Source: Candidatus Saccharimonadota bacterium
GTDB taxonomy: Bacteria; Patescibacteriota; Saccharimonadia; Saccharimonadales; Saccharimonadaceae
Reading direction: 5' to 3'
Assembly: GCA_026395405.1 (NCBI GenBank)
Contig: JAPLYU010000003.1
Location: forward strand, 89,401 to 153,400
Length of the DNA: 64,000 nucleotides
Shown here: positions 1 through 64,000 of the stretch, one piece after another
How the letters are laid out: every line of letters starts with the position of its first letter
Position numbering within the stretch: position 1 is the stretch's first letter
Translations under genes and position numbers: made by a program
The notes under the pieces: generated by a model
Seen by the model: the letters and a program-made list of their open reading frames with translations, nothing else
What the model was told of the DNA's origin: nothing
The model's database searches: none

Positions 1-1086
1 TTTAATCACCCATTCAACTGCGGGTTCGGCAGTTTCAATCGCGTTCTGCCAAAGTTTAATATCTTTTTTAATAAGTTCATCTGGATCTTTGGCACCCTCG
101 GGCATAGAAATTATCGACAAATCAACACCGACACTTTGTGCAATCGGAATTGCTCGTTCGGTTGCTGCCAAACCGGCTTTATCACCGTCAAACGCCAAGC
201 GGATGTGGTTGCTAAGTCTGACTAATGCGCGCAAATGATTTTCGGTCATTGCCGTGCCGGCTGTGGCCACAACTTGCGATATATCAACTTGGTGACTGCT
301 GATAACGTCCAAGTTACCTTCAACAATGACAGCATAATCATTTGAACGAATCGACTCTTTGGCCTGTGACAAACCAAAAACATGACGGCCTTTATCATAA
401 ATTAATGTTTGTGGGGTATTCAAATATTTCGGAGCCTTGGGTTCATCAATAATTATACGGCCGGTAAAACCAATCACTTGCCCGGTGCCGTCCATCAAAG
501 GAATCATCATCCGACCGCGGAATAAATCGGTATCATACCTGTTAACTAGCCCGGCTTGGGATAATTCATTGGCGGTAAAACCCTTTTTGGTCAAAAAATG
601 AACCAGTGCGTCGCCAATTGTCGGTGCATATCCAATTTTAAAATCGGTAACAATTTGCTTGGAAAGTCCGCGATCGCCAAAAACATATTGCACAGCCCGC
701 GGGTTTTTAATTAAACTTTGTTGATAATAATTTGCGGCTAGTTCGTTTGCCAACAGTAGACGCTTTTTGCGCTGTGCAATTTCTTGAGCACCTTTGGTAT
801 CGTACATCGACAAATCGACGCCGGCTTTGCGAGCCAGGTGTTCCAGGCTGGCACGAAAGTCCATGCCCTCGACCTCCATAATGAATGTGAAAACGTCACC
901 GCCCTTGTTCGACGAAAAATCATGCCAAATGTGTTTGTCCGGGCTGACATAAAAACTGGGAGTTTTTTCGCTAGAGAATGGACTGAGACCTTTGAAATTA
1001 CGCCCGGCACGTTTAAGTTGAACGTATTCACCAATAACGTCTTCAATATTTAACCGCGCTCGCACTTCCTCTTTGGCGTCCTGCAT
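1..1086 (-). CDS. dnaG: DNA primase DnaG, 3' part cut by the window edge
   Basis: Synthesises RNA primers for the replication fork. The N-terminal 361 or so residues are visible; the C-terminus lies beyond base 1. The order is a CHC2-type N-terminal domain (residues 10-90), then the catalytic core and TOPRIM region with EGNLDV and FDGDKAG. The zinc domain fold is recognisable (SPFSSEKTPSF, then HDFSSNKGGDVF), but all four zinc ligand positions (C, H, C, C in the family) are Ser35, Ser38, Asp56 and Ser59. The ATG at 1086 was chosen because TATAAT lies only 10 bases upstream (1097-1102) and no SD is visible. DnaG identity is sure; the loss of zinc binding is read directly from the sequence. Confidence 0.96.
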   Translation of the reverse strand, partial: MQDAKEEVRARLNIEDVIGEYVQLKRAGRNFKGLSPFSSEKTPSFYVSPDKHIWHDFSSNKGGDVFTFIMEVEGMDFRASLEHLARKAGVDLSMYDTKGAQEIAQRKKRLLLANELAANYYQQSLIKNPRAVQYVFGDRGLSKQIVTDFKIGYAPTIGDALVHFLTKKGFTANELSQAGLVNRYDTDLFRGRMMIPLMDGTGQVIGFTGRIIIDEPKAPKYLNTPQTLIYDKGRHVFGLSQAKESIRSNDYAVIVEGNLDVISSHQVDISQVVATAGTAMTENHLRALVRLSNHIRLAFDGDKAGLAATERAIPIAQSVGVDLSIISMPEGAKDPDELIKKDIKLWQNAIETAEPAVEWVIK

Positions 1087-1096
1087 TTCGTCTTTA

Positions 1097-1102
1097 ATTA
1101 TA
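1097..1102 (-). promoter_or_regulatory. -10 box of dnaG, near-leaderless
   Basis: TATAAT ends 10 bases before the dnaG ATG, leaving at most a few untranslated bases. No SD is present. Confidence 0.6.
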
Positions 1103-1145
1103 CCCCTGTTAGGTAATAACTCAAAACTGTTAATAAAATGTGGAT

Positions 1146-1194
1146 AAAAAGGTCCGTCCTTTTTTACACCTTAGACTGTTGAATAATATACAAC
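1146..1194 (+). repeat. Dispersed palindromic repeat R, copy 1
   Basis: Starts with the AAAAAGG-TCCGT-CCTTTTT hairpin, then ACACCTTAGACTG and a second short inverted repeat GTTG-n7-TACAAC. It lies between divergent dnaG and the next gene. Further copies are at 36141, 38809, 59282, 60765 and 63120. It could act as a bidirectional terminator or be a REP/MITE-like element. Confidence 0.85.
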
Positions 1195-1259
1195 GAAAGA
1201 ATAGGACGAGGCTTTTCGATTTTGATAATGTAGCTGTTTATGCTTAAATTAACTGTAGT

Positions 1260-1880
1260 ATGAACCCTGATAATGACCAGCCAGCACCCGTAATGAACTC
1301 TGACTATTTGAATCAGATCGCCCCAAAGCCTCAAAAAAAATCATTAATTCCAAAAAACAAGCCTGTCGTGGTCGGTATTATCGCAATAGGTTTTTTGGTT
1401 TTAATCACCATTGTGGGGTTATTGGCAAGTTTGGCTTCTGGCAATATTGGTGACACCGAAAGGCTTGTGGCACGCCTACAGGCTACCCAGGACATAGTTA
1501 ATTCTGCTAAGACGAACGTTAATAATCATCAACTGCGAGCCCTCAATAGCTCTCTTGATATTTTCCTGACAAACACTCTGCGCGACGCAACGCCAATTTT
1601 GGCAAAAAAAAATATTAAAATAGACAATCTAAGTAAAACTGTTGTGAACGCAGAGTCCGATGCTAAGATACTTGCAACCCTAGAAGACGCTAGATTGAAT
1701 GCGGTTTATGATAGAATATACGCTAGCGAAATGGCCACGCAACTGGAAAATACTACAATCCTTATGAAAAAAATATTTAACAGCACCAACGACAAAAGTT
1801 TGAAAAGTTTCCTAAGCAACGCTTACCTGACGTTGAAACCCACACAAAAACAATATGCGGACTATAACGCCAGCGACTAG
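1260..1880 (+). CDS. Hypothetical membrane-anchored protein
   Basis: I do not recognise the family. The 206-residue product has a polar Pro/Lys-rich N-terminus (1-35), one strong membrane span (about 36-58), and a 145-residue helical outer or periplasm-facing region without Cys or obvious catalytic motifs. The topology suggests an N-in anchored protein with an extracytoplasmic helical domain. The ATG at 1260 has no clear SD. Its TAG stop overlaps the TAG of the convergent MmcQ/YjbR gene in a shared CTAG. Repeat R copy 1 lies just upstream. It may be a lineage-specific surface protein, but this is only inference from topology. Confidence 0.6.
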   Translation: MNPDNDQPAPVMNSDYLNQIAPKPQKKSLIPKNKPVVVGIIAIGFLVLITIVGLLASLASGNIGDTERLVARLQATQDIVNSAKTNVNNHQLRALNSSLDIFLTNTLRDATPILAKKNIKIDNLSKTVVNAESDAKILATLEDARLNAVYDRIYASEMATQLENTTILMKKIFNSTNDKSLKSFLSNAYLTLKPTQKQYADYNASD

Positions 1881-2218
1881 CCTGCATTTACCAAATCGTA
1901 ACTCAGTCTGATAAAATCTTTTAATTCGTCATCCGGGATTTGCCCGGTTACAAGTATTGTATTCCAGTGTTTTTTACTTAGATGATAGCCTGGCAGCACT
2001 GTTTCATAGGTCTCGCGTAGTTTTTCCGCTAGTAAAGGATCACATTTTAGACTGATACGAACGGGTTTAGAATTTTCTGCTATCAAGGCAAACATCTTGC
2101 CCTTCCCGTTTTCGATATGACCAATTTTATAAACCGATACTTCCTGCCCAAACGGAAAGTCCAGCCAAGTTTCGGGAAAACTTAGTAAATATTCGTGAAT
2201 TTCTTTTAGTGTCATCAT
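1877..2218 (-). CDS. MmcQ/YjbR family DNA-binding protein
   Basis: A 113-residue protein matching the MmcQ/YjbR (DUF419) fold over its whole length. It has the N-terminal helix, a FPFGQEVSVYKI strand segment, the CDPLLAEKLRE helix, the signature YHLSKKHWNTI, and the C-terminal DDELKDFIRLSYDLV helix. Family members have a CyaY-like fold and are proposed to bind DNA, but no specific role is established. A TAGAAT box lies close to the start, so it is probably nearly leaderless; the second ATG (2215) is an equally possible start. It ends tail-to-tail with the gene at 1260. Confidence 0.85.
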   Translation of the reverse strand: MMTLKEIHEYLLSFPETWLDFPFGQEVSVYKIGHIENGKGKMFALIAENSKPVRISLKCDPLLAEKLRETYETVLPGYHLSKKHWNTILVTGQIPDDELKDFIRLSYDLVNAG

Positions 2219-2226
2219 TAACTATT

Positions 2227-3447
2227 CTACAGGCTACTGTATGGTGGTTGCAATTGCTTTACGGTTGATTGCCACTGCAGGCGATTTAATATATCAGCCT
2301 GCTGTGCAGGGGTTGCCGGTTTTACGATTTTATCGCTGTCGTTGGTGCCGACTACGCCGAATTGATATTTAATATCAAGTTTTTTAAGGTTTTGTTTTTG
2401 CGCGAGCGCCAAGCAGTTATCTTTATACGAACCGCACTTGGTCCCCAATGACAACCATTTATCCAGCAAATCCGAACTGCCGCCGCTGGTTTTCATAACA
2501 ACGTTGATACCCGCTGAACGAACAACTTCAGATGTGTCTTGTTGATCAAACATAAAATTGCCCATTGAATACACAATCAGATGACCTTTGTAACTTTCGC
2601 TGGTTTGAATCCAGTGCGGATGATCACCCAGTACCATATCTGCCCCGCCGTCAATCAAACTTCTATAAAAATCGGTTTTAATTTGGTCGGGTGCCGGTTT
2701 ATACTCCGCTCCCATATGAGGCATAGCAATTACTGGCATGTATTTGCCATACTGTGCCATCACGGCGACCGACGAAGCAGGAGGAATCTGGAAAACCCCA
2801 TGAAAGCCGCACAACGCAACCGGTATCTTGCCTACAGTCGTTAAATCATTGTCATTTAACACCGTGGCCGGCAAGCTAACGACCTCGCATATATCATCAG
2901 TTACAGTCGGGTCATAATTTCCAAAATATTGAATACCGTATTTTTCCAAATGCGCCTGGGTTTCTTTGAATCCTGCTGCACCCTGATTGTCGGTGTGGTT
3001 ATTTGCCAGAGTAAAGGCAGTAATCCATTTGGCCGCTTCAGGTAAATAATCGGGCGAGCAATTAAAGGTTAACGTGTTGTCCATTTCGGCCGAAGTTGTA
3101 TGAACGGCAGCAGCCATCGGACACTCTAGACCTGAAATCCAAGCGTTATATTGATCACGATTAAATTCATTCAGCCGCGAAAATGGATAAGCGTACTTTA
3201 ATTCGCTGGCCATTGACCAGTCGTCTATATATCGTCCCCAAAAAGTGTTGCCCAAAAAAAGTACATTTGATGAAACGCTGATTGGTTTCGTTTTTTTGAT
3301 AATAACTGATGAGTTTTGTGGTTTCAACGGCGCGCTTGTTTTGCTTGACCATATTATTGCAACTATAACCGCACCCAAAACGACAAGTATTATACCCGAA
3401 ACTACCAACCAGATTCGTCGATTTACTCGACGCTCAACTACGCGCAT
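2227..3447 (-). CDS. CapA-family metallophosphatase-like protein, membrane anchored
   Basis: A 406-residue protein of the CapA (poly-gamma-glutamate synthesis) family, a calcineurin-like metallophosphatase fold. An N-terminal anchor spans about residues 11-33. Family motifs follow in order: VLFLGNTFWGR, GLECPM, LANNHTDNQG, PHMGAEY, GGADMVLGDHPHW, YSMGNFMFDQ. The usual HWG is HMG and GHHPH is GDHPH, with the metal-type Asp/His residues otherwise present. No capB or capC lies nearby, so poly-glutamate synthesis is not implied; an extracytoplasmic hydrolase role is more cautious. TACAAT lies 9 bases before the ATG. Confidence 0.85.
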   Translation of the reverse strand: MRVVERRVNRRIWLVVSGIILVVLGAVIVAIIWSSKTSAPLKPQNSSVIIKKTKPISVSSNVLFLGNTFWGRYIDDWSMASELKYAYPFSRLNEFNRDQYNAWISGLECPMAAAVHTTSAEMDNTLTFNCSPDYLPEAAKWITAFTLANNHTDNQGAAGFKETQAHLEKYGIQYFGNYDPTVTDDICEVVSLPATVLNDNDLTTVGKIPVALCGFHGVFQIPPASSVAVMAQYGKYMPVIAMPHMGAEYKPAPDQIKTDFYRSLIDGGADMVLGDHPHWIQTSESYKGHLIVYSMGNFMFDQQDTSEVVRSAGINVVMKTSGGSSDLLDKWLSLGTKCGSYKDNCLALAQKQNLKKLDIKYQFGVVGTNDSDKIVKPATPAQQADILNRLQWQSTVKQLQPPYSSL

Positions 3448-3465
3448 TGTAGTTTTATTGTAGCA

Positions 3466-4023
3466 CTACTTCAACTTTGCCAGATAATATTGCAATTCAG
3501 CAATACTTCCACGGATATCATCAAGTGCACGGTGTGCGTTTGGTTTGGCAAATTTAACCTTGTATTTGTTCTCAAAAACAACCTTCCAAGCGCTAACGTC
3601 CAACATGCGATAATGTAATCTGCTGTCAATTCTAGGCCATTTATCGATGATGAATCGCCTGTCCATGTGGACAGAGCTTCCGCCCAACAAGACTGGCACG
3701 ACATGATCAAAATTTTTGTCGATAAATGTTAAAAGTTCTTTTTCAATCGTTTTTAATGATTTACCATTTCGGTTTTGCCTAAGTAAACCGTCTTTAGAGT
3801 CAGATTCTGCATCCCAAAATGATTGGTACACCGCCATTCGGTTAATGATATCTGATTTTTTATTTTTTATAATGCCGTGATAGGTGTCTAATTCTTTGAA
3901 ATCCCAGTCTGTAGCAATTGCAGCAACCTCAAGAATAAAGTCTTCGTTTGGGGAAAGACCCGTCATCTCTAAATCAACCCACAAAATTCGTTTTTGCGGT
4001 AGGTTTCGTAGTTTTTTGTCCAT
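3466..4023 (-). CDS. orn: Oligoribonuclease (DEDD 3'-5' exonuclease)
   Basis: Degrades 2-5 nt RNA fragments to mononucleotides. ExoI motif WVDLEMTGL carries the first D and E; ExoIII is HRALDDIRGSI with the catalytic H and D (DEDDh type). The product is 185 residues from the ATG at 4023, close to the usual 180-185 for Orn. An upstream in-frame ATG (4053) would overlap mscL by 29 bases and is less likely. The stop of mscL almost touches the chosen ATG, so the two are probably co-transcribed and translationally coupled. The identification is firm. Confidence 0.93.
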   Translation of the reverse strand: MDKKLRNLPQKRILWVDLEMTGLSPNEDFILEVAAIATDWDFKELDTYHGIIKNKKSDIINRMAVYQSFWDAESDSKDGLLRQNRNGKSLKTIEKELLTFIDKNFDHVVPVLLGGSSVHMDRRFIIDKWPRIDSRLHYRMLDVSAWKVVFENKYKVKFAKPNAHRALDDIRGSIAELQYYLAKLK

Positions 4024-4024
4024 C

Positions 4025-4450
4025 TTAACTTTTTGGCTTGTCGAGTTTATCAAGTTTCAACAAGTGAATAATAAAGTAAATTACCAGAGCAATGACTAAA
4101 AAGTTGACGAAATCGTTCAAGAATACGCCGTAATGCAAAACGGCTTGCTTGCCGCCACTAGCACTACCGATTGTCCAAGTAAGTCCGTTTAAACCCTCGG
4201 CAGAGCCTAAAAGCAAGCCAATCGGAGGCATAACAACATTATTAACTAGTGATTTGACCAGCACCGCTACTGCGCCACCAATGACCAAACCCACAGCCAG
4301 CCCTATAACACCCTGCGTGCGAATGAATTCGAGGAATCCTTTCATCTGCGAACTTCCGACTTTGGCAATTTTCTTCGGAGCAACTTTGACTTTTTTCGCG
4401 GTTTTAACAACTTTGGCTTTTTTAGTAGTAGGTTTTTTCGATGCCGGCAT
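4025..4450 (-). CDS. mscL: Large-conductance mechanosensitive channel MscL
   Basis: Pentameric emergency valve opened by membrane tension on osmotic downshock. The core starts at MKGFLEFIRTQGVIGLAVG (TM1, about 36-70), then the VLVKSLVNNVVMPPIGLLLG loop and TM2 (about 105-130). The tail LLKLDKLDKPKS is short. Unusual is a 34-residue N-terminal extension made almost only of Lys, Ala, Pro, Thr and Val, a strongly basic cytoplasmic tail absent from typical MscL. Translation could instead begin at the MKGFLEF Met, but the SD-like AGGAG before the upstream ATG at 4450 supports the long form. It is followed by orn. Confidence 0.94.
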   Translation of the reverse strand: MPASKKPTTKKAKVVKTAKKVKVAPKKIAKVGSSQMKGFLEFIRTQGVIGLAVGLVIGGAVAVLVKSLVNNVVMPPIGLLLGSAEGLNGLTWTIGSASGGKQAVLHYGVFLNDFVNFLVIALVIYFIIHLLKLDKLDKPKS

Positions 4451-4490
4451 ATAAAACTCCTTTATTGTCTAGTATTATACCACCTACTGA

Positions 4491-6185
4491 TTACATACGG
4501 TCCGGCGTTGGGATTCCCAGCACCTGCAGCCCGTTTGAGAGCACCACGGCGTAAGCGTCTACAAGATGCCATCGTATCGCCTCTCTTTCATCGCCGATAA
4601 CTTTGTTATTTTCATAAAATCGATTAAATACTTGGGCCAACTCATATAAATAGGTACATAAATGATGAGGTGCAAATTCGATGGTTGCTTGCGAAACTAC
4701 GTGCGGATATTCGGTAATTTTAAACAACAAATCCCGCTCATATTGAGTGTAATTATCAGAAAGCGAATTAAATTCAGAATTATCTGAAACCAGTTTTCGA
4801 ATTATAGATCTGGCCCGAGCAAGTGCATATTGTAAATATGGACCGCTATTACCATGCAAGCTTACCGATTCGGTCGGTTCAAATATACTGTCTGCCCCGA
4901 TTCTAAATTTCAAAAATGCATATTTAATCGCTCCAAGAACTGGCTCGTCGTTGCGATTTCCCTGCACTTTTTCGTTAGCCTGCGCCGTTATATCCAGAAC
5001 GTCTACTGCTCGCAAGAAATTACCTTTTCGGCTGCTCATTTTTTCATTTCCAGCCAATTTAATATTCCCATGAGTAATGTGTTTCGTATGTTCGGCCAAC
5101 TCCGGTTTGAATTGTTCGATGCTTTTTAGTACTACCTTCATATATTCTGTAATGTCGTTGCCGGTAATTATTATCGACTTGTCAAAATGGTAGTCATCCC
5201 ATTTTTTTATGCTTAAACCAACGTCTTTGGCTTCGTAGGTTGGTAAGCCATCAGTGTTAACAAATACTCGCGTATGCAGACCGTACGGCTCGCCGACGAA
5301 TACGACTGCTCCGTCGCTGTCTTTATAGACACCTTTGTCGCGCTGTTCCAATACAGTATCCAGGCCAATCTGTGAGGTTTCGCTTTCTGGGTAATATTTT
5401 TCGAATTTTGTTCCGATTTTGGCATAGAACGAATCAAAATAGTCATAGCTCCACTGACGACAAGTCCAATAAATTTGTGCAAGTGGTGAGTCATGGTCGT
5501 TATCGATATGGAATTGATACACTTTTTTATTCAGTTCGATGATTTCAGATTTTGCGTTCTCGTCATCTTCATATGCGCGGGTTCCTTCGACATAACAACT
5601 AGCCATCCACTCAGACCGATCATTTTCGGCAATTTCAGATAGTCCAGCCGGGTTTTCGCCACCAAACTTTTTTAAGATTGCCCACATTGTTTTACCAACA
5701 TGCAACCCGACATCACCGCCAAAATTAACGCGGTGAACGATACCACCAGCGTACTCAACCAAATTAGACAGTGCGTCCCCGATAACTGACGTGTAAAAAT
5801 GCCCAACGTGCAGGACTTTAAACGGATTTGGGTCGGAATATTCGGTTACGACAATTTTGTTTTCATAGAGTTTTGATTTGCCATAGTCTGAAGGATTGTT
5901 AATAATCTTTTCGAGTTCTTCGGTCAAGCTGCTGTCTTTGATACGTACATTAATAAACCCCGGCCCAGCCACTGATACATCTGAAAAATCACTATTTTCG
6001 CGCAATTTTTCAGCTAATTGTTCAGCAATCTCGCGTGGGTTTTTACCCATCGGTTTAGCCAGCTGCATAGCAACGTTGGTCGCAAAATCACCGAACTGCG
6101 AATCAGGTCGACTCAGTTGAATGTCTTGGTCGATATCAAAAAGTTGATTGACTGTGTTTCTAATAGTTTGGGCTGTTTTGTCCAT
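4491..6185 (-). CDS. argS: Arginyl-tRNA synthetase
   Basis: Charges tRNA-Arg with arginine (class I). The N-terminal Add-1 domain (1-110) is followed by the ATP-binding HIGH variant HVGH at residues 126-129 within DPNPFKVLHVGHF. The KMSKS variant is KMSSRKGN, and the C-terminal DALR anticodon-binding domain ends in LGIPTPDRM. At 564 residues it is a normal-length ArgS. TATAAT (6194-6199) lies 8 bases before the ATG, so the mRNA is probably nearly leaderless. A tRNA-Arg with an unusual GCG anticodon is encoded at 43361. Confidence 0.97.
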   Translation of the reverse strand: MDKTAQTIRNTVNQLFDIDQDIQLSRPDSQFGDFATNVAMQLAKPMGKNPREIAEQLAEKLRENSDFSDVSVAGPGFINVRIKDSSLTEELEKIINNPSDYGKSKLYENKIVVTEYSDPNPFKVLHVGHFYTSVIGDALSNLVEYAGGIVHRVNFGGDVGLHVGKTMWAILKKFGGENPAGLSEIAENDRSEWMASCYVEGTRAYEDDENAKSEIIELNKKVYQFHIDNDHDSPLAQIYWTCRQWSYDYFDSFYAKIGTKFEKYYPESETSQIGLDTVLEQRDKGVYKDSDGAVVFVGEPYGLHTRVFVNTDGLPTYEAKDVGLSIKKWDDYHFDKSIIITGNDITEYMKVVLKSIEQFKPELAEHTKHITHGNIKLAGNEKMSSRKGNFLRAVDVLDITAQANEKVQGNRNDEPVLGAIKYAFLKFRIGADSIFEPTESVSLHGNSGPYLQYALARARSIIRKLVSDNSEFNSLSDNYTQYERDLLFKITEYPHVVSQATIEFAPHHLCTYLYELAQVFNRFYENNKVIGDEREAIRWHLVDAYAVVLSNGLQVLGIPTPDRM

Positions 6186-6193
6186 TAATCACT

Positions 6194-6199
6194 ATTATA
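6194..6199 (-). promoter_or_regulatory. -10 box of argS, near-leaderless
   Basis: TATAAT ends 8 bases before the argS ATG, with no SD between. Confidence 0.6.
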
Positions 6200-6211
6200 G
6201 CAAAGTGGTAT

Positions 6212-7441
6212 TTACTGATTTTGTTCAATGCTTTCAATTGCCAGAATGAACGCGCCCATGCGCAAATCAGTATTTGAAATTTTTGCGGTTTCAAACACTT
6301 TATTTGCTGATGCTGCCATCATTGGTTGAAGTTTTTCAAAAACTTCATCACGCGTCCAGTGTTCATTTTTCAGATTCTGATCCCATTCAAAATACGATAC
6401 GGCGACTCCGCCGGAATTCGCTAGTACATCCGGTACAACCGTAATATTTTTCTTAAATAGTACTTCATCAGCTGCTGAATCGATTGGTCCGTTAGCCAGT
6501 TCTAAAATCGCCTTGGCATGTATTTTGTCGGCGTTATGTTCGGTAATTACGTTTTCAAAAGCTGCAGGAATCAGCAAATCACATTCCATTTCCAACAAAT
6601 CTTCGTTCGTGATGTCCGTACAGCCTCGTTCGTCTTTGCTGAAACCGAATAATGAACCTGTCGCTTTTTTATGTTGCAAAACCTTTTCTATATTTAGGCC
6701 TTCGCGGTTGCAAACACCGCTTTTTGAGTCCGATACGGCAACGATTTTATGTCCGGCTGCTTGCCAAATTTCGGCAGCATTTGCACCGGCATTTCCAAAA
6801 CCTTGAATCGCAACATCACATTTTTTATTCAATCCCAGTTTTTCTTTGAGTGCCTCAAACGCGTAAAAACCACCTTGGGCAGTAGCCGTATCGCGACCTA
6901 ATGAGCCTCCGCTTTCAATAGGCTTCCCAGTTATGACAGCCCCGGTTTTATCACCGGTAATTTTACCGTATTCATCAGCCATCCAAGCCATTATTTCAGC
7001 TGTTGTATTAACATCTGGTGCTGGCACGTCCTTATGTGGCCCTAATATATCTGATAATTTTTCAACCCAGCCGCGTGATAACTTTTCAAGTTCTGATTTT
7101 GACAATAATTTTGGATCAACTGTGATTCCGCCTTTGCCACCGCCCATTGGGATCCCAATAACCGCACATTTTAATGACATCCAAAAAGCCAAAGCCTTCA
7201 CTTCGCTGATGTTGGTGCTGGCGTGGTAACGGATACCACCTTTGTATGGCCCTAGGACATTATTGTATTCAACTCGGTAACCTTCAAATATTTTCAGCGT
7301 CCCGTCATCCATTCGAACCGGAATTGAAACTTTGATATCGCGATTGGGCTGACGCAGTCTGGAAATAATATCGTCTCCAAAACTTTTTATTTTTGCTACT
7401 TTGTTAAGTTGTGCCATTGCATTCGAAAATGGATCTTGCAT
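6212..7441 (-). CDS. gdhA: Glutamate dehydrogenase family protein (Glu/Leu/Phe/Val dehydrogenase)
   Basis: Catalyses reversible oxidative deamination of glutamate to 2-oxoglutarate, linking nitrogen and carbon metabolism. The 409-residue protein has the family glycine-rich catalytic segment (IPMGGGKGGI with its Lys), GGIRYH, the PAPDVNT substrate loop, GKP, and a Rossmann dinucleotide motif GFGNAG, then SGGVAVSYFEW near the C-terminus. The length fits hexameric GDH. Cofactor preference cannot be told from what I see. TATATT sits about 5 bases before the ATG. It lies between argS and pyrG on the same strand with short gaps. Confidence 0.92.
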   Translation of the reverse strand: MQDPFSNAMAQLNKVAKIKSFGDDIISRLRQPNRDIKVSIPVRMDDGTLKIFEGYRVEYNNVLGPYKGGIRYHASTNISEVKALAFWMSLKCAVIGIPMGGGKGGITVDPKLLSKSELEKLSRGWVEKLSDILGPHKDVPAPDVNTTAEIMAWMADEYGKITGDKTGAVITGKPIESGGSLGRDTATAQGGFYAFEALKEKLGLNKKCDVAIQGFGNAGANAAEIWQAAGHKIVAVSDSKSGVCNREGLNIEKVLQHKKATGSLFGFSKDERGCTDITNEDLLEMECDLLIPAAFENVITEHNADKIHAKAILELANGPIDSAADEVLFKKNITVVPDVLANSGGVAVSYFEWDQNLKNEHWTRDEVFEKLQPMMAASANKVFETAKISNTDLRMGAFILAIESIEQNQ

Positions 7442-7468
7442 GTTTTAATATACCTCTGACCTTTCAGT

Positions 7469-9058
7469 TTATTTTTTCTTTGATACGCTAGCTTTTATTA
7501 TACCAACAAATAGTGGATGCGGTCTGAATGGACGCGAACGGAATTCAGGATGAGCCTGGGTAGCAATGAAATAGTTATTGCTTGGCGCCTCTATAAATTC
7601 AACCAATTTTCCATTTGGCGAAAACCCACTGACTTTCAACCCACCTTTTTCGATTTGTTCCATAAACTTTTGGTTAACTTCGTAACGATGGCGATGACGT
7701 TCAATTATGTCCAATTTTCCATAAGTTTTTGCCGCTAACGACCCTTTTACTAATTTTGCAGGATAATCACCTAATCGCAAAGTCCCGCCTGTCGACTCCT
7801 TACCAGCTTGGCCCTCCATGATATAGACGACGTTTTGCTGGCATTTTTTATCAAACTCGGCGCTGTTGCAATCTTTAGCGCCTGATTTTCGAGCCGCTGC
7901 AATAACAGCAACTTGCAACCCCAAACAAAGACCTAAATACGGCACGTTATTATCCAATGCAAAGCGTGCAGCCGCAATCTTGCCTTCGATACCACGGGAC
8001 CCGAATCCGCCAGGAACAACTATGCCATCAACTTTTTGAAAATCGGATTTGGTGGCTTTTTCGGCGCCAATCCAGCGAATATTCAAGCCGACTTTTTCAT
8101 GCCAAGCCGCAGCCTTCAATGCTTCAATTACCGACATATACGTATCTTCGTTATCGATATATTTAGCCACCAGACCGATGGTAACCGATTGCTTAGGCCG
8201 GACGGTTTGCAAGTCTACAATCGTTTCCCATTTCGCCAGATTTGGTGATTTTTTCAGACCCGAAAAGTCTGTCAGTAGTTTTTTAAAACTACTTTTTGCC
8301 AGTAGCGTTGGTACACGATATACCGTATCGGCGTTTGGCATCATCAAAACGTTTTCAATTGGAACACCGCTGAATAAGCTGATTTTTTCAGCAATTATTT
8401 TTGGCGCTGGATTATCGGAACGGACGACAACGGCATCGGGTACTATACCGAATCCGCGCAGGTCATTGAGTGCGTTCTGAGCCGGTTTACTCTTGAATTC
8501 CTTGCTGGTTTCAATAAACGGCACGTAAACAACATGAACGAACAAACAATTTGCTCGGCCAACACATTGCGAAAATTCGCGAATTGCCTCGATAAAACTT
8601 AAGCCCTCGTAATCACCAACAGTTCCACCGATTTCAACAATATGGATATCGCTGCCATCAGCTGCGGCTAATATAGAACGCTGAATTGATTGAGTTAGAT
8701 GTGGAACCAACTGAACGGTTTTACCCTCAAATTTACCAGCGCGTTCATCTGCGATCAAATCAAAAAAGAGCCTACCGGATAGTGTAGCGCTCTTTTGAGT
8801 AAGTTCAATATCTAGAAATCGTTCATAATGTCCTAAATCCAAATCGGTTTCAGCCCCATCACGCGTGACGAAACATTCACCATGTTCTCGCGGGTTCAAA
8901 AGGCCCGCATCGACGTTAAGATACGGGTCGCACTTTTGAATGGAAATTACCGCACCTTTGGCTTGTAATACAGCACCGATACTTGCCGCGGTGACGCCCT
9001 TCCCTACCCCCGATAAAACACCTCCTGTTACAAAAATGTATTTTTGTTTTTTGCCCAT
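7469..9058 (-). CDS. pyrG: CTP synthase
   Basis: Makes CTP from UTP, ATP and glutamine. The N-terminal synthetase domain begins KYIFVTGGVLSGVGKG (P-loop). The C-terminal class I glutamine amidotransferase has GGFGSRG, the nucleophile Cys in LGLCLGLQ, and the His/Glu pair in AQAHPEF. The product has 529 residues from the ATG at 9058, which follows GGAGGTG with about 10 bases of spacing. An upstream in-frame ATG (9076) lies within that SD and is unlikely. This is one of the few host genes here with a clear SD. It is one of the very conserved nucleotide genes kept by reduced genomes. Confidence 0.97.
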   Translation of the reverse strand: MGKKQKYIFVTGGVLSGVGKGVTAASIGAVLQAKGAVISIQKCDPYLNVDAGLLNPREHGECFVTRDGAETDLDLGHYERFLDIELTQKSATLSGRLFFDLIADERAGKFEGKTVQLVPHLTQSIQRSILAAADGSDIHIVEIGGTVGDYEGLSFIEAIREFSQCVGRANCLFVHVVYVPFIETSKEFKSKPAQNALNDLRGFGIVPDAVVVRSDNPAPKIIAEKISLFSGVPIENVLMMPNADTVYRVPTLLAKSSFKKLLTDFSGLKKSPNLAKWETIVDLQTVRPKQSVTIGLVAKYIDNEDTYMSVIEALKAAAWHEKVGLNIRWIGAEKATKSDFQKVDGIVVPGGFGSRGIEGKIAAARFALDNNVPYLGLCLGLQVAVIAAARKSGAKDCNSAEFDKKCQQNVVYIMEGQAGKESTGGTLRLGDYPAKLVKGSLAAKTYGKLDIIERHRHRYEVNQKFMEQIEKGGLKVSGFSPNGKLVEFIEAPSNNYFIATQAHPEFRSRPFRPHPLFVGIIKASVSKKK

Positions 9059-9144
9059 GTTTGTTTGCACCTCCATGGGACTTCATTATAACACGACGAA
9101 AAGCTTATACGCTAGATATAGTGTGTAGTGTTGTTTATTCTACG

Positions 9145-9462
9145 CTATTTTATAAGCACTTTTAAGGCTTCGTAAACAAGAAATGCCGGCCAAACCAAAG
9201 CTTGGAAAAAGCCCAACACCCCGCCCCAAAACGTTGTGGCGTGTCCGATAAAGAAGATGACGGCACCAATAAAACCTAGGCCGTAAACCGCACTTCCACC
9301 TCCACCTGGGCCTCGTCTACAGCCACGGCGATGTTTGTGTCGCCAGTGTCGCCACTGATAATTATCCCAGTCTTTCCAATCCTTCCAATCTTTGTCGTAT
9401 TTTTCGTACTTTTCGTGGTTCTTGTCTTCTTCTTTTTCTAGTGTGTCTTTTGAGTCTTTCAT
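9145..9462 (-). CDS. Small membrane protein with highly charged N-terminal half
   Basis: No family recognised. The 105-residue product starts at the ATG just after GGAGGTAGAT. Residues 1-55 are extremely rich in Lys, Asp, Glu and Trp/Tyr (repeated KDWKDW-type units, then RHWRHKHRRG). A GPGGGG linker leads into two adjacent hydrophobic segments (about 60-98). It looks like an inner-membrane hairpin protein with a cytoplasmic charged tail. An upstream in-frame ATG (9480) lacks an SD. Function is unknown. Confidence 0.6.
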   Translation of the reverse strand: MKDSKDTLEKEEDKNHEKYEKYDKDWKDWKDWDNYQWRHWRHKHRRGCRRGPGGGGSAVYGLGFIGAVIFFIGHATTFWGGVLGFFQALVWPAFLVYEALKVLIK

Positions 9463-9553
9463 ATCTACCTCCATCCTCATTTTAGCACTTTTAATAACAC
9501 TAGTAAGATAATTTTCTAACAGTTAATAATAAACTATTTCGAGAGAAAAAGTC

Positions 9554-10021
9554 CTAGGTGTTGACTTTTTGCGCCTCAAGGACGGCTGGAGCATCTGCAG
9601 TTACTTCTGTGTGAACGGAATCCTGGGTAAGCTCGGGTTCCAAAACTGGGGTAGCTGGTTCGGGTTCTACTTTCGATAGCTCAGGGGTTGCAACAGGAAC
9701 TAAAGCCCCACTAATGTCTGAATGTTCGATTTTCTCAACTTGATTGGCGGGCATTGAAAGTACAGCATCTAGGGTAGCCGCGCCCGTATCCCTATTTGCG
9801 TCTGGCGCTTCCGTCCTGACTGCTTCTAATTCAGTGGTTATGCCGGTTTTTAGACTGGCACCTGTTTTTGCTATATCCAGCCTGTTTACGTCCAAACCTC
9901 CACCGTCAATTACAATTCTGGGGCCTGATTCCGGCAATTCAACAAAGGTTGATTCAACGGCGTCCTGAGCCTGTCTTATGAACTCGTTTGATTCTGTTGG
10001 CGATACAAGTATTTCTGACAT
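9554..10021 (-). CDS. Hypothetical Pro/Glu/Thr/Val-rich protein
   Basis: A 155-residue protein with no recognised family, no membrane span and no Cys. It is acidic. The first 60 residues are mixed (FIRQAQDAVESTFVEL), and the second half is low-complexity Glu/Pro/Val/Ala, typical of disordered linkers. It follows the 269-residue hypothetical gene at 10089 by about 68 bases in the same direction. Base composition is intermediate between host genes and the GC-rich units. Function is unknown; it may be lineage specific. Confidence 0.5.
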   Translation of the reverse strand: MSEILVSPTESNEFIRQAQDAVESTFVELPESGPRIVIDGGGLDVNRLDIAKTGASLKTGITTELEAVRTEAPDANRDTGAATLDAVLSMPANQVEKIEHSDISGALVPVATPELSKVEPEPATPVLEPELTQDSVHTEVTADAPAVLEAQKVNT

Positions 10022-10088
10022 ATTTTTTCTCTTTTTATGTTTAATTAATTACTACTGTTAGTATATCATAAGTGCTTGTGGTTGTCAA

Positions 10089-10898
10089 TTAGTGTACTTG
10101 CTGCGGTGAAGTAATATAGAGAGAATTAAAAGCTTGCGCGACCCTTTCTTCATATTGATCGTTTGAACAATTCAAGTTAATGTCCGCAAAAGTAATACCG
10201 CAATCACTCATAGTTCTTAAGACATGTCCCTTTTCGACACTGTCCCCGGGCCCAAAGCTATTGACTAGGGTGTGAACATCAATTTCTTCAACTTGTTCAC
10301 TTTTTTTAAATACAAATAGTCCCGAATTATTGCCGTCATTCGTCAGCACACCACCGACAAAGCCGGGATTAAGTTGTTCTTGTATCAAAAAGAAGTTAAC
10401 CATAGCTTGAGTCGGTCTGCGAATATCATCGGCTTTTAGCCCCTGTTCCCACAGGTTGCCCAACGGGAAGGTCATAACAACTGCAAGAACATTATCTCTG
10501 GGGGTAGCTTCATTCGAACCCTCGCATTGCTTGCAAAGTAGGTCTTGTTTTTTGACGCTTCCACCTTTTAGAAACTCGTCCACCTTGGTTAATTCGCACC
10601 AGGGACGCTTCGTGTCTTCGTCAAACCTACAGACGTAACCTTCTTGAGTAAAAACCGGATTACCAAGTTCGGTCCCCTCCGGATGTTCATAAACGGCAAA
10701 CGCACTAGCCTTGCCTGTTTCTAACATGTTGAAGCTGCACATGGTTATTCTGTCTTTAAAATGTCCATCGGTAAAAGTTGCGACTAGTAGTTCTTTTTTT
10801 CGTTCAAATTCTGGGCGTTCGAGAAATGAATCAGAAAGCCCCACGGCATCTCTGGGTGCAATGAATTCCAATTCTCCCGGTTTTGTTTGAGTTTGCAT
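10089..10898 (-). CDS. Hypothetical soluble protein with a CxxC pair
   Basis: No family recognised. The 269-residue product has no signal peptide or membrane span. Visible features are CSFNMLETGKASAFAVYEH (residues about 54-72), a lone CKQC pair near residue 127, and an acidic C-terminal part. The first ATG is used. The gene is followed by the Pro/Glu-rich 9554 gene and may form an operon with it. Upstream lies the terminator of GC-rich unit U1. The CxxC could bind a metal or form a disulfide, but nothing else supports either. Confidence 0.55.
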   Translation of the reverse strand: MQTQTKPGELEFIAPRDAVGLSDSFLERPEFERKKELLVATFTDGHFKDRITMCSFNMLETGKASAFAVYEHPEGTELGNPVFTQEGYVCRFDEDTKRPWCELTKVDEFLKGGSVKKQDLLCKQCEGSNEATPRDNVLAVVMTFPLGNLWEQGLKADDIRRPTQAMVNFFLIQEQLNPGFVGGVLTNDGNNSGLFVFKKSEQVEEIDVHTLVNSFGPGDSVEKGHVLRTMSDCGITFADINLNCSNDQYEERVAQAFNSLYITSPQQVH

Positions 10899-10963
10899 TT
10901 TAACCTATGCCTAGTTGTATACCTGTAATGAGTAGAAGTCAACGAAGTAATAAAAATTAAGTA

Positions 10964-10995
10964 GGGGGGCGGATCGCAGATTGCGACCCGCCCCC
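10964..10995 (-). terminator. Strong GC-rich terminator of unit U1
   Basis: Perfectly paired GGGGGCGG and TGCG arms close on a 3-base loop, followed on the minus strand by TAATTTTTATTA. It ends the U1 transcript. Confidence 0.8.
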
Positions 10996-11014
10996 GGTGT
11001 CTACGCGGCGTGGG

Positions 11015-11353
11015 CTACACGCCCAGCATCTCTTCGGTCACGTGGACCGGGACCGGAATCTTGGAGAAGTGCTTGTTGTTGCCAGGCTTGCGTTCCCGAG
11101 CCTTGAAGCACGGCTTGTCCAGCCTTGGCGACTCAAGGACGACGATCTTCTCGTCCTTGTAGCGCTTCCCCAAGTAGGTGCAGACGTTGGTGTAGATGCG
11201 ACCGCATCCTCCCTTGCGGAAGAACGCGACGAACACCATCTTGGTACCGTTGTCCGCTACCAGATGGTTCACCATGACGTCGTCGGCTCCCATCTTGGTG
11301 ATGACTTCGATGGTCTCCTCGTCACTTAGAAGAACAGGATCCATAGCACTCAA
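11015..11353 (-). CDS. Unit U1: GC-rich hypothetical protein
   Basis: A single-gene GC-rich unit with G/C-biased third positions, unlike its AT-rich neighbours. The 112-residue product is soluble and basic towards the C-terminus, with three Cys and no recognised family. The start is the TTG at 11353, 6 bases after GAGAGGGG; the in-frame ATG (11344) would be 15 bases away. TATAAT lies at 11517-11522, giving a roughly 150-base leader in which ACCGTCAA-TTGA pairs with TCAA-TTTGACGGT around an inner TTGGTC/GACCAA hairpin. It does not show the shared C-terminal pattern of the other units. Function is unknown. Confidence 0.65.
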   Translation of the reverse strand: MSAMDPVLLSDEETIEVITKMGADDVMVNHLVADNGTKMVFVAFFRKGGCGRIYTNVCTYLGKRYKDEKIVVLESPRLDKPCFKARERKPGNNKHFSKIPVPVHVTEEMLGV

Positions 11354-11558
11354 GTCATTCCCCTCTCGATGAGATAGCTGGCACTTGGTACGTTGTTACC
11401 CTGGTTTTCCTGACACTTGCCTCTTCGCCACCGTCAAATTGACTCGAGACTTCGAAATTAATCACCCCCCTTGGTCGTTGACCAAATCAATTGACGGTTT
11501 ACGTAGATTAATTGTTATTATACAACTTTCTCTTGAACATACAACAAAAAACTTTAAA

Positions 11559-12044
11559 TTAAAGATAGCTTCCGAAACGAATGAAGTGGCATGTATAGCC
11601 ATTTGGGTACTTTTGTAGATAGTCTTGGTGGTAGTCCTCGGCCAAGTAAAATTTTTCAAGCGGTTCTAATCTTGTGACTACGTTATTTTCCCAACGTCCT
11701 GATTGGTTGACGATATCGATGAAGTTTTCAGCTTCTTTCTTTTCATTGTCGTCGTTATAAAAAATAACAGACCGATAAGATGTCCCGACATCATTTCCCT
11801 GTCTGTTTAGTGTAGTTGGATCATGTATTTGAAAGAAAAAATCCAACAGATCTTTAAAAGTTGTCTTTTCGCTATCGTATTCGATTTCGACTGATTCGGC
11901 ATGTCCCTCGTGATTTTCATAAGTCGGGGCTTTGACGCTACCACCAGCGTAGCCGACCTGGGTTTTCGCGACTCCGGGCTGTTTTCGAATTAGGTCTTGC
12001 ATCCCCCAGAAGCATCCTCCGCCAAGAACAACTTTTTTAATCAT
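11559..12044 (-). CDS. msrA: Peptide methionine (S)-S-oxide reductase MsrA
   Basis: Reduces the S epimer of methionine sulfoxide in proteins. The catalytic Cys is in [10 protein letters not shown] at residues 9-18, followed by [37 protein letters not shown] and AEDYHQDYL, all standard for MsrA. At 161 residues it has a single-domain length with no extra C-terminal Cys loop, so regeneration probably uses thioredoxin or glutaredoxin directly. It starts 6 bases after the msrB stop, so the two form an operon covering both epimers. Confidence 0.96.
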
Positions 12045-12050
12045 AATATT

Positions 12051-12404
12051 TTACCTCGGAATAAAACTCATTGATATCGAATTGACACAGTATCTGGCGT
12101 TTTTAGGCGTCAAGCGTTCGCCCAAGAATAAATGACCCAAATGCCCGCCACAGTTCGCACAAGTTATCTCAGTACGTTCACCATCAGCGTCCAAAGTTTT
12201 TATAATTGCACCCGGAACTTCATCGTCAAAACTAGGCCACCCGCAGTCTGATTCGAATTTATCTTCTGATTCATATAACGCCATGCCACACTGACGGCAA
12301 ACGTATGTTCCAGCCTGTTTGTTATCAACATACTCTCCAGAAAAGGGGGGTTCGGTACCCTTGTCGATAATCACCGCTTTTTCCTTAGGAGTCAGCTGCT
12401 TCAT
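12051..12404 (-). CDS. msrB: Peptide methionine (R)-S-oxide reductase MsrB
   Basis: Reduces the R epimer of methionine sulfoxide. It has two structural-zinc CxxC pairs (CRQCG and CANCGG), GWPSFDD, HLGHLF, and the catalytic Cys in [11 protein letters not shown]. The ATG at 12404 begins MKQLTPKE at the usual MsrB N-terminus and lies 10 bases after TATAAT (12415-12420). The longer open frame upstream runs into mgtA and is not expected to be coding. The product has 117 residues. It is co-transcribed with msrA. Confidence 0.95.
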
Positions 12405-12480
12405 CCTAGGTAATATTATAGGCTTTTTATGCTGTGAGTTAACTGATAATTGCAAGCATGAACAGACCAAAAAATTGGTT

Positions 12481-14916
12481 TTAGGCTGGCTTTCGACTTC
12501 CATAAAATCTCTTTTTAATAATTTCAGCAAATAACAGATATACAACCACAATCCCGACTAGGGTGAAAATCTGAATTAGTGATAGTAAACCGAAACGGAA
12601 AATCAGCCGAATCGGTGAAAGTACGACCACAAAAGCCGCGAATGCAACGAGCAGCGTGCTGATGACTAGCGCCAGGGCTGGTTTGCTCTGCTTGAACGGA
12701 ATCAGTCTGGTCCTAATAACGTATATAACGAATATCTGAGTCAAAATTGATTCCAGGAACCATCCGGCCTGAAAAACGGACTGATCGGCATGAAATACCA
12801 GTAATAACGCACCGAACGTAATAAAATCAAAGGCCGAACTTAACAGCCCATAAGACCACATGAAACGCTTAATTTCACTTAGACTAAGGGTATGGGGTTG
12901 CAGTACATCTATCTCGTCAACGTTGTCTAGTGGAATAGCAAATTGGGAGGAATCGTACAACAAATTATTCAAAAGGATTTGAGTTGCCAACATAGGTAAG
13001 AATGGCAAAAACAACGACGCGCCAGCCATTGAAAACATATTCCCAAAATTTGAGCTCAAGCTCATCCGCAGATATTTCATCGTATTGGAAAAAGTTTTTC
13101 GACCCTCTACTACACCGTTAACCAATTCGTGCAAATTTTTTCGAAGTAAAATAAAGTCAGCCGCGTCTTTGGCTACATCAACCGCGTTGTTAACAGACAC
13201 GCTGACATCAGCAGCTCGCAAGCTTGGGGCATCGTTGATTCCATCGCCCATGTAACCGACAATGTGGCCGTTTGTTTGCAACGCCTGAATAATTTTCATT
13301 TTTTGTTCGGGATTAACACGCGCAAAAATATTGTTTTTTTCTACGGCGATATTAAATTCTGCCGTGGACATCTTATCCATATCCTCACCATCCAAAATTC
13401 CTTCAATTCGTAGCCCTATATCATTTGCTATCTTCTCCGTTACGTAGGCGTTGTCGCCAGTAATAATTTTTGTCGCAATACCCATTCCCCTCATCCGCTC
13501 TAGAGTTTCGGATACCGATAATTTTGCTGGATCAAGAAAAGCCAAAAACCCGTAAAATGTCAGATTTTTTTCGTCGTTAGGTTCATATCTTTTTTCAACA
13601 CCAATCTCCTTTGATGCAACCGCCAACACACGAAATCCTTTGCGACTTAGGTCATCATATGTTTTTTGGATAATCGAACGAAGCTCGTCGCCAAGGTGTT
13701 GTTTTTTAGGTCCGTAAGTTTTTGATATTTTGATTATTTCTTCGGGGGCACCTTCGACAATCAAAAAACGTTGTTTGTTGTTAGTGTGGTGAACTATGAC
13801 GGCTTCGCGTTTGCGTTCAAAATCAAATGGAATCTCATCGATTTTTTGATACATCGATATATCAACACCCCGATGTGTTTTGACGGCTGCATCGAGCGGA
13901 TTACTGAAACTGGTTGAAAACGCGCTGGCAAGATAACCCAGCTCTAAAACATTATCCGAATCGTCATTTTTTCCATCGACATATTTAACCAGTTTAATTT
14001 CGTTTTCTGTTAAAGTACCGGTTTTATCAGTGCAAAGAACGTCCATGCTTCCAAAATTTTGAACAGCCGACAGCTGTTTTACGATAACGCCCTCTTTGGC
14101 CATTTTCAGTGATCCTTTGGAAAGATTCAGGGTAATAATCAGAGGCAAAAGTTCCGGTGTCAGCCCCACGGCTAAAGCCAGGCTAAATAGTATCGAATCC
14201 AATAAATTACGGTGGAACAGTATATTTACCAACAAAACGAAAAGGACTAAAAAGAATGTTAGTTTAATAATCAGTATGCTGAAATCTTTGATTTCTTTTT
14301 CGAATTCTGTGACCCTGTGAACAGACTGCAAGGCCTCGGCTATATGTGCGAATTTAGTCGACTGACCGATTTTCGTCACCTTCATTACTCCCGAACCACT
14401 AATCACGCCACTACCCATGTAAACTTCCGAGTCAATTGGTTTTCCCTGGGGGAAAGATTCGCCTGTCAGCGCCGCTTCGTTTGTTGATAAGTCTTTTCCG
14501 TCGACAATTACGCCGTCAGCCGGTATTACTTTGCCAGCAGACAACATGACTATATCGCCAGGGACTAATTCGCTAACAGTGACTAAGTGTATTTCACCTT
14601 CGCGAATTACCTGAACTTTGACTCGAACTTTATCCTTCAGCGCTTCGGCAGCATGTTGAGAACGATATGTGTTCAGAAAGTCTAGTCCGACGCTTAAACC
14701 AACAATAATTATTATGATAAAAAAGCTGGCTTTGTCACCGAAGAAAAACGACAATAATGCTGCCAGCAGCAAAATAAGTACCAACGGATTTTTAAACCTG
14801 GATAGTAACGCCAACAAAGCGGCGTCTTTTTTAATATCGTCTCGCAAGGTGTTTGGACCGAACTGCTGCTGCAATTTTTTTACGCTTTTAAAAGACAGTC
14901 CCTCAATCATAAACAT
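12481..14916 (-). CDS. mgtA: P-type ATPase, MgtA-like magnesium importer
   Basis: A P3B-type ATPase of 811 residues, likely importing Mg2+. It has the phosphorylation motif [28 protein letters not shown], and the MgtA-type C-terminal transmembrane block [18 protein letters not shown]. Ten membrane spans are predicted by eye. TATAAT lies at 14917-14922, directly before ATGTTTATG. Normal -10 spacing puts the transcript start at the second ATG (14910), so that Met is the more likely leaderless start. No MgtC or leader-RNA control is visible. A Ca2+ or other divalent substrate is not excluded. Confidence 0.88.
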
Positions 14917-14937
14917 ATTATAGCAACATGTAAGAGA

Positions 14938-16080
14938 TTATTGGTTTCTGGATCGTTTTAGACCAAAAATTGCCAAAATCGTAAAAACGACCGCAAAACC
15001 TGCCAGTATTAGAATGTGAGGCCACAAATGTTCCAATCCCCAACCGCGCAGCATCACATCACGAAGCGCGTCAATCCCCCAGGTTGGCGGTAATAGGTAC
15101 GAAAACGGCTGTAACCACAACGGCAAGCTTTTTACAGCTACAAAAATGCCGGAAAGTAGAAATATCGGAAAGATTATAAATGGCAAAAATTGGACGGCTT
15201 GGCTTTCCCGCTGAGCAGCGGCTGATATCAAAATCCCAATTGCCTGGGCGTCAATTGCTACTAATATTACGAACAGCATAGCTAGCGCAATAGACCCGAC
15301 GACCATGATATTATAGACCAGTAGTGCGACCGTCAGGATTAATGCCCCCTGAATAGCGGCAATAATCCCGAACGCTATTTCGTAACCTATGACTATCTCC
15401 GTTTCAGTTGCCGGTGTAACACGAAGCCTGTCGAAAGTCCCCGTCACTCGTTCTCCAACAAAAGCCAATAGTGTAAGTAGTGTCGTAAATAACGTGATGG
15501 CAAATGCCATTATCCCGGGAACGAAGAAATCTATGTACCTCGCGTCCTTGGCTTTTTCAAATGCATAGCTGACATCGACAGAAACGCCTGATTTGGAACC
15601 TTTTGATTTCGCCAAATCTTGCCCACCCTTGGCAATTGACTGCGAAACAACAGATGATAATTGCTGATTTGTTGTATCAAGATATACGTTTATATGTGCA
15701 CCTTTTGCTGGAGTGATTATAGGTCCCCTTGGAGTTATGCCGGATTTTGTTGGTGACGCATCAGCCGTAAATGAACTTCCAAAAATAATAGTTGCAATTT
15801 TATCGCCCGATGAAACCTTGTCTTTGGATACCGAAACGTCCGAAGAAGTTGAAATCGAAAGAACGTCATGATCCATTTTATTAATATATTCGCTTGCCAA
15901 ACCGCCTTTGTCGTTATTCACCACGATTACTTGCAAATGTTTTGGGGAGGTTCCGAAAGCAAAACCAAAAATTAACATCGCCATGACTGGTGACAACAGC
16001 ATCATCGCTAAAGTTCTTTTATCGTGTCTTATCGTTAAAAATTGTTTTTTTGTAACCGCAAGTGCCCTGGATAGCTTCAT
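14938..16080 (-). CDS. ABC-2 type transporter permease
   Basis: Membrane subunit of an exporter encoded with the ATPase at 16077, whose stop overlaps this ATG by 4 bases. The 380-residue protein has TM1 at about 23-43, a large extracytoplasmic domain (about 44-195), then five spans, with the ABC2_membrane pattern FVPGIMAFAITLFTTLL and the conserved ERVTGTFDRLRVTPAT cytoplasmic loop (DrrB/YhhJ-like). The substrate is unknown. Such pairs often export drugs or lipids; nothing in the neighbourhood specifies it. Confidence 0.87.
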   Translation of the reverse strand: MKLSRALAVTKKQFLTIRHDKRTLAMMLLSPVMAMLIFGFAFGTSPKHLQVIVVNNDKGGLASEYINKMDHDVLSISTSSDVSVSKDKVSSGDKIATIIFGSSFTADASPTKSGITPRGPIITPAKGAHINVYLDTTNQQLSSVVSQSIAKGGQDLAKSKGSKSGVSVDVSYAFEKAKDARYIDFFVPGIMAFAITLFTTLLTLLAFVGERVTGTFDRLRVTPATETEIVIGYEIAFGIIAAIQGALILTVALLVYNIMVVGSIALAMLFVILVAIDAQAIGILISAAAQRESQAVQFLPFIIFPIFLLSGIFVAVKSLPLWLQPFSYLLPPTWGIDALRDVMLRGWGLEHLWPHILILAGFAVVFTILAIFGLKRSRNQ

Positions 16081-16814
16081 GATTTCGCCTCCTTTTTGCG
16101 CCTTGCAAGTGACAGAAACGCGTCCTCTAGATTATGCGTACCGGTCAGAATCAGCAATTCTTTCGGGGTGCCCTCGGCAATCAGTCGCCCGTGATTTATG
16201 AGTCCAATTTTCTCACATCGCCTAGCTTCGTCCATATAGTGAGTGGTCAGCAAAATTGTAGTCCCATCAGCCCTCATATCTTCGAACCTTTGCCAAAAAG
16301 AAGCTCGTAGTTCGGGATCTACACCAACTGTCGGTTCATCCAAAATCAGCAGCCGTGGCTTTGACAGCAAAGCCACCGCCAACGATGTCCTGTGCTTCAT
16401 TCCACCCGATAAATTAGCAATGATAGTTTTATCCCATTTAGAAAGTTCAACGAAATCTAACAAATCCGCAATCCGCTTTTTTAAGTCTTTTTTCGAGATT
16501 GAATAAAGTTTTCCAAAAAATTCAAGGTTTTCGCGAACAGTTAGGTCTTGGTACAGAGCCATTTCCTGGGGCATATATCCTACCAGTGGCCGGACATCGG
16601 CATCTTGGGGTTTATATCCCAGAATGTCAACTTCCCCCTCTGTGGCTTTAATTAATCCGGTCATTATTCTGATTGCGGTTGATTTTCCGGCACCGTTTGG
16701 ACCGATTAGACCGTACAGACCGCCTTCATTTATCGAAAAGCTAAGGTCATTAAGAGCTTTGAAGCCATCAAATTCCTTCACTACTCCAGAAAAAGTGACC
16801 ACCTTTTTATCCAT
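16077..16814 (-). CDS. ABC transporter ATP-binding protein
   Basis: Powers the permease at 14938. It is a 245-residue nucleotide-binding domain with Walker A GPNGAGKST, Q-loop YMPQEMALYQD, signature LSGGMKHRTS, Walker B LLILDEPTVGVDP and H-loop TTHYMDE. It belongs to the CcmA/DrrA-like class that pairs with ABC-2 permeases. The ATG at 16814 follows an AT-rich spacer, and the 4-base overlap with the next gene indicates translational coupling. Confidence 0.93.
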   Translation of the reverse strand: MDKKVVTFSGVVKEFDGFKALNDLSFSINEGGLYGLIGPNGAGKSTAIRIMTGLIKATEGEVDILGYKPQDADVRPLVGYMPQEMALYQDLTVRENLEFFGKLYSISKKDLKKRIADLLDFVELSKWDKTIIANLSGGMKHRTSLAVALLSKPRLLILDEPTVGVDPELRASFWQRFEDMRADGTTILLTTHYMDEARRCEKIGLINHGRLIAEGTPKELLILTGTHNLEDAFLSLARRKKEAKS

Positions 16815-16859
16815 AACTTTATATTAACACTTTGTTACAGACGACTGTAATAATAGTAT

Positions 16860-17387
16860 TTATCTTTTTTTGACTTCATCTACGACTATCCACTCGTCAT
16901 TTTCTACTGTTGAGTTTGGTAGGACGTGCAGGACACCCTTTTTATCCCGAATCCTTACTTTTCTCATATCCATACTAACGATAGTACCCTCGGTTTTACC
17001 AGAATTAGTAATTACCTTCATGCCGACTTCAATATCGACATCCCCGGAAAGAAACATTCCCGAAAAAATATTCGACAAAGTCGGTCCCAAACTAACCGAA
17101 AAAACAAAAGCAGTTATGGCAGCTGAGCCAGTCAAGGCAACCGCCAAGCCACTGAACCCAACGCCGCTGGCAATAACGATAATTAGTATTGACCAAAGAA
17201 CGACCTTGGAGGCATTCACAATCCAGCCCGAGACATCCTTTTTCATCGTAGACAGCCTAAGCGCTCGTTTTATTATTAATATGATTACTTTGATAACAAG
17301 CCACCCTATTAACAAACTGATGATGATTACTGGTATTTTTGGTAAAAAATCGACGATAATGTTTATAAAATCTTTTGCAATATACAT
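16860..17387 (-). CDS. mscS: Small MscS-family mechanosensitive channel
   Basis: A small-conductance mechanosensitive channel core. The 175-residue protein has an N-terminal span (about 12-37), a second span (about 57-76), the pore-lining TM3 (GLAVALTGSAAITAFVFSVS) and the family hallmark LGPTLSNIFSGMF. A beta domain (GTIVSMDMRKVRIRDKKG) ends at residue 175. It lacks the C-terminal alpha/beta domain of E. coli MscS (286 residues), so it is a minimal version. With mscL it gives this cell two osmotic valves. It lies 2 bases after the LssY_C fragment gene and is probably in the same operon. Confidence 0.88.
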   Translation of the reverse strand: MYIAKDFINIIVDFLPKIPVIIISLLIGWLVIKVIILIIKRALRLSTMKKDVSGWIVNASKVVLWSILIIVIASGVGFSGLAVALTGSAAITAFVFSVSLGPTLSNIFSGMFLSGDVDIEVGMKVITNSGKTEGTIVSMDMRKVRIRDKKGVLHVLPNSTVENDEWIVVDEVKKR

Positions 17388-17389
17388 GG

Positions 17390-17830
17390 CTACTCCTTCT
17401 TATTCCGTAAGTTTATAAATGGCAAAGCTCCGTCTGTTCTGATATTATCACCGCCGCCATTCCTATCAAAATATCCACTATTAAAATGTTCGGCAATCGT
17501 TATTTTAGCCCCAAGTGTTGATTGTTTGATTGTATCAACAACGAAATCTCTTTCTATATCCGTATTTTCCTCTATTTTATGGGTAAATTGCAGAGTAAAC
17601 GATGAAAAACCGACTTTTTTGTCAAAAGTTGCCGAACCAAGCAAATTGGCCTTACGTCCGCCAGGCAGCCACCAGTGTTTTGGTGTCGACCAAAACCTTA
17701 CATGATGCCTAGACTTTGGGTTATTATTTTCTTCCATCTGGAAAGCCAGTTCTTGTTTTTTATGGAAAAGAAATAGCGAGCTGACCGGAGCATTTGGATA
17801 TGGTTTTTTGAAAGCCACGGCCCTAATCAT
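17390..17830 (-). CDS. LssY_C domain, C-terminal half (split gene)
   Basis: The 146-residue product matches the second half of the LssY C-terminal domain: APVSSLFLFHKKQELAFQ, then SRHHVRFW, LLGSATFDKKVGFS, FTHKIEENTDIERDFVVD. The first half is on the gene at 17827, whose TGA overlaps this ATG (ATGA). The domain is therefore made as two chains by coupled translation, or joined by a frameshift, or broken by mutation. Reading frames remain clean on both sides, which argues against recent decay. The function of LssY_C is unknown; LssY is linked to secretion or lipid-phosphate enzymes in other bacteria. Confidence 0.7.
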   Translation of the reverse strand: MIRAVAFKKPYPNAPVSSLFLFHKKQELAFQMEENNNPKSRHHVRFWSTPKHWWLPGGRKANLLGSATFDKKVGFSSFTLQFTHKIEENTDIERDFVVDTIKQSTLGAKITIAEHFNSGYFDRNGGGDNIRTDGALPFINLRNKKE

Positions 17831-18195
17831 CTTCTCAGATCATCAGCTATCTTCCAGCCAGCCAATGTCATGGCATCAACAAGTTGTTTTTTGGTGCCAA
17901 TAATAGCCAAATTAACCGGGTCGCCTAAAAAACCGTCGAATGTACGCCCTCGCCCCAGATAATATTTTGGTAAATATACACGACTAAACCAACGATGAAT
18001 GCGTGGCAGAAAGACGTATGCGCTTAGCAGCCAAATGCCAAGAACAGGAAGAATGTAGTTCTGGCTGTTAACAATCTTCCTAAATAAATATAAATATGCA
18101 GCTAAACAGACAATAACAAGCAATATAAGATAAATTATTCTAAAAAATGTTTTGAAAATCGATCTAGTGTCAGACGTAAAATCACTATAGTCCAA
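17827..18195 (-). CDS. LssY_C domain, N-terminal half with two membrane spans
   Basis: A 122-residue protein with two membrane spans (about 18-38 and 47-63) and then the start of an LssY_C domain: RTFDGFLGDPVNLAIIGTKKQLVDAMTLAGW. In full-length family members the domain continues with the segment found on the next gene. The stop TGA overlaps the downstream ATG by one base pair step (ATGA). Membrane anchoring suggests both halves act at the inner membrane. No SD is evident; the ATG follows an AT-rich stretch. Confidence 0.7.
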   Translation of the reverse strand: MDYSDFTSDTRSIFKTFFRIIYLILLVIVCLAAYLYLFRKIVNSQNYILPVLGIWLLSAYVFLPRIHRWFSRVYLPKYYLGRGRTFDGFLGDPVNLAIIGTKKQLVDAMTLAGWKIADDLRR

Positions 18196-18241
18196 AATTT
18201 ACTCCTTGCCATCATTATAGGGCATTAAATATAAAATGTAG

Positions 18242-18805
18242 TTATATTGATTTTTTTCTCGTCTGAGTAAATTTTGCGAATATCAACCATAGCCCGAACG
18301 CTAACGCCAAAAACCCGATGATATCGCCAATCCCCCGAACAGTCCCTCCGATAAGATTGTCGTATTTAAGAAGACCGGTTTGGCTAAAAACATAATTCCA
18401 ATCATGTTTTACATATTCACCTGGACCGATAAGTGGTAGTAATTGACTTCGAGCATCAGCCATATATCTGCCAGCGCTATTCATGGACAACATTATCCAA
18501 ATTCCGGCAAAAACACTTGCGTAGTACGATTTAGCTTTTAGCGTTGCAGCTAAAATAAGAATTGTGAAACCCATCTCGCCGATTGATCCGGCTGAAGCAA
18601 CTAAAATTGGGGGTAAAAAGAACACAACCAAATGAGAGGCTTCGTGTACCCCAAAATCAATGAAATACAGCCCGCTCAAAAACAAGTTATTTGAATTTTC
18701 GGCTTTAAATCCTAAGATTTGTATAAATAAATATGCAAAAAATAACCATCCAATAATATATATCCAAAGTGGCAGTGGCAATAAGTTTTTATTTTTTTTC
18801 GGCAT
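18242..18805 (-). CDS. Polytopic membrane protein with an HExxH motif
   Basis: A 187-residue protein with about five membrane spans. Near residue 53, at the end of a span, is FGVHEASHLV, an HExxH zinc-protease motif of the kind found inside membranes in site-2 protease-like families. No LDG-type second motif is obvious; the candidate third ligand is an Asp in MADARSQLLP or KHDWNY. It could be a small intramembrane metalloprotease or a chance match. It is preceded by an AT-rich promoter and stands alone. Function is unassigned. Confidence 0.6.
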   Translation of the reverse strand: MPKKNKNLLPLPLWIYIIGWLFFAYLFIQILGFKAENSNNLFLSGLYFIDFGVHEASHLVVFFLPPILVASAGSIGEMGFTILILAATLKAKSYYASVFAGIWIMLSMNSAGRYMADARSQLLPLIGPGEYVKHDWNYVFSQTGLLKYDNLIGGTVRGIGDIIGFLALAFGLWLIFAKFTQTRKKSI

Positions 18806-18842
18806 ATATTTACTATATCAAAAAGGCATGTAATAATTTTTG

Positions 18843-19100
18843 TTAATTATATTTTGCAATAACCTGATTTTTGTTAATACCGTTTATCACGTTCGTGTAG
18901 CCCATGCTTTTCAAAATATTTGTCGCCATGCCCGAACGACTGCCAGAATTACAATATAGAATTATTTCAGTGTCGTTAGAATTACCATTCAACTTCTTCG
19001 AACCGCTCATTAATTTTGATAAAGGAATATTTATCGCTCCCTTAACATGACCCATTTCATATTCAAACGGTTCTCGCACATCAATGATTATTCTTTCCAT
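18843..19100 (-). CDS. Rhodanese-like single-domain sulfurtransferase
   Basis: An 85-residue rhodanese homology domain. VREPFEYEMGHVKGAINIPL is the typical N-terminal motif. The active-site loop CNSGSRS carries the catalytic Cys, followed by the NILKSMGYTNVINGI helix. It likely moves sulfane sulfur. It is divergent from the Fur-type regulator gene across a perfect palindromic operator at 19113-19133, so it is probably part of the same redox or metal response. The ATG at 19100 is 13 bases from the operator edge, so repressor binding would block its promoter. Confidence 0.88.
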   Translation of the reverse strand: MERIIIDVREPFEYEMGHVKGAINIPLSKLMSGSKKLNGNSNDTEIILYCNSGSRSGMATNILKSMGYTNVINGINKNQVIAKYN

Positions 19101-19112
19101 ATTTATGTATTT

Positions 19113-19133
19113 TAATGTAAATGGTTTACATTA
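19113..19133. promoter_or_regulatory. Perfect palindromic operator, Fur/PerR/Zur type
   Basis: TAATGTAAA and its inverted copy TTTACATTA are separated by TGG. The site lies between divergent rhodanese and Fur-family genes. Size and AT-rich symmetry fit operators of the Fur superfamily; binding by the adjacent regulator is inferred. Confidence 0.75.
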
Positions 19134-19163
19134 GCAAGAAAATCAATTATACTTGGTTTAAGT

Positions 19164-19562
19164 ATGATTTCGAACACAACTTCACAAAGACAAACCAAGT
19201 ACTGCGAACAGATTGTTCAGACCCTTAAATTACGCGGGCACGCTACAAATGCTGAATTACTGAGTTCACTGCGCAAATCTTTTCCCGATTTAAGTGCAAC
19301 GACAGTCCATCGTGCGACCACCAGACTGGCTTCGCGAGGAACAATTGCCATTGCACCATCAAACAAAGATGGGTCGATGCAATATGATGCTAACACCACC
19401 CCACACGATCACTTCCAATGTACAAATTGCGGACTACTTAAAGATGCAAATATCAAAGAGAAAATTACTCCGATACTTGAATCGTCAATTTTCGATTGCT
19501 CGATTTCGGGTCAATTAACAATTAACGGAACGTGTAAAAAATGTATGAAAGGAAAAATGTAA
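19164..19562 (+). CDS. Fur-family transcriptional regulator (PerR/Zur-like)
   Basis: A 132-residue metal-dependent repressor. The N-terminal winged helix contains the recognition region DLSATTVHRATTRLASRGTI. The C-terminal metal/dimer domain contains HDHFQCTNCG and a terminal CKKC pair, which together give the structural Cys4 zinc site. The regulatory site is less clear because the domain is short. Neighbours (glutaredoxin, rubrerythrin, rhodanese) suggest peroxide sensing as in PerR rather than iron. TATACT lies just upstream, and the palindrome at 19113 is a likely autoregulatory operator. Confidence 0.9.
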   Translation: MISNTTSQRQTKYCEQIVQTLKLRGHATNAELLSSLRKSFPDLSATTVHRATTRLASRGTIAIAPSNKDGSMQYDANTTPHDHFQCTNCGLLKDANIKEKITPILESSIFDCSISGQLTINGTCKKCMKGKM

Positions 19563-19566
19563 AAAT

Positions 19567-19827
19567 ATGAAAATAACAATATATAGCACCAGAACTTGCG
19601 CCTACTGCCACGCTTTAAAAAATTGGCTGGATGGTAAATCAGTAAAATACACCGAGTACCTCGTTGATGATAATCCGATTGCTGCACAAAATATGGTCAG
19701 GTTAAGTGGTCAAATGGGCGTGCCCTTCAGCACTGTCGAATATGACGATGGCAAGCAATTGAATATACTGGGTTTTGACAGGCCAAAATTTGAATTTGCT
19801 TTAACACGACAAAATAAAAATGGCTAA
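19567..19827 (+). CDS. Glutaredoxin
   Basis: An 86-residue thioredoxin-fold protein. The active site is CAYC (residues 11-14) in TRTCAYCHALKNWLD, followed by the cis-Pro loop GVPFSTVEY, and it ends in a helix (FDRPKFEFAL). This is the NrdH/glutaredoxin-like class. It starts 4 bases after the regulator stop and overlaps the tag start by 8 bases, so it sits in the middle of a stress operon. It can serve as reductant for the Msr proteins or for disulfides. Confidence 0.9.
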   Translation: MKITIYSTRTCAYCHALKNWLDGKSVKYTEYLVDDNPIAAQNMVRLSGQMGVPFSTVEYDDGKQLNILGFDRPKFEFALTRQNKNG

Positions 19828-20398
19828 AAGCACGACAATTCAAAATCGCTGCTCTTGGGCAAATGGTAGCGAAATGTACCAAAAATATCATGACGAAGAA
19901 TGGGGTGTGCCACTGCATGACGATAAAAAACACTTTGAAATGTTGATACTAGAGGGGGCACAGGCAGGACTTAGTTGGTCAACAATACTCAGTAGACGGG
20001 ATGCTTACCGCAAAGCTTTCAAAAATTTTGATGCTAAAAAAGTCGCAGATATGACAGACAAAGAATTGGAGAAACAACTACAAAATCCAGGAATCATACG
20101 AAACCGACTGAAGGTTTATGCAACACGCAAGAACGCTGTCACATTTTTACAAATACAGAAAGAGTTCGGTAGTTTTGATAAATATATTTGGCAATTTGTT
20201 GACGGGAAACCAATCGACGGCAAGCGCAAAAGCATGCAGGACATACCTACCTCGACCGCACAAAGCGATGCGTTATCAAATGATCTGAAAAAACGTGGCA
20301 TGTCATTCGTCGGTACTACGATTATTTATGCTCATATGCAAGCAACCGGACTGGTAAATGACCACGTTATGGATTGTTGGCGGTATAATAGTAATTAG
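19820..20398 (+). CDS. tag: DNA-3-methyladenine glycosylase I
   Basis: Removes 3-methyladenine from alkylated DNA. The 192-residue protein has the Tag hallmarks: N-terminal RCSWANG (zinc Cys), YHDEEWGVPLHDD, FEMLILEGAQAGLSW, and C-terminal GMSFVGTTIIYAHMQATGLVNDH with the second zinc ligands (His; the final Cys is in CWRYN). The start overlaps the glutaredoxin stop by 8 bases. Its place in an oxidative-stress operon suggests co-induction of DNA repair. Confidence 0.95.
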   Translation: MAKSTTIQNRCSWANGSEMYQKYHDEEWGVPLHDDKKHFEMLILEGAQAGLSWSTILSRRDAYRKAFKNFDAKKVADMTDKELEKQLQNPGIIRNRLKVYATRKNAVTFLQIQKEFGSFDKYIWQFVDGKPIDGKRKSMQDIPTSTAQSDALSNDLKKRGMSFVGTTIIYAHMQATGLVNDHVMDCWRYNSN

Positions 20399-20419
20399 TT
20401 GATTAAATAGGAGGATTAA

Positions 20420-20977
20420 ATGGAAACACCTAAAAACATTTTGCGCGCTATCGCAGGTGAAAGCATGGCCAGGAATAAATATACGTATTTTGCATCAGCA
20501 GCTAAAAAAGAAGGTTTTGAACAAATTTCAGCAATCTTTACTGAAACCGCCGATAACGAAAAAGAGCATGCTAAACGTTTAATGAAGTTGTTGAAGGGTG
20601 GCGAAACATCGACGCTGGAAAATTACGACTTCCCTACCGTCGGCACGACTTCCGAAAACCTAGCCGCCGCGGCTGCTGGTGAAAAATATGAATGGGGTAC
20701 CATGTATCCGGAATTTGCTGAAACTGCTCAAAAAGAGGGGTTTGCCGAAGCTCAAATGGTTTTTGAAGAACTAGCCAAAGTTGAAGCCGAACATGAAAAA
20801 AGGTATTTAAAACTAAAAATGAATGTCGATAACCGTATGGTTTTCAAAAAAGACGTCAAAGTTTATTGGAAATGTCGAAATTGTGGTTTAGTGGTCGAAG
20901 GGACAGAAGCCCCAATCGACTGCCCTGCTTGCGCGCACCCACAAGCTTATTACGAAGTTCTAGCCGAAAATTATTAA
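20420..20977 (+). CDS. rbr: Rubrerythrin
   Basis: A peroxide-reducing di-iron protein. The N-terminal four-helix domain holds the ExxH-type ligands (RAIAGESMARNKY, TADNEKEHAKRL, AAAGEKYEW, EELAKVEAEHEKRY). A C-terminal rubredoxin-like iron site is formed by CRNCG and CPAC. The 185-residue length is typical. The SD GGAGG lies 6-7 bases before the ATG, clearer than for most host genes here. It completes the regulator-glutaredoxin-tag-rubrerythrin cluster and supports a peroxide-response reading. Confidence 0.95.
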   Translation: METPKNILRAIAGESMARNKYTYFASAAKKEGFEQISAIFTETADNEKEHAKRLMKLLKGGETSTLENYDFPTVGTTSENLAAAAAGEKYEWGTMYPEFAETAQKEGFAEAQMVFEELAKVEAEHEKRYLKLKMNVDNRMVFKKDVKVYWKCRNCGLVVEGTEAPIDCPACAHPQAYYEVLAENY

Positions 20978-21078
20978 CGATTTCGCATATATATCTGATA
21001 ACTAGATGGGCATCTATATTCCCTTATTATCAAAGATGATATAAGATTAGAGTAGGTTTATACATAAAAAATAAAAAT

Positions 21079-21909
21079 ATGAAAAAAAAGAAAAAAGCTA
21101 AAGTTACTAGAAAACCGCCTAAATTCAGTAGGCGTACGCTTTTTCTTAGAAAACTGCACAGAACTCTTAAACTTATAACCAAGCAACGAGTGTATATTAC
21201 CTTTGGCGCACTGGCACTTTTAATTGTTGCATCTAGCGCGGCCTATGCCCTGAACAATAGGATAGATTTGAATAAAAAATCGTCAAATCCAACTTCGTCA
21301 ACAAGCACTACAACGAGTACAAAAAACGATAATGTCAGTGACACTAAGGGTTCGGAAAAGCCTAACCCAACCATAACAACAGATCAGGCAGAACCCACAA
21401 GCTGTTATCAAATACAAACTACCGCCGAGACACAATTTTTAAAAACTACAAGTGCGCTGGTTTATCCGCATTACGGTAATCCCAAAGCGGTTTTCGACGC
21501 TTATAATAGTGGCTATCGACAAGCCTATAATAATTACCTGGCCACCATTAGGGCCCACAATTGCGCAGTGACAGTCGCAGACAAAGGCGATGTGCAATAC
21601 GGATCCCCTGTTTGCACGCAGGCATACGCCGATAATAATGTGGTAGTCTTACGAAATCAAATTTATTCTGGTGTAAATCTGGATATGGCTGAATATGAAC
21701 GCTGGAAGGATGCAGGACACCATTCAAGCTGGGACCCATCGTACCAATCCTACTCGTCTTACCAATCGGAAGTTGCCACCGAGCAAAACTATATCCAAAA
21801 TCAAAATAACGCCAGAATCCGTGGCTATGTCGGTCAAACAAATGCAATCTTAAACTCCATTTTCTGCCCATCATTGAACCCCACAGACTTTTATACTCAT
21901 ATGTTTTAA
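21079..21909 (+). CDS. Hypothetical exported or anchored protein
   Basis: Family not recognised. The 276-residue product has a very basic N-terminus (poly-Lys, residues 1-35), one membrane span (about 40-58), a Ser/Thr-rich linker (about 68-100), and an extracytoplasmic domain with Tyr-rich segments and four Cys that could form two disulfides. The N-in anchor plus Ser/Thr stalk resembles cell-surface proteins. It stands alone downstream of rubrerythrin, with an AT-rich upstream region. Confidence 0.6.
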   Translation: MKKKKKAKVTRKPPKFSRRTLFLRKLHRTLKLITKQRVYITFGALALLIVASSAAYALNNRIDLNKKSSNPTSSTSTTTSTKNDNVSDTKGSEKPNPTITTDQAEPTSCYQIQTTAETQFLKTTSALVYPHYGNPKAVFDAYNSGYRQAYNNYLATIRAHNCAVTVADKGDVQYGSPVCTQAYADNNVVVLRNQIYSGVNLDMAEYERWKDAGHHSSWDPSYQSYSSYQSEVATEQNYIQNQNNARIRGYVGQTNAILNSIFCPSLNPTDFYTHMF

Positions 21910-22028
21910 ATTGACTCAGTACGCTGGTCAGAACCCTCTTGTTTGGTTAAAAGCCAACAACTACAGTAGTTTGACAAAAATACATAAGCGTGATACAATA
22001 ACCCCAGTTAAAACTAATAAACAAACAT

Positions 22029-23093
22029 ATGTCAGAATTTGAACCAACATTTAACCCAGAACAATCCCCTGCAGAAACAGGAATGAATTTGGATGCCCTG
22101 AAATTCGAGCAGACAAAAGGCGAAGTCAATTTAAATATTGCAAATAAATATTATCACCCTCCAGAATACGAGGATACTTATAGTGGTATTTGCGATGTAG
22201 ACAGTCCAGAGGTCGCACGGGCTATGGCCGATAAATTACGAGAAACTCGAAAAGACCCCAACAGGAAAATTATGATTGGCGTTATGACTACTCCTATCAT
22301 CTTAAACCCCGAATTACCCGTGCCCGAAGCGGTTCGAAATGGTGTTGCAAAGGAGTTTCTAGCTAAGGAAGAAATTTCGAGGGGTTTTACTGATGACCCG
22401 GATGTGCTGAACACCATACATTATGCAGACCTGTATGGTCCCGACGGTCCCTGGAAGGGCCAAGAATCTCCGGAAGTTTGCAAGAATCTTGAACTTTGCG
22501 TTAAATATGGAGGAGAAAATTTACATGCGATTCAGTTGGATATTACATGGCCAAAACCCGATGAAATCAAAATGTTTAAGGAAAAACATCCTGATATTCT
22601 AATAATTTTACAACTTGGAAAAAATGCCATGGATGAGGTTAACAGTGACCCCCAAGAAATAGTTAGCCGTCTTGCTGAATATGGTGACTCGATTGACCAT
22701 GTACTACTTGATTTAAGCATGGGTAAAGGTAGAAAGATGGACGAGACTGATGTCGCAGTAATCAGGCGACTGTTAAATGTTATTCAATACAAACTGCCGG
22801 ATTTGGGGCTTGCGCTTGCCGGTGGCCTTGGGGCAGCGTCAGAGGCAGATGACTCATCGGGGTCAGTCTATTCAATGGAAGCGCTTGAACGAATTGCCGC
22901 AGACTTCCCGAATATATCTATTGATGCGCAGACTGGCATAAAGCCGGATGGTGCCCCAACAGATTTCTTAGGACATTCTATGGCGACTACTCCCGCTGAC
23001 TCATATAAAGCGGCTAGGTATATCGAACGTGCTTCGGAGATTTTGGACAACAACACAGATCTGACAAATCCAGACCAAATATCTTGGATTTAA
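22029..23093 (+). CDS. Predicted TIM-barrel protein (PRAI-like pattern)
   Basis: A 354-residue soluble protein. Repeated strand-helix units recall phosphoribosylanthranilate isomerase-like barrels: IMIGVMTTPI, NLHAIQLDITWP, ILIILQLGKN, DHVLLDLSMGKG, LGLALAGGLG, ISIDAQTGIK. LAGGL and the D-x-S-G-x-G loop fit a phosphate-binding barrel. No trp genes lie nearby, so tryptophan synthesis is unlikely. The stop shares TTAA with the convergent gene. The precise role is unknown. Confidence 0.55.
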   Translation: MSEFEPTFNPEQSPAETGMNLDALKFEQTKGEVNLNIANKYYHPPEYEDTYSGICDVDSPEVARAMADKLRETRKDPNRKIMIGVMTTPIILNPELPVPEAVRNGVAKEFLAKEEISRGFTDDPDVLNTIHYADLYGPDGPWKGQESPEVCKNLELCVKYGGENLHAIQLDITWPKPDEIKMFKEKHPDILIILQLGKNAMDEVNSDPQEIVSRLAEYGDSIDHVLLDLSMGKGRKMDETDVAVIRRLLNVIQYKLPDLGLALAGGLGAASEADDSSGSVYSMEALERIAADFPNISIDAQTGIKPDGAPTDFLGHSMATTPADSYKAARYIERASEILDNNTDLTNPDQISWI

Positions 23094-24601
23094 GACTTGT
23101 CGGTCTGAGTCACCACAGCAACCATCGTTAGTACCGCAAGTTCAACAGCAGCTTTGCGTTGAGCTTTTTTGTCCCCCATCACCACCTGGAGTTTGCCTGT
23201 TTGAAGGCTGTCTTCTTTGTAATGGTAAAGTTCGTTACTTCTTGTCATTAATTGCACGCGGTTCAGTAAGGGGAAATAGTCACTGACGTGTCTTTGGCCG
23301 AACAAACTTTTTGACCACAGGGCTCCGATACCAATTTCTATATCCGTCTCGATTTTACCGTTAGTTCCAGTTGGAATAATGTGACGGTCTATGATGTATT
23401 TCGTTAATATGGCAATAGATCCCTGGAACCCTATGTCAAAAATAACTATCTTGTTTTTGTCTGTTCGAATATACTGCTTGATATAATCAGCCAGTTCGGC
23501 GATTAATGCCGCAAACTTTGGGTTCAAGGCGGCAAACATATCCATTAGCCGCGCAAACTCATTATAGAATTCTGTAAAATCCGTGGGAAAACGCAAATGT
23601 GCATTATAAAGAGCGTCCAACATTGTAGCGTAGTACCCCCAGACTCCTGGTTTATTGCTGAGTAATTTTCGTCCAACAAGTAGTTGGTCACTGGAGGTTT
23701 CTTCACTATTTAAGATATCAAGAATCTTGTGCGCTTCATGGAACATCAAGCAATCCCGCAAAAGATATATTGTATGACTGTCGTCCATCCGTCTCTTTTT
23801 GGTCATATCCATAACAAATGCAACAATCTTCACTATGTGTTCCAAATCCGCAATCTCGCCGCCGTTCCAGCGTTCTAATTCCGCAATTGAAACTGGATTT
23901 TCTAGCAAGATTTTAATTTGGTCTGTTGTATAGTCAAAATAATAATCTGGATTAGTTACCGTATCGTTAAATTCAAGAAAGTTGTCAGGAAGCGCACTTT
24001 GGAATTGCTTACTTTCCCACTTTTTTATAATCTTGTCATACCAAGTATCCTTGTACTCATTATTCAATTGTTGGATACTATCATCATCTTCGACAACCTC
24101 TTGGTTTGGACTTAGGTCAAAAGCCGTTTTCCTATCGACCTGAAACCATTTGCCAAAGCGATTGCGGTAATACAACCGCCCTTCGAGGATATTGTACAAA
24201 TTTTCTCCTATTTGATACTGTCCTGTTTTGCCAGAAACCCATTTATCAAAGCAATCGTCATAAATATTTTTTAAGATGTGCTTATTTCCAAATTGTTTAT
24301 CGAACAAGGTCTCCCAAGCGATTCCAAAAGTTAAAAAGCCAGCATCTTCAACCATCAGCTTAATCCAATCCTGAATATCAAAAACGTGTCGACAAACATA
24401 ATAAAGATATTCGTCATTCGGATTCTTCAACCGATTCTGCATCTGTTTAATATCTTTAATCAAGTATTCACTAAAGACCTGAAATTCAGTCAAAACGAAC
24501 CAATTTTTAACTGTCTTGTCCCCACTTATTAATGTCTCGAAATTTTTAAATAAATAAGTAAGCTCTGAGTCGTCTTGTTTTGTCATGAATTGATCAGGCA
24601 T
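23090..24601 (-). CDS. Hypothetical 503-residue soluble protein
   Basis: No confident family. The protein is mixed helix-rich, without signal or membrane spans. The most striking stretch, near residue 400, is KIVIFDIGFQGSIAI followed by KYIIDRHI, which resembles the DIGxxGS segment of some HAD-like proteins linked to polysaccharide synthesis (COG5610-like). That similarity is only suggestive. It lies between tRNA-Ser(GGA) and the convergent TIM-barrel gene, with which it shares a TTAA double stop. Composition is like other host genes. Confidence 0.5.
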   Translation of the reverse strand: MPDQFMTKQDDSELTYLFKNFETLISGDKTVKNWFVLTEFQVFSEYLIKDIKQMQNRLKNPNDEYLYYVCRHVFDIQDWIKLMVEDAGFLTFGIAWETLFDKQFGNKHILKNIYDDCFDKWVSGKTGQYQIGENLYNILEGRLYYRNRFGKWFQVDRKTAFDLSPNQEVVEDDDSIQQLNNEYKDTWYDKIIKKWESKQFQSALPDNFLEFNDTVTNPDYYFDYTTDQIKILLENPVSIAELERWNGGEIADLEHIVKIVAFVMDMTKKRRMDDSHTIYLLRDCLMFHEAHKILDILNSEETSSDQLLVGRKLLSNKPGVWGYYATMLDALYNAHLRFPTDFTEFYNEFARLMDMFAALNPKFAALIAELADYIKQYIRTDKNKIVIFDIGFQGSIAILTKYIIDRHIIPTGTNGKIETDIEIGIGALWSKSLFGQRHVSDYFPLLNRVQLMTRSNELYHYKEDSLQTGKLQVVMGDKKAQRKAAVELAVLTMVAVVTQTDKS

Positions 24602-24641
24602 ATAAGCATTATAAGATATTTATATCTTTTTGTTTAATTAA

Positions 24642-24780
24642 TGGCGGAGATAGGGATTCGGTCACGTTCCGCGAGCCCGCGAGTCAGTCGAATAAGCGCA
24701 GCTTATTTGTGACAACGCCTTGCGGACTGCCGACATGGCAGTCCTCACCCTCGAATCTCGGGCTCAAACCCCATCGCCAA
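24642..24780 (-). other. tRNA-3'-half mimic element downstream of tRNA-Ser(GGA)
   Basis: Downstream of the tRNA, on its strand, the hairpin arms CGCCAATTTAAA and TTTAAATTGGCG include the tRNA 3' end. Then come an antisense-like T-arm/acceptor copy (24757-24780), two hairpins (GGACTGCC/GGCAGTCC and AATAAGC/GCTTATT), and a sense-like 3' end CCGAATCCC-n5-TCCGCCA at 24642-24661. Similar layouts follow tRNA-Arg and tRNA-Ser(GCT). No ORF is credible here. Confidence 0.55.
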
Positions 24781-24815
24781 TTTAAAACCCGACCCTAAGG
24801 GGCCGGAATTTAAAT

Positions 24816-24905
24816 TGGCGGAGAGAGAGGGATTTGAACCCTCGATGCCCTTGCGAACATACTGCCTTTCCAAGGCAGCGCACTAGACCACTATGCGACC
24901 TCTCC
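24816..24905 (-). tRNA. tRNA-Ser(GGA)
   Basis: A 90-base class II tRNA with encoded CCA. The anticodon stem CTGCC/GGCAG closes loop TTGGAAA, with anticodon GGA reading UCC/UCU. Acceptor GGAGAGG pairs with CTCTCTCC-type 3' strand, and a long variable arm is present. TATAAT (about 24914-24919 on the minus strand) lies 8 bases upstream. Confidence 0.95.
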
Positions 24906-24986
24906 TTGCACAATAATTATAACAGTTGTTATTTTAACCTTATAATCTTGTTGCAGTATACGTAAAATACTAGCATAATATATATA

Positions 24987-25778
24987 ATGGCCATCACCAC
25001 AAAAAAAACACCGGTCATAAAACTGCGAGATCTCAAAAAGAGATTTGGAATTGGTGATGCCGAAACTTATGCCCTGGACGGTGTTGATCTGACGATTAAA
25101 AACGGTGAGTTTGTTGCCATTATGGGTCCCAGTGGATGTGGCAAAACTACCCTGCTGAATATTATTGGTCTGCTTGACCGGTCATATTTTGGACAATATG
25201 AACTGGACGAAAAGCCCGTCGACTCCATTTCCAGACGAAAACAAGCATTTTTGCGCAGCAAGCAAATCGGCTATATTTTTCAAAATTTTAATTTAGTCCC
25301 TAGGCTTAATATTATTGAAAACGTCGCCCTCCCGTTGACATATAGCGGTGTCCCCCGAATAAAAAGTCTGATAATTGCCAGCGACATATTGAAAATCTTT
25401 CATCTGAACGAGCGTGAATATTATATGCCCCACCAATTGTCCGGTGGGCAGATTCAAAGGGTTGCAATTGCCAGGGCCCTTGTAAACAAACCGACAATTA
25501 TTTTAGCCGACGAACCGACTGGTAATTTAGACTCGCGTTCCAGCCATATTATTATGGAGGAGTTGGCGCAGCTACATAAGGATGGCAACACAATTATCAT
25601 GGTGACGCATAACGCGAATTTGACTACTTATGCCACACGTGTAATTACGATGCTAGACGGAAAAATTGATACTGATTCACACGACCTGGCAAAACCAGAA
25701 AAAACAAAATTAAAGCGTCCGAAGGTTAAAAAGACTAAAAAGAAATTGGCAGTCAAGCTAAAGAGGAAAAAAAGATGA
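24987..25778 (+). CDS. MacB/LolD-type ABC transporter ATP-binding protein
   Basis: ATPase for the MacB-type permease that follows with a 4-base overlap. The 263-residue protein has Walker A GPSGCGKTT, Q-loop IFQNFNLVPRL, signature LSGGQIQRVAIARALV, Walker B IILADEPTGNLD and H-loop VTHN. Odd is a C-terminal tail of about 28 residues made largely of Lys and Arg (KVKKTKKKLAVKLKRKKR), absent from ordinary LolD/MacB ATPases. It may bind membrane phospholipid, RNA or the permease. The ATG follows CATAAT by 7 bases, suggesting leaderless initiation. Confidence 0.92.
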   Translation: MAITTKKTPVIKLRDLKKRFGIGDAETYALDGVDLTIKNGEFVAIMGPSGCGKTTLLNIIGLLDRSYFGQYELDEKPVDSISRRKQAFLRSKQIGYIFQNFNLVPRLNIIENVALPLTYSGVPRIKSLIIASDILKIFHLNEREYYMPHQLSGGQIQRVAIARALVNKPTIILADEPTGNLDSRSSHIIMEELAQLHKDGNTIIMVTHNANLTTYATRVITMLDGKIDTDSHDLAKPEKTKLKRPKVKKTKKKLAVKLKRKKR

Positions 25779-27007
25779 CGCGCTTTTTAATCATAAACCA
25801 CATTCATAACGCTCAACAGTCACTGGAAAGCAGCCGCGTACGAAGTGCCCTGACGATGTTAGGTGTAACGATTGGTGTTGCTAGTGTCACAGCGATTTTG
25901 GCGCTTGGAGGTGGTGCTGGTCGAGTTATTAACGACCAAATAAATATGTTGGGTGGAAATATCGCTGTTATTCGTCCTGGTGCAACCGTTAACCCAATCA
26001 GCAATATTACTCAACCCCAAAACACTCAGGGCTACGCCACTAGCAGCCTGTCCAAGTCTGACCTCGAAAAACTGAAAAAAATCAAACATATCGATTCGGT
26101 CTCTCCCCTAATGACATTAGGCGGGACAATAAAAGCCGATTCACCAGCTCCTGCAAATACAAAAATACTAGCGACAACGCCTGAACTTGCTGGCATATCT
26201 AATCTGAAGATGCGAGAAGGTCAATTTTTGGGATCAGATATAAATGAAAATAGCGCCGTTGTCGGGCAGCAGCTTTCCGTTAATATTTTTGGTACCGAAT
26301 CATCAATCGGAAGTAAAATGTCTATACACGGACAACCATTCGTTGTAGTCGGGGTATTAAAACCATTAAATAAGCCGATAAACTATAATTCTGTAGATTA
26401 TGATAATGCCGTAATTATTAATTATTCCATGGGTGAAAAGTTGAATAAAAACAATTCACAAATTCAACAAATCGATATCAAGGCTGACTCAATTAATAAC
26501 TTGAATCAGGTTGTTAAAGATATTAATAAAGTCCTTTTGAAAAATCACGATGGTGAAAAGGATTTTTCAATTCTGGTTGGTGACCAAATTTCCCAACCGA
26601 CAAGTCAGCTGTTTTATTCGATTGCCGGTGTCACAGCTGCTATTGCAGCAATTTCGCTTTTTGTCGGTGGGATTGGAATAATGAACATTATGTTGGTAAC
26701 TGTGGCAGAACGAACCCGTGAAATTGGCATCAGAAAAGCACTAGGGGCCAGTAACACCGACATTATGTATCAATTCTTGATTGAATCGTTGGCAATTAGT
26801 ATTTTAGGAGGAATCGTAGGCTATGTTGTTGGGTATGCGATTGCGTTTATCATCAGTGAATTTTTGGTTTTCAGCCCGGCAATCAACTGGCAAGTTGCTG
26901 TCACGGCAATGGGAATATCAATAGTCATGGGCACAGTATTTGGGTTATATCCAGCAATCAGGGCCGCTCGAAGTGACCCGATTGAATCATTAAATCGTCA
27001 TAACTAG
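25775..27007 (+). CDS. MacB-like ABC transporter permease
   Basis: A 410-residue permease with TM1 (about 20-50), a large extracytoplasmic MacB_PCD domain (about 55-280), and three C-terminal spans in an FtsX domain with the hallmark VAERTREIGIRKALGAS and the closing FGLYPAIRAARSDPIESL. These mechanotransmission exporters handle peptides, antibiotics or lipoproteins without moving substrate through the membrane core. It overlaps the ATPase gene by 4 bases. It ends in a shared CTAG with the convergent SIS gene. Confidence 0.93.
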   Translation: MTRFLIINHIHNAQQSLESSRVRSALTMLGVTIGVASVTAILALGGGAGRVINDQINMLGGNIAVIRPGATVNPISNITQPQNTQGYATSSLSKSDLEKLKKIKHIDSVSPLMTLGGTIKADSPAPANTKILATTPELAGISNLKMREGQFLGSDINENSAVVGQQLSVNIFGTESSIGSKMSIHGQPFVVVGVLKPLNKPINYNSVDYDNAVIINYSMGEKLNKNNSQIQQIDIKADSINNLNQVVKDINKVLLKNHDGEKDFSILVGDQISQPTSQLFYSIAGVTAAIAAISLFVGGIGIMNIMLVTVAERTREIGIRKALGASNTDIMYQFLIESLAISILGGIVGYVVGYAIAFIISEFLVFSPAINWQVAVTAMGISIVMGTVFGLYPAIRAARSDPIESLNRHN

Positions 27008-28050
27008 TTTTCGGCTAATTCTGTTTTCAACTTTTCAATAAGCTGGACCGGCATTGGGTTAACATTATTTAAAATCGCGACGTAAATACTGACAAAATCT
27101 GCCAAAATGCATCCCCAAAGCATCTGTTCGATTGGCGTATTGCCTGCCAGATTTACTACTGTTGATTTTGGACGCATACCACTAAGCAAACGGTCGGAAA
27201 TTTCAAATCGCTCTAATATCCTATCGTTTTCAATGCTGCCGATAATATCAAAAATAGCAAAGGGTTTTTCGACCGGATGCGATGTCCAGCCAATAAATTC
27301 GTTATGATTAAATTCCGGATATTCATTCCAAAAAGCCAGGTTTTTGGCATTTTCGTTCCAACTGATTTTCCATTTATACGCGACAGGTGCTGTTAGTGGC
27401 CCACCGTAAAATACCGCCGTCTTGCCTACGGCTTTCAATGCCAGCTGTTTGGCATAATTATCATTTGTCGGAATGTCAGTCCCCCACTTGGCAGATTCTG
27501 CCATTAACCAATCACTTGTATCAGCTATCTCGGAAAATTTATCATTTTCAACCAATTTAAAATTAACCAGTAGTGCAATTAGGGCGCGCAGATTGTATAT
27601 AACGGCCATACGCGGTTGAAAGTTGGTCGGCAATACTGCATAGGTAATCTGACTTTGTTTTGCTGTTTCCATCAACTTACCGCCCGATGTGATGATAGCA
27701 AGTTGCGCTCCACTAGTCTGAGCGTGCTTGAGACAATTGACGGTTTCTTCGGTATCCCCAGAATAGCTACTGGCAATCACTAGTGTATTTGAGCCAACAT
27801 ATTTCGCCACATTATAGCCACGGATAATTTCAAAAGGAATATTAATTTCATATTTTAACCAAACTTTGGTAATCAATGCAGCCAAAGCCGATCCGCCCAT
27901 CCCCGCAACAACTATGTTATGAATAGGACGGCCGTCGTGTTCGACATTTTGCAAATTAACCTGATAAGCCGCCTGTTGATACTGTGTACTTGCTATTTCC
28001 AAAGCGCCATTCGGGTCACGTTGTTTTATTATGTTAGTGTCATCAAGCAT
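27004..28050 (-). CDS. SIS-domain sugar isomerase (bifunctional phosphoglucose/phosphomannose type)
   Basis: The 348-residue protein has two SIS domains like the bifunctional PGI/PMI family. The first domain has VAGMGGSALAALI and the phosphosugar loop SSYSGDTEETVNC. The second has WNEYPEFNHNEFIGW with the catalytic Glu/His region. It would interconvert glucose-6-phosphate, fructose-6-phosphate and perhaps mannose-6-phosphate, a common solution in reduced genomes. SD AGAGGA precedes the ATG. It is convergent with the MacB-like permease gene, sharing CTAG. Confidence 0.85.
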   Translation of the reverse strand: MLDDTNIIKQRDPNGALEIASTQYQQAAYQVNLQNVEHDGRPIHNIVVAGMGGSALAALITKVWLKYEINIPFEIIRGYNVAKYVGSNTLVIASSYSGDTEETVNCLKHAQTSGAQLAIITSGGKLMETAKQSQITYAVLPTNFQPRMAVIYNLRALIALLVNFKLVENDKFSEIADTSDWLMAESAKWGTDIPTNDNYAKQLALKAVGKTAVFYGGPLTAPVAYKWKISWNENAKNLAFWNEYPEFNHNEFIGWTSHPVEKPFAIFDIIGSIENDRILERFEISDRLLSGMRPKSTVVNLAGNTPIEQMLWGCILADFVSIYVAILNNVNPMPVQLIEKLKTELAEN

Positions 28051-28134
28051 GGATTCCTCTTTCTTGCGGTAATATATGTATCTATGATACAGTATTTATA
28101 GAATAAGTATAAGCATTAAAATCAGGGGTGGGAA

Positions 28135-28635
28135 ATGGACGAAACACAACCGCAGACAACTAAACCAATCAGTGACGACCAAGAGCTGGCCAAAGTTTTA
28201 GCTGGCGTTACGCAAGAATCTAACAATATGGACTACGAAGATACCCCAGCAACAACTACCTCTCAAGTAGCCGCTGCTCCTGTCGCTCCCCCAGTAACCC
28301 CGCCCGAACCAATTACTCCAGCAGCTCCAGCTACAACATTCGACACTGATGACAGTGTTCAACCGGTTATCGCACCTGCTACCGGTGAATTTGACGAGAT
28401 TAAAAAGGATGCTTTGTCAGAACTACGACCGCTAGTCGACAAGCTTGACTTGGCACCAGATGAAAAATTTGACACTTACCTACTGTTAATCCGTAGCACC
28501 GATGATAAAACCTTGGTTGCCCCGGCCCATGAAGCAGCTAAAAGTATACCCGATGAGACTAAGCGCGCCCAGGCACTACTGGACATCATCAAAGAAATCG
28601 ATTATCTTTCTTCGCCGGATCAACCATCAATTTAG
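28135..28635 (+). CDS. Hypothetical acidic protein with a Pro/Ala linker
   Basis: Family not recognised. Of 166 residues, the first 45 are acidic and polar. A Pro/Ala/Thr-rich linker (about 45-72) leads to a helical C-terminal domain (about 80-160) with FDEIKKDALSELRPLVDKLDL and RAQALLDIIKEIDYL. No signal peptide or membrane span. SD GGGTGGGAA lies directly before the ATG. It is the first gene of a possible operon with the FemAB-like gene. The domain could be a protein-interaction helix bundle. Confidence 0.6.
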   Translation: MDETQPQTTKPISDDQELAKVLAGVTQESNNMDYEDTPATTTSQVAAAPVAPPVTPPEPITPAAPATTFDTDDSVQPVIAPATGEFDEIKKDALSELRPLVDKLDLAPDEKFDTYLLLIRSTDDKTLVAPAHEAAKSIPDETKRAQALLDIIKEIDYLSSPDQPSI

Positions 28636-28703
28636 TATAATTAAATTTGATATATCTTGTCTGATTTCTATTTTTATTGAATTGCCATTACAATGGGGTT
28701 AGA

Positions 28704-29738
28704 ATGAGTGTTCGATTTGCCACGCCATCAGAGGTTGAAAATTGGGATGATTTAATCCTTTCAAACCCAGATTATGGAAATATTTTCGCAAGCCTAGAGT
28801 TCGCCCAGCAAAAAGAAACCGGCGGATACAAGGCGCACTTCGTAATGGTTGATGAGCTAGCTGTTACGGTTCTTGAAAAAAACGCCCCTAGTTTGGGAAA
28901 ATTGTGGTATTTGCCAAAAGGGCCCGAAGTCACTTCGTTTAAACAACTGTGGCCAGTTTTGACAGAACTTGGGCCGTTTGCTAAACAAAACGGTGTTTTT
29001 GCAATTCGTATCGAACCCGAGCTTGATAGAAGTGAACAGCCGACGCTTACGCGACACGGTCTGGAAAAAGCAAAGCCAATCATCCCTAACCCATCTACGA
29101 TTACTCTAGATATCAGTGATGATTTAGACAACGTGCTGATGAAATTACCACAAAAAGGCCGTCATGCAATCAGACGCGCAGAGCGTGACGGGGTTATCGT
29201 TAAGGCTGTCGATACTTCTGAAAAAAACTGTCAAATTATGTATGAGATGCTAATTGAAACCGCCAAGGGTAAATTCGGAATTCGAGGTTACGATTATTTT
29301 CAAGCTTTTTGGCGACGATTCGAATCGGCTGGATACGGCCAACTATTTTTCGCATATTTCGAAAATGAAATTGTCGCCGGTGCCTATGCCATGGTTTTTG
29401 GCACAAAAAGCACTTACAAAGACGGCGCCAGTACCCATACTCGTTCAGTTTATGGCGCCAGTCATCTGTTGCAATGGCGAGTTATTCAATGGGCCAAATC
29501 AAAAGGCGCTGAAGTCCATGACTTTTGTGGATCTCCGCCAAGCGATGAAATTGATAATAAAAATCACCAACACTACGGCATAGGACTTTTCAAAACTGCC
29601 TTTAACCGAACTGTCACGGATTATGTCGGCTGTTACGATTTAGTTATTAATCCCCAAAAATATAAAATATGGACAAAATTTGGCGAAAAAGTCGCCCACC
29701 GTATACATTATTACAAACACCACGACTCTTATTATTAG
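28704..29738 (+). CDS. FemAB-like peptidoglycan bridge aminoacyltransferase
   Basis: Likely adds amino acids from aminoacyl-tRNA to lipid II side chains (FemX/MurM family). The 344-residue protein has two GNAT-like domains: the N-terminal part with LWYLPKGPEV, the LPQKGRHAIRRAERDGV linker (typical K/R-rich FemAB motif), and the second domain with FAYFENEIVAGAYAMVFG and the GxSxH-like GASHLLQWRVIQWAKSKG, then HDFCG. The ATG at 28704 (MSVRF) is preferred to one 27 bases upstream. A paralog is at 57638. It ends one base before the convergent MurE-like gene. Confidence 0.85.
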   Translation: MSVRFATPSEVENWDDLILSNPDYGNIFASLEFAQQKETGGYKAHFVMVDELAVTVLEKNAPSLGKLWYLPKGPEVTSFKQLWPVLTELGPFAKQNGVFAIRIEPELDRSEQPTLTRHGLEKAKPIIPNPSTITLDISDDLDNVLMKLPQKGRHAIRRAERDGVIVKAVDTSEKNCQIMYEMLIETAKGKFGIRGYDYFQAFWRRFESAGYGQLFFAYFENEIVAGAYAMVFGTKSTYKDGASTHTRSVYGASHLLQWRVIQWAKSKGAEVHDFCGSPPSDEIDNKNHQHYGIGLFKTAFNRTVTDYVGCYDLVINPQKYKIWTKFGEKVAHRIHYYKHHDSYY

Positions 29739-31040
29739 TTATTTATTCAAAGATTGTAGTAATTTTTTCGTAATTTCAATCTCGTTCCATGGATGCTCAC
29801 CGTCGGCGCGTTCAATGGTTTTTTCGTGTCCTTTGCCCAAAAGCACTACTACGTCGTCTGGCGAAGTCGCACGTCCCAATGCGAATTTGATGGCAGATTC
29901 TCGATCAAGAATCTTGAATAAACTTTGGTCAAGCACCTTACCGGACTTTATCGCTCCGTCGGCAATTTCATTTAGAATCTGGTTTCCGTCGATGTCACGG
30001 TCGTCTTCTTCGGTTAAAATAATTTCGTCGCTGTATTTTCCGGCAATTTCGCCTTGAACCGGTCGCTTTGATTCATCACGCCTTCCTGCCGAGCCAAAAA
30101 CAGAAATAAGTTTACCCTTTACGGTTGGTCGGACACTGTTAAATAATTGTTCGAACGCGTCCGGCGTCGATGCAAAATCGACGATTACTTTGAACGGCTG
30201 GCCCTCATCGACTACCGTCATCCGCCCTTCGACGTCTTTTAATGCCTCGATGCCGTCCTCGATTTGGTCTTTAGTCAGTCCAATTTCGCGACCAACCGCA
30301 ACTGCGGCCAATGCATTACTGACATTAAACTCGCCAGGAATATTAACATGAATATTATACGTTTCACTTTCGACATCAACTTGGAATGTCGAGTGGTCAC
30401 TTCCATAAAACACATTTTTTGCTTGAAGTTGCCCGTTATTAATCCCATACGTGACGGAACGAGAAATACTATCAACAAACCTACCGGCGTTAGGGTCGTC
30501 GGCATTAACAACGCCGAATTTACGGCCGTGTTTGTTAGCTAATTTAAACAATCGGACCTTTGCGTTTAAATAGTTATCGAATGTTCCGTGATAATCCAAA
30601 TGGTCACCTGTAACGTTAGTCATGACGGCTATTTCATATGGCACGCCCCAAATACGGTGCTGTGCCAAAGCATGACTGGAAGTTTCTAATACTACCCACT
30701 GAACGCCGGCATTTTTAAATTCGTTTAATCTTTTTTGCAATAATCCTGACTGCGCTGTCGTAATGTGTTCGATTTGAGGATAAATTTCATCACCTATGCC
30801 GTACGCAACAGTACTAAGCATCGCGACTTGTTTGCCAGCATTGTGCAACATTTTTTCTATCATGAATGTCGTCGTGGTTTTGCCGTTAGTACCAGTTACA
30901 CCGATAATATGCATTTTGCGCGATGGAAAGCCGTATTTTACATTGGCGATGACCGCCTCGGCAAGATGCCCGAACGGCTCGATCTGTCGAAAAAGACCGG
31001 TTGGAATAATTTTTTTTACTATGCTTCGCAGTCCTGCCAT
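29739..31040 (-). CDS. murE: MurE-like Mur ligase
   Basis: Adds the third amino acid of the peptidoglycan stem to UDP-MurNAc-dipeptide. The P-loop is GVTGTNGKTTTT, followed by TSSHALAQHR, NVTGDHLDYHG and the carbamylation-type Lys in NAKVRLF. At 433 residues it begins just 45 residues before the P-loop, so most of the N-terminal UDP-binding domain is missing relative to about 490-residue MurE. DYAHTPD is DFASTPD, and the substrate loop DNPR is EDDRD, so the amino acid (DAP, Lys or other) is uncertain. TATAAT (31047-31052) lies 6 bases before the ATG. Confidence 0.82.
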   Translation of the reverse strand: MAGLRSIVKKIIPTGLFRQIEPFGHLAEAVIANVKYGFPSRKMHIIGVTGTNGKTTTTFMIEKMLHNAGKQVAMLSTVAYGIGDEIYPQIEHITTAQSGLLQKRLNEFKNAGVQWVVLETSSHALAQHRIWGVPYEIAVMTNVTGDHLDYHGTFDNYLNAKVRLFKLANKHGRKFGVVNADDPNAGRFVDSISRSVTYGINNGQLQAKNVFYGSDHSTFQVDVESETYNIHVNIPGEFNVSNALAAVAVGREIGLTKDQIEDGIEALKDVEGRMTVVDEGQPFKVIVDFASTPDAFEQLFNSVRPTVKGKLISVFGSAGRRDESKRPVQGEIAGKYSDEIILTEEDDRDIDGNQILNEIADGAIKSGKVLDQSLFKILDRESAIKFALGRATSPDDVVVLLGKGHEKTIERADGEHPWNEIEITKKLLQSLNK

Positions 31041-31046
31041 ACAGCA

Positions 31047-31052
31047 ATTATA
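31047..31052 (-). promoter_or_regulatory. -10 box of the murE-like gene, leaderless
   Basis: TATAAT ends 6 bases before the ATG, which places transcription start on the start codon. Confidence 0.6.
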
Positions 31053-31085
31053 CCTTATATACAGACGTAAACTAGCCTAGGCTGG

Positions 31086-31877
31086 CTATACTTTTAAATC
31101 CCTTTTATTGAAGGCTAAGTATGTCGTTATAATTAGTACAATTGTCAAGATGACTGACAGTGATACATAAAATACATCGAGGTGTCCGTCGTGGATAATC
31201 ACACTGGCATCAAAATACTTGAATGGGGTTAAATATTTCATAAATTCAAGGTTCTTATTTAAATCAATCACTACCCACATTACATAAGTGCCCAGCAAAA
31301 TAGCTGTAGCAATGGACGCTGAAACTTTGGAATTTTTTAGTATACCGGCAAAAACCGCTCCTATAGATAGGAATAGCAACTGCATAAACAATAATGCCGA
31401 ACAAAGCACTATAACCATACCATTATTCGAAAAATCTTTCGCAAATGCCGCAACTGTAAGAATTGATGTTACTAGCGTAACCAAATTAAGGACGACTACA
31501 TTTGTTACCGCAGCCAATAGTTTTTGCGTTACGACAAGGTTTCTGGAAACAGGTTTTGGAAACAAAAATTCGCTTGTCCTGTCACGCTCTTCCTTTGATA
31601 TTATCTCGGCACCCAGCATAGTGGCATGAATGGTTGCTGTAAGAATAATGTATAAAAACAGAATTCCGAAAGCGCCAATCATTGTGCTTAGATTAAATCC
31701 GGAAATACCAAAAATTACCTGCAGCGACTTTGGAAAAACTTTTAACAAACCGTTGGCGTCATTTGCGGAAAGTGCTTGGAATTTATACATGCCAGATATG
31801 ATCAAAAACACCATCCATATCATCCAAACAATCAGGACTTTGTAGTGCGCTCTTAGTTCGCGTCGATAGATATTCAT
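31086..31877 (-). CDS. ABC-2 type permease subunit
   Basis: The 263-residue protein has six membrane spans, with the N-terminal amphipathic start MNIYRRELRAHYK and the conserved cytoplasmic loop ISKEERDRTSEFLFPKPVSR (ABC2_membrane_3, NosY-like). It follows a second, similar permease by 9 bases and probably forms a heterodimer with it, driven by the ATPase at 32706. The substrate is unknown. SD-like sequence GGGAATG overlaps the start region. Confidence 0.82.
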   Translation of the reverse strand: MNIYRRELRAHYKVLIVWMIWMVFLIISGMYKFQALSANDANGLLKVFPKSLQVIFGISGFNLSTMIGAFGILFLYIILTATIHATMLGAEIISKEERDRTSEFLFPKPVSRNLVVTQKLLAAVTNVVVLNLVTLVTSILTVAAFAKDFSNNGMVIVLCSALLFMQLLFLSIGAVFAGILKNSKVSASIATAILLGTYVMWVVIDLNKNLEFMKYLTPFKYFDASVIIHDGHLDVFYVSLSVILTIVLIITTYLAFNKRDLKV

Positions 31878-31886
31878 GACATTCCC

Positions 31887-32696
31887 TCAGGCAGCCGCCT
31901 GAATATCCTTACTGAGGTAAATAATATATGTCGCTATCAGACATACAACGATTACTGCCGCCTCGACCAACAAGTATTCATACTCGAAACTTTTGTGAGC
32001 GATTATATACATGACATCAAAATATTTAAATGGTGTTATGTAGCGCATAGCACCTACGCCAATAACGCTATCTAATAGCCCGAATATAAAGAAGCCGAAA
32101 ACCAAGGGCAACGAGTAAGCGATGACTGTTTTAACTTTTGGTACCAAAACCGAAATCAGATAACCCAAAACCAAGAAAAACAGCTGAACAAAAAACATAG
32201 AGCTACAAACTAGGAAAAATATCTTGGCATCAAATGAAGTTTTCGAGAATATGAGGGCCGAAAAATATGACGACAATGAAAAAACAATATTCGTAAGTAT
32301 AATCAGGGTTAATGCAGCCAGAAGTTTTGATGTTAAAACTTTAAATCTGGATACTGGTTTTGATAGTAAAAAATCGGCGGTTTTGCCCGACACTTCTTTG
32401 GAATTGATACCTATTCCTAGGTTTGAAGCCTGTACTGCACCAACCATCCAAAAATAGGTCAGCAAATAGCCAAAAAAACCAAAAATAGAGAAAAATGATT
32501 TTAATTGAATCCCCAAAGCAGCGCGTACTACCGGAGGCATACCTTCCAAAATTTTTGTAGTCGCAGCAACATCTTGGGTAAACGAGTTAAATAAAGACAA
32601 ATACCCGAATACGCCCAGCGCAAAAACCAGCATCCAAATTATTGTTGAACGCCGATAGAATTTAAGTTCTTGTTTATATATATTCGCTATCCTCAT
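31887..32696 (-). CDS. ABC-2 type permease subunit (paralog)
   Basis: A 269-residue, six-span permease resembling the following one. It starts MRIANIYKQELKFYRRS and has the loop INSKEVSGKTADFLLSKPVSR, which lines up with the same loop in the 31086 product, so the two arose by duplication. It lies 9 bases after the ATPase stop, consistent with one operon of ATPase and two permeases. Exported substrate unknown. Confidence 0.82.
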   Translation of the reverse strand: MRIANIYKQELKFYRRSTIIWMLVFALGVFGYLSLFNSFTQDVAATTKILEGMPPVVRAALGIQLKSFFSIFGFFGYLLTYFWMVGAVQASNLGIGINSKEVSGKTADFLLSKPVSRFKVLTSKLLAALTLIILTNIVFSLSSYFSALIFSKTSFDAKIFFLVCSSMFFVQLFFLVLGYLISVLVPKVKTVIAYSLPLVFGFFIFGLLDSVIGVGAMRYITPFKYFDVMYIIAHKSFEYEYLLVEAAVIVVCLIATYIIYLSKDIQAAA

Positions 32697-32705
32697 ATCA
32701 AGTTC

Positions 32706-33590
32706 CTATACATAATAATGCATGAAAATTTCTTCTAAATCCGGTTCCTCGACCAACATATTTGTCAGATTCAGGCTGGCAATTATCTTTGTAATTTCAT
32801 TTATATGGCCACGGAAAAGAAAGCTTACAGAGTTATCGGTGATGACTAGGTCGCTGATGCCTTTTATACCGGTAAATCGGCTTTTATCCACCCTAACTGC
32901 GGTTTCCAGCATGAATCGTTTGTGGGTATTCTCAGCCAAACTGCGAATTGAGTCGACTTTTATTATCTTGCCGTCTTTGATTATTGCGACCCGGTCACAC
33001 AGTTTTTGAACTTCGTTTAAGATGTGGGACGAAAACAAAATCGTGACACCTTTTTTATTTTCTTCGCGTAGCAAATCGAAAAACTTTTGTTGCATTAATG
33101 GATCCAAGCCGCCGGTCGGTTCGTCCAAAATAATTAGTTTTGGCTCGTGCAATAAACCCTGAATAATACCGACTTTCTTTTTATTGCCGTATGACAAATC
33201 GTCAATTTTACGCTTCAAGTCCAAGTCTAAATATTTGGCCAGCTCCTTGATTCGTTTTTCGATTAATTTTGAATCCTTTTTATAAAAACTGCCCGAATAT
33301 CGCAGCAGGTCTATGGCTTTCATATTGTCATAATAGAAAACTTCTGATGGCAAGTAGCCGATTTCTTCTTTGATTTCCGGTCCAAATTTAGTAATATCTT
33401 TACCAAAGATAGTTGCGCTGCCGGCTGTTGGATGGATTAGTCCTAATAATGTTCGAATTGTAGTCGATTTGCCTGCCCCATTCGGACCGATAAAACCGAA
33501 TATTTCACCTTGTTGGATATCTAAATCCAAATCTTTGATACCAAGTGTATCCCCATAATATTTCGTCAGTTTTTTAGTTTCAATAATGTT
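32706..33590 (-). CDS. ABC transporter ATP-binding protein
   Basis: ATPase for the two permeases downstream. Walker A is GPNGAGKST, Q-loop YLPSEVFYYDN, Walker B LIILDEPTGGLDP, H-loop SSHILNE. The signature is LSYGNKKKVG rather than LSGGQ, as in some ABC-2 exporters. A C-terminal extension of about 80 residues follows, as in CcmA/YxlF-type subunits. The GTG at 33590 was chosen since GGGGA lies 5 bases upstream and MNIIETKKL fits the family start. The open frame extends 12 codons further without support. Confidence 0.9.
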   Translation of the reverse strand, partial: NIIETKKLTKYYGDTLGIKDLDLDIQQGEIFGFIGPNGAGKSTTIRTLLGLIHPTAGSATIFGKDITKFGPEIKEEIGYLPSEVFYYDNMKAIDLLRYSGSFYKKDSKLIEKRIKELAKYLDLDLKRKIDDLSYGNKKKVGIIQGLLHEPKLIILDEPTGGLDPLMQQKFFDLLREENKKGVTILFSSHILNEVQKLCDRVAIIKDGKIIKVDSIRSLAENTHKRFMLETAVRVDKSRFTGIKGISDLVITDNSVSFLFRGHINEITKIIASLNLTNMLVEEPDLEEIFMHYYV

Positions 33591-33707
33591 CACAGCAGTC
33601 CCCAAAGTTAAACCTATACATAACAATGATAGTCCTACGTACCGGTATTTTCAATCTGGGATTGTGCTATTATAATGCTAATAGTTATTAGGGGGTGCAT
33701 TGTTAAA

Positions 33708-34862
33708 ATGGAAGACATAAAAAAACCGGAAATTGAAAACGAAAATAATCTGGATGAGGAACCACAGACTGGTGAACCGCACCACGGTTTAATTGACGAA
33801 TCTAATAAATACGGATCGTCGTACGTCCCAAATGTCCGAATCGACATGAAGCCGACGACACGTCTGGATGCTACCCCGCCAACCGAGAAGAAACCCGGTT
33901 TTGACGGTGCAGCACTGGTTGTCCTGCAGTGGTTGTCTTATGCACTTTGGGGATTCACTGTGATCGCAATGTCCACCCTTGCCGCAGCCGTACTAACGTT
34001 TTATATAACCGGTTCAAACATTGGCGACGTGGTCCTTTACAGCCTAGCAGCTGTGTTAGTTCTGCTGCCAATATCGTTGATTTGTGATGTTTTGTATTTG
34101 AAAAATGAGCCTGATACGAGGACCCGCAGTTCGTCTGTCGTGATGACGGTTCACGCGGTTTTGCTTGCTCTACTCGGCATAGGATCGCTGATAACCATCG
34201 CCTTTTCGTTAGTATCACTGATAGTTGGTAGCACTGGTCACGATGGCATAATGGTGACTCTATATACATCCCTTATTGTTGCTTTGTTGTTTGGTTTACT
34301 GTTTTTGCGCACAGTTTTGCCCAAAAAATATTCAAAAATCAGATATTTCTTTATGACAATTATGGTTATATCTGTTGTTTTGGTCTGTGTATTTGGAATT
34401 TTTGGACCAATTGCCGACGCTCAGGTTACACGAAATGACAAATTGATTGAAGCTAACCTGCCAACGGTCGGTGAAGCGATTACCACTTATGCAACCGACA
34501 ACAATCAACTACCTCCAACGCTAAGTGACCTTAAACTCACCGGCGATGCTAAAAAAATCGTGACCGATAAACTAGTGACTTACAAGATAGAAGCAAGCAG
34601 TATGAAAAAAAACATTGAGGCACCAGCTGATTACTATTACCAGTTATGCGTAACATATAAAAAAGCCAGCGCCGACCAAAATATAACACCAACGCCAGTT
34701 TATGGTTCAAGTTCATCGTCATCAGCAAACTCAATGATTACCCCAACGGGCAGTGATTACTCGTATTATGTTACGACAGTTCCCCATCCGGCCGGTGATA
34801 AATGCTACAAGTTGACAACGTATAGTTATGACGCCGACACTTATTCGGGAAATAATATTTAG
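33708..34862 (+). CDS. Polytopic membrane protein with a pilin-like tail domain
   Basis: The 384-residue protein has an acidic N-terminal tail (1-65), four membrane spans (about 75-225), and a C-terminal extracytoplasmic region starting AQVTRNDKLIEANLPTVGEAI, which looks like the helix-plus-strand start of a pilin-like domain (YATDNNQLPPTLSDL). A Ser/Thr-rich segment near the end is probably exposed. The ATG at 33708 follows AGGGGG at 10 bases; an earlier in-frame ATG (33675) has no SD. Function unknown. Confidence 0.6.
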   Translation: MEDIKKPEIENENNLDEEPQTGEPHHGLIDESNKYGSSYVPNVRIDMKPTTRLDATPPTEKKPGFDGAALVVLQWLSYALWGFTVIAMSTLAAAVLTFYITGSNIGDVVLYSLAAVLVLLPISLICDVLYLKNEPDTRTRSSSVVMTVHAVLLALLGIGSLITIAFSLVSLIVGSTGHDGIMVTLYTSLIVALLFGLLFLRTVLPKKYSKIRYFFMTIMVISVVLVCVFGIFGPIADAQVTRNDKLIEANLPTVGEAITTYATDNNQLPPTLSDLKLTGDAKKIVTDKLVTYKIEASSMKKNIEAPADYYYQLCVTYKKASADQNITPTPVYGSSSSSSANSMITPTGSDYSYYVTTVPHPAGDKCYKLTTYSYDADTYSGNNI

Positions 34863-34881
34863 TCGTAATTAACACCGAATA

Positions 34882-35583
34882 ATGCATAAACACAAATCAA
34901 ATATACTTTATTGTTTTTCACCGCCAGTCATGTTGGCAACGTTAATAGTTGAGTTCGGACTGGCATTATATACCTTGTGGAAGTATAAAATGACCACCGT
35001 CAGTAGGCTGGCTGTTGTAATGTTAGCATCACTTGGAACATTTCAATTGGCAGAATATATGGTTTGCGGAGGACTTGGTCTGACGAACATCCAGTGGGCT
35101 CGGGTTGGGTATGTAGCGATTACACTCCTTCCAGCTCTTGGTATTCATATGCTGGTAAAACTGGCCGGAAAGAAAAAGAATTTGATGGTAGCGTCCGCCT
35201 ACGCAACCTGTCTGGTGTTTGTTATTTTTTACATTGCCGGCACCGACGCTTTTACGGGTCACCTTTGTTTGGCAAATTATGCAGTATTTTACACGCAACA
35301 CGCCAGTAATGGTTGGTACACCGGTTATTATTACGGTTGGCTAATCATTGGCGTATATTTGGCATGGCAATGGGGAATCGAGCAACCTGAAAATAGAAAA
35401 GTGCTTCACTACATGATGACGGGCTATTTAGTTTTCCTTGTCCCGACCACACTGTTTAATATTATTGACCCGTCTACGTTAAAAGGTATACCGTCAATTA
35501 TGTGCGGTTTTGCGGTTTTGCTGGCCTTTATAATCGTGTTTAGAGTTCTTCCAAAAAGTGTCCAAGTCCGTATTGCGGATTGA
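34882..35583 (+). CDS. Hypothetical seven-span membrane protein
   Basis: A 233-residue integral membrane protein with about seven hydrophobic segments and short loops. It has conserved-looking Gly and Tyr clusters (GWYTGYYYGWLIIG), Cys residues in a loop (MVCGGLGL) and no catalytic motif I recognise. It starts 19 bases after the preceding gene and is probably co-transcribed. Homology to transporters or sensor membrane domains is possible but not supported by a specific motif. Confidence 0.55.
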   Translation: MHKHKSNILYCFSPPVMLATLIVEFGLALYTLWKYKMTTVSRLAVVMLASLGTFQLAEYMVCGGLGLTNIQWARVGYVAITLLPALGIHMLVKLAGKKKNLMVASAYATCLVFVIFYIAGTDAFTGHLCLANYAVFYTQHASNGWYTGYYYGWLIIGVYLAWQWGIEQPENRKVLHYMMTGYLVFLVPTTLFNIIDPSTLKGIPSIMCGFAVLLAFIIVFRVLPKSVQVRIAD

Positions 35584-35604
35584 CAAATTTTGTTTGAAAA
35601 GGGA

Positions 35605-35670
35605 AAACCCGCCCTCGGAATCCCGAGGTTCGCTTTACGCGAATGCGGGATTCCAAGCAGCGGGTTGAAA
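35605..35670 (-). terminator. Long branched hairpin at the 3' end of unit U2
   Basis: Nested inverted repeats: AACCCGC/GCGGGTT outside, GGAATCCC/GGGATTCC in the middle and TTCGC/GCGAA at the apex. It lies just after the U2 stop (minus strand) and just after the plus-strand 34882 gene stop, so it could terminate both. Confidence 0.6.
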
Positions 35671-35691
35671 TTGAAGATGTTGGGCACGTGC

Positions 35692-36018
35692 CTAGGCCGA
35701 TGTCGGTTTGAACATCAAGACAGTGGCGCCGAAAGGTGGAGTTCCCTTGTGGGCGTGTTCTTCTTGCTCCTCTTCTTGGCGAATCATCTCACGTAGTCCA
35801 TTGTCTATGCAGACGTCATGTGAGGTCCACACATCCTCTCCGTTGGCCTCTGGTGGATGACAATTCTCCCAGTAGACGACCTTGCGGGTGCAGTGTTGCC
35901 CTGGCAAAATGTCCTCGAGACACATCATGCAGAAGTCATGGTCGGTGGCGATGAACGACTCTGAAGATAAGACTCGGCATACCGGGTCCCCGAATCTACC
36001 TTCAATTACGCTTCCCAA
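35692..36018 (-). CDS. Unit U2: GC-rich Cys/His-rich small protein
   Basis: A GC-rich gene in an AT-rich neighbourhood. The 108-residue product contains DHDFCMMCLEDILPGQHC, a downstream CHPPEAN and a conserved-looking C, a pattern suggesting a zinc ribbon or treble-clef domain in residues about 35-65. The tail is acidic (Gln/Glu-rich). The TTG at 36018 is preferred since AAAGGGG lies 6 bases upstream; a TTG at 36042 is also in frame. A leader hairpin (36060-36080) precedes the gene, as in other units. No known family. Confidence 0.6.
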   Translation of the reverse strand: MGSVIEGRFGDPVCRVLSSESFIATDHDFCMMCLEDILPGQHCTRKVVYWENCHPPEANGEDVWTSHDVCIDNGLREMIRQEEEQEEHAHKGTPPFGATVLMFKPTSA

Positions 36019-36059
36019 GAGTTGCCCCTTTCGTATCTCCAAATGTGCGGATACAAACA

Positions 36060-36080
36060 GGCTACGACAAAGTCGCAGCC
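36060..36080 (-). promoter_or_regulatory. Leader stem-loop of unit U2
   Basis: GGCTGCGAC and GTCGTAGCC pair over 9 bases (one G-U) around TTT in the U2 leader. It is followed by TGTTTGTA and the SD, matching the hairpin-GTTT-SD layout of units U5-U10. Confidence 0.6.
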
Positions 36081-36140
36081 ACCTCTTGTATTTACATCTT
36101 TATACTAACATAAAATAAGATAGATCCATCATTTCTAATT

Positions 36141-36189
36141 GTTGTATATTTATCATCAGTCTAAGGTGTAAAAAAGGACGGACCTTTTT
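36141..36189 (-). repeat. Dispersed palindromic repeat R, copy 2
   Basis: Reads AAAAAGG-TCCGT-CCTTTTT, then ACACCTTAGACTGATG on the minus strand, nearly identical to copies 1 and 3. It separates unit U2 from an ABC permease gene. Confidence 0.85.
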
Positions 36190-36200
36190 GTGGATAGTGT

Positions 36201-36971
36201 TTATCGTTCTATTTCTTGCCCTTTGAAAACCAGTATTGAAACAACGATTGAAATAATGATTACTGAAATAATTACAATTAATGGCCAGAACAGGTCGTTA
36301 TTCCAACCATGCACGACTAAATCTTTGTAATTTGAAAAAATCGTATTTGGTGAATATTTTTTGATTGGCTCAATCAAGCTGAAAATTGTTCCAAACAGTA
36401 TAATAACAACAAATCCGATTCCACCGGCGGCGATTGAGTTTTTAACGACAGTACTAGCAAGTATCGTTACTGCGGCAATCATCAGGATATATAGCAATAC
36501 GTTTCCTGCCATAATCGCAAAGTTCAGAAAATTAAACGACGCAAAAGTAGAAACCGTATATAGATAAAAAATTAACGAACTAGCAGCGAAAATTGCCGTA
36601 ATGCTGATAAAGTAGGCTTTGAATTTTGACAGAATAAATAGCGTTCTTGAAATTGGTTTCGTCAGCAGAATTTCCAACGTTTTTCGGTTCTTTTCGTCCG
36701 ACACCGCCCCAGCAACAACAAATACTAATACCAGCAGTGCAATCTGGCTGGTGCCTTTTACGAATTGGTCCAATGCATCAAAATACGTTGGCGTTGGCAA
36801 TTTTAACGTCATCCCGGGAACAGACACCGATTTTAATAATTCAGGCGTAATCTTGGCCAAAATGGGTGATGATATTGTCACAAACAAAAAGATAATCGAC
36901 AAAATCAAAATCTTTTTTGTCCGCCACTGTTCCAGTAGGTCTTTTCGTATCAAAGTGAATAAAACCATCAC
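36201..36971 (-). CDS. ABC-2 type permease (NosY-like)
   Basis: The 256-residue protein has six spans and the family loop VSDEKNRKTLEILLTKPISRT near residue 88. The N-terminus MFTLIRKDLLEQWRTKK is typical of ABC2_membrane_3/NosY permeases. It overlaps the ATPase gene at 36968 by 4 bases. It also encodes an extracytoplasmic loop (about 38-65). It is the third exporter system in this window; the substrate is unknown. Confidence 0.83.
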   Translation of the reverse strand: MMVLFTLIRKDLLEQWRTKKILILSIIFLFVTISSPILAKITPELLKSVSVPGMTLKLPTPTYFDALDQFVKGTSQIALLVLVFVVAGAVSDEKNRKTLEILLTKPISRTLFILSKFKAYFISITAIFAASSLIFYLYTVSTFASFNFLNFAIMAGNVLLYILMIAAVTILASTVVKNSIAAGGIGFVVIILFGTIFSLIEPIKKYSPNTIFSNYKDLVVHGWNNDLFWPLIVIISVIIISIVVSILVFKGQEIER

Positions 36972-37894
36972 TTCTTGTCCTCCACCAGACTCATAAACAC
37001 ATCTTCAGTTTCCGGCAATGTCAGTCCATATTTTAGAATTCCAATTTTATGTTGGGCTAGAAAGTTCAAAGGAATGTTTTTCTCGACAACATCATTATCA
37101 ATTAACCAAATACGGAGTTTATTGCCACTGTGTTCAACTTTTTTTACCCATTTTTGCTGTTTCAAATCAGTTACGATGGTTTTTGGGTCTGATGTAAATT
37201 CAATTTCAAGAATTGGTGAGGCGTATTGGGCTTTTAAAATCGACAACGGGGCTGATGCCACTAGTTTGCCCTCATTAATGATAACAACGTCGTCACAGAT
37301 CTTGTCAACATCGGACAAAATATGAGTTGAAAAAAGCACGGTACGATTGTTTTTCAGTTTTTCAATGACGCCCAATACCTCTTTTCGTCCAATCGGGTCG
37401 AGTGCAGAAACAGGCTCATCCATAATAATTACTTCGGGATCATTCAATAGAGCCTGAGCGATACCGAGTCGCTGAATCATACCGCCGGAATAAGTCGATA
37501 TCCGTTTATTTTTCGCTGATGTCAAATCAACAAGTTTTAACAAACCATTAATTTTTGTTTTCTTTTCAGCAGCAGAAATTTTAAAAATGTCAGAAATAAA
37601 TCCTAGGTATTCGGCACCACTCATCCATCGGTACATTGACGGAAGTTCAGGCAAATAACCAATTTTAGTGTTAGCAGCTGATTTGCCAAAAACGACCTGC
37701 GTCTGCGCTATTTCCATTTTACCGTTTGTTGGTTTAGAGAGCCCGACCAACATCCGAAGAGTCGTTGTCTTGCCGGCACCATTAGGTCCTAAAAAACCGA
37801 CAACATGGTTATTTTCGACTTCGAACGACAAATTATTAACCGCATGGAAAGTTCCATACTTTTTAGATAAGTTCTTTACCGAAATCGCCGACAT
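36968..37894 (-). CDS. ABC transporter ATP-binding protein (CcmA/NosF-like)
   Basis: A 308-residue ATPase with Walker A GPNGAGKTT, Q-loop YLPELPSMYRWM, signature YSGGMIQRLGIAQ, Walker B VIIMDEPVSALDP and H-loop STHILSD, plus a C-terminal domain of about 90 residues. It is coupled to the 36201 permease by a 4-base overlap. Its ATG abuts the stop of the small PLDc_N-like gene at 37894, so these genes and the DUF998-like gene form one operon. Confidence 0.92.
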   Translation of the reverse strand: MSAISVKNLSKKYGTFHAVNNLSFEVENNHVVGFLGPNGAGKTTTLRMLVGLSKPTNGKMEIAQTQVVFGKSAANTKIGYLPELPSMYRWMSGAEYLGFISDIFKISAAEKKTKINGLLKLVDLTSAKNKRISTYSGGMIQRLGIAQALLNDPEVIIMDEPVSALDPIGRKEVLGVIEKLKNNRTVLFSTHILSDVDKICDDVVIINEGKLVASAPLSILKAQYASPILEIEFTSDPKTIVTDLKQQKWVKKVEHSGNKLRIWLIDNDVVEKNIPLNFLAQHKIGILKYGLTLPETEDVFMSLVEDKK

Positions 37895-38097
37895 TATTCC
37901 TCGCTACGTCCAAAGATGAAATACAGCGCTGCACCGATAATCTCGCCCAGCACAATGATGATTGCCCAAATTGCAGTTGAAAGGTTTTTTGTCTTTCCCT
38001 TTTTAATCTTGAAAAGGTCTATGAGCGCATAAATTTGAAAAGCTAATTGAATTATTACTAACGGCCAAATTATTTTTATTAAATCCATGGCGTTCAT
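37894..38097 (-). CDS. PLDc_N-like two-span membrane protein
   Basis: A 67-residue protein with two membrane spans joined by a short basic loop (KIKKGKTKN). The pattern WPLVIIQLAFQIYALIDLF, then AIWAIIIVLGEIIGAALYFIFGR, is the phospholipase D-nuclease N-terminal (PLDc_N) signature often found as a stand-alone small protein next to ABC exporters. It overlaps the preceding DUF998-like gene by 4 bases and touches the ATPase start. The function of this domain is not known. Confidence 0.85.
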   Translation of the reverse strand: MNAMDLIKIIWPLVIIQLAFQIYALIDLFKIKKGKTKNLSTAIWAIIIVLGEIIGAALYFIFGRSEE

Positions 38098-38708
38098 TTG
38101 ATTGTCCCCTTTTCTTGTTTACTAATTATATATGAAGCCAAAAACAGCCAAACGATGAATGACCCGATAGTTATTCTTTCAGACAGTCCAAAGAATTGTG
38201 GCAAAGCAGTTGGTGCTATGGCGGTAAATGGTCCACTGGCCAAAACAACTACGCCAAGCACTAGCGATATTCTGCTGAGGTTTTTATATTCATTGTTTTT
38301 CCAAAAACCAATCGCGCATAGAAACATAGCTTCCAGCGTAGATAGCGCAGCTACACCGGCGAAAATAAGATGAATCAAACCGTGGGTGGTTAGGGGCGTC
38401 CCTAGTATGTCTTGTGGGAAAATTAGCATAACAATACCTGAAAAAGCAACTAGAAAAAGGAATGCAGCTGAAAGTTTTATAAACTTTCTGTTGCCCCAAC
38501 GATAATAACCAATACTAAACGCTATTAGAAGAAGGTTGTAGGCCCAAAATAGTGGTTGCATGATAATCTGATTCGGTGAAGTTGCCATAGTAAGTGCACT
38601 GATTGCATGAGCGAGATGACTATACCCAGGCCAAATCAACCCGCCCAAAATAACAGCGAAAATATAGATGACAGCACTTGCAATCCCAAAATAATAAAAT
38701 TTCTTCAT
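38094..38708 (-). CDS. DUF998-like integral membrane protein
   Basis: The 204-residue protein has six membrane spans and the family features GGLIWPGYSHLAHAISALT, YNLLLIAFSIGYYRWG, PQDILGTPLTTHGLIHLIFAG. The ATG at 38708 was chosen because TATAAT lies upstream at about 38738 and the longer open frame runs into repeat R. It leads the operon DUF998-PLDc_N-ATPase-permease. The role is unknown; such proteins frequently accompany exporters. Confidence 0.78.
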   Translation of the reverse strand: MKKFYYFGIASAVIYIFAVILGGLIWPGYSHLAHAISALTMATSPNQIIMQPLFWAYNLLLIAFSIGYYRWGNRKFIKLSAAFLFLVAFSGIVMLIFPQDILGTPLTTHGLIHLIFAGVAALSTLEAMFLCAIGFWKNNEYKNLSRISLVLGVVVLASGPFTAIAPTALPQFFGLSERITIGSFIVWLFLASYIISKQEKGTIK

Positions 38709-38808
38709 ATTAATTTTCCAATCCCCCGTCAAACAAATTATATCAAATTTTAGTCGGCAAAACCCAATAACCAAGAAATCGAAAGCAAAGGACTTTATTA
38801 GTTCAGTA

Positions 38809-38858
38809 CGTTGTATATTTGTCATCAGTCTAAGGTGTGAAAAAGGACGGACCTTTTT
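38809..38858 (-). repeat. Dispersed palindromic repeat R, copy 3
   Basis: Minus-strand order is AAAAAGG-TCCGT-CCTTTTT, CACACCTTAGACTGATG, then TATACAACGTAC. It lies between the divergent DUF998-like gene and the tRNA-Ser(GCT) region. Confidence 0.85.
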
Positions 38859-38917
38859 GGGACAGCAATGCCTAGTCTCTACACCCCTGAATATGCTACA
38901 ATAATCGGGAAGCGCGA

Positions 38918-39020
38918 GGAGGAGTACCCAAGTGGTTGCTGCGTGAAACGTAAATTAATGGACGGCACCGTCCCCTAAATCTTACGCTTCACACAAGAGC
39001 TACGTGGAATGCGTGGTTTT
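38918..39020 (+). pseudogene. Degenerate tRNA-Ser 5' half upstream of the real tRNA
   Basis: The first 21 bases of tRNA-Ser(GCT) recur exactly at 38918-38938, followed by traces of its anticodon arm (GGACGG and CTAAATC) interrupted by a hairpin GTGAA-CGTAA/TTACG-TTCAC. No T-arm is recognisable. TACAAT at 38897 would start transcription just before it, so it should be transcribed with the tRNA. Confidence 0.6.
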
Positions 39021-39028
39021 GAACATAC

Positions 39029-39121
39029 GGAGGAGTACCCAAGTGGTTGAAGGGGACGGTTTGCTAAATCGTTAGTCTGGGGAGACCTGGAGCGGGAGTT
39101 CGAATCTCCCCTCCTCCGCCA
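39029..39121 (+). tRNA. tRNA-Ser(GCT)
   Basis: 93 bases with encoded CCA. Acceptor GGAGGAG/CTCCTCC, anticodon stem ACGGT/ATCGT, loop TTGCTAA, anticodon GCT (codons AGC/AGU), and a long variable arm as expected for Ser. The promoter TACAAT is at 38897-38902. Confidence 0.94.
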
Positions 39122-39310
39122 AATTAAAAATATGACCCAAAGTGGTCGTATTTTTAATTTGACTGAGTGGCGATGATTTGAACTCCCGTGTTTTGTCGTA
39201 GACAAAACCAGCGCGGAGTTCGGTGTAGAGATTGAGGCGAAAAAGTGTTTACATTTTTTCGTAAAAGAGCGGAGAAGCGAAATTTATCGAGCGCTATCTC
39301 CCCCCCTCCT
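39122..39310 (+). other. tRNA-3'-half mimic element downstream of tRNA-Ser(GCT)
   Basis: An AT-rich terminator-like hairpin (AAATTAAAAATA/TATTTTTAATTT around TGACC/GGTCG) is followed by an antisense T-arm copy TGGCGATGATTTGAACTCCC (39168-39187) and, about 110 bases on, a degenerate sense-like end ATCTCCCCCCCTCC. The inner part has GTTTTGTC/GACAAAAC and an AAAAGTG/TTTTTTCG hairpin. No coding sense is seen. Confidence 0.5.
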
Positions 39311-39322
39311 TCATCTCTTTAC

Positions 39323-40453
39323 CTACCAATCAACATCAGCGTTGTAATTGGCTGTTACCTGAGCGGCGGTTAAACCAAATTGATAGTATCTAGCTACATA
39401 GAGGCTGCCACCAAGGTAACGATTATCGGCACTGAAAATCTGCATTGGCTCTGTGCGGTTAAGGTCGGGCGTAGTTGATGGCGTAGTGCTTGTTGAAAAC
39501 GAGCCGTCCACATACAATTTGTAAACACCTGCGGCGCGCGTGACAACTATGTGATGCTTGCCAACAGATAGTGCTGGCGTACTTAAGACTGCTCCACCAG
39601 TCCAAGTTCCTGCGCTTAGGTCATCTTGATAGTAAAACGTGTTAAGGCTGGCTGCCGCCCCCACAAGTCCCCAGCATCCTTGTAGAGCGACTGTTGACCA
39701 GCCTTTCGTGAACAAACCTGGCCATGCGATAGCCTCGGTAAACGGTGTCGCAAGCCATACTTCCATTGTAAAATCGCCCGTTCCGGGTCGAAGATCCGTA
39801 TTATCTGCAATGCTCACATAATCATTAACTCCGTCAAATGCAAGTTTGTAAGGATCGCCCGATGTGCCGCTTCCACTCCAAGGTGAACCGGTAAAATTCG
39901 ATAGCGTACCTATATTGCTAGTCCCACTAGTATCTGCCCAGGTCGTGGTCAGCGGGGCATTAATTCCTTGGCTAGCACCACCATTTGCTTTGGCAGCGTG
40001 TAGTTCGACTGTTGCGCCAGGCGTCACACCAGGCTGCATTGATGTCGAAACTAGGGCCGGTGAAGTATCGCCAGTTATTTTATATGTTAAATTATTGTTA
40101 TTTTCGATTAAAAGAAATGTTTTGGGATTAGATGAGTTATTTGCCGAATAACCGACAAAGTTATTCCCAGAGCTGAATTTTAGGCATAAGTTGGTAGCGG
40201 CAGGCGTTGGGCAATCCGTAATACTGCCGGGGAAGATGCCGTTATTAATCTGTGACAATTTGATTTGTTTGGAAGCGTAATTCAGATCCGATTGCATTGA
40301 GGCGACAGCCGCCTTTTGGCTGACCCCAGAGTAGGCAACGATAGAAATCGTTACTAAGATACCGATGACGACAATTACTACTAGAAGTTCGACAATTGTG
40401 AAACCACGCGATGATTCACGCGTTAAATTAAATCGCCAAATAGGCATATTCAT
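39323..40453 (-). CDS. Type IV pilin-like protein with LamG-like domain (first copy)
   Basis: A 376-residue protein with a class III pilin signal: RESSRGFTIVELLVVIVVIG, cleaved before Phe with Glu at +5. The N-terminal alpha helix is followed by a pilin-like segment with a Cys pair (DCPTPAATNLC), then a C-terminal concanavalin/LamG-like jelly roll (FTMEVWLATPF, GKHHIVVTRAAGVYKLYVDG). The ATG at 40453 follows TATACT; the longer open frame runs back into the next gene. It likely makes an adhesive pilus subunit. It is paralogous to 40503. Confidence 0.85.
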   Translation of the reverse strand: MNMPIWRFNLTRESSRGFTIVELLVVIVVIGILVTISIVAYSGVSQKAAVASMQSDLNYASKQIKLSQINNGIFPGSITDCPTPAATNLCLKFSSGNNFVGYSANNSSNPKTFLLIENNNNLTYKITGDTSPALVSTSMQPGVTPGATVELHAAKANGGASQGINAPLTTTWADTSGTSNIGTLSNFTGSPWSGSGTSGDPYKLAFDGVNDYVSIADNTDLRPGTGDFTMEVWLATPFTEAIAWPGLFTKGWSTVALQGCWGLVGAAASLNTFYYQDDLSAGTWTGGAVLSTPALSVGKHHIVVTRAAGVYKLYVDGSFSTSTTPSTTPDLNRTEPMQIFSADNRYLGGSLYVARYYQFGLTAAQVTANYNADVDW

Positions 40454-40502
40454 GGCTAAAGTATAAGCGAGATGAATATGAGTTGCAAACGATAAATCTT
40501 CT

Positions 40503-41582
40503 TTACCAATCAGCACCGGCGGCGTAGTTGGCTGAAACCTGGGTTGCGGACAGCGGCCAACCGTAAAGCCTTGCGACCGAGATGTTGCCAATCCATCCAT
40601 TAGTAGCAAGTCCTATACTTGCTCCAGGATCATTAGTAACAAAACCTACCAATGAACTTGTACCTACAAGTCCATTGTCAACATAAAGCTTGAGTTCGGT
40701 GGTACTTACGGTCATAACGATGTGGTGAAGCGCTCCGTTCGCAAGGTCCCCAGGGGTTGCGACTAGTGAATACCCAGGTCCACCAGTTCCCCAAAGAAGT
40801 GCATACATCGTTCCGTCTCCGTTCCAATCAGAAAGACCCCCTGAACTAAAACTTGTGAGCCAGCGCGTGTACGCTGGGCTTCGTATAGTCTGGCGGTCCC
40901 AAACTTCTAATGTAAAATTTGATTTATTAATCGGTGTGTTTGTGGTGTAAACATAGTCATCTCCACCTGTAAATGCCAGCGCGTATGGGTTTACCGCGGT
41001 CCCTGTCCCTATCCACGGTGAACCCGTAAGTCCAAGTGCTATCCCGTTATAGTTATTACCGCTAGTATCTGCCCATGTCGTAGTAATCGGACTATTAATG
41101 CCGGGGCCTGCTCCACTATTGGCCTTGGCGGCGTGTAGTTCAACTGTTGCCCCTGGCGTTACCCCAGGTTGCGTAGGTGGGTTTAGCTGGGCCAATTGGT
41201 TACTATCAGTAATTTTATAATAAATACTACCGTTGCCAGCAATTAACAAGTAGGTTTGTGGACTAGATGTATTATCGGCTGCATAGCCAATATAGCTGTT
41301 TCCGGAGCTTAATTTTACGCAGAGATTACTAGGGGCTGGGTTTGGACAGTCAGTCAGACTGTTTGGGTAGGCACTGTTCTCGATTTGGAACATTTTTATC
41401 CGCTTTGCAGCAGTGCTAAGATCAGACTTTAACGAGGCGGAGACTGCTCTTTGACTTACTCCCATATAAGCGACGAATGAAATAGCAGCGATTACGCCAA
41501 TAACAACGATAACTACGAGGAGTTCTATAATTGTGAATGCAGAGTCAGTGCGTCGTTTTATAGGTTTCATATACAAACTCAT
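40503..41582 (-). CDS. Type IV pilin-like protein with LamG-like domain (second copy)
   Basis: A 359-residue paralog of the 39323 product. The prepilin signal is DSAFTIIELLVVIVVIGVI, followed by a Cys pair (DCPNPAPSNLC), the PTQPGVTPGATVELHAAKAN linker shared with the paralog, and a LamG-like C-terminal domain (FTLEVWDRQ, LHHIVMTVSTTELKLYVDNG). The start overlaps the 41579 stop by 4 bases, so it is translated from the same mRNA. LamG domains bind sugars or proteins, suggesting host or surface adhesion. Confidence 0.87.
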   Translation of the reverse strand: MSLYMKPIKRRTDSAFTIIELLVVIVVIGVIAAISFVAYMGVSQRAVSASLKSDLSTAAKRIKMFQIENSAYPNSLTDCPNPAPSNLCVKLSSGNSYIGYAADNTSSPQTYLLIAGNGSIYYKITDSNQLAQLNPPTQPGVTPGATVELHAAKANSGAGPGINSPITTTWADTSGNNYNGIALGLTGSPWIGTGTAVNPYALAFTGGDDYVYTTNTPINKSNFTLEVWDRQTIRSPAYTRWLTSFSSGGLSDWNGDGTMYALLWGTGGPGYSLVATPGDLANGALHHIVMTVSTTELKLYVDNGLVGTSSLVGFVTNDPGASIGLATNGWIGNISVARLYGWPLSATQVSANYAAGADW

Positions 41583-42550
41583 TTAACCCATGCGGTAACC
41601 TGAATTTGACCCGAATCCGTACCGTCCGAACACTGGGAATTAAACTTAATCTCACCATTTGCAGCTTTCGGTCCTTCTAATTTCCATAACAATTTTAAAC
41701 CAGTCATATCTATTGAAGTTCCATTTGCGAATATTCCATCACTCCACGTGCACATACCCCAGTTAACCCAACTGAATCCATCCCAATACGCCTGCGAAAT
41801 TGTAGCTCCTACAAGACTAGCGCACTCAACAATGGACGTTGTCCTTGTAAGAAGGACTTTAATGTTTGTGTGAGATACGGATATATTATTTATCGTGAAT
41901 GCACAACCTGGACTGCCACAGCCCCCTGGAATATTATTTGTTATTAAGATGTCAGAGCCATTAAATGCTGTTGTTGCTGTGGCAATATTATTATTCAGCT
42001 TTGTCCAGCCACCGTTTGTCATGTCACAATAAGCCGAATATGCTGTTGCGGCAGGTTTAATCAAGTAATACCCGTCCCCAGTTGAATCACCTGCGTTTAA
42101 AATAGCCAAGCACGACGTATTTGTAAGACTGCTAAGTAAAGGTTTGTTACTTTCTGTAATGCGATAGCTTAACTTACCGTCACTACTTATGGCGTTTAAA
42201 AAAAATGTATAAGGGCTTGTCGTATTATTAGCCTGATAGTAATTAAACGTATTGCCATTAGTTACTCTTAAGCACTTATTCGTATCAGAATCCGGACTGG
42301 CACTACAGTCTGTCGAAATTGTAGTTGGATATTTATCATTATGAGCTTGAAATAGCTTTAGGGCAGTTGATGCATCAGCCAAATCGGATTGGAGTGATGC
42401 GGTTTTAGCTTTTTGGGTGAATCCGGTATATGCGAAAATCAATATTGCAGACAGAACTCCAATTATAAAAATAACCAATACAAGCTCAACCAAAGTAAAA
42501 CCGCTCGAGAAACGATATTTACGCTTGGAACATCCAAGAGGTAAATTCAT
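41579..42550 (-). CDS. Type IV pilin-like protein with fibrinogen-like domain
   Basis: The 323-residue protein has a prepilin signal (RFSSGFTLVELVLVIFIIGV), a pilin stalk with a Cys pair, and a C-terminal region from about residue 165 with GDGYYLIKPAATAYSAYCDM and TNGGWTKL, the pattern of a fibrinogen C-like/COLFI start. Several Cys follow. It leads a three-gene pilin operon with two LamG-type pilins, so the tip or minor pilins may carry different binding domains. Assembly genes (pilB, pilC, pilD) are not in the window. Confidence 0.83.
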   Translation of the reverse strand: MNLPLGCSKRKYRFSSGFTLVELVLVIFIIGVLSAILIFAYTGFTQKAKTASLQSDLADASTALKLFQAHNDKYPTTISTDCSASPDSDTNKCLRVTNGNTFNYYQANNTTSPYTFFLNAISSDGKLSYRITESNKPLLSSLTNTSCLAILNAGDSTGDGYYLIKPAATAYSAYCDMTNGGWTKLNNNIATATTAFNGSDILITNNIPGGCGSPGCAFTINNISVSHTNIKVLLTRTTSIVECASLVGATISQAYWDGFSWVNWGMCTWSDGIFANGTSIDMTGLKLLWKLEGPKAANGEIKFNSQCSDGTDSGQIQVTAWVK

Positions 42551-42611
42551 GAGTTAAGTATAAGCCAGATGGTTTTGTATCGCAAGAAAACATCACCCAT
42601 TCCCCTCATGC

Positions 42612-42617
42612 TATAAT
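42612..42617 (+). promoter_or_regulatory. -10 box of the 42624 gene, leaderless
   Basis: TATAAT ends 6 bases before the ATG at 42624, with no SD. Confidence 0.55.
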
Positions 42618-42623
42618 TAATTC

Positions 42624-43226
42624 ATGCAACCCGACCAACAGGAAAACACCCCTCAATCAGACGAACCAACCGAAATGTATGCTCCAACTGTAACCGAAAA
42701 TGACGCAGAGTCAGCCCCACAGCAGCCTGCTGTTCAGGAAAAAGTGCCTCAAAAACCAGCAGACACCGAACCGGTTCATTGGAGTGCTAATGAAACAATT
42801 GACGCAGAAAAGGGTGGATTATGGTTTATTGCTTTAATTGTTGTTGCATTGGCCCTTATCGCCGGTGACATTTTCCTACTAAAAGACTTTACTTTTTCAA
42901 TCCTGGTAGTTGTTATGGTCGCAGTTATCGTCCTTTATTCGCGTCGACCGGCGCGGATGATTGACTACACTTTAAGTGGAGAACAAGGACTATACATTGG
43001 TGAAAAACTTTATCATTTCAGCGAGTTCAAGGCTTTTGGGTTAATTCGCGACCAGGGCCAACACTCGATACTGCTAATTCCTGTAAAAAGGTTCGCAACT
43101 GGCGTATCTGTCTATTTCCCAGAGGAATCCGGTGAAAAAATCGTAGACATTTTAGGCGCCAGATTGCCGATGCAAGAATTAAAACTAGACATGATTGACG
43201 TAATTGTCCGCAAATTACGGCTTTAA
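42624..43226 (+). CDS. Hypothetical membrane protein with two central spans
   Basis: The 200-residue protein has a disordered Gln/Pro/Glu-rich N-terminus (1-55), two adjacent spans (about 68-87 and 90-110) with a short turn, and a C-terminal soluble domain (about 118-200) containing GEQGLYIGEKLYHFSEFKAFGL. This is an EbsA/PH-like layout, as in small bacterial membrane proteins of unknown function. The start is leaderless. It precedes the tRNA-Arg region. Confidence 0.6.
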   Translation: MQPDQQENTPQSDEPTEMYAPTVTENDAESAPQQPAVQEKVPQKPADTEPVHWSANETIDAEKGGLWFIALIVVALALIAGDIFLLKDFTFSILVVVMVAVIVLYSRRPARMIDYTLSGEQGLYIGEKLYHFSEFKAFGLIRDQGQHSILLIPVKRFATGVSVYFPEESGEKIVDILGARLPMQELKLDMIDVIVRKLRL

Positions 43227-43283
43227 CTAAAAACCACCTTTCTATCACCTGTCGCCAGATTGTGTTACAATATTTTATGTTCG

Positions 43284-43297
43284 TCGCAATATTGTGA
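43284..43297. promoter_or_regulatory. Palindrome TCGCAATATTGTGA, copy 1
   Basis: Lies in the region between the predicted tRNA-Arg promoter (TACAAT near 43266) and the tRNA. An identical 14-mer occurs at 44611-44624, so the two copies bracket tRNA-Arg and unit U3. It could be an operator or an attachment-like site. Confidence 0.5.
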
Positions 43298-43360
43298 CAG
43301 AAAGCACCTTCTAGTTACATGAAGTGTAGGGCTGCGCGTTTACGTGTGGCCCTATGTTTT

Positions 43361-43437
43361 GCACCCGTAGCTCAGCTGGATAGAGCGTCGGCTTGCGGAG
43401 CCGAAGGTCGTAGGTTCAAATCCTGTCGGGTGTACCA
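43361..43437 (+). tRNA. tRNA-Arg(GCG)
   Basis: 77 bases with encoded CCA. D arm GCTC/GAGC, anticodon stem TCGGC/GCCGA, loop TTGCGGA, anticodon GCG, T arm GTAGG/CCTGT. Bacteria usually read CGN with an inosine-modified ACG anticodon; GCG is uncommon. Confidence 0.93.
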
Positions 43438-43632
43438 ATAAAAAATACTCATCATAGATGGGTGTTTTTTATTGGTAAATTCGTTATGAATTTGAACGCT
43501 GTCGACCTTCGGAAAAGGTCGGAGGTGAGACTCGCAAGTCTGCGGGTCGCAAGGAAACCTTCCGATGGCAACTGGTTTGCCAATCGCGAAGTTTCGGGGT
43601 CGCGGAACGCGACCAAATCCTGTCGGGTGTTG
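43438..43632 (+). other. tRNA-3'-half mimic element downstream of tRNA-Arg
   Basis: A terminator hairpin (ACCAATAAAAAA/TTTTTTATTGGT) includes the tRNA CCA. An antisense-like T-arm segment ending TGAATTTGAAC lies at 43472-43497, then hairpins AGACT/AGTCT and GGTCGCG/CGCGACC, then an exact 17-base copy of the tRNA 3' half (43614-43630, same as 43417-43433). A short ORF here overlaps these structures and is not credible. Confidence 0.6.
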
Positions 43633-43640
43633 CTTATTCT

Positions 43641-43739
43641 TTGACAACCATCATATTTATGATAATATAACTTTCACTGGTCTTAGGACCCTAACCTGAC
43701 TACGTAGGTATCGTAGTAGCCCTTTTCAGGAAAGGAGTT
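43641..43739 (+). promoter_or_regulatory. Promoter and leader of unit U3
   Basis: TTGACA (43641), 16 bases, TAATAT (43663), then leader hairpin ACTACG/CGTAGT (43699-43717) and SD AAAGGAG. The stretch GAAAGGAGTT (43730-43739) is exactly complementary to the 3' UTR at 44579-44588. Confidence 0.7.
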
Positions 43740-43742
43740 AGC

Positions 43743-44192
43743 ATGCCGTTTGTGCAAGCATTCATAGCTTGTGATGCAGGCACCTGGAGAAAACCGGTTT
43801 TCAAGGGGCCGAAAGACCTTGAAGACCGACTTCTCATCGCCAACAACGAGATCGTCCCCGCTGCGCTCAACAGCCCCATGGGGCCGCTGACACCGGAGAG
43901 CATCGAGTTTGTTCCGATCTACGTGCTGCGTCGCGGCCTGAACGTCGACGTGGTCATCAAGATCGAGGCGGGTTTCTACGAGGACCGCAATGCGAACATC
44001 GCCAAGCGGTCGAAGAGCATCGAAGCAAGCCTGAGGATGCTCTTGCCCGACACGTCATTCGCCGTCATGACGGAATTGAAGGAGTTTGTGTGGAACTCAC
44101 AGACCCCTGACCCTTCGTTCGACGGAGACATGTCGATGCAAGCAGCGTTCCAACGCGCGGCCAACCAGCTCTTGGCACCGTTCATGCGCTGA
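43743..44192 (+). CDS. Unit U3 gene 1: GC-rich 149-residue protein
   Basis: First gene of a GC-rich three-gene unit. Soluble, no signal, with one Cys near the N-terminus (FIACDAGTW). The middle has strand-rich sequence VPIYVLRRGLNVDVVIKIEAGFY, and the C-terminus has SFDGDMSMQAAFQRAANQLLAPF, which could match the F-x2-M-type end of other unit proteins only weakly. SD AGGAAAGGAG is strong and lies 6-7 bases before the ATG. No known family. Confidence 0.65.
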   Translation: MPFVQAFIACDAGTWRKPVFKGPKDLEDRLLIANNEIVPAALNSPMGPLTPESIEFVPIYVLRRGLNVDVVIKIEAGFYEDRNANIAKRSKSIEASLRMLLPDTSFAVMTELKEFVWNSQTPDPSFDGDMSMQAAFQRAANQLLAPFMR

Positions 44193-44221
44193 AGCGGAAC
44201 AGTCCACGAGGAAGGTGAAGC

Positions 44222-44341
44222 ATGAAGTTCGTTCTGAAGGCCGCCGTCGCCCTGGCTGCAGTCGCAGCTGGCGCTGGTATGTGCCGCATTCTCTACCGAG
44301 CTGCCGAAGTCATCGGCAACTACGATCCGGAAGAGTACTGA
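44222..44341 (+). CDS. Unit U3 gene 2: 39-residue small membrane protein
   Basis: A short ORF preceded by GAGGAAGGTGAAGC. The N-terminus MKFVLKAAVALAAVAAGAG is a signal-peptide-like or single-span segment, with one Cys at residue 20 and an acidic tail NYDPEEY. G/C-biased third positions match its neighbours. It starts 30 bases after gene 1. Too short for family assignment; lipoprotein-like processing at the Cys is possible but no lipobox is clear. Confidence 0.55.
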   Translation: MKFVLKAAVALAAVAAGAGMCRILYRAAEVIGNYDPEEY

Positions 44342-44357
44342 CCAAGGAGGTCACAGC

Positions 44358-44492
44358 GTGAAGAAGATACTGTTTAGCGTCGGCGCTATCGTTATTGTGG
44401 CAGTCATCATCGCCAGGGCCATCAAGGAGTCCCCCGGTCGACCGGGCGATACCATGCGCTTCAGCCCGACGAGTTCGGGCGAACGCCCCTAG
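44358..44492 (+). CDS. Unit U3 gene 3: 44-residue small membrane protein
   Basis: A GTG start preceded by AAGGAGGTCACAGC, a near-perfect SD. The product MKKILFSVGAIVIVAVIIA is a single-span or signal anchor, followed by a polar basic C-terminus RPGDTMRFSPTSSGERP. The gene is GC-rich. It begins 16 bases after gene 2. It is the third and last credible gene of U3; the structured 3' region follows. Confidence 0.55.
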   Translation: MKKILFSVGAIVIVAVIIARAIKESPGRPGDTMRFSPTSSGERP

Positions 44493-44578
44493 GTCGACCC
44501 ATGGTCTACGGTACCCCTGGGTCGTCCCTCGTACTGACCAGACCCCAGCGTTCACCGTCCGGCCTGCCGGACATCGTC

Positions 44579-44638
44579 AACTCCTTTCGCCCCTCACCCC
44601 CGTGAGAACCTCGCAATATTGTGAGGCGCCTCCGGGGG
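44579..44638 (+). terminator. Structured 3' end of unit U3 with anti-SD segment
   Basis: AACTCCTTTC (44579-44588) is complementary over 10 bases to the U3 leader SD. It is followed by CCCCCG/CGGGGG around an inner palindrome CCTCGCAAT/ATTGTGAGG (44597-44638) that includes the TCGCAATATTGTGA copy. No poly-T follows, and no hammerhead core is present. Confidence 0.6.
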
Positions 44639-44649
44639 CTTCACAATTT

Positions 44650-45444
44650 CTAGACGTTTTTTGAAAAATTATCTAGTTTGCGCATATCATCATCACTAAT
44701 CTCAAAATCAAAAATGTCAGCATTTTCAGTAATCCATTCTGGATGCGCTGATTTTGGAATCGTCACAATTCCTTTTTGGATACACCAACGCAACAGTATT
44801 TGAGTAGATGATTTTTTATATTTTTCGGCAATCGTTGTAAGTTTTTCATCATACAGCATATTGCCTCTTGTAAGCGGACTGTACGCTTCCATGACAATGT
44901 CGTTTTTCCTACAAAATTCGTGCATTGTCGGGTCGTAATTGTAGGGTGAACATTTTACCTGATTCACGACAGGCTTTATTTTTGCAACGTCCAGTATGCA
45001 TTTTAGTTGCCTAATATTGTGATTACTGACTCCGATGGATTTAATTTTGCCACTGGTTTCATAAATTTTCTCCAATCTCTGCCACGACTTTTTGACCATC
45101 CCCGGAACCGGCCAATGCATCAAATACAGGTCAATATAGCCGATATCTAACTTTTCAAAGCTTCGATTAAATACCTTTTCGGCATTAATGGCGTCTGTTG
45201 GCCATAATTTAGTTGTTACAAATACATCACTTCGTGGGATCCCACTGTCTCGGATTGCCCGACCGACCGATTCTTCATTTCCATAGAACTTTGCTGTATC
45301 AATATGCCGGTAGCCTGCTTTTAGTGCCCATAGGACAGCGTTATATGCAGATTCGCCATTTCGTATCTGCCATGTACCAAAGCCCAACAGCGGCATCTGC
45401 GTGCCATCATTTAGTTTGACTTTGGAATTAATATCTAGTTTCAT
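44650..45444 (-). CDS. Aldo/keto reductase
   Basis: The 264-residue (alpha/beta)8 NADPH oxidoreductase has the family motifs: GYRHIDTAKFYGNEESVG (catalytic Asp and Tyr), Lys in VTTKLW, YIDLYLMHWPVP (His), KIKSIGVSNH, and TIPKSAHPEWI for the cofactor 2'-phosphate. It is close to 2,5-diketogluconate reductase-like AKR5 members. It probably detoxifies carbonyls or reduces sugars. The gene has AT-rich host-like codon use and is convergent with unit U3. No operon partner is evident. Confidence 0.93.
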   Translation of the reverse strand: MKLDINSKVKLNDGTQMPLLGFGTWQIRNGESAYNAVLWALKAGYRHIDTAKFYGNEESVGRAIRDSGIPRSDVFVTTKLWPTDAINAEKVFNRSFEKLDIGYIDLYLMHWPVPGMVKKSWQRLEKIYETSGKIKSIGVSNHNIRQLKCILDVAKIKPVVNQVKCSPYNYDPTMHEFCRKNDIVMEAYSPLTRGNMLYDEKLTTIAEKYKKSSTQILLRWCIQKGIVTIPKSAHPEWITENADIFDFEISDDDMRKLDNFSKNV

Positions 45445-45470
45445 CGCACTTTGATCTTATCATTTTTCGG

Positions 45471-46217
45471 CTATCCAGTATGTACATTTTGGACTAATGT
45501 CGTGTCTTGGACGCTTATGCCTTTTATAATCACGCCGTCAAATGCGTGATAAACCTGCAGCAATGATACCGAGAAAATAAATACTACAACCAAAAAAATC
45601 GCTACATAATGATGGTAAACGAATTTATGAAAAAACGAATATAGTTTGTTGGATAGCAGATATATGACAAAGTATCGTGCAACATTGACTGCGACTGCGG
45701 CAACAATAAATACAATTATTAGAATATGTAGGTTCGGCCCAAGATAAGCAAAAACTTTGTACGGTACCCCTGAAAAAGGCTGGTAAAATAATGCGAAAAT
45801 ACCGCTTTTATCAAACCAGGCGATGCACTGCTGGACCATGGCTGGCTGCACAAATGGCAGTTTTTCAATCAAATGAGCCGGTAAATTAATTACAAAGGCT
45901 AATACTGTCCCGGCGATGGTCCCAGCGATGTCGTAATACAAAAGTTCGCGCCGTCGACGAGTGCGCATAAAAATAACCAGCAGCAGCAGCAGTTCGGGGA
46001 TAATAAACCAGAATAGCGCTTCGGACATCGCCCAGAAAAAAACCAGATAATTGGTTTGTTTGTCGTTAAAAAAAGATTCAATCTCGCGGTTTAACCCATG
46101 CGTCCGTATAGACCCGTGACTTTTCCTTTTGTACAGATAATAAAACGGGCTGACAAAAACCAAAATCGACACCAAAATAACCACATAATTGCCTAGAATT
46201 ACTAAAATGTTTTCCAT
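45471..46217 (-). CDS. VTT/DedA-like integral membrane protein
   Basis: A 248-residue protein with five to six spans. The central FYQPFSGVPYKVFAYLGPN resembles the conserved phospholipid-handling segment of VTT (DedA/TMEM41-like) proteins, while LLYYDIAGTIAGTVLAF matches their first half. The N-terminal span and a charged loop (YKRKSHGSIRTHGLN) precede. Likely a lipid scramblase-related membrane protein; the motif match is partial, so the family is inferred. Confidence 0.65.
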   Translation of the reverse strand: MENILVILGNYVVILVSILVFVSPFYYLYKRKSHGSIRTHGLNREIESFFNDKQTNYLVFFWAMSEALFWFIIPELLLLLVIFMRTRRRRELLYYDIAGTIAGTVLAFVINLPAHLIEKLPFVQPAMVQQCIAWFDKSGIFALFYQPFSGVPYKVFAYLGPNLHILIIVFIVAAVAVNVARYFVIYLLSNKLYSFFHKFVYHHYVAIFLVVVFIFSVSLLQVYHAFDGVIIKGISVQDTTLVQNVHTG

Positions 46218-46329
46218 GAGTCTGTTTTTTTCGCGCCCCCCCCCATCACTTGTATGTTAATGAAATTTTAACATATACCATCAGGGATGAACATGTCGGA
46301 GGGGTTTTCTGTTAAAATATATCGTAAGA

Positions 46330-46419
46330 GGAGAGATGCAGGAGTGGTTGAACTGGCTGCTCTCGAAAAGCAGTAAGGCGGCAACGCCTTCGAGGGTTCG
46401 AATCCCTCTCTCTCCGCCA
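46330..46419 (+). tRNA. tRNA-Ser(CGA)
   Basis: 90 bases with encoded CCA. Acceptor GGAGAGA/TCTCTCC, anticodon stem CTGCT/AGCAG, loop CTCGAAA, anticodon CGA (UCG), and a long variable arm. The MYG1 gene starts 11 bases after CCA. Unlike the other tRNAs here, no mimic element follows. Confidence 0.95.
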
Positions 46420-46429
46420 GAAAAAAATT

Positions 46430-47314
46430 ATGAAAGTTGCAATACACAGCGGACGATTTCACAGTGACGAAGCATTTGCTCTCGCCACTTTAAAGATGCT
46501 TGGACCAGTCGACTACGTTCGCACACGCGACGAATCCGTCATGCAATCATGCGACATGCGCGTGGATGTCGGTCGGAAATACAATCCCGTCACAAACGAT
46601 TTCGACCACCATCAACCCGAAGGTGCCGGAAAACGCGAAAATGGGATTCCTTATGACGCATTTGGACTGATTTGGAAAGAATATGGGGCAAAAGTATGCG
46701 ATTCTAAAGAGGTCGCAATTATGGTCGACAAACGGCTGGTGCAGGTTATGGATGCAATCGACTCTGGTTTTGACTTGTTCGAACAAAAAGTAGACGGCGT
46801 TCGCCCATTTGGAATCGACAAAGCCGTTGATGATTTAATGCCATCATGGAAATCAAACCCATCACCAGAACAGATTGACAAAGCGTTTGAGTCGGCAATA
46901 ATTCTGGCTTCACAAGTGTTAGAAAATGTTATCAACAGAGCTCGTGACCGCGTAGATGCAGATAATTATGTACGGAATGCCATCAAAAATGCGGCGGACG
47001 AGCGACTAATAATCCTAGATCAATATGCTCCTTGGGAAGAGGTAGTTGTCAAAGAAGCCCCCAATGCACTATTCGTTGTACTTCCAGCATGGCCAAGTCC
47101 AGAAGACGATTGGGCGTTAAAGGCTATCTCGGTAAAATTAGGATCATACGAAAATCGCAAAAAACTGCCAGCCAACTGGGCAGGCAAAATAAATTCTGAA
47201 CTAGCCGAAGTTACTGGTGTAAAGGACGCAAAATTTTGCCATGCGTCCCGTTTCCTAGCAATCGCCAAGTCCAAAGAGGGTTGTTTGCAACTAGCCGAAC
47301 TGGCACTGAAATAA
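46430..47314 (+). CDS. MYG1-family DHH-like nuclease
   Basis: The 294-residue protein is a DHH-type metal-dependent phosphoesterase of the MYG1/GAMM1 family, related to 3'-5' RNA exonucleases. HSGRFHSDEAFALATL opens the domain (His and Asp ligands), then MRVDVGRK, DFDHHQPEGAG (DHH), IPYDAFGLIWKEYG, and a C-terminal W-P-S-P region (LPAWPSPEDDW) with FCHASRFLA. A tRNA-Ser lies just upstream; the start needs no SD. It may process RNA or nucleotides. Confidence 0.93.
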   Translation: MKVAIHSGRFHSDEAFALATLKMLGPVDYVRTRDESVMQSCDMRVDVGRKYNPVTNDFDHHQPEGAGKRENGIPYDAFGLIWKEYGAKVCDSKEVAIMVDKRLVQVMDAIDSGFDLFEQKVDGVRPFGIDKAVDDLMPSWKSNPSPEQIDKAFESAIILASQVLENVINRARDRVDADNYVRNAIKNAADERLIILDQYAPWEEVVVKEAPNALFVVLPAWPSPEDDWALKAISVKLGSYENRKKLPANWAGKINSELAEVTGVKDAKFCHASRFLAIAKSKEGCLQLAELALK

Positions 47315-47328
47315 TCAAATAATATAAC

Positions 47329-47352
47329 ACCCTAACGCTTCGCAATCAGGGT
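47329..47352 (+). terminator. Weak terminator after the MYG1 gene
   Basis: ACCCT and AGGGT pair around a 14-base loop, followed by TTTATT. This separates the MYG1 gene from unit U4. Confidence 0.4.
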
Positions 47353-47446
47353 TTATTCCCTTATACTGTTATTTGACCTTTTACATAATGCTATGGCCAC
47401 GAGGGAACCTGAGTTTCAAACCCGAAACGTACATCGGAGGATAAGC

Positions 47447-47644
47447 ATGACAAATAAGTCGATTCACCAAGTGGACACGCCGGAAGGGGCAAAGCCCGAA
47501 GTTCACGGAAGTCAGTGCAAACGCTGCAGGAAGTTCAGCGACCCTTCCCCCAACAACGACTGTTCGCCTGATGCCAGGGCCGTCGTCGCCGAACTCGAGG
47601 CGGTCAGCCCGAACTTTCAGTGCGACATTGCCGACAAGTTCTAG
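47447..47644 (+). CDS. Unit U4 gene 1: 65-residue Cys-rich protein
   Basis: GC-rich. The ATG at 47447 follows CGGAGGATAAGC; a longer frame from 47393 begins before this SD. The product has CKRCRKFSDPSPNNDC and a final FQCDIADKF Cys, i.e. a CxxC...C...C pattern that could bind zinc. It resembles the 52114 product of unit U9. A promoter TTGACC-n-TAATGCTAT lies at about 47372. No known family; it is one of two small zinc-ribbon-like proteins in U4. Confidence 0.6.
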   Translation: MTNKSIHQVDTPEGAKPEVHGSQCKRCRKFSDPSPNNDCSPDARAVVAELEAVSPNFQCDIADKF

Positions 47645-47669
47645 GGCGGCAACGCCCAGGGGAGTTCTA

Positions 47670-47873
47670 ATGGATTTGATGACCCGAGAAGAGGCAATCG
47701 ACAAGGGATTACCGTGGGCTTGCCTCTGTTGCAAGGGCGTCTTTCCAGACGTAAACGGGGCTCCGCCCACTTCGGTCTGTATCTGCAAAGGCATGGATAT
47801 CGTCGACCTGCGTATCCACAACCTGCGGTATTACTTTCACGAGGCAATCATTCCACAAGGGGTGATGTCATAG
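47670..47873 (+). CDS. Unit U4 gene 2: 67-residue CxCC/CxC protein
   Basis: GC-rich. CAGGGGAG lies 5 bases before the ATG. The product contains CLCCKGVF and CICKGMD, a C-x-C-C/C-x-C pattern typical of a knuckle that could hold zinc, followed by a short helical C-terminus (LRIHNLRYYFHEAI). It follows gene 1 by 25 bases. The unit ends at the double hairpin E1. Function is unknown. Confidence 0.58.
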   Translation: MDLMTREEAIDKGLPWACLCCKGVFPDVNGAPPTSVCICKGMDIVDLRIHNLRYYFHEAIIPQGVMS

Positions 47874-47885
47874 CATCAAGGTATA

Positions 47886-47980
47886 GGCGGAGAGCCTGAA
47901 GTTTGCGGCTCTCCGCCCGGTGGCGCGAGTTTAGTTGATGTGCGTAATGCTTTCCAACTGGGCCCGCGCCCTTTTATTTT
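47886..47980 (+). terminator. Conserved double-hairpin 3' element E1 (unit U4)
   Basis: Hairpin 1 GGCGGAGAGCC/GGCTCTCCGCC (47886-47917), then hairpin 2 GGCGCG/CGCGCC (47922-47970) whose apex GTTGATGTGCGTAATGCT-n-CCAAC matches copies at 52353 and 52906, then a T run. Arms covary while the apex stays. Confidence 0.75.
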
Positions 47981-47993
47981 TGTAACTTTCTTG

Positions 47994-47999
47994 TATAAT
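47994..47999 (+). promoter_or_regulatory. -10 box of unit U5
   Basis: TTGTATAATATACTCAACT, the unit promoter motif repeated at 48912 (weaker), 49772, 50690 and 52427, each followed by a structured leader of about 60-80 bases. Confidence 0.7.
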
Positions 48000-48043
48000 A
48001 TACTCAACTGTCCAAGCCACGCTTGTTGATGGTGGTATAACAG

Positions 48044-48086
48044 CGCTGACCAAGGGTCAGCGTTTAAAAATCTATGTAAGGAGAGT
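48044..48086 (+). promoter_or_regulatory. Leader stem-loop and SD of unit U5
   Basis: CGCTGACC/GGTCAGCG (8 perfect pairs, loop AAG), then GTTTAAAAA and SD GTAAGGAGAG. The segment 48074-48086 (ATGTAAGGAGAGT) is complementary over 13 bases to the U5 3' UTR (48862-48874). Confidence 0.75.
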
Positions 48087-48090
48087 ACTG

Positions 48091-48438
48091 ATGGAAATCA
48101 TGCTCGTGTCAGAGCCTTCCGTTCTGGGAAAAGTCCGTAGAATCGGCGATATCCAGGAAGCACTTCTGGTCTTCGTGAACGACAACCTCGGCCTCCGGGG
48201 TGTCCCCGAGTTCCAGGAACTCCTGCGCGACAGCGTCAGCATTGCGCTGGAAATCCATGTCAGTCAGATTCAAATCGGTGGTGAGCCCGAGCATCTCTAC
48301 AGAGACGGCATCAAGCTTATCGTCAGTGAAGCGGTTTTCAGCCGCCTCAAAAGACGAGTTGGCGGCGTTGCACGCTTTGGCGAAATCATCGAAGCCGCCG
48401 TCGACGTGTACGCTCATCAACGGGACAACACCAGCTGA
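48091..48438 (+). CDS. Unit U5 gene 1: paralogous GC-rich unit protein
   Basis: The 115-residue product is soluble, without signal or Cys. Its C-terminal part GIKLIVSEAVFSRLKRRV shows the pattern shared by other unit proteins (G-x3-[YLW]-x-V-x4-F-x2-L/M). The first half is more diverged (EIMLVSEPSVLGKVRRIGD, then ALLVFVNDNLG). SD GTAAGGAGAG lies 5-6 bases before the ATG. G/C-ending codons dominate. No known family or catalytic motif. It is the first gene of the array of seven units at 47-53 kb. Confidence 0.65.
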   Translation: MEIMLVSEPSVLGKVRRIGDIQEALLVFVNDNLGLRGVPEFQELLRDSVSIALEIHVSQIQIGGEPEHLYRDGIKLIVSEAVFSRLKRRVGGVARFGEIIEAAVDVYAHQRDNTS

Positions 48439-48479
48439 CAACAACCATTGACCCGCATCCCACAACAAAAGGGGCAACT

Positions 48480-48803
48480 ATGGTTCGGTACGTCTTGTTC
48501 CACCTGCATGAGGATGGAGAGACCCGAGAGACCGTCGAGTACGTAGGTCCTGACCTGGTCGCAAACGTCGGCGTTGACGAGCTGACCTACCTCATTTCGG
48601 CGTTGATCTTCGGTCGAATCGCCGACGAGCAGTTGATTCATCGCCACCAGTCCTACGAGCCGGTAATCGTCAGCGACACCGAAGAGGGAGCCGAGATTTG
48701 CCTGGTGTCCGACGCCTACATCGCTATCATGGACGAGTTCGAAGACCTGTGTGGAACATGCCACGGCGTGCTCGAACTCATCCACCGGTCCAGTCGCAAC
48801 TAG
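48480..48803 (+). CDS. Unit U5 gene 2: MRYxL-type unit paralog
   Basis: The 107-residue protein starts VRYVLFHLHEDGETRETVEY and continues with GVDELTYLISALIF, then the C-terminal signature GAEICLVSDAYIAIMDEF. The N-terminal beta hairpin and LT-helix line up with the 49854 and 51126 products, so this is a real paralog. There are two Cys near the end (CGTCHG). It starts 41 bases after gene 1, after a GGGGCAACT-type SD. Function unknown. Confidence 0.65.
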   Translation: MVRYVLFHLHEDGETRETVEYVGPDLVANVGVDELTYLISALIFGRIADEQLIHRHQSYEPVIVSDTEEGAEICLVSDAYIAIMDEFEDLCGTCHGVLELIHRSSRN

Positions 48804-48818
48804 GACCAACATCCGATT

Positions 48819-48874
48819 GAGGCTTGGCGGGTTCGCCCGCCAAGCCTCTCGGCCACCAGAAACTCTCCTTACAT
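48819..48874 (+). terminator. Terminator hairpin and anti-SD segment of unit U5
   Basis: GAGGCTTGGCGGG/CCCGCCAAGCCTC with a TTCG loop (48819-48848), then ACTCTCCTTACAT (48862-48874), which is complementary over 13 bases to the U5 leader SD. No hammerhead follows here. Confidence 0.7.
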
Positions 48875-48911
48875 TTTCTCTAATTGTATTTATTTCGTTT
48901 TTATTGTATTG

Positions 48912-48917
48912 TATATT
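48912..48917 (+). promoter_or_regulatory. -10 box of unit U6
   Basis: GTATATTTAACTATTTGAG resembles the unit promoter motif, with TATATT as -10. Leader of about 60 bases follows. Confidence 0.55.
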
Positions 48918-48947
48918 TAACTATTTGAGTCTGACTCATTGGTCGTA

Positions 48948-48986
48948 ACACTGGCAACCTGCCGGTGTTTCAAATCGTAAGGAGAG
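48948..48986 (+). promoter_or_regulatory. Leader stem-loop and SD of unit U6
   Basis: ACACTGGCA/TGCCGGTGT (9 pairs, loop ACC), then TTCAAATC and SD GTAAGGAGAG (48977-48986), complementary over 10 bases to the 3' UTR at 49672-49681. Confidence 0.7.
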
Positions 48987-48989
48987 CCT

Positions 48990-49352
48990 GTGAACATCAC
49001 GCTTTTGTCCAACACCGCACCGGTGGTAGGCGTCGACGATTTCGATAGTCGTCGATCAATACGGGTGTCCATTCCTTTCATGTACGAATTGTGGGACAAA
49101 GCAGACTTCCCACCATATCTGGTGATGCAGATCTGCAAATGGTTCGGACTCGATCCTAAGGAGGTCAAACTCCGAACCCGCTTCGACGACAGTCGGATCG
49201 ATGGCATCCACTTGTGGGTCGACAAGTTGACCTACATGGTCATGGAGAGTGACTTCGAAGAAGCCGTTTCTACCATCGTCAAGGACTACAGCGTACGGTG
49301 CGACATCGAAGACATCGTGACCGGCATGGAAGACTCAAACATCGGACTGTAA
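48990..49352 (+). CDS. Unit U6 gene 1: GC-rich unit protein (GTG start)
   Basis: The 120-residue protein starts at a GTG 3-4 bases after GAGAGCC; the SD GTAAGGAGAG is slightly close. The C-terminal signature is GIHLWVDKLTYMVMESDF, fitting the shared pattern. The first half has RRSIRVSIPFMYELW and WFGLDPKEVKLRTRFDDSRID. No Cys-based motif, no membrane span. G/C-ending codons. Function unknown. Confidence 0.62.
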   Translation: MNITLLSNTAPVVGVDDFDSRRSIRVSIPFMYELWDKADFPPYLVMQICKWFGLDPKEVKLRTRFDDSRIDGIHLWVDKLTYMVMESDFEEAVSTIVKDYSVRCDIEDIVTGMEDSNIGL

Positions 49353-49363
49353 AGGGAGGAAAC

Positions 49364-49696
49364 ATGGAGTACTTCCTAATCAAACAAGGTACGGGCGAGT
49401 ACATCGCTTACCGAGGGGTGAATCTGGCCGACATGAGCCAAATCAACCACCTGACCGACGCGATCGTTTCGGCGGTCATCGACGTCATAGAAGACGCGCC
49501 TTGGCTGTCTATCAGCCGAGAGGACGTCATCGATGACCAGACCCTCTCGGGGTACGGAGCCAGGATCTACGTCAACCATCACGCGTACGACCGGGCATCG
49601 AGGCGATTCCAGAAGCTCGTGCGCTTCGCAAGAATCCCTTCGTGGGTTCTCACCCGCCAAGCCTTCCGGGACTCTCCTTACAAATTACTTCTTTGA
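49364..49696 (+). CDS. Unit U6 gene 2: MRYxL-type paralog with an altered 3' end
   Basis: SD GGGAGGAAAC is close to the ATG at 49364. N-terminal MEYFLIKQGTGEYIAYRG and SQINHLTDAIVSAVIDVI, then GARIYVNHHAYDRASRRF, match the family layout. After about residue 91 the frame continues into what is 3' UTR in the neighbours: IPSWVLTRQAFRDSPYKLLL is encoded by the residual terminator and anti-SD, and the TGA stop lies inside hammerhead 1. The left arm of the terminator found in U5, U7 and U8 is missing. The C-terminus is therefore probably an accidental fusion. Confidence 0.6.
   Translation: MEYFLIKQGTGEYIAYRGVNLADMSQINHLTDAIVSAVIDVIEDAPWLSISREDVIDDQTLSGYGARIYVNHHAYDRASRRFQKLVRFARIPSWVLTRQAFRDSPYKLLL
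49672..49681 (+). promoter_or_regulatory. Anti-SD segment in the 3' UTR of unit U6
   Basis: CTCTCCTTAC, exactly complementary to the U6 leader SD (48977-48986), directly 5' of hammerhead 1. Confidence 0.65.
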
Positions 49697-49738
49697 ATGT
49701 ATGTTCAAACTGATGAGTCCAAAAGGACGAAAAGTAAT
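49684..49738 (+). ncRNA. Hammerhead ribozyme 1 (end of unit U6)
   Basis: Stem III ATTACTT/AAGTAAT (7 perfect pairs), cleavage nucleotide C (49691), stem I TTTGAA/TTCAAA with loop TGTATG, core CTGATGA, stem II GTCC/GGAC with loop AAAA, core GAA. Open stem III (type III topology). Predicted cleavage is between 49691 and 49692. Confidence 0.93.
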
Positions 49739-49771
49739 CTATAGGGTATTGAATTATTTAAGTGTTTATGC

Positions 49772-49777
49772 TATAAT
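49772..49777 (+). promoter_or_regulatory. -10 box of unit U7
   Basis: GCTATAATATACCTAACTAT is the unit promoter motif; leader of about 66 bases before the SD. Confidence 0.7.
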
Positions 49778-49812
49778 ATACCTAACTATGTGAGTTTGCT
49801 CTGTAGTCGTAG

Positions 49813-49851
49813 CACCGGCCATCGGTCGGTGTTTCACAATGTAAGGAGAAA
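49813..49851 (+). promoter_or_regulatory. Leader stem-loop and SD of unit U7
   Basis: CACCGGCC/GGTCGGTG (8 pairs, one G-U, loop ATC), then TTTCAC and SD. The segment AATGTAAGGAGAAA (49838-49851) is complementary over 14 bases to the U7 3' UTR (50591-50604). Confidence 0.75.
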
Positions 49852-49853
49852 AC

Positions 49854-50177
49854 GTGAGATACGTGTTGCATCTGATGTGCGGCGAAGACGAAGCCTCGGA
49901 AACGGTGGTTTTCGAATCCGACAATACCGGCAACGTCAATCTTGGCACTTTGACAAAGTGCGCACTGTTCTTTGTACTCGACTTCCTCGAGGACGCCAAG
50001 AAAAAGGACCCTAAAGGACTCTACCTGCCGATTCAGCGCAAGCCGAGCGAGTCGGGTGATGAGTATTGGGTCCTTCGCGACGGGTTCTTCGAACTGCGTC
50101 CCGTATTCAGGGACGAAGTCCAGAGACTCTACGACATGAACGTGGATCGAAGGGTCAAGCCCTGTTCCAAAGTGTAA
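49854..50177 (+). CDS. Unit U7 gene 1: MRYxL-type unit paralog
   Basis: The 107-residue protein (GTG start just after GTAAGGAGAAAAC) begins MRYVLHLMCGEDEASETVVF, then NLGTLTKCALFFVLDFL and the C-terminal GDEYWVLRDGFFELRPVF. These three blocks line up with the 48480 and 51126 products. Two Cys, no signal. G/C-ending codons. Likely a beta hairpin, a helix, a strand and a helix. No known function. Confidence 0.65.
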   Translation: MRYVLHLMCGEDEASETVVFESDNTGNVNLGTLTKCALFFVLDFLEDAKKKDPKGLYLPIQRKPSESGDEYWVLRDGFFELRPVFRDEVQRLYDMNVDRRVKPCSKV

Positions 50178-50203
50178 CAAAGTCGAACAAAGAAGGAGTG
50201 ATT

Positions 50204-50512
50204 GTGCCTAAGGTCATAGTCAGAGAGAAAGAGACCCCGAACGAGTTCGACATGACCTTCACGGGCTATGACGAAGTCGAACTGTGGTTCATGGTGTTCA
50301 CCGCCGTCACCGACGAGATCAACAAGATCCTCCGAGACGCCAAAGACGACGAACTGTCCGGCAGCGACCCCTCACTGCTGAAGTTCGTGGCAACGCCGGG
50401 TGGAGACATCAAGTACTTCGTCACCCACGACGCCTTCGAACTGCTGAGCGAGGAGTTCAGCCGCCCGGAGGAATGGGCCAGCTTTGGCCTTGTGCCCACC
50501 GTACAGGACTGA
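50204..50512 (+). CDS. Unit U7 gene 2: GC-rich unit protein
   Basis: The 102-residue protein starts GTG at 50204, 6 bases after GAAGGAG. The N-terminus MPKVIVREKETPNEFDMTFT differs from the MRYxL pattern, but the C-terminal GDIKYFVTHDAFELLSEEF retains the shared signature. The middle helix is FMVFTAVTDEINKIL. No Cys. It follows gene 1 by 26 bases. Function unknown. Confidence 0.6.
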   Translation: MPKVIVREKETPNEFDMTFTGYDEVELWFMVFTAVTDEINKILRDAKDDELSGSDPSLLKFVATPGGDIKYFVTHDAFELLSEEFSRPEEWASFGLVPTVQD

Positions 50513-50528
50513 TTCTGTGTCAGGATAT

Positions 50529-50576
50529 AGGCTTGGCGGGATTGCCGCTAAATCGGGCAATTTGCCCGCCAAGCCT
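50529..50576 (+). terminator. Terminator hairpin of unit U7
   Basis: AGGCTTGGCGGG/CCCGCCAAGCCT around a further small hairpin (ATTGCCG/CGGGCAAT). Same arms as U5 and U8. Confidence 0.7.
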
Positions 50577-50590
50577 TCACGGCGAACGGA

Positions 50591-50604
50591 TTTCTCCTTA
50601 CATT
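50591..50604 (+). promoter_or_regulatory. Anti-SD segment in the 3' UTR of unit U7
   Basis: TTTCTCCTTACATT, perfectly complementary over 14 bases to the U7 leader (49838-49851). It lies 3 bases 5' of hammerhead 2. Confidence 0.7.
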
Positions 50605-50607
50605 TTT

Positions 50608-50658
50608 CTCTTATTTGAATGTGTTTTCAAACTGACGAGCCCAAAAGGGCGAAAAGAG
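50608..50658 (+). ncRNA. Hammerhead ribozyme 2 (end of unit U7)
   Basis: Stem III CTCTT/AAGAG, cleavage nucleotide A (50613), stem I TTTGAA/TTCAAA with loop TGTGTT, core CTGACGA, stem II GCCC/GGGC (covaries from GTCC/GGAC), loop AAAA, GAA. The C at the variable core position 7 is allowed. Cleavage between 50613 and 50614. Confidence 0.92.
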
Positions 50659-50689
50659 TAAAGTGATTGTAAGAATATAAACAAAGTTG

Positions 50690-50695
50690 TATAAT
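50690..50695 (+). promoter_or_regulatory. -10 box of unit U8
   Basis: TTGTATAATATGTTCAACT, unit promoter motif; leader of about 74 bases. Confidence 0.7.
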
Positions 50696-50734
50696 ATGTT
50701 CAACTATCTGAGGTAATACCGATATAGTGTACGG

Positions 50735-50774
50735 ACGCTGGCCTATGGCTAGCGTTTAACAATTCGTAAGGAGA
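50735..50774 (+). promoter_or_regulatory. Leader stem-loop and SD of unit U8
   Basis: ACGCTGGCC/GGCTAGCGT (9 pairs, one G-U, loop TAT), then TTAACAATTC and SD GTAAGGAGAG (from 50766). GTAAGGAGA is complementary over 9 bases to 51591-51599. Confidence 0.7.
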
Positions 50775-50779
50775 GTCGC

Positions 50780-51097
50780 ATGCGTCTGTTTTACTATGTG
50801 TTCGGCAGCAACATGGCCGGCACCACGGGCCAGTACGCCAAGGTCTTCCAGACCAGCCACGACAACGTTGCTGGGCACCGCAGGTTTTCGGCGTTTCTGT
50901 ACGGCCATATCGAGCATTTGGCTGGCAGTGAAGCCGTCGGCCTGATCGAGCGATACGACCAGTTCGATCACAGCACGTTTTTCGCGCTGGAACCAAGCTT
51001 GTACCTCCGTCTGGTACCTGACTTTGACAAGTTCTTCACGGGCTGTGTCGGTCAGTTCGACCAAATCATGGAGGCATACCAGATCGAAGACATCTGA
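50780..51097 (+). CDS. Unit U8 gene 1: GC-rich unit protein
   Basis: The 105-residue protein starts at ATG 50780, 5 bases after GTAAGGAGAG. It begins MRLFYYVFGSNMAGTT, a diverged MRYxL-type start, and ends with FFALEPSLYLRLVPDF plus a helical tail (FTGCVGQFDQIMEAY). The middle is FSAFLYGHIEHL. G/C-ending codons. Not recognised. The conserved C-terminal block is less exact than in its neighbours. Confidence 0.6.
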   Translation: MRLFYYVFGSNMAGTTGQYAKVFQTSHDNVAGHRRFSAFLYGHIEHLAGSEAVGLIERYDQFDHSTFFALEPSLYLRLVPDFDKFFTGCVGQFDQIMEAYQIEDI

Positions 51098-51125
51098 GCG
51101 GCACAACACATTCCTAGGAGGCTTC

Positions 51126-51509
51126 ATGAGGTATACCATCTCTAATATGTGCGATGAAGAGGCCACTCGCAAAAGCGTGGTGGTTCAGACCCCCGACCTG
51201 GTTCACATGTGCCAAGTCAACTACCTGACCAACCTCATCGCCAAGGAAGCCATGATCCGGATCCGTTTGATGTGGGACTGGGATGCCCCCCTGAACCGGT
51301 TTTACATCCCGACGGTGGACGATGACTTGGAGTCTTCGTTGCATGGCAACGGTCTCTACATGCCTTTGGACATGGACCCCAAGCGGGATGGCGCAGACCT
51401 GTACGTCATGGACTTCCTGTTTGTGGCGATGTCCGCCAAGATCAAGCCGATTGTGCACGAGTGCGTGTCCAAGTTCAAGCTGCGGGAGGCAATCGTCACG
51501 GCGGCGTGA
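51126..51509 (+). CDS. Unit U8 gene 2: MRYxL-type unit paralog
   Basis: The 127-residue protein starts at ATG 51126 after AGGAGGCTTC. It has MRYTISNMCDEEATRKSVVV, then PDLVHMCQVNYLTNLIAKEA and GADLYVMDFLFVAMSAKI. The first and second blocks line up with the products at 48480, 49854 and 49364. Three Cys, no signal or span. G/C-ending codons. It is 28 bases after gene 1. Confidence 0.63.
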   Translation: MRYTISNMCDEEATRKSVVVQTPDLVHMCQVNYLTNLIAKEAMIRIRLMWDWDAPLNRFYIPTVDDDLESSLHGNGLYMPLDMDPKRDGADLYVMDFLFVAMSAKIKPIVHECVSKFKLREAIVTAA

Positions 51510-51523
51510 CCCCTTCCGACTGG

Positions 51524-51575
51524 AGGCTTGGCGGGTTCTGACGAACCCACTTGTGGGTTCTCGCCCGCCAAGCCT
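51524..51575 (+). terminator. Terminator hairpin of unit U8
   Basis: AGGCTTGGCGGG/CCCGCCAAGCCT with an inner GAACCCAC/GTGGGTTC hairpin. The same architecture as U7. Confidence 0.7.
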
Positions 51576-51590
51576 TCACGGCAGCGGATT

Positions 51591-51599
51591 TCTCCTTAC
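51591..51599 (+). promoter_or_regulatory. Anti-SD segment in the 3' UTR of unit U8
   Basis: TCTCCTTAC is complementary over 9 bases to the U8 leader SD, and lies 5 bases 5' of hammerhead 3. Confidence 0.6.
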
Positions 51600-51604
51600 A
51601 TTTC

Positions 51605-51655
51605 CTCTTTTTTGAATGTGTATTCAAACTGATGAGTCCAAAAGGACGAAAAGAG
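51605..51655 (+). ncRNA. Hammerhead ribozyme 3 (end of unit U8)
   Basis: Stem III CTCTT/AAGAG, cleavage nucleotide T (51610), stem I TTTGAA/TTCAAA with loop TGTGTA, core CTGATGA, stem II GTCC/GGAC, loop AAAA, GAA. Cleavage between 51610 and 51611. Confidence 0.92.
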
Positions 51656-51690
51656 ACAAACTTATGTTTTTTTATTTCATATAACTGAAC

Positions 51691-51734
51691 TATACTATTA
51701 CCACCTTAACAATTCGGAATGTTGGGGGTGGGGC
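51691..51734 (+). promoter_or_regulatory. Promoter and SD-containing hairpin of unit U9
   Basis: TATACT (51691), then CCACC-n-AACA pairs with TGTT-n-GGTGG, so the SD-like GGGGGTGGGG lies inside a stem. The layout differs from the hairpin-then-SD leaders of U5-U8. Confidence 0.5.
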
Positions 51735-52127
51735 ATGAAAGGCAAGCTGTTGGCTTTCGTCACTATCCTGTCGATAGGAGGACTGTCGTCCACGGTGGGA
51801 GTGGCGACGTTCTGGTATGGAAGTGGACTGGTCGGCGAGTCGTGGGCGTCCTTGCCGATGATCGTGATTGGTCCAATCTTCGCGATACTCTTCGTCTACA
51901 CGTGTTATGTATACACCTACCTGGGGACAAGGGCTCTGGCGTACATGCTTGCCATATACGCCATCGGCTTCGCCATCACCTTTTTGCTGGTGGTGCTAGG
52001 TGCTTCCGCAGATGGTTTCAAGGTGTGGTTGTTCCCCGTTCTTCTCGGCCTTTCGATTACCGAGATAGCGGCCATCGTGTCGTCTGTAGTGGTTACTACC
52101 ATGAGAGGGAGACATGCCAGAGCCTAA
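51735..52127 (+). CDS. Unit U9 gene 1: four-span membrane protein
   Basis: The 130-residue protein has four hydrophobic segments (about 5-27, 40-62, 68-90 and 98-122), short loops and a basic C-terminus MRGRHARA. No catalytic motif. G/C-ending codons place it with the units rather than host genes. The next small gene overlaps its end by 14 bases. No known family. Confidence 0.62.
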   Translation: MKGKLLAFVTILSIGGLSSTVGVATFWYGSGLVGESWASLPMIVIGPIFAILFVYTCYVYTYLGTRALAYMLAIYAIGFAITFLLVVLGASADGFKVWLFPVLLGLSITEIAAIVSSVVVTTMRGRHARA

Positions 52128-52290
52128 ATACGACTTCAAGACCAAGCCTGCCATCATCCCTGAAGAAGGCGATCAATGCCAAGACTGCATCCAGTATGAC
52201 TGGTGTAACGCCGGGCGCAAAGAAGCCGTTGCCAGAGGCGAAAAGGCCGATCCAAAGGCCCGTTGCATGTTCTGTAGCCAAGAGTGGTAG
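52114..52290 (+). CDS. Unit U9 gene 2: 58-residue Cys-rich small protein
   Basis: Not resolved as a separate gene by length filters but well supported: GAGAGGGAGAC lies just before the ATG at 52114. The sequence has CQDCIQYDWC, then CMFCSQEW, a CxxC...C...CxxC pattern of a possible zinc-binding module, similar in style to the 47447 product. It overlaps gene 1 in another frame by 14 bases. The unit ends at E2. Confidence 0.6.
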   Translation: MPEPKYDFKTKPAIIPEEGDQCQDCIQYDWCNAGRKEAVARGEKADPKARCMFCSQEW

Positions 52291-52316
52291 GCCACCGCCG
52301 GGCCTACAAAGGTATT

Positions 52317-52410
52317 GGCGGAGAGCCTGAAACATATGGCTCTCCGCCCCATGGCGCGAGTTCTAGTTGATGTGCGAAAGCTTTCCAATTAGGCCCGCGC
52401 CTCTTTTATT
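52317..52410 (+). terminator. Conserved double-hairpin 3' element E2 (unit U9)
   Basis: Hairpin 1 GGCGGAGAGCC/GGCTCTCCGCC (52317-52348), then hairpin 2 GGCGCG/CGCGCC (52353-52401) with apex GTTGATGTGCGAAAGCTTTC, then a T-rich tract. Same apex as E3. Confidence 0.75.
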
Positions 52411-52426
52411 TTTGTAATTATTCTGT

Positions 52427-52432
52427 TATAAT
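52427..52432 (+). promoter_or_regulatory. -10 box of unit U10
   Basis: GTTATAATATGCTTAACCTAT, the unit promoter motif; leader of about 74 bases. Confidence 0.7.
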
Positions 52433-52441
52433 ATGCTTAAC

Positions 52442-52512
52442 CTATCCGGCTAACAACGGATAGCCGCAAACCGTACGTCAGCATACCGCTGACGTTTCAC
52501 AATCAGGGAGGT
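52442..52512 (+). promoter_or_regulatory. Two-hairpin leader and SD of unit U10
   Basis: Stem-loop A CTATCCG/CGGATAG (52442-52463) and B ACGTCAGC/GCTGACGT (52475-52495), then TTCACAATC and SD GGGAGGT (52506-52512), complementary over 7 bases to 52852-52858. Confidence 0.72.
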
Positions 52513-52515
52513 CCG

Positions 52516-52839
52516 ATGAGACCGATAAGGCTCGAGCTGCGCGCGATACCCAGGGACGCCGAACACGGCAAGGCCGGGGACGTCAAGTTCTACGAAGTGC
52601 CCGATGAAGGCAACAACTACGAGGCTGACCTCATAATCGACCTGCTGATTCGGCTTCGTCGGCTGGTCGGTGGCACCAAGCGAGTGCACCGGGTCCACAT
52701 GGGCCGCGACGACAAGACCGGCGCTGTCTACTACGAGGTCAGCAACGGCGTCTTTGCTATGCTGGAACCTCAGTTCGTCAGGGCTGTCAACAACTCTGTC
52801 GACCACGTCCACAAGGTGAGAGCCAAGTACAAGGGCTAA
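52516..52839 (+). CDS. Unit U10: single-gene unit protein
   Basis: The 107-residue protein starts at ATG 52516, 3-4 bases after GGGAGGT. The C-terminal signature is GAVYYEVSNGVFAMLEPQF. The N-terminus IRLELRAIPRDAEH and the LIIDLLIRLRRL helix are family-like but diverged. It is basic overall with no Cys. G/C-ending codons. Function unknown. Confidence 0.64.
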   Translation: MRPIRLELRAIPRDAEHGKAGDVKFYEVPDEGNNYEADLIIDLLIRLRRLVGGTKRVHRVHMGRDDKTGAVYYEVSNGVFAMLEPQFVRAVNNSVDHVHKVRAKYKG

Positions 52840-52867
52840 TTCAGCCCTACAACCTCCCAATTTCGAC

Positions 52868-52959
52868 GCAGAGAACCCAAGCCCGTCAGGGTTCTCTGCC
52901 GTTTGGGCGCAAGATTAAGTTGATGTGCGAAAGCTTTCCAACAGGTCTTGCGCCTTTTT
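52868..52959 (+). terminator. Conserved double-hairpin 3' element E3 (unit U10)
   Basis: Hairpin 1 GCAGAGAACCC/GGGTTCTCTGC (covaries from E1/E2), then hairpin 2 GGCGCAAGA/TCTTGCGCC (52906-52954) with apex GTTGATGTGCGAAAGCTTTC-CAAC, then TTTTT. It lies just before the convergent pgsA stop. Confidence 0.78.
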
Positions 52960-52961
52960 AA

Positions 52962-53597
52962 TTACTCGTAAGTTACGTGAATATTACGGTCTTTCAAGAA
53001 CGTTTTGGCTTTTCGCCTAAACGTCTCCATACCGGCAACAACAGCGAAGAACAAGGCTACAAACAGCACGTATTTGGCAATATTCATCATTGCATAATTA
53101 GAAATTATTACTCCGACAATGAAAAACCCAATACTAATACACTGTAAATTTAGTTTTATTTTCCCGAAAAAGTTGGCCCCGATAGTTTGGCCCAAAAACG
53201 GCGAAAAAACGTACCCAACCAAAACCGCCAAAATCTCGCAAAAGATGTAAATCACAAAAACTTTAATCAACAATATGTCCCAGCCGATATAAAACAGCAC
53301 AGTCAGTATCAATAGTTTGTCGGCAATCGGGTCTATGACTTTGCCCAAATCCGTTATCTGGTTGCGAGTTCGGGCCATGGCGCCATCAATCCCGTCCGTC
53401 AGCGCTGCAATCGTAAAGACAATCAGCCCCAAAATAAGCATTCCGCTAGCCAACAGCCAATAAATGACAGGAATCAAAAGAAAACGGACAACAGTAACCT
53501 GGTTCGGCCTAACACTGTCTGGGATGAACCGTAAAAATATCTTATCGATTACCCCATCAATAGTCTTTTGGACATTAATGTTTCTGGGTATTTTCAT
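52962..53597 (-). CDS. pgsA: CDP-alcohol phosphatidyltransferase (PgsA-like)
   Basis: Makes phosphatidylglycerol-phosphate or a related phospholipid. The 211-residue membrane protein has the CDP-OH-P motif DG-x2-AR-x8-G-x3-D-x3-D in DGAMARTRNQITDLGKVIDP followed by IADK. It has about six spans and an NQVTVVRFLLIP start region. A TATACA/TACAAT box lies about 7-9 bases before the ATG, suggesting leaderless initiation. It is divergent from the HIT gene. The alcohol acceptor is inferred as glycerol-3-phosphate by family average. Confidence 0.9.
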   Translation of the reverse strand: MKIPRNINVQKTIDGVIDKIFLRFIPDSVRPNQVTVVRFLLIPVIYWLLASGMLILGLIVFTIAALTDGIDGAMARTRNQITDLGKVIDPIADKLLILTVLFYIGWDILLIKVFVIYIFCEILAVLVGYVFSPFLGQTIGANFFGKIKLNLQCISIGFFIVGVIISNYAMMNIAKYVLFVALFFAVVAGMETFRRKAKTFLKDRNIHVTYE

Positions 53598-53630
53598 GTT
53601 GTCAATTGTATATCAAAAACCCCGATTTGC

Positions 53631-53636
53631 TATAAT
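53631..53636 (+). promoter_or_regulatory. -10 box of the HIT gene, leaderless
   Basis: TATAAT ends 6 bases before the ATG at 53643, with no SD. Confidence 0.6.
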
Positions 53637-53642
53637 ATACCC

Positions 53643-54038
53643 ATGCCAGAACCATCTGTATTCACAAAAATTATTAACGGCGAAATTCCCGCCTTTAAAA
53701 TATACGAAGACGACAAGGTGATTGCATTTTTAGACATGCACCCTCAAAACGAGGGCCACACTCTGGTTGTTCCTAAAATTCAAGTAGATCATATCTGGGA
53801 TTTAAGTGATTATGATTACCAATACCTTTGGACGATTGTAAAAAATATTGGAAATCATATTCGCGAAGTAATCGGTTCGCCAAGGGTTGGAGTCGTCGTA
53901 GAAGGTTTCGGAGTCCCCCACTGCCACGTCCATCTGGTGCCTATTTATCATGGAAATGATCTAAAAAAACAACCCGATCTTGACGCCGAACCAGATAATA
54001 CTGCACTCGCAATCATGGCAAATCGATTGAAAATGTGA
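53643..54038 (+). CDS. HIT-family nucleotide hydrolase
   Basis: The 131-residue histidine-triad protein has FTKIINGEIPAFKIYEDD, HPQNEGHTLVVPK and the catalytic HCHVHLVP (H-x-H-x-H). It likely hydrolyses nucleotide conjugates such as AMP-lysine or Ap4A (HinT/Fhit class). The start at MPEPSVF follows TATAAT. Its TGA overlaps the rlmH ATG (TGATG), so the two are coupled. Confidence 0.94.
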   Translation: MPEPSVFTKIINGEIPAFKIYEDDKVIAFLDMHPQNEGHTLVVPKIQVDHIWDLSDYDYQYLWTIVKNIGNHIREVIGSPRVGVVVEGFGVPHCHVHLVPIYHGNDLKKQPDLDAEPDNTALAIMANRLKM

Positions 54039-54496
54039 TGCCAATCCGAATAATAGCAGTCGGCAAAAAACACGAATCTTGGGTCGCCGAAGGCATAGGG
54101 CGCTATCAAAAGCGCCTAAAACAACCGTTCAAAACTGAGTGGGCCATTTTACCGCATTCACCCCTGCCTGATGCCAGAGCACGCCTAGAAGAGTCACAGC
54201 GCATACTATTACGGCTTCGTGCTAGTGATTATTTGATTTTGCTGGATGAACGCGGTGAGTCAGTCGATTCGCTTGAACTATCGTCGTTATTACTGAAATT
54301 ACTGGAATCGTCAAAGGATGTAGTAATAGTTATTGGTGGTGCCTACGGCGTCGATGATACTGTTTTGAACCGTGCGAATTTCGTCTGGTCTCTGTCAAAA
54401 CTGGTTTTCCCGCATCAATTGGTTCGTTTAATTTTGACTGAACAGCTGTATCGCGCCCAAGAAATCGCCAGCGGTAACCCCTATCATCATAATTAG
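54038..54496 (+). CDS. rlmH: 23S rRNA pseudouridine(1915)-N3-methyltransferase RlmH
   Basis: Methylates pseudouridine 1915 in helix 69 of 23S rRNA (SPOUT family). The 152-residue protein has LDERGESVDSLELSSLLLKL, VVIVIGGAYGVDDTV (SAM knot), SLSKLVFPHQLVRLILTEQLYRA and the C-terminal NPYHHN. ADGH is AYGV here but the remaining knot is intact. It overlaps the HIT stop. Confidence 0.94.
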   Translation: MPIRIIAVGKKHESWVAEGIGRYQKRLKQPFKTEWAILPHSPLPDARARLEESQRILLRLRASDYLILLDERGESVDSLELSSLLLKLLESSKDVVIVIGGAYGVDDTVLNRANFVWSLSKLVFPHQLVRLILTEQLYRAQEIASGNPYHHN

Positions 54497-54512
54497 TTAA
54501 TAAAACCTATTC

Positions 54513-54541
54513 TTGACATAATACAAAGCTTATGCTATATT
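54513..54541 (+). promoter_or_regulatory. Consensus sigma70-like promoter of the 54574 gene
   Basis: TTGACA (54513), 17 bases, TATATT (54536) preceded by TGC (extended -10 like). The strongest -35/-10 pair in the window. Confidence 0.75.
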
Positions 54542-54573
54542 GTATCTTGTATAACTTTAATAAAACAAAAACT

Positions 54574-54897
54574 ATGCAATCACCACTCACCACACCATTC
54601 ACCGTCATCATCTCGCTACTAGTGTTATTCGGCTGGTTTGTCAGCGATTTTCGCGCCGGCGATGCAATTGACGTCGTCATCGCAACCGCAACTAATAATG
54701 TCACGTACCTGGCCGAAAATGTCGCTATTGATCCGGCCACCTCCAGCCCAAACATCGACACCAACTGGTTCACTGGTACTACCTCCAGCGTAACCTCGCA
54801 GTTACCTGCCGCTCAATCTAAAAAAAGTGACGATGACGAACATATCGCCGTAGGACGAATTATGGGTCAAAGTTTCGGTAGCGACGGTGATTTATAA
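54574..54897 (+). CDS. Hypothetical small exported or anchored protein
   Basis: The 107-residue protein starts MQSPLTTPFTVIISLLVLFGW, a signal-anchor-like span at 9-25, then a polar Thr/Ser/Asn-rich region and an acidic tail (SKKSDDDEH). No Cys or motif. The promoter at 54513 predicts a roughly 26-base leader with no SD. An upstream in-frame ATG (54532) lies inside the promoter. Between rlmH and valS (convergent). Confidence 0.6.
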   Translation: MQSPLTTPFTVIISLLVLFGWFVSDFRAGDAIDVVIATATNNVTYLAENVAIDPATSSPNIDTNWFTGTTSSVTSQLPAAQSKKSDDDEHIAVGRIMGQSFGSDGDL

Positions 54898-54900
54898 GTG

Positions 54901-57450
54901 TTATTTTAGAATTTCAAGTTCATGAATCAGGCGTTCAACCAGCGCCTGTTTTTGTTCTAACTGGGTTTTGGTCTCTTCGACTAGTTCGGCTGGAGCTTTG
55001 GCGACGTAATTTTCGTTATCTAATCTGGCTTTTAGGGTCTTGATTAAGGTCTGAGCTTCGGCTAGTCGGACTTCCAAGTTGGTCTGGTGCTCGCTGAGTG
55101 TCTTGGCTGAAATATCTAGCCACGCTTCCCTTCCGCTGTTCGCCAGTCGCAGTCCCCTAGCCTGGTCGACTGCCGTAACGTCCTTTAATTTCGCTAGTCG
55201 CTTGATAAGGTCTGCGTTGTCGGCAATCAGACTGTCATTTTGATACAGCAAGGCGTAACGTTCGTTACCGGGCAGTTCGTTCATTACGAACCTGGCCTCG
55301 GTAATCAGATGCTTTAATCGGCCAAATTCGGCGGCTGCGATATCGTCAAAGGCAACAACTTCTGGCCATTTCGTCGTAATTAACAGATTATTTTGCCAAG
55401 ACAGCGTTTGCCAGATGGTTTCGGTCACAAACGGCGCAAATGGATGTGCAATTTTTAGACTGGTATCTAGAACCCAAGCCAACATTGCCGAGTTATCTTG
55501 CTGTTTAGACGCTTCGATATACCAATCGGCTACATCGTCCCAGATTGCGTGGTACATGGTTTCGCTAGCCTCGGCAAAGCGATAGCTTTCTATCTGAGTT
55601 TCGATGCCAGTGATAGCATTGCTCAGTTCGCGAATAATCCAATGGTCGGCTATGGTTTTTGGTTCCGGCGCTTTTTTTCTGAACCCGTCGCCCAGTTTGT
55701 TCTCGGAAAATCTGGCAATATTCCATAATTTGTTACAAAAGTTTCGTCCCGCCAGTACCCTACCGACACCGAAGGCCTGGTTTTGACCGGCACTGCGATT
55801 AGCGATTAATCCCAGGCGCAAAGCGTCCGATCCGTATTCAGTCAGGGCTTCGATTGGGTTAACAACATTCCCCTTGCTTTTACTCATTTTTTTGCCGATT
55901 TCGTCTAGAATCAAACCATGCAAATATACGTGTTTAAACGGAACCTTATCTGTTGCATACAGTCCCAACATCACCATGCGCGCAACCCAGGCGTACAAGA
56001 TATCAACGCCGGTTTCCATGACGCTGGTCGGATAAAATTTGGCTAATTTTCCGTTCGTCAGATAATCAGTCGTAATAAACGGCCACTGACCACTTGAAAA
56101 CCAAGTATCAAACGTGTCTTCCTCGCGACGATATATTTTGCCGTCAATCGAAATGGTTTTTTCGTCGACATCCTCGTTATAAATCCAATCATTGGGGTCA
56201 TTAACATTTTGAAAAGCCGGAATCGGAATCCCCCATGGGATTTGGCGCGACAAATTCCAGTCTCGCATCTGGTCAAAATACTGTATTAGGTCGTGTTTAC
56301 GACTGTCAGGCGTAAAGGTTATTTCACCGTCTTCAATCGCCTTTTTAGCGCGCTGAGCCAATGGCTGTATTTTGATAAACCATTGTTCTTTGACCAATGG
56401 TTCAATTGGCAGACCGCTTTTATAGTCATATCCGACGATGTGCTCGTATGGCGTTTCACCCCGAATTAATTCCTGGGCTCGCAGTGCCGCGACAGTTTTC
56501 TTTCTGGCTTGTTCGACTGTCAGACCGACAAATTCTGATGGAACATTTATCATAGTGCCGTCAAAATCAATCACCTGCAGACGCGATAAGTTGTGACGCT
56601 GCCCCATTTCAAAGTCGTTCGGGTCATGTGCTGGTGTAATTTTTACAGCACCTGTACCGAAGTTAGGATCAACAAATTCATCGGCAATGACTGGGATTTC
56701 CTTATCTGTTAAAGGCAACAGAACGTGTTTACCAACAAAGTCTTTATATCGTTTGTCATCGGGATGAACGGCAATTGCCATATCGCCGAAAATCGTCTCT
56801 GGACGAGTGGTCGCAACGACGATTTCACCGATTTTGTCGTATGTCGGATAGGCAATGTTCCACAATGTCCCCTTTTCATTCTTGTGATTGACCTCGATAT
56901 CTGCGTAACTGGTGCGGTATTTGGTGCTGTAATTTACCATGCGCTCACCTCTGTAAATTAGACCTTCGTCCCACATTTTCTTGAACGTGCCGTAAACAGT
57001 ATCAATCACCTTTTTGTCCAGCGTGAAAACTAAATCTTTCCAACTGCAACTGACGCCTAGTGCTCGCAGCTGTAATTCCATATTCCCCCGTTGTTTATCA
57101 ACAAAGTTCCAAACTTGGCTGTACAGCTGTTCGCGCGAAAAATCAAAACGATTTTTGTTTTGCTCGGTCAGTATCTTGTCATAAACAACCCATGTCTCGA
57201 ATCCGGCATGATCGGCGCCTGGAACGTACACAACATCCCTGCCCTTCATGCGCCAGTACCTGGCCATAATATCTTCTAAACCAACCGTCAGCGCATGCCC
57301 GATATGCAAATTTCCATTGGCATTTGGTGGTGGCATGACGACGCAGAATGGTTCGCCACTGCCTGTTGGCTCGAACGCACCGCTTTTTTCCCAGATAGCA
57401 TAGATGTCTGGCTCGTACTGATTTGGCTCGTAAGTTTTAGCTAATTTCAT
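54901..57450 (-). CDS. valS: Valyl-tRNA synthetase
   Basis: Charges tRNA-Val (class I, editing type). The 849-residue protein has PPPNANGNLHIGHALT (HIGH) near residue 45, the editing domain with TTRPETIFGDMAIAVHP, KMSKSKGN in GKKMSKSKGNVVNP, and a C-terminal coiled coil (LAEAQTLIKTLKARLD to the end). Full length for ValS. The leader of about 110 bases contains a TATAAT and a short ORF but no recognisable T-box. Confidence 0.97.
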   Translation of the reverse strand: MKLAKTYEPNQYEPDIYAIWEKSGAFEPTGSGEPFCVVMPPPNANGNLHIGHALTVGLEDIMARYWRMKGRDVVYVPGADHAGFETWVVYDKILTEQNKNRFDFSREQLYSQVWNFVDKQRGNMELQLRALGVSCSWKDLVFTLDKKVIDTVYGTFKKMWDEGLIYRGERMVNYSTKYRTSYADIEVNHKNEKGTLWNIAYPTYDKIGEIVVATTRPETIFGDMAIAVHPDDKRYKDFVGKHVLLPLTDKEIPVIADEFVDPNFGTGAVKITPAHDPNDFEMGQRHNLSRLQVIDFDGTMINVPSEFVGLTVEQARKKTVAALRAQELIRGETPYEHIVGYDYKSGLPIEPLVKEQWFIKIQPLAQRAKKAIEDGEITFTPDSRKHDLIQYFDQMRDWNLSRQIPWGIPIPAFQNVNDPNDWIYNEDVDEKTISIDGKIYRREEDTFDTWFSSGQWPFITTDYLTNGKLAKFYPTSVMETGVDILYAWVARMVMLGLYATDKVPFKHVYLHGLILDEIGKKMSKSKGNVVNPIEALTEYGSDALRLGLIANRSAGQNQAFGVGRVLAGRNFCNKLWNIARFSENKLGDGFRKKAPEPKTIADHWIIRELSNAITGIETQIESYRFAEASETMYHAIWDDVADWYIEASKQQDNSAMLAWVLDTSLKIAHPFAPFVTETIWQTLSWQNNLLITTKWPEVVAFDDIAAAEFGRLKHLITEARFVMNELPGNERYALLYQNDSLIADNADLIKRLAKLKDVTAVDQARGLRLANSGREAWLDISAKTLSEHQTNLEVRLAEAQTLIKTLKARLDNENYVAKAPAELVEETKTQLEQKQALVERLIHELEILK

Positions 57451-57528
57451 TCAGAATGTATCGAACTTTCATATAATATATCACACGTGAAAAGTGCAAG
57501 GCCACCTAAGGTTTTCCCATGAAACCCC

Positions 57529-57552
57529 TTAAGTTTTTGTCTTTTCCCGCAT
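57529..57552 (-). other. Possible 7-codon leader ORF upstream of valS
   Basis: ATG to TAA encoding MREKTKT, with GAGGTG 9-10 bases upstream and TATAAT further 5'. The surrounding bases resemble the pyrG start region. No Val codons, so classical attenuation is not supported. Confidence 0.3.
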
Positions 57553-57637
57553 GTTTGTTTTCACCTCGTATTATATCACAACCGGATTAACTGAAAATAG
57601 GTTGTATAATAGAGATATTCCACGGAGGGAACAATAA

Positions 57638-58630
57638 ATGGCAAAATTGATTCATTGTGACAGCAAAGGGGATTGGGACGATTATATTCTGGAAAATGGG
57701 GGACACCCACTGCAATTGTGGGGTTGGGGAGACGCCAAGTCTGTCCACGGCTGGTCAGCCGACCGCTTTTTTATGCACGATGATGACGAAAATGTTATCG
57801 GTGCAGCCCAGGTGTTATATCGTAAATTACCCTGGCCTTTGCGTTCACTGGCCTATGTACCGCGAGGACCGGTAGTAGAGGAAGGAAATAGGGAAGAGCT
57901 GTTGCAATTGTTGGCAACTCACATCAAATCCCATCGTCACAGCGTGGCGCTTTCGATTGAACCAAACGAACAGATTTACTCTGTTCCACAGGGTTGGAGG
58001 CTTTCAAAAAATCATATTTTGCCGTCAAAAACTATTCTTTTGGATTTGAATAAGTCCGAATCAGAACTGTTAAACGACATGGCTAAAAAAACACGCCAAT
58101 ATATCCGTAAATCGTCCGCCGAACAGATGGAAATCAAACGCGTTCGCACCAAAGAAGATTTGGATAAATGCCTGGATATTTACAAATTAACGGCCAAACG
58201 CGCCAAATTTGATCTGCACGACAACCAGTATTATTACGACGTTTTCAGTAAAATGGCCGACTTTTCGCAGCTTTTCGCCTCTTATGTTGACGGTGAACCG
58301 GTTGCTTTTCTGTGGCTGGCAATCAGCGCTGATTCGGCGTTGGAACTTTACGGCGGTATGAACGACCAGGGACAGGAACTGCGTGTCAATTACGCCTTAA
58401 AATGGCATGCTATTCGCAAATGCCGAGAGTGGGGGCTGACTCATTACGATTTTGGAGGATTACTAGAAGGTGGTGTTACAACTTTTAAGATGGGTTGGGC
58501 TGTGGGTGAAACTGATTTGGCTGGAACTTTTGATAAACCGCTATCTGCAAAATATGGTGCCTGGCATAGGGGATTGCCACTTGCCAAAAAGACCGTTCGC
58601 CGATTGAAAAAACCATTCAAGAAACGTTAG
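57638..58630 (+). CDS. FemAB-like peptidoglycan bridge aminoacyltransferase (second copy)
   Basis: A 330-residue paralog of the 28704 product. The motif blocks are LAYVPRGPVV, LNDMAKKTRQYIRKSSAEQM, FASYVDGEPVAFLWLAIS, LRVNYALKWHAIRKCREWG and YDFGGLLEG. FemAB proteins attach amino acids to lipid II or to mature bridges using aminoacyl-tRNA. The ATG follows GGAGGGAACAATAA; TATAAT is at about 57605. It is followed 8 bases later by a DUF218 gene, suggesting a joint envelope role. Confidence 0.87.
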   Translation: MAKLIHCDSKGDWDDYILENGGHPLQLWGWGDAKSVHGWSADRFFMHDDDENVIGAAQVLYRKLPWPLRSLAYVPRGPVVEEGNREELLQLLATHIKSHRHSVALSIEPNEQIYSVPQGWRLSKNHILPSKTILLDLNKSESELLNDMAKKTRQYIRKSSAEQMEIKRVRTKEDLDKCLDIYKLTAKRAKFDLHDNQYYYDVFSKMADFSQLFASYVDGEPVAFLWLAISADSALELYGGMNDQGQELRVNYALKWHAIRKCREWGLTHYDFGGLLEGGVTTFKMGWAVGETDLAGTFDKPLSAKYGAWHRGLPLAKKTVRRLKKPFKKR

Positions 58631-58638
58631 TTTTTGTA

Positions 58639-59283
58639 ATGAATACAGATGAAAATGCAAAGATAATCTGGGATTATATGCATATGGGACAGCCTCTGCA
58701 GAAGGCAGATGCTATTTTTGTACTTTGTAGTATTGATACGCGCGGTGCCAGGCTTGCAGCCGATCTTTACGCTAAGGGGTACGCGGGGTGGGTGATAGTA
58801 TCTGGAGGATTTGGCAGGCTTTCAAAGGATAAATTCGGTATGCCAGAAGCGCAATTATTTGCCAGAATTATCGAAAAAGCCGGCGTTCCATTCGGACGAA
58901 TTATTATCGAAGATAAATCTACGAATAGTGGTGATAACATCAGATTTACCTATAATTTGCTAAAAAAACTTGGCAAAAACTTTTCGTCATTTATTTTGGT
59001 CCAAAAACCGTATATGGAACGTCGAACCTTCGCCACTTTCAAGAAACAGTGGCCGGACAGCTCAACTAGGATTTCCGTCACATCCATCCCCGTAAAATAC
59101 GAGGATTACTTTAATGAATCATTGCCAAAAGATTTGGTTGTTAACGTTATGGTTGGTGATTTACAGCGCATCAAAGAATACCCGGCTTTGGGATATCAGA
59201 TACCACAGGAAATCCCCGATAAAGTGTGGCGGGCATACGAAAACCTGGTTGCTGTCGGTTTTTCAAATCACCTCTTGAAATAA
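58639..59283 (+). CDS. DUF218/YdcF-SanA-like envelope protein
   Basis: The 214-residue protein has the DUF218 pattern: ADAIFVLCSIDTRGARLAADLY, VIVSGGFGRLS, PEAQLFARIIEKAGVP, IIEDKSTNSGDNIRFT, and PYMERRTFATF. The usual C-terminal core is present. DUF218 members (SanA, YdcF, ElyC) affect envelope integrity and peptidoglycan or lipid carrier metabolism. No signal or span is seen, so it may be cytoplasmic. Its stop TAA overlaps the first bases of repeat R copy 4. Confidence 0.85.
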   Translation: MNTDENAKIIWDYMHMGQPLQKADAIFVLCSIDTRGARLAADLYAKGYAGWVIVSGGFGRLSKDKFGMPEAQLFARIIEKAGVPFGRIIIEDKSTNSGDNIRFTYNLLKKLGKNFSSFILVQKPYMERRTFATFKKQWPDSSTRISVTSIPVKYEDYFNESLPKDLVVNVMVGDLQRIKEYPALGYQIPQEIPDKVWRAYENLVAVGFSNHLLK

Positions 59284-59360
59284 AAAGGACGGACCTTTTT
59301 GCCCGCCTGTCTGAATACAGTTCGGGCAGGACACCTTAGGGTGATGTATTGAATACAACG
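59282..59360 (+). repeat. Dispersed palindromic repeat R, copy 4 (long form)
   Basis: AAAAAGG-ACGGA-CCTTTTT, then a 30-base module (GCCCG...CGGGC hairpin with CTGT/ACAG) identical to copy 6, then ACACCTTAGGGTGATG and TACAAC. It lies at the edge of unit U11. Confidence 0.85.
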
Positions 59361-59389
59361 TACTATGTGAATTGGCACTTATTGTTTTT

Positions 59390-59442
59390 TCGCTTTTCGT
59401 CCTTTTGGACTCATCAGTTTGAATACACATTCAAATAAGCGA
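59390..59442 (-). ncRNA. Hammerhead ribozyme 4 (end of unit U11)
   Basis: On the minus strand: stem III TCGCTT/AAGCGA, cleavage nucleotide A, stem I TTTGAA/TTCAAA with loop TGTGTA, core CTGATGA, stem II GTCC/GGAC, loop AAAA, GAA. Stem III differs from the other three but pairs perfectly. Predicted cleavage is between 59436 and 59435. Confidence 0.93.
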
Positions 59443-59445
59443 TTA

Positions 59446-59462
59446 TGACAAGCAGACAAATA
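59446..59462 (-). promoter_or_regulatory. Anti-leader segment in the 3' UTR of unit U11
   Basis: TATTTGTCTGCTTGTCA (minus strand) is complementary over 17 bases (one G-U) to the U11 leader at 60640-60656. It sits where the anti-SD lies in other units, directly 5' of hammerhead 4. Confidence 0.7.
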
Positions 59463-59478
59463 GAGGCGCGTGACCGCA

Positions 59479-59508
59479 AGGCAGCCGGTTAGAAAACCCG
59501 GACTGCCT
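59479..59508 (-). terminator. Terminator-like hairpin of unit U11
   Basis: AGGCAG-CCGG/CCGG-CTGCCT on the minus strand, between the last U11 stop and the anti-leader segment. Confidence 0.6.
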
Positions 59509-59524
59509 ATCGTATGAGCGAGCG

Positions 59525-59842
59525 CTAGCTGTGATTGAACGTCAAGTCCAACGGTATGTACGCTTGAGCGTCCAACTCACGGAACTTCTTGAAGGTGTTG
59601 AGCCTATCCCTTTCGTTGCTGAAGCGGTTAATCTCCACTGTCAGCTTGCCGATGACAACGTGAAAGAGGGTTGGCTCTGCATCTTCGGGAGCGAAGTAGT
59701 CGATGTGCTGGGCGATGTGCACTATACCGATTAGACCCTGAAGGATCTGACTGTCCGTTGTCTCTTCGGTAACGTGCAGCCGCGCCACCAACGTCTCTCC
59801 GACGGGGCACAACTGGAACGGCACGAACTCCTTCGGCGGCAT
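59525..59842 (-). CDS. Unit U11 gene 4: GC-rich protein of the IGKL type
   Basis: The 105-residue protein starts after AAAGGAGGTGAAATAGG. It has VHIAQHIDYFAPED then FHVVIGKLTVEINRFSNERD, a strand-rich core. It lines up with the two upstream genes: an IDYF/ISKL-like helix, then a Pro, then xFxVVIGKLxVxI. Soluble, no Cys except one. It is the last gene of U11. No known family. Confidence 0.6.
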   Translation of the reverse strand: MPPKEFVPFQLCPVGETLVARLHVTEETTDSQILQGLIGIVHIAQHIDYFAPEDAEPTLFHVVIGKLTVEINRFSNERDRLNTFKKFRELDAQAYIPLDLTFNHS

Positions 59843-59861
59843 CCTATTTCACCTCCTTTGT

Positions 59862-60143
59862 TCAGAGCACTACACAGGTTTCCGGAGAATCCTGACACCC
59901 CAGTTGATAGGCCGCGAACAGGGACTCGCCGGTACTGGTCTTGTCGACCATCAGCTTCACGGTGCCGATGACGGCGAACGAGAAGCCGGGGTAATCAGGA
60001 TCTTCTTCGACGAAGCGATCACCGAACTTGACGATATAGGCGAGCTTTGACAGCTCATCTATAATCATGTCGTCCGATTTGACATCAACGACAAGCACGA
60101 AAGTCGGCGGGTCTAGGTCGGCCAGTTGCCAGTGGCTTGCCAT
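59862..60143 (-). CDS. Unit U11 gene 3: GC-rich paralog of gene 4
   Basis: The 93-residue protein starts at ATG 60143, after AAGGAGGTGACAAG; the open frame extends upstream without an SD. It has LSKLAYIVKFGDRFVEEDPDY and FSFAVIGTVKLMVDKTSTGE, aligned with gene 4 (VVIGKLTVEI). Two Cys near the C-terminus (CQDSPETC). Its composition and SD match the other units. Confidence 0.6.
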   Translation of the reverse strand: MASHWQLADLDPPTFVLVVDVKSDDMIIDELSKLAYIVKFGDRFVEEDPDYPGFSFAVIGTVKLMVDKTSTGESLFAAYQLGCQDSPETCVVL

Positions 60144-60183
60144 CTTGTCACCTCCTTCGGTCAATCTGCCGTTAGTGGTGTGC

Positions 60184-60450
60184 TCACACGGTGTGCAGCT
60201 CGACATGGTCTTGATAGTACTTGACGATCATCTCGGCGACGATGGACTTGCCATTCGCCTCAATCAGAACGTCATCGAAGTGGCACTTGACGACCTGGGG
60301 CGGTTCCCCTTCGGGCTTGCCCAGATCAATGTACTTGGCCATCCAGACCATCGAGGACATCATCTGCCTCAGTTCAGCCTTCGTCGCAGGTTTTCTCCCG
60401 CGACGAGACTTCATCCACAGCGGATTCGCTGTCGGTTCCAGAAATCTCAT
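60184..60450 (-). CDS. Unit U11 gene 2: GC-rich 88-residue protein
   Basis: Starts at ATG 60450 after AAAGGGGTGACAAT. A basic N-terminus (MKSRRGRKPATKAEL) is followed by MVWMAKYIDLGKPEGEPP and VVKCHFDDVLIEANGKS. The MAKYID-Pro-V strand order resembles genes 3 and 4, suggesting triplication, with this one most diverged. The basic start could bind nucleic acid, but no motif proves it. Confidence 0.55.
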   Translation of the reverse strand: MRFLEPTANPLWMKSRRGRKPATKAELRQMMSSMVWMAKYIDLGKPEGEPPQVVKCHFDDVLIEANGKSIVAEMIVKYYQDHVELHTV

Positions 60451-60463
60451 ATTGTCACCCCTT

Positions 60464-60607
60464 TCACCAGAAGTGAATCAGCACGAGTAGGATAGCTACG
60501 CCAGCAAAAACGCTGGCACCTATTCCATGTAACGTGCTCTTGGTTCTGAGCGCATCAAATGCGTAAACCATGGCGAGGGCTGCTAGGGCTGCAATCACGA
60601 ATGGCAT
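60464..60607 (-). CDS. Unit U11 gene 1: 47-residue two-span membrane protein
   Basis: A short ORF below usual length limits. The SD CAAGGAGAG lies 2-3 bases before the ATG at 60607 (the same TACAAGGAGAGTC context as other units). The product MPFVIAALAALAMVYAFDAL is one span, and IGASVFAGVAILLVLIHFW a second. Its stop precedes the gene 2 SD by a few bases. No known family. Confidence 0.6.
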   Translation of the reverse strand: MPFVIAALAALAMVYAFDALRTKSTLHGIGASVFAGVAILLVLIHFW

Positions 60608-60639
60608 GACTCTCCTTGTAGAAACGTTTTATCATTAGT

Positions 60640-60709
60640 TATCTGTCTGCTTGTCAAGGTGCCTTAGGGCGTGACAAACAGATTGTCTCAAACCTTAAAG
60701 TAGTATTAT
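60640..60709 (-). promoter_or_regulatory. Promoter and leader hairpin of unit U11
   Basis: TAATACT (about 60703-60709, minus strand) as -10; leader stem CTGTTTGTCA/TGACAAGCAG (60647-60681). The 3' side of the stem (60640-60656) is complementary to the U11 3' UTR segment 59446-59462. Confidence 0.6.
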
Positions 60710-60764
60710 TTTACGATATTTTGTACTGTTAGTCAATTTGAGGGTCATTTTACCCATAAAACAC

Positions 60765-60814
60765 AAAAAGGACGGACCTTTTTCACACCTTAGGGTGATG
60801 TGCGAAATACATCG
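60765..60814 (+). repeat. Dispersed palindromic repeat R, copy 5
   Basis: AAAAAGG-ACGGA-CCTTTTT, CACACCTTAGGGTGATG, then GATGT-n-TACATC. It lies between unit U11 and tsaD, on the far edge of the unit from copy 4. Confidence 0.85.
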
Positions 60815-60820
60815 GGCTAG

Positions 60821-61876
60821 TTACGATGTCGTGTCCCACGCTGTTTTCGTCATTGATATGCTGGGTTCGACTTCTAATTCAAATGGGTCTGCAGGAACAT
60901 TTTTCTGTGAAAAGTAAAATCCCAGTGATGCAATCATGGCGGCGTTGTCGGTGCACAGATTCATTGGGGCGTAATCGATGTGCAAAGGAATCCTGTCGGA
61001 TAAGATTCTGCGCAATTCTTGGTTTGCTGCCACCCCACCGGCAATAACAACCGATTTTGGATGATAATCGTTAAATGCCTTTTCTGTCTGGTCAACCAGG
61101 GTCTCAATCGCCGTGCGCTGGAAGCTAGCGGCAAAATCATTACGTTTACGGTCATCCAGACGCTCTGCAAGCTGTGTTGAGGGAAAAGTAAAGTCAACGC
61201 CCACTTCGCGCTGAACAGCCCTTAGCGTGGCTGTTTTAAGGCCAGAAAAGGAAAAATCATATTTTCCAGCCAGTTTTGCCTTTGGAAGTTTATATGCCAA
61301 GGGATTACCATTTAAAGCTGCTTTGCCAATTGATGGCCCGCCAGGATAGGGAAGTCCGATAATTTTTGCAACCTTGTCAAAAGCTTCACCGACAGCGTCA
61401 TCGCAAGTTTGGCCGATTAATTCGTAATTTCCGTGATTGTGGAATAATACCAGTTGGCTGTGGCCGCCACTTACAATCAGGGCTAGCATAGGAAATTCGG
61501 GCGCGGTTTCATTTAGGAAGTTTGCGTAGACATGGGCTTCTACGTGGTGTACCGGATAAATCGGCTTTTTATGCAAAACCGCCAGAGTTCGCGCCGCCAG
61601 CATGCCGATTAGCAGACTGCCAATCAGGCCGGGGGCGTAGGTGACAGCAATCGCGTCAATATCATCCCAAGTACAATTCGCATCTGTTAATGCTTGGTTG
61701 ATAACGGGATTTATAACTTCGATATGACTGCGCGCTGCAACTTCGGGTACGACTCCGCCATAGACTGCATGAATATCAATCTGCGAGACAATAACGTTAG
61801 ACAGCAGTTTTCTGCCGTCTTCAACCACGGCAGCCGCAGTTTCGTCGCAACTAGTTTCAATTCCCAGTATTTTCAT
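60821..61876 (-). CDS. tsaD: tRNA N6-threonylcarbamoyladenosine transferase TsaD
   Basis: Makes t6A37 in ANN-decoding tRNAs, acting with TsaB/E/C. The 351-residue protein is ASKHA fold: GIETSCDETAAAVV, YPVHHVEAHVYANF (metal His), IVSGGHSQLV, GEAFDKVAKIIGLPYPGGP, VIAGGVAANQELR and TDNAAMIA. Full length. TAAAAT lies about 7 bases before the ATG, so it is probably leaderless. It is convergent with repeat R copy 5. Confidence 0.97.
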   Translation of the reverse strand: MKILGIETSCDETAAAVVEDGRKLLSNVIVSQIDIHAVYGGVVPEVAARSHIEVINPVINQALTDANCTWDDIDAIAVTYAPGLIGSLLIGMLAARTLAVLHKKPIYPVHHVEAHVYANFLNETAPEFPMLALIVSGGHSQLVLFHNHGNYELIGQTCDDAVGEAFDKVAKIIGLPYPGGPSIGKAALNGNPLAYKLPKAKLAGKYDFSFSGLKTATLRAVQREVGVDFTFPSTQLAERLDDRKRNDFAASFQRTAIETLVDQTEKAFNDYHPKSVVIAGGVAANQELRRILSDRIPLHIDYAPMNLCTDNAAMIASLGFYFSQKNVPADPFELEVEPSISMTKTAWDTTS

Positions 61877-61991
61877 CTGTTATATTTTAACACAAAAGTA
61901 AATGCTTAGAATTAGCTTATGCTTTATTGTGCAACAATAGTATAACCCAAGTCTTCAATGACGGTCCATAAAATGCCATTACGATACGAAC

Positions 61992-63059
61992 TTAACTTGA
62001 ATTTGTTTCCCGCGATTTACTATCAGATGTAATATTTAATGGTTGTTTTAACAATTCTAATATTCTAGCGGCCGACTCGAAATAACTTTTTACAATACCT
62101 GGGTCTGGTTCTAGTCGTTGGTATTTGACCTGTGACCTTATGGAATAAATATTGTCTAGATCTTTTATAAAATCTGACATTCTCACGTGCGGGTTTTGTG
62201 AAACAATCTGCTTGAGGGAAGTCCTCATAGGCGACACTGGGTCGACTATGGCGGCAATATCGTTAAGTCTGTCGTAAATACTCATAATAACGGCCCTATC
62301 CCCTGCTAGTGGTTCTTTTTGGTCAGAGTCAGTCATTCCAACCGACAATTCATCTGCCTTTTCGTCAAATTCCTCGATGGACTTCTCTGGGAATTTTGCG
62401 TTGAATTCTTTATTTAATAAACTAAATAGGTTCTCAGAATATGTGATATTACTAAATTTCTCTGCAATGTCCTTATGAATTACGTACTCTGATTTGTCAT
62501 TCCGTTCAGCAAAGTCACTGTTGTTTGCGCTACAAAAAAGTAATTGGTATCCGTTTTTTGACTTAAAGAATCTTTCAAGTGTACTAATAATTAAACAATC
62601 TGGCTGTAACTCACCATAACCCTTTTTAAAAGGTCGCACACCACTCAAATACATTTTGTACGCTTCAACCAAATCTTCATCGACGATTTCTAGCTCATTT
62701 TTTATCGTATTCGCACTGGAATAAATTGAGTTAATTTCTTTTTTTACTCTGTCACTATTTGTAATTCTTTCATCAATGCACTCAGTCATTTTTTTATTAA
62801 TGTCTGTACGTATTTTTTCATTTAACGATGTATTCGTCTTAGTAAACTCGCGGACTTTTCCAACCTCTGCCTTAATTTTTTCAGTTTTTTCGTTTAATAC
62901 TTTTTTTAACTCAAAAAAAACTACGTCAGGGAATAGTAATTTAACCTTTTGTAAGTTAAGTAATTTATGAAGTTGCTTTAGTGTACCGAGATTATCACCT
63001 TCAAGCTCCATCAAACAACACGTAATGTAGATATTTGTATCAATAAATAGATACTTCAT
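61992..63059 (-). CDS. PIN-like domain protein
   Basis: The 355-residue protein has an N-terminal PIN-like nuclease domain: FIDTNIYI (Asp8-equivalent), VVFFELKKVL (Glu), LQPDCLIISTLERFF (Asp), LLFCSANNSDF (Asp), the ordered acidic residues of PIN_4/DUF4935-type RNases. A Lys/Glu-rich helical region lies between, and an about 130-residue C-terminal helical region has no match. No antitoxin-like gene is adjacent, so a toxin-antitoxin role is not supported. It may be a defence or RNA-processing nuclease. Confidence 0.72.
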   Translation of the reverse strand: MKYLFIDTNIYITCCLMELEGDNLGTLKQLHKLLNLQKVKLLFPDVVFFELKKVLNEKTEKIKAEVGKVREFTKTNTSLNEKIRTDINKKMTECIDERITNSDRVKKEINSIYSSANTIKNELEIVDEDLVEAYKMYLSGVRPFKKGYGELQPDCLIISTLERFFKSKNGYQLLFCSANNSDFAERNDKSEYVIHKDIAEKFSNITYSENLFSLLNKEFNAKFPEKSIEEFDEKADELSVGMTDSDQKEPLAGDRAVIMSIYDRLNDIAAIVDPVSPMRTSLKQIVSQNPHVRMSDFIKDLDNIYSIRSQVKYQRLEPDPGIVKSYFESAARILELLKQPLNITSDSKSRETNSS

Positions 63060-63119
63060 GTACTTAATATAACATTAGAAGACGCTTTATATAGAAATAA
63101 ATATAAAAAACCACACTTC

Positions 63120-63197
63120 GATGTATTTAGTACATCAACCTAAGGTGTCCTGCCCGAACTGTATTCAGACAGGCGGGCAAAAAGGTCCGTCCTTTTT
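63120..63197 (-). repeat. Dispersed palindromic repeat R, copy 6 (long form)
   Basis: Minus strand: AAAAAGG-ACGGA-CCTTTTT, the same 30-base GCCCG/CGGGC module as copy 4, then ACACCTTAGGTTGATG and TACATC. It lies between the PIN-like gene and unit U12. Confidence 0.85.
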
Positions 63198-63331
63198 ATC
63201 CACAGGGAAGGCAAACCTTTATGCAATCAATGCATATGCCTATTCAAAGGTGTTACAAGCCTTGCGTTTTTTGTATTTTTATATTATTGTAATCATCAAG
63301 GCAATCCCGCCAAAACACCTAGGGAGTGTAC

Positions 63332-63727
63332 ATGGACATCAGAGGCGTCAATGTCGAGGCAGGTGACTATATTGCATATCGCCTGCACGGTCGGTTGCTT
63401 GAAACGTGGATGGTATTTGCCGGTGTGTTGGGGGGAAATCTTCGATACATCGCGACAGAGACCTATCTACCCACAATCAGCACAGATGCGATCTGGTTCA
63501 ACCTCATCGACGAAGTTCGAGTGATTTACCCGCGCGGCACAGTCGTCCACAGGCCGGCTGGCAGAGTTTGGTTCACACCCGGCGATCTTGTCCGGGCAAC
63601 AGTGTCCCGCAACAAGCAGGTAATTGAGGGGAAAGTCGTCAGCGACCTGCGAGGCGTACTGGTCGTCGAGACCGAGTCGGGCGCAATCGCTGTCGGCGAA
63701 ATTCACAACTGGGTGCGTCTCGTCTGA
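63332..63727 (+). CDS. Unit U12 gene 1: GC-rich protein with GDxIAxR motif
   Basis: The 131-residue protein starts at ATG 63332, 5 bases after AGGGAG. It begins with VEAGDYIAYRLHGR, a strand-rich first half ending in DEVRVIYPRG, and a second half beginning WFTPGDLVRATVS with EGKVVSDLRGVLVVETESG. GDYIAYR and the end of the first half line up with gene 2, indicating duplication. It resembles small beta-barrel (SH3-like) proteins. Function unknown. G/C-ending codons. Confidence 0.6.
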   Translation: MDIRGVNVEAGDYIAYRLHGRLLETWMVFAGVLGGNLRYIATETYLPTISTDAIWFNLIDEVRVIYPRGTVVHRPAGRVWFTPGDLVRATVSRNKQVIEGKVVSDLRGVLVVETESGAIAVGEIHNWVRLV

Positions 63728-63779
63728 CAAGCGTCATCTCGGCAATCTGGTCAAAAACTACCCGAAAGAGGTTTGAGCC

Positions 63780-64000
63780 ATGGGTAACGAGATCGGACTG
63801 GGCGACCACATCGCCTTCCGAAGCCCCGACATCTCGTCATTTGAGATCGTGGCGGTTATCACCAAGTTGCTGAACGGTGGTTCGTTTCTGTGCTACAGCA
63901 CGACGCCACCGCTGAGCGGATTGGGCGAGTTCGCCCTTCTCCCCAGCGACCTTGGCGAGATCGAGGTGATTTGCCAGGGTGAGGACGCCGTCCGCAATCA
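63780..64000 (+). CDS. Unit U12 gene 2: paralog, cut by the window end
   Basis: Starts at ATG 63780 after GAAAGAGG. The visible 73 residues begin MGNEIGLGDHIAFRSP and contain FEIVAVITKLLNGGSFLCY and GEIEVICQGED. GDHIAFR and EIEVI match GDYIAYR and EVRVI of gene 1. The C-terminus is beyond the window, so unit U12 is incomplete. Confidence 0.6.
   Translation, partial: MGNEIGLGDHIAFRSPDISSFEIVAVITKLLNGGSFLCYSTTPPLSGLGEFALLPSDLGEIEVICQGEDAVRN

What the first reader, a model, noticed from the sequence alone, without database searches (positions are those of the whole stretch)
49684..51655. Three tandem hammerhead ribozymes at the 3' ends of small-protein units (plus a fourth at 59390)
All four copies have the full hammerhead layout: core CUGANGA, stem II GNCC/GGNC with an AAAA loop, GAA, a 6-bp stem I closed by a short loop, and stem III directly abutting the cleavage nucleotide. 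Stem III is ATTACTT/AAGTAAT, CTCTT/AAGAG (twice) and TCGCTT/AAGCGA, and stem II is GUCC/GGAC or GCCC/GGGC, so pairing is kept while sequence changes. That covariation is direct evidence of selection on the structure. Having them at the ends of diverse bacterial small-gene units is, to my knowledge, not a described arrangement.
Basis: partly seen in the sequence, partly recalled or inferred. Interest (0 to 1): 0.95.

Follow-up and report, generated by a model that had tools for sequence, protein, structure and literature searches.

The report
Self-cutting tails on looped bacterial mRNAs
A likely Saccharibacteria chromosome carries hammerhead ribozyme motifs right behind small genes of unknown function, and in the four copies here the 9 to 17 bases just before the predicted cut are complementary to the leader of the same unit, so the ribozyme would trim a message whose two ends likely pair, which gives bacterial hammerheads, whose role is an open question, a testable job.

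Summary
Four type III hammerhead motifs lie at 49684-49738+, 50606-50660+, 51603-51657+ and 59389-59443-, each behind small genes without a Pfam family. Rfam RF00008 lists three of them, all below its cut-off. A model from this lineage finds nine copies in the genome and copies in 91 of 392 genomes of its order; all three stems covary and 0 of 141 distinct copies have G at the cleavage-site H position. The host is an 855-kb, 97%-complete genome, likely Saccharibacteria, not a phage.

The new point: the segment between the 3' hairpin and the ribozyme is complementary to an element in the leader of the same unit. In units fetched after the idea arose, 17 of 101 pass a shuffle test that 1.3 should pass; 0 of 50 ordinary ORFs do. 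Sequences change while pairing is kept. I propose that the ribozyme makes the 3' end of an mRNA whose freed tail zips onto its own leader, controlling translation or decay. Cleavage, pairing in the cell and the effect are untested, and most units show no clear helix. Clustered hammerheads beside genes were known from prophages.

The parts
49684..49738 (+). Hammerhead ribozyme motif 1, type III layout; predicted cut after 49691 (H = C)
   Evidence: (43.1 bits)
50606..50660 (+). Hammerhead motif 2; predicted cut after 50613 (H = A); core CUGACGA with GCCC/GGGC stem II
   Evidence: not listed for RF00008 at E<=1
51603..51657 (+). Hammerhead motif 3; predicted cut after 51610 (H = U)
   Evidence: (25.6 bits)
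59389..59443 (-). Hammerhead motif 4; predicted cut after 59436 (H = A)
   Evidence: (37.0 bits)
48977..48986 (+). Leader element GTAAGGAGAG of unit 1 (ribosome-binding site of the 48990 ORF), complementary over 10 bases to 49672-49681
49672..49681 (+). Tail of unit 1 (CTCTCCTTAC), 2 nt before hammerhead 1; it fits the leader of the preceding unit slightly better (12 bases)
49838..49851 (+). Leader element AATGTAAGGAGAAA of unit 2 (ribosome-binding site of the 49854 ORF), 14 pairs with 50591-50604
   Evidence: mean pairing probability 0.96
50591..50604 (+). Tail of unit 2 (TTTCTCCTTACATT), 1 nt before hammerhead 2
50766..50774 (+). Leader element GTAAGGAGA of unit 3 (ribosome-binding site of the 50780 ORF), 9 pairs only
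   Evidence: 110 of 200 shuffles do as well
51591..51599 (+). Tail of unit 3 (TCTCCTTAC), 3 nt before hammerhead 3; it fits the leader of unit 2 better
60640..60656 (-). Leader element TGACAAGCAGACAGATA of the minus-strand unit, 16 Watson-Crick pairs and 1 G-T with 59446-59462
   Evidence: (0 of 200 shuffles)
59446..59462 (-). Tail TATTTGTCTGCTTGTCA of the minus-strand unit, 2 nt before hammerhead 4
50530..50575 (+). 3' hairpin of unit 2 (GGCTTGGCGGG/CCCGCCAAGCC), no T run after it
   Evidence: no + strand terminator-like site in 47300-52600
51525..51574 (+). 3' hairpin of unit 3 (same outer arms, inner hairpin)
59480..59507 (-). 3' hairpin of the minus-strand unit (GGCAGTCCGGG..CCGGCTGCC)
49749..49777 (+). 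Promoter-like site (TTGAAT-17-TATAAT) after hammerhead 1
50667..50695 (+). Promoter-like site (TTGTAA-17-TATAAT) after hammerhead 2
48990..49352 (+). Small ORF of unit 1 (120 aa), no Pfam match
49364..49696 (+). Second ORF of unit 1 (110 aa); its stop lies inside hammerhead 1 and the 5' arm of the usual 3' hairpin is missing
49854..50177 (+). First small ORF of unit 2 (107 aa), no Pfam match
50204..50512 (+). Second small ORF of unit 2 (102 aa), no Pfam match
50780..51097 (+). First small ORF of unit 3 (105 aa), no Pfam match; only itself found in the protein database, a 47% identical stretch in G017
51126..51509 (+). Second small ORF of unit 3 (127 aa), distant paralogue of the 48480 and 49364 ORFs
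59525..59842 (-). Last small ORF before hammerhead 4 (105 aa), no Pfam match
48074..48086 (+). Leader element ATGTAAGGAGAGT of the preceding unit (ORFs 48091 and 48480), complementary over 13 bases to 48862-48874; this unit has no hammerhead
48862..48874 (+). Tail ACTCTCCTTACAT of the preceding unit, no hammerhead after it

Best explanation
Type III hammerhead motifs sit behind small genes of unknown function in a likely Saccharibacteria chromosome, each after a tail complementary to its own unit's leader, and are predicted to cut the nascent message there so that the freed tail would likely zip onto the leader and close the mRNA into a loop. Shown: the motif, its covariation, its place after a 3' fold that mostly lacks a T run, and a leader-tail complementarity that is kept while its sequence changes. 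Inferred: that the RNA cuts itself in the cell, that this makes the mRNA's 3' end, that leader and tail pair in cis, and that the pairing matters for translation or decay. Where the leader element is the ribosome-binding site (the three plus-strand units here), the most likely effect is fold-back repression of translation, as in icaR. Where it lies further upstream (the TTGACAAGCAGACA class), the likely effect is protection of both ends or refolding of a structured leader.
For: Hammerhead: in 26 aligned copies 15 of 17 pairs have changes on both sides; the H position is C 100, A 24, T 17, G 0 in 141 distinct copies, CUGANGA in 134 of 141. 3'-end role: a fold stronger than nearly all random windows lies upstream in 76 of 141 units (9.1 expected), TTTTT before the motif in 12 of 141; no + strand terminator-like site in 47300-52600, promoter-like sites after copies 1 and 2. 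Leader-tail helix: discovery set, 16 of 38 units at <=10/200 shuffles (2.1 expected; one of the 16, 49684, through a hairpin arm and not its leader). Later units: 9 of 101 at 0/300 (0.3 expected), 17 of 101 at <=3/300 (1.3 expected); 105 given, 4 without a usable leader; one of the 17, L179, I had already seen. Ordinary ORFs of the window: 0 of 50 at <=3/300 (0.7 expected), 7 of 50 at <=30/300 (5.1 expected). Covariation: 35 distinct leader-tail pairs of one class have 75 doubly changed cells, against a mean of 26.2 and a maximum of 44 in 500 permutations; 7 of 12 divergent tails fit their own unit best among 141. Rank test: 18 of 103 later units in the top five of 141 tails, 3.7 expected. In this genome TTTGACAAGCAGACA with <=2 mismatches occurs 12 times: 9 are leader or tail copies of hammerhead units, 2 are leaders of units without one, 1 was not looked at. 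Folding gives the helix a mean probability >=0.5 in 18 of 26 units folded, of 141 held.
Against: Most units show no clear helix: 72 of 101 later units are above 30/300 shuffles, perhaps partly because leaders were called automatically. In the window, unit 3 has only 9 pairs and its tail fits unit 2's leader better; unit 1's tail fits the preceding unit's leader better (12 against 10 bases). C4:321897 has 10 pairs with a mismatch. In one search the own leader is strictly best in 18 of 27 and tied in 3, but 6 fit another leader of the same genome better, and the leaders were placed where they fit their own tail, which favours the own pair. In one search elements were also chosen by fit; one search is fairer but starts from the same chosen units. 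8 of 26 folded units give the helix a probability below 0.3. G-T (28) is not commoner than A-C (30) among non-Watson-Crick cells of the 100 best hits, so RNA pairing is not proved over DNA inverted repeats. Two units of this genome and one in the window keep leader and tail without a hammerhead. Five loci of other classes of the phylum do not show the helix. No cleavage or expression data exist.
Confidence: 0.55

Rival explanations
1. The hammerhead is only a terminator substitute: it cuts read-through RNA and leaves a hairpin-capped 3' end, and the leader-tail complementarity serves something else, such as pairing in trans between units that share the same element.
For: No terminator-like site on the + strand of the array; in other classes of the phylum a hairpin by eye but no leader-tail helix (4 of 5 loci); folds before type III hammerheads of viral contigs, 11 of 45 against 2.9 expected; 6 of 27 tails fit another unit's leader of the same genome better, among them unit 3 of the window.
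Against: Own leader strictly best in 18 of 27, though the leaders were placed by fit; divergent tails fit their own unit, 7 of 12.
Confidence: 0.22
2. The complementary segments are DNA inverted repeats that bound mobile gene cassettes, and the hammerhead is a passenger.
For: Patchy presence (91 of 392 genomes of the order; no match in 15 of 28 genomes of the genus); fast-changing genes between more conserved ends; A-C as frequent as G-T in imperfect pairs.
Against: The conserved module extends beyond both repeats (promoter and leader upstream, hammerhead downstream), so the repeats are not terminal; the repeat sequence varies widely with pairing kept.
Confidence: 0.12
3. The hammerheads are relics of phage or selfish elements without a present role.
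For: Bacterial hammerheads are tied to phages (PMC3088659, PMC6155905, passages); some units have no hammerhead; C4:491065 has an A-C mismatch in stem III.
Against: Cleavable H position in 141 and CUGANGA in 134 of 141 distinct copies, from many families; stems covary.
Confidence: 0.07
4. Retrozyme-like RNA circles: tandem cuts free unit-length RNAs that are ligated into circles.
For: Three motifs about 0.9-1 kb apart and type III layout as in plant retrozymes (PMC6155905, passages).
Against: No RtcB ligase found in the 97% complete genome, while the same search rings in 9 of 14 control genomes; promoter-like sites between the motifs; many genomes have a single copy.
Confidence: 0.04

Closest known systems
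Clustered hammerheads in prophages (Perreault et al. 2011, PMC3088659; abstract, section 6 and part 1 of 2 of section 11 read)
   Same: Several hammerheads flank single genes or short gene blocks; types I, II and III; tandem sets cleave in vitro and one set in E. coli.
   Different: There in prophages; here in chromosomes of a small-genome bacterial order, behind a 3' hairpin, with a tail complementary to the leader of the same unit.
Rfam RF00008 Hammerhead_3
   Same: Three stems, core and open stem III match.
   Different: The copies score below the curated cut-off; stem II loop is four bases and loop I carries UGNGUA-like letters.
icaR mRNA of Staphylococcus aureus, 5'-UTR/3'-UTR pairing (PMC3868564; abstract and section 14 read)
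   Same: A 3'-UTR segment pairs with the ribosome-binding site of the same mRNA.
   Different: There one gene, no ribozyme, RNase III cuts the duplex; here many units, a self-cleaving motif after the tail, and varied sequences.
hok mRNA (named in PMC3868564 section 14; its details are recalled)
   Same: 5' and 3' ends of one mRNA pair and hold it inactive.
   Different: hok is activated by trimming of the 3' end; here the ribozyme would leave the tail on.
RAGATH-10 RNA (Rfam RF03147)
   Same: Weak matches in leaders of four units of the TTGACAAGCAGACA class, at the same place in each (alignment).
   Different: 28.8-33.5 bits against a cut-off of 41.2, E 0.017-0.23; the family covers only part of the leader.
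Plant retrozymes (PMC6155905, passages read)
   Same: Type III hammerheads in tandem copies in a DNA genome.
   Different: No RtcB found in this genome, protein-coding units. Long terminal repeats were not searched for.

Membership tests
Hammerhead ribozyme, type III layout (as a structural class) | Core CUGANGA and GAAA with three stems around it, stem I and II closed by loops, stem III open | tested here: met
   CUGANGA in 134 and GAA in 140 of 141 distinct copies
Hammerhead ribozyme, type III layout (as a structural class) | Cleavage-site NUH with H not G | tested here: met
   0 of 141 distinct copies have G; U before it in 140. The models used to find them hold no G there, a mild bias
Hammerhead ribozyme, type III layout (as a structural class) | Covariation of the stems | tested here: met
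Hammerhead ribozyme, type III layout (as a structural class) | Self-cleavage | not testable with these tools
   needs a transcript and Mg2+
Rfam family RF00008 as curated | Score at or above the gathering cut-off 48.5 | tested here: not met
   43.1, 37.0, 25.6 bits and one copy not listed; so filed by structure, not as a curated RF00008 member
icaR-like 5'/3' UTR control | 3'-UTR segment complementary to the ribosome-binding site of the same mRNA | tested here: met
   plus-strand units of the window, 10, 14 and 9 bases; weak in unit 3
icaR-like 5'/3' UTR control | Pairing represses translation and makes an RNase III substrate | not testable with these tools
   no expression data
RAGATH-10 (RF03147) | Score at or above the gathering cut-off 41.2 | tested here: not met
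   best 33.5 bits in L284
Prophage-borne hammerhead cluster | Lies in a phage or prophage | tested here: inconclusive
   0 of 6 small proteins given to PHROGs match (ten proteins in all); two aminoacyl-tRNA synthetases in the window; no near match among 50,697 phage records. This speaks against a prophage but is not an exhaustive test
Retrozyme / RNA circle | RtcB-type ligation of the cut ends | tested here: inconclusive
   RtcB not found in the own genome; other ligases were not searched

The most novel reading that the evidence does not exclude
A gene-expression device not described before: a self-cleaving ribozyme cuts the mRNA's 3' end so that its last bases are the complement of the mRNA's own leader, giving ribozyme-tailored, base-paired closed-loop mRNAs for a fast-evolving set of small genes across an order of ultrasmall bacteria.
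Probability: 0.45. Interest if true: 0.92.

Novelty: new variant of a known kind. Interest (0 to 1): 0.8.

Why it matters
[quoted passage not shown] Here the motif comes with a second, covarying element that suggests what it may be for: making the 3' end of an mRNA whose ends pair. That gives simple tests in vitro or in E. coli. It also shows a common RNA device in an order of small-genome bacteria (91 of 392 genomes) for which three literature searches gave no paper on hammerheads (the one paper listed is, by its title, about pig liver). And it ties the device to small proteins without a Pfam family (10 of 10 given).

Tried and rejected
RNA circles through RtcB: no RtcB found. Phage origin of the window: no near match in the phage collection, no PHROGs match for the 6 small proteins given. 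Same helix in viral-contig hammerheads: 8 of 45 type III and 4 of 61 type I are at 0/100 shuffles, but the type III hits are, by eye, hairpins matching other hairpins and not leaders, so I do not count them as the same thing. A switch in the structured leader (arm CTCATCTTGTG pairing with the ribosome-binding site): mean 6.04 against 5.87 for shuffled arms in 18 leaders, unsupported, while the other helix of that arm is strong, mean 11.04 (these 18 of 36 were the ones with the arm motif). G-T against A-C as an RNA/DNA discriminator: undecided, 28 against 30. RNAalifold of 31 leaders gave an empty structure. Empty-site comparison at the MYG1-ValRS interval: MYG1 is absent from the ten genus mates tested; the nearest, G017, has units beside ValRS, so no clean empty site was obtained. 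Helix beyond the order: not seen in L297, L298, L299, L301, L302 (54 to 197 of 200 shuffles as good); L300, of the order, shows it at 10/200.

Rows dropped: of the first relatives' matches, L159 to L162 and unlisted weak ones were left out of the 38-unit set (L161 and L162 look spurious, so the 23 of 60 genomes are rather 21; L159 and L160 are weak or short). Of 105 later units 4 had no usable leader; 2 of 143 units with under 450 bases upstream were left out of the cross-comparison of 141. One search lists only its best matches; 80 regions from that list were fetched, besides the loci it returned. One search folded 20 units of one class (fit >=12, within 1 kb) and 6 that I picked. An earlier count said 17 and 9; the recount is 18 and 8.

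Full report
Observation. The four hammerhead motifs are present at the stated places and are not chance: the core pattern has 4 exact matches in the window, against 0.01 expected with up to 3 mismatches. Rfam lists three of them as Hammerhead_3, all below the gathering score of 48.5 (43.1, 37.0 and 25.6 bits); the fourth, at 50606, is not listed at E <= 1. A covariance model from six copies (R1) finds nine clear copies in the whole genome: four in the window and five on another contig; two further rows have E above 2.

What the host is. The window lies in an 855-kb genome of 4 contigs, 97% complete. Arginyl- and valyl-tRNA synthetase families and a prepilin-type methylation motif are in the window, and there is no near match in 50,697 phage records. 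The same kind of unit sits in a record named Candidatus Saccharibacteria, JACRBB010000024.1 (L179).

Spread. With R1, 23 of 60 relatives (own genome included) have a match at E <= 0.01, two of them probably spurious. With R2, built from 26 copies, 91 of 392 genomes of the order and 61 of 156 genera have one at E <= 1e-6, and 39 of 379 genomes drawn over the phylum, members of the order included. Presence is patchy: no match in 15 of 28 genomes of the genus.

Selection on the ribozyme. In 26 aligned copies 93.9% of cells pair, 15 of 17 pairs have changes on both sides, and the covariation score is 0.715 against 0.238 shuffled and at most 0.129 when the partner is slid. Among 141 distinct copies the H position is never G (C 100, A 24, T 17), and CUGANGA is intact in 134. 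These copies were collected with models from the same family, so a bias towards intact copies is built in.

Anatomy of a unit. Promoter-like site, leader, ribosome-binding site, one or two small ORFs, stop codon, a hairpin, a short tail, and then the hammerhead. From stop codon to hammerhead it is 45 to 140 bases in 71 of 101 scored units, less in 6 and more in 24. The 95 bases upstream fold better than all but at most one of 30 random windows of the same locus in 76 of 141 units (9.1 expected), but only 12 of 141 have TTTTT in the 45 bases before the motif. In 47300-52600 no + strand terminator-like site was found (one on the - strand; shuffles give 5.1), and promoter-like sites follow copies 1 and 2. 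In 24000-43900, 38 terminator-like sites were found on both strands where shuffles give 20.3. So the hammerhead stands where a terminator would stand.

The leader-tail complementarity. The tail is the reverse complement of a stretch in the leader of the same unit. In the window: 10 bases in unit 1 (GTAAGGAGAG with CTCTCCTTAC), 14 in unit 2 (AATGTAAGGAGAAA with TTTCTCCTTACATT), 9 in unit 3, and 17 with one G-T in the minus-strand unit (TGACAAGCAGACAGATA with TATTTGTCTGCTTGTCA). The tails of units 1 and 3 fit the leader of a neighbouring unit better. I found this on 38 units; 16 of 38 are at <=10 of 200 shuffles where 2.1 are expected, one of them through a hairpin arm. I then tested it on units fetched afterwards, L179 excepted, whose match I had seen. 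Of 105 such units 101 had a usable automatically called leader: 9 were at 0/300 shuffles (0.3 expected), 17 at <=3/300 (1.3 expected), 23 at <=15/300 (5.4 expected), 29 at <=30/300 (10.4 expected), and 72 above that. The like test on 50 ordinary ORFs of the window, with the tail at a fixed distance after the stop, gave 0 at <=3/300 (0.7 expected), 5 at <=15/300 (2.7 expected) and 7 at <=30/300 (5.1 expected).

It covaries. One class has a leader element like TTTGACAAGCAGACA. Of 141 units, 36 fall in it, with 35 distinct pairs; 75 cells differ on both sides from the commonest pair, against 26.2 on average and 44 at most when tails are permuted. Since elements were chosen by their fit, a fairer test asks whether a divergent tail of these units fits its own unit best among all 141: 7 of 12 do. 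In a rank test over 141 units, 18 of 103 later units rank in the top five of 141 tails, against 3.7 expected, and 10 of 38 first units, against 1.3. In 27 units of six genomes that I chose for having several units, the own leader beats the other leaders of that genome in 18, ties in 3 and loses in 6; the leaders were placed by their fit to the own tail, so this favours the own pair. In the own genome the element occurs 12 times with <=2 mismatches, against 1 for the reversed pattern.

Units without a hammerhead. C4:325145 and C4:1764 keep leader and tail but no hammerhead follows, as does the unit at 48091-48803 in the window. So the helix can go without the ribozyme, which suggests that it has its own role, and also that the ribozyme is not needed everywhere.

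Structure prediction. Of 26 units folded from 60 bases before the leader element to the cut, 18 have a mean helix probability of at least 0.5 and 8 are below 0.3 (20 of one class, and 6 that I picked from the ribosome-binding-site kind, all 6 high).

Leader of the second class. In 18 of 36 leaders a helix like CACAAGGTGAG/CTCATCTTGTG was found (leaders printed). Four leaders match Rfam RAGATH-10 below its cut-off, at E 0.017 to 0.23 (one again). I recall, from no call, that RAGATH motifs were collected near genes associated with hammerhead and twister ribozymes.

The genes. Ten of ten ORFs given have no Pfam match, and two proteins found only themselves in a database of about 5.8 billion, though G017, a genus mate, encodes relatives. 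Several in the array are distant paralogues. In G017 (ValRS 91% identical) two units lie beside the same gene; the small proteins are 33 to 62% identical there, while the DNA is 76.6% identical over 49641-49851 and its best match to 51523-51653 is 79.4%.

How it most likely works. RNA polymerase passes the hairpin and the tail; the hammerhead forms and cuts, leaving the tail at the 3' end. The tail pairs with the leader. In the ribosome-binding-site class this would hide the site; in the other class it would close a structured leader and shield both ends. Cutting, pairing in vivo and effect are inferred. The DNA-repeat reading remains open, because G-T and A-C cells are equally frequent, but the conserved module extends beyond the repeats on both sides, which does not suit terminal repeats.

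Comparison with what is known. Perreault 2011 (PMC3088659; abstract, section 6 and part 1 of 2 of section 11 read) describes clustered hammerheads flanking genes in prophages and suggests transcript processing. The 2017 review (PMC6155905; passages) calls the role of prokaryotic hammerheads open. icaR (PMC3868564; abstract and section 14) is the best analogue of the helix. Searches for hammerhead with Saccharibacteria and ribozyme, with Patescibacteria, and with candidate phyla radiation gave 0, 1 (pig liver, by title) and 0 papers; other searches were seen as listings only. The library lacks most subscription journals and all preprints.

Verdict. A real set of hammerheads, a new variant of a known kind because of its coupling to a covarying leader-tail helix. 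Interest 0.8.

Noticed in passing
L284:1127-1205 (-), L200:1901-1976 (-), L282:2151-2226 (-), L192:990-1072 (+): Leaders of hammerhead units match Rfam RAGATH-10 below its cut-off, at the same place in the leader.
   Followed up: partly
viral contigs L001-L120: Type III hammerheads in viral contigs also tend to follow a strong fold (11 of 45, 2.9 expected), type I do not (4 of 61, 3.9 expected).
   Followed up: partly
L144 (G035:C3:267513-267567): A hammerhead lies 9 bases before the start of a TruB-like gene (name recalled from the protein letters), an unusual place for this family.
   Followed up: no
L180:6492-6546: A Legionellales MAG has a similar hammerhead whose upstream segment matches an upstream stretch with 0 of 200 shuffles as good.
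   Followed up: no
window 49364-49696: The second ORF of unit 1 runs through half of the usual 3' hairpin and stops inside the hammerhead, as if a deletion had fused gene and 3' end.
   Followed up: no
window 46430-47314: A MYG1 (UPF0160) family gene next to the array has no match in ten genus mates tested.
   Followed up: no
window 52516-52839: A further small gene with GGGAGGT before its start and ACCTCCC after its stop but no hammerhead.
   Followed up: no
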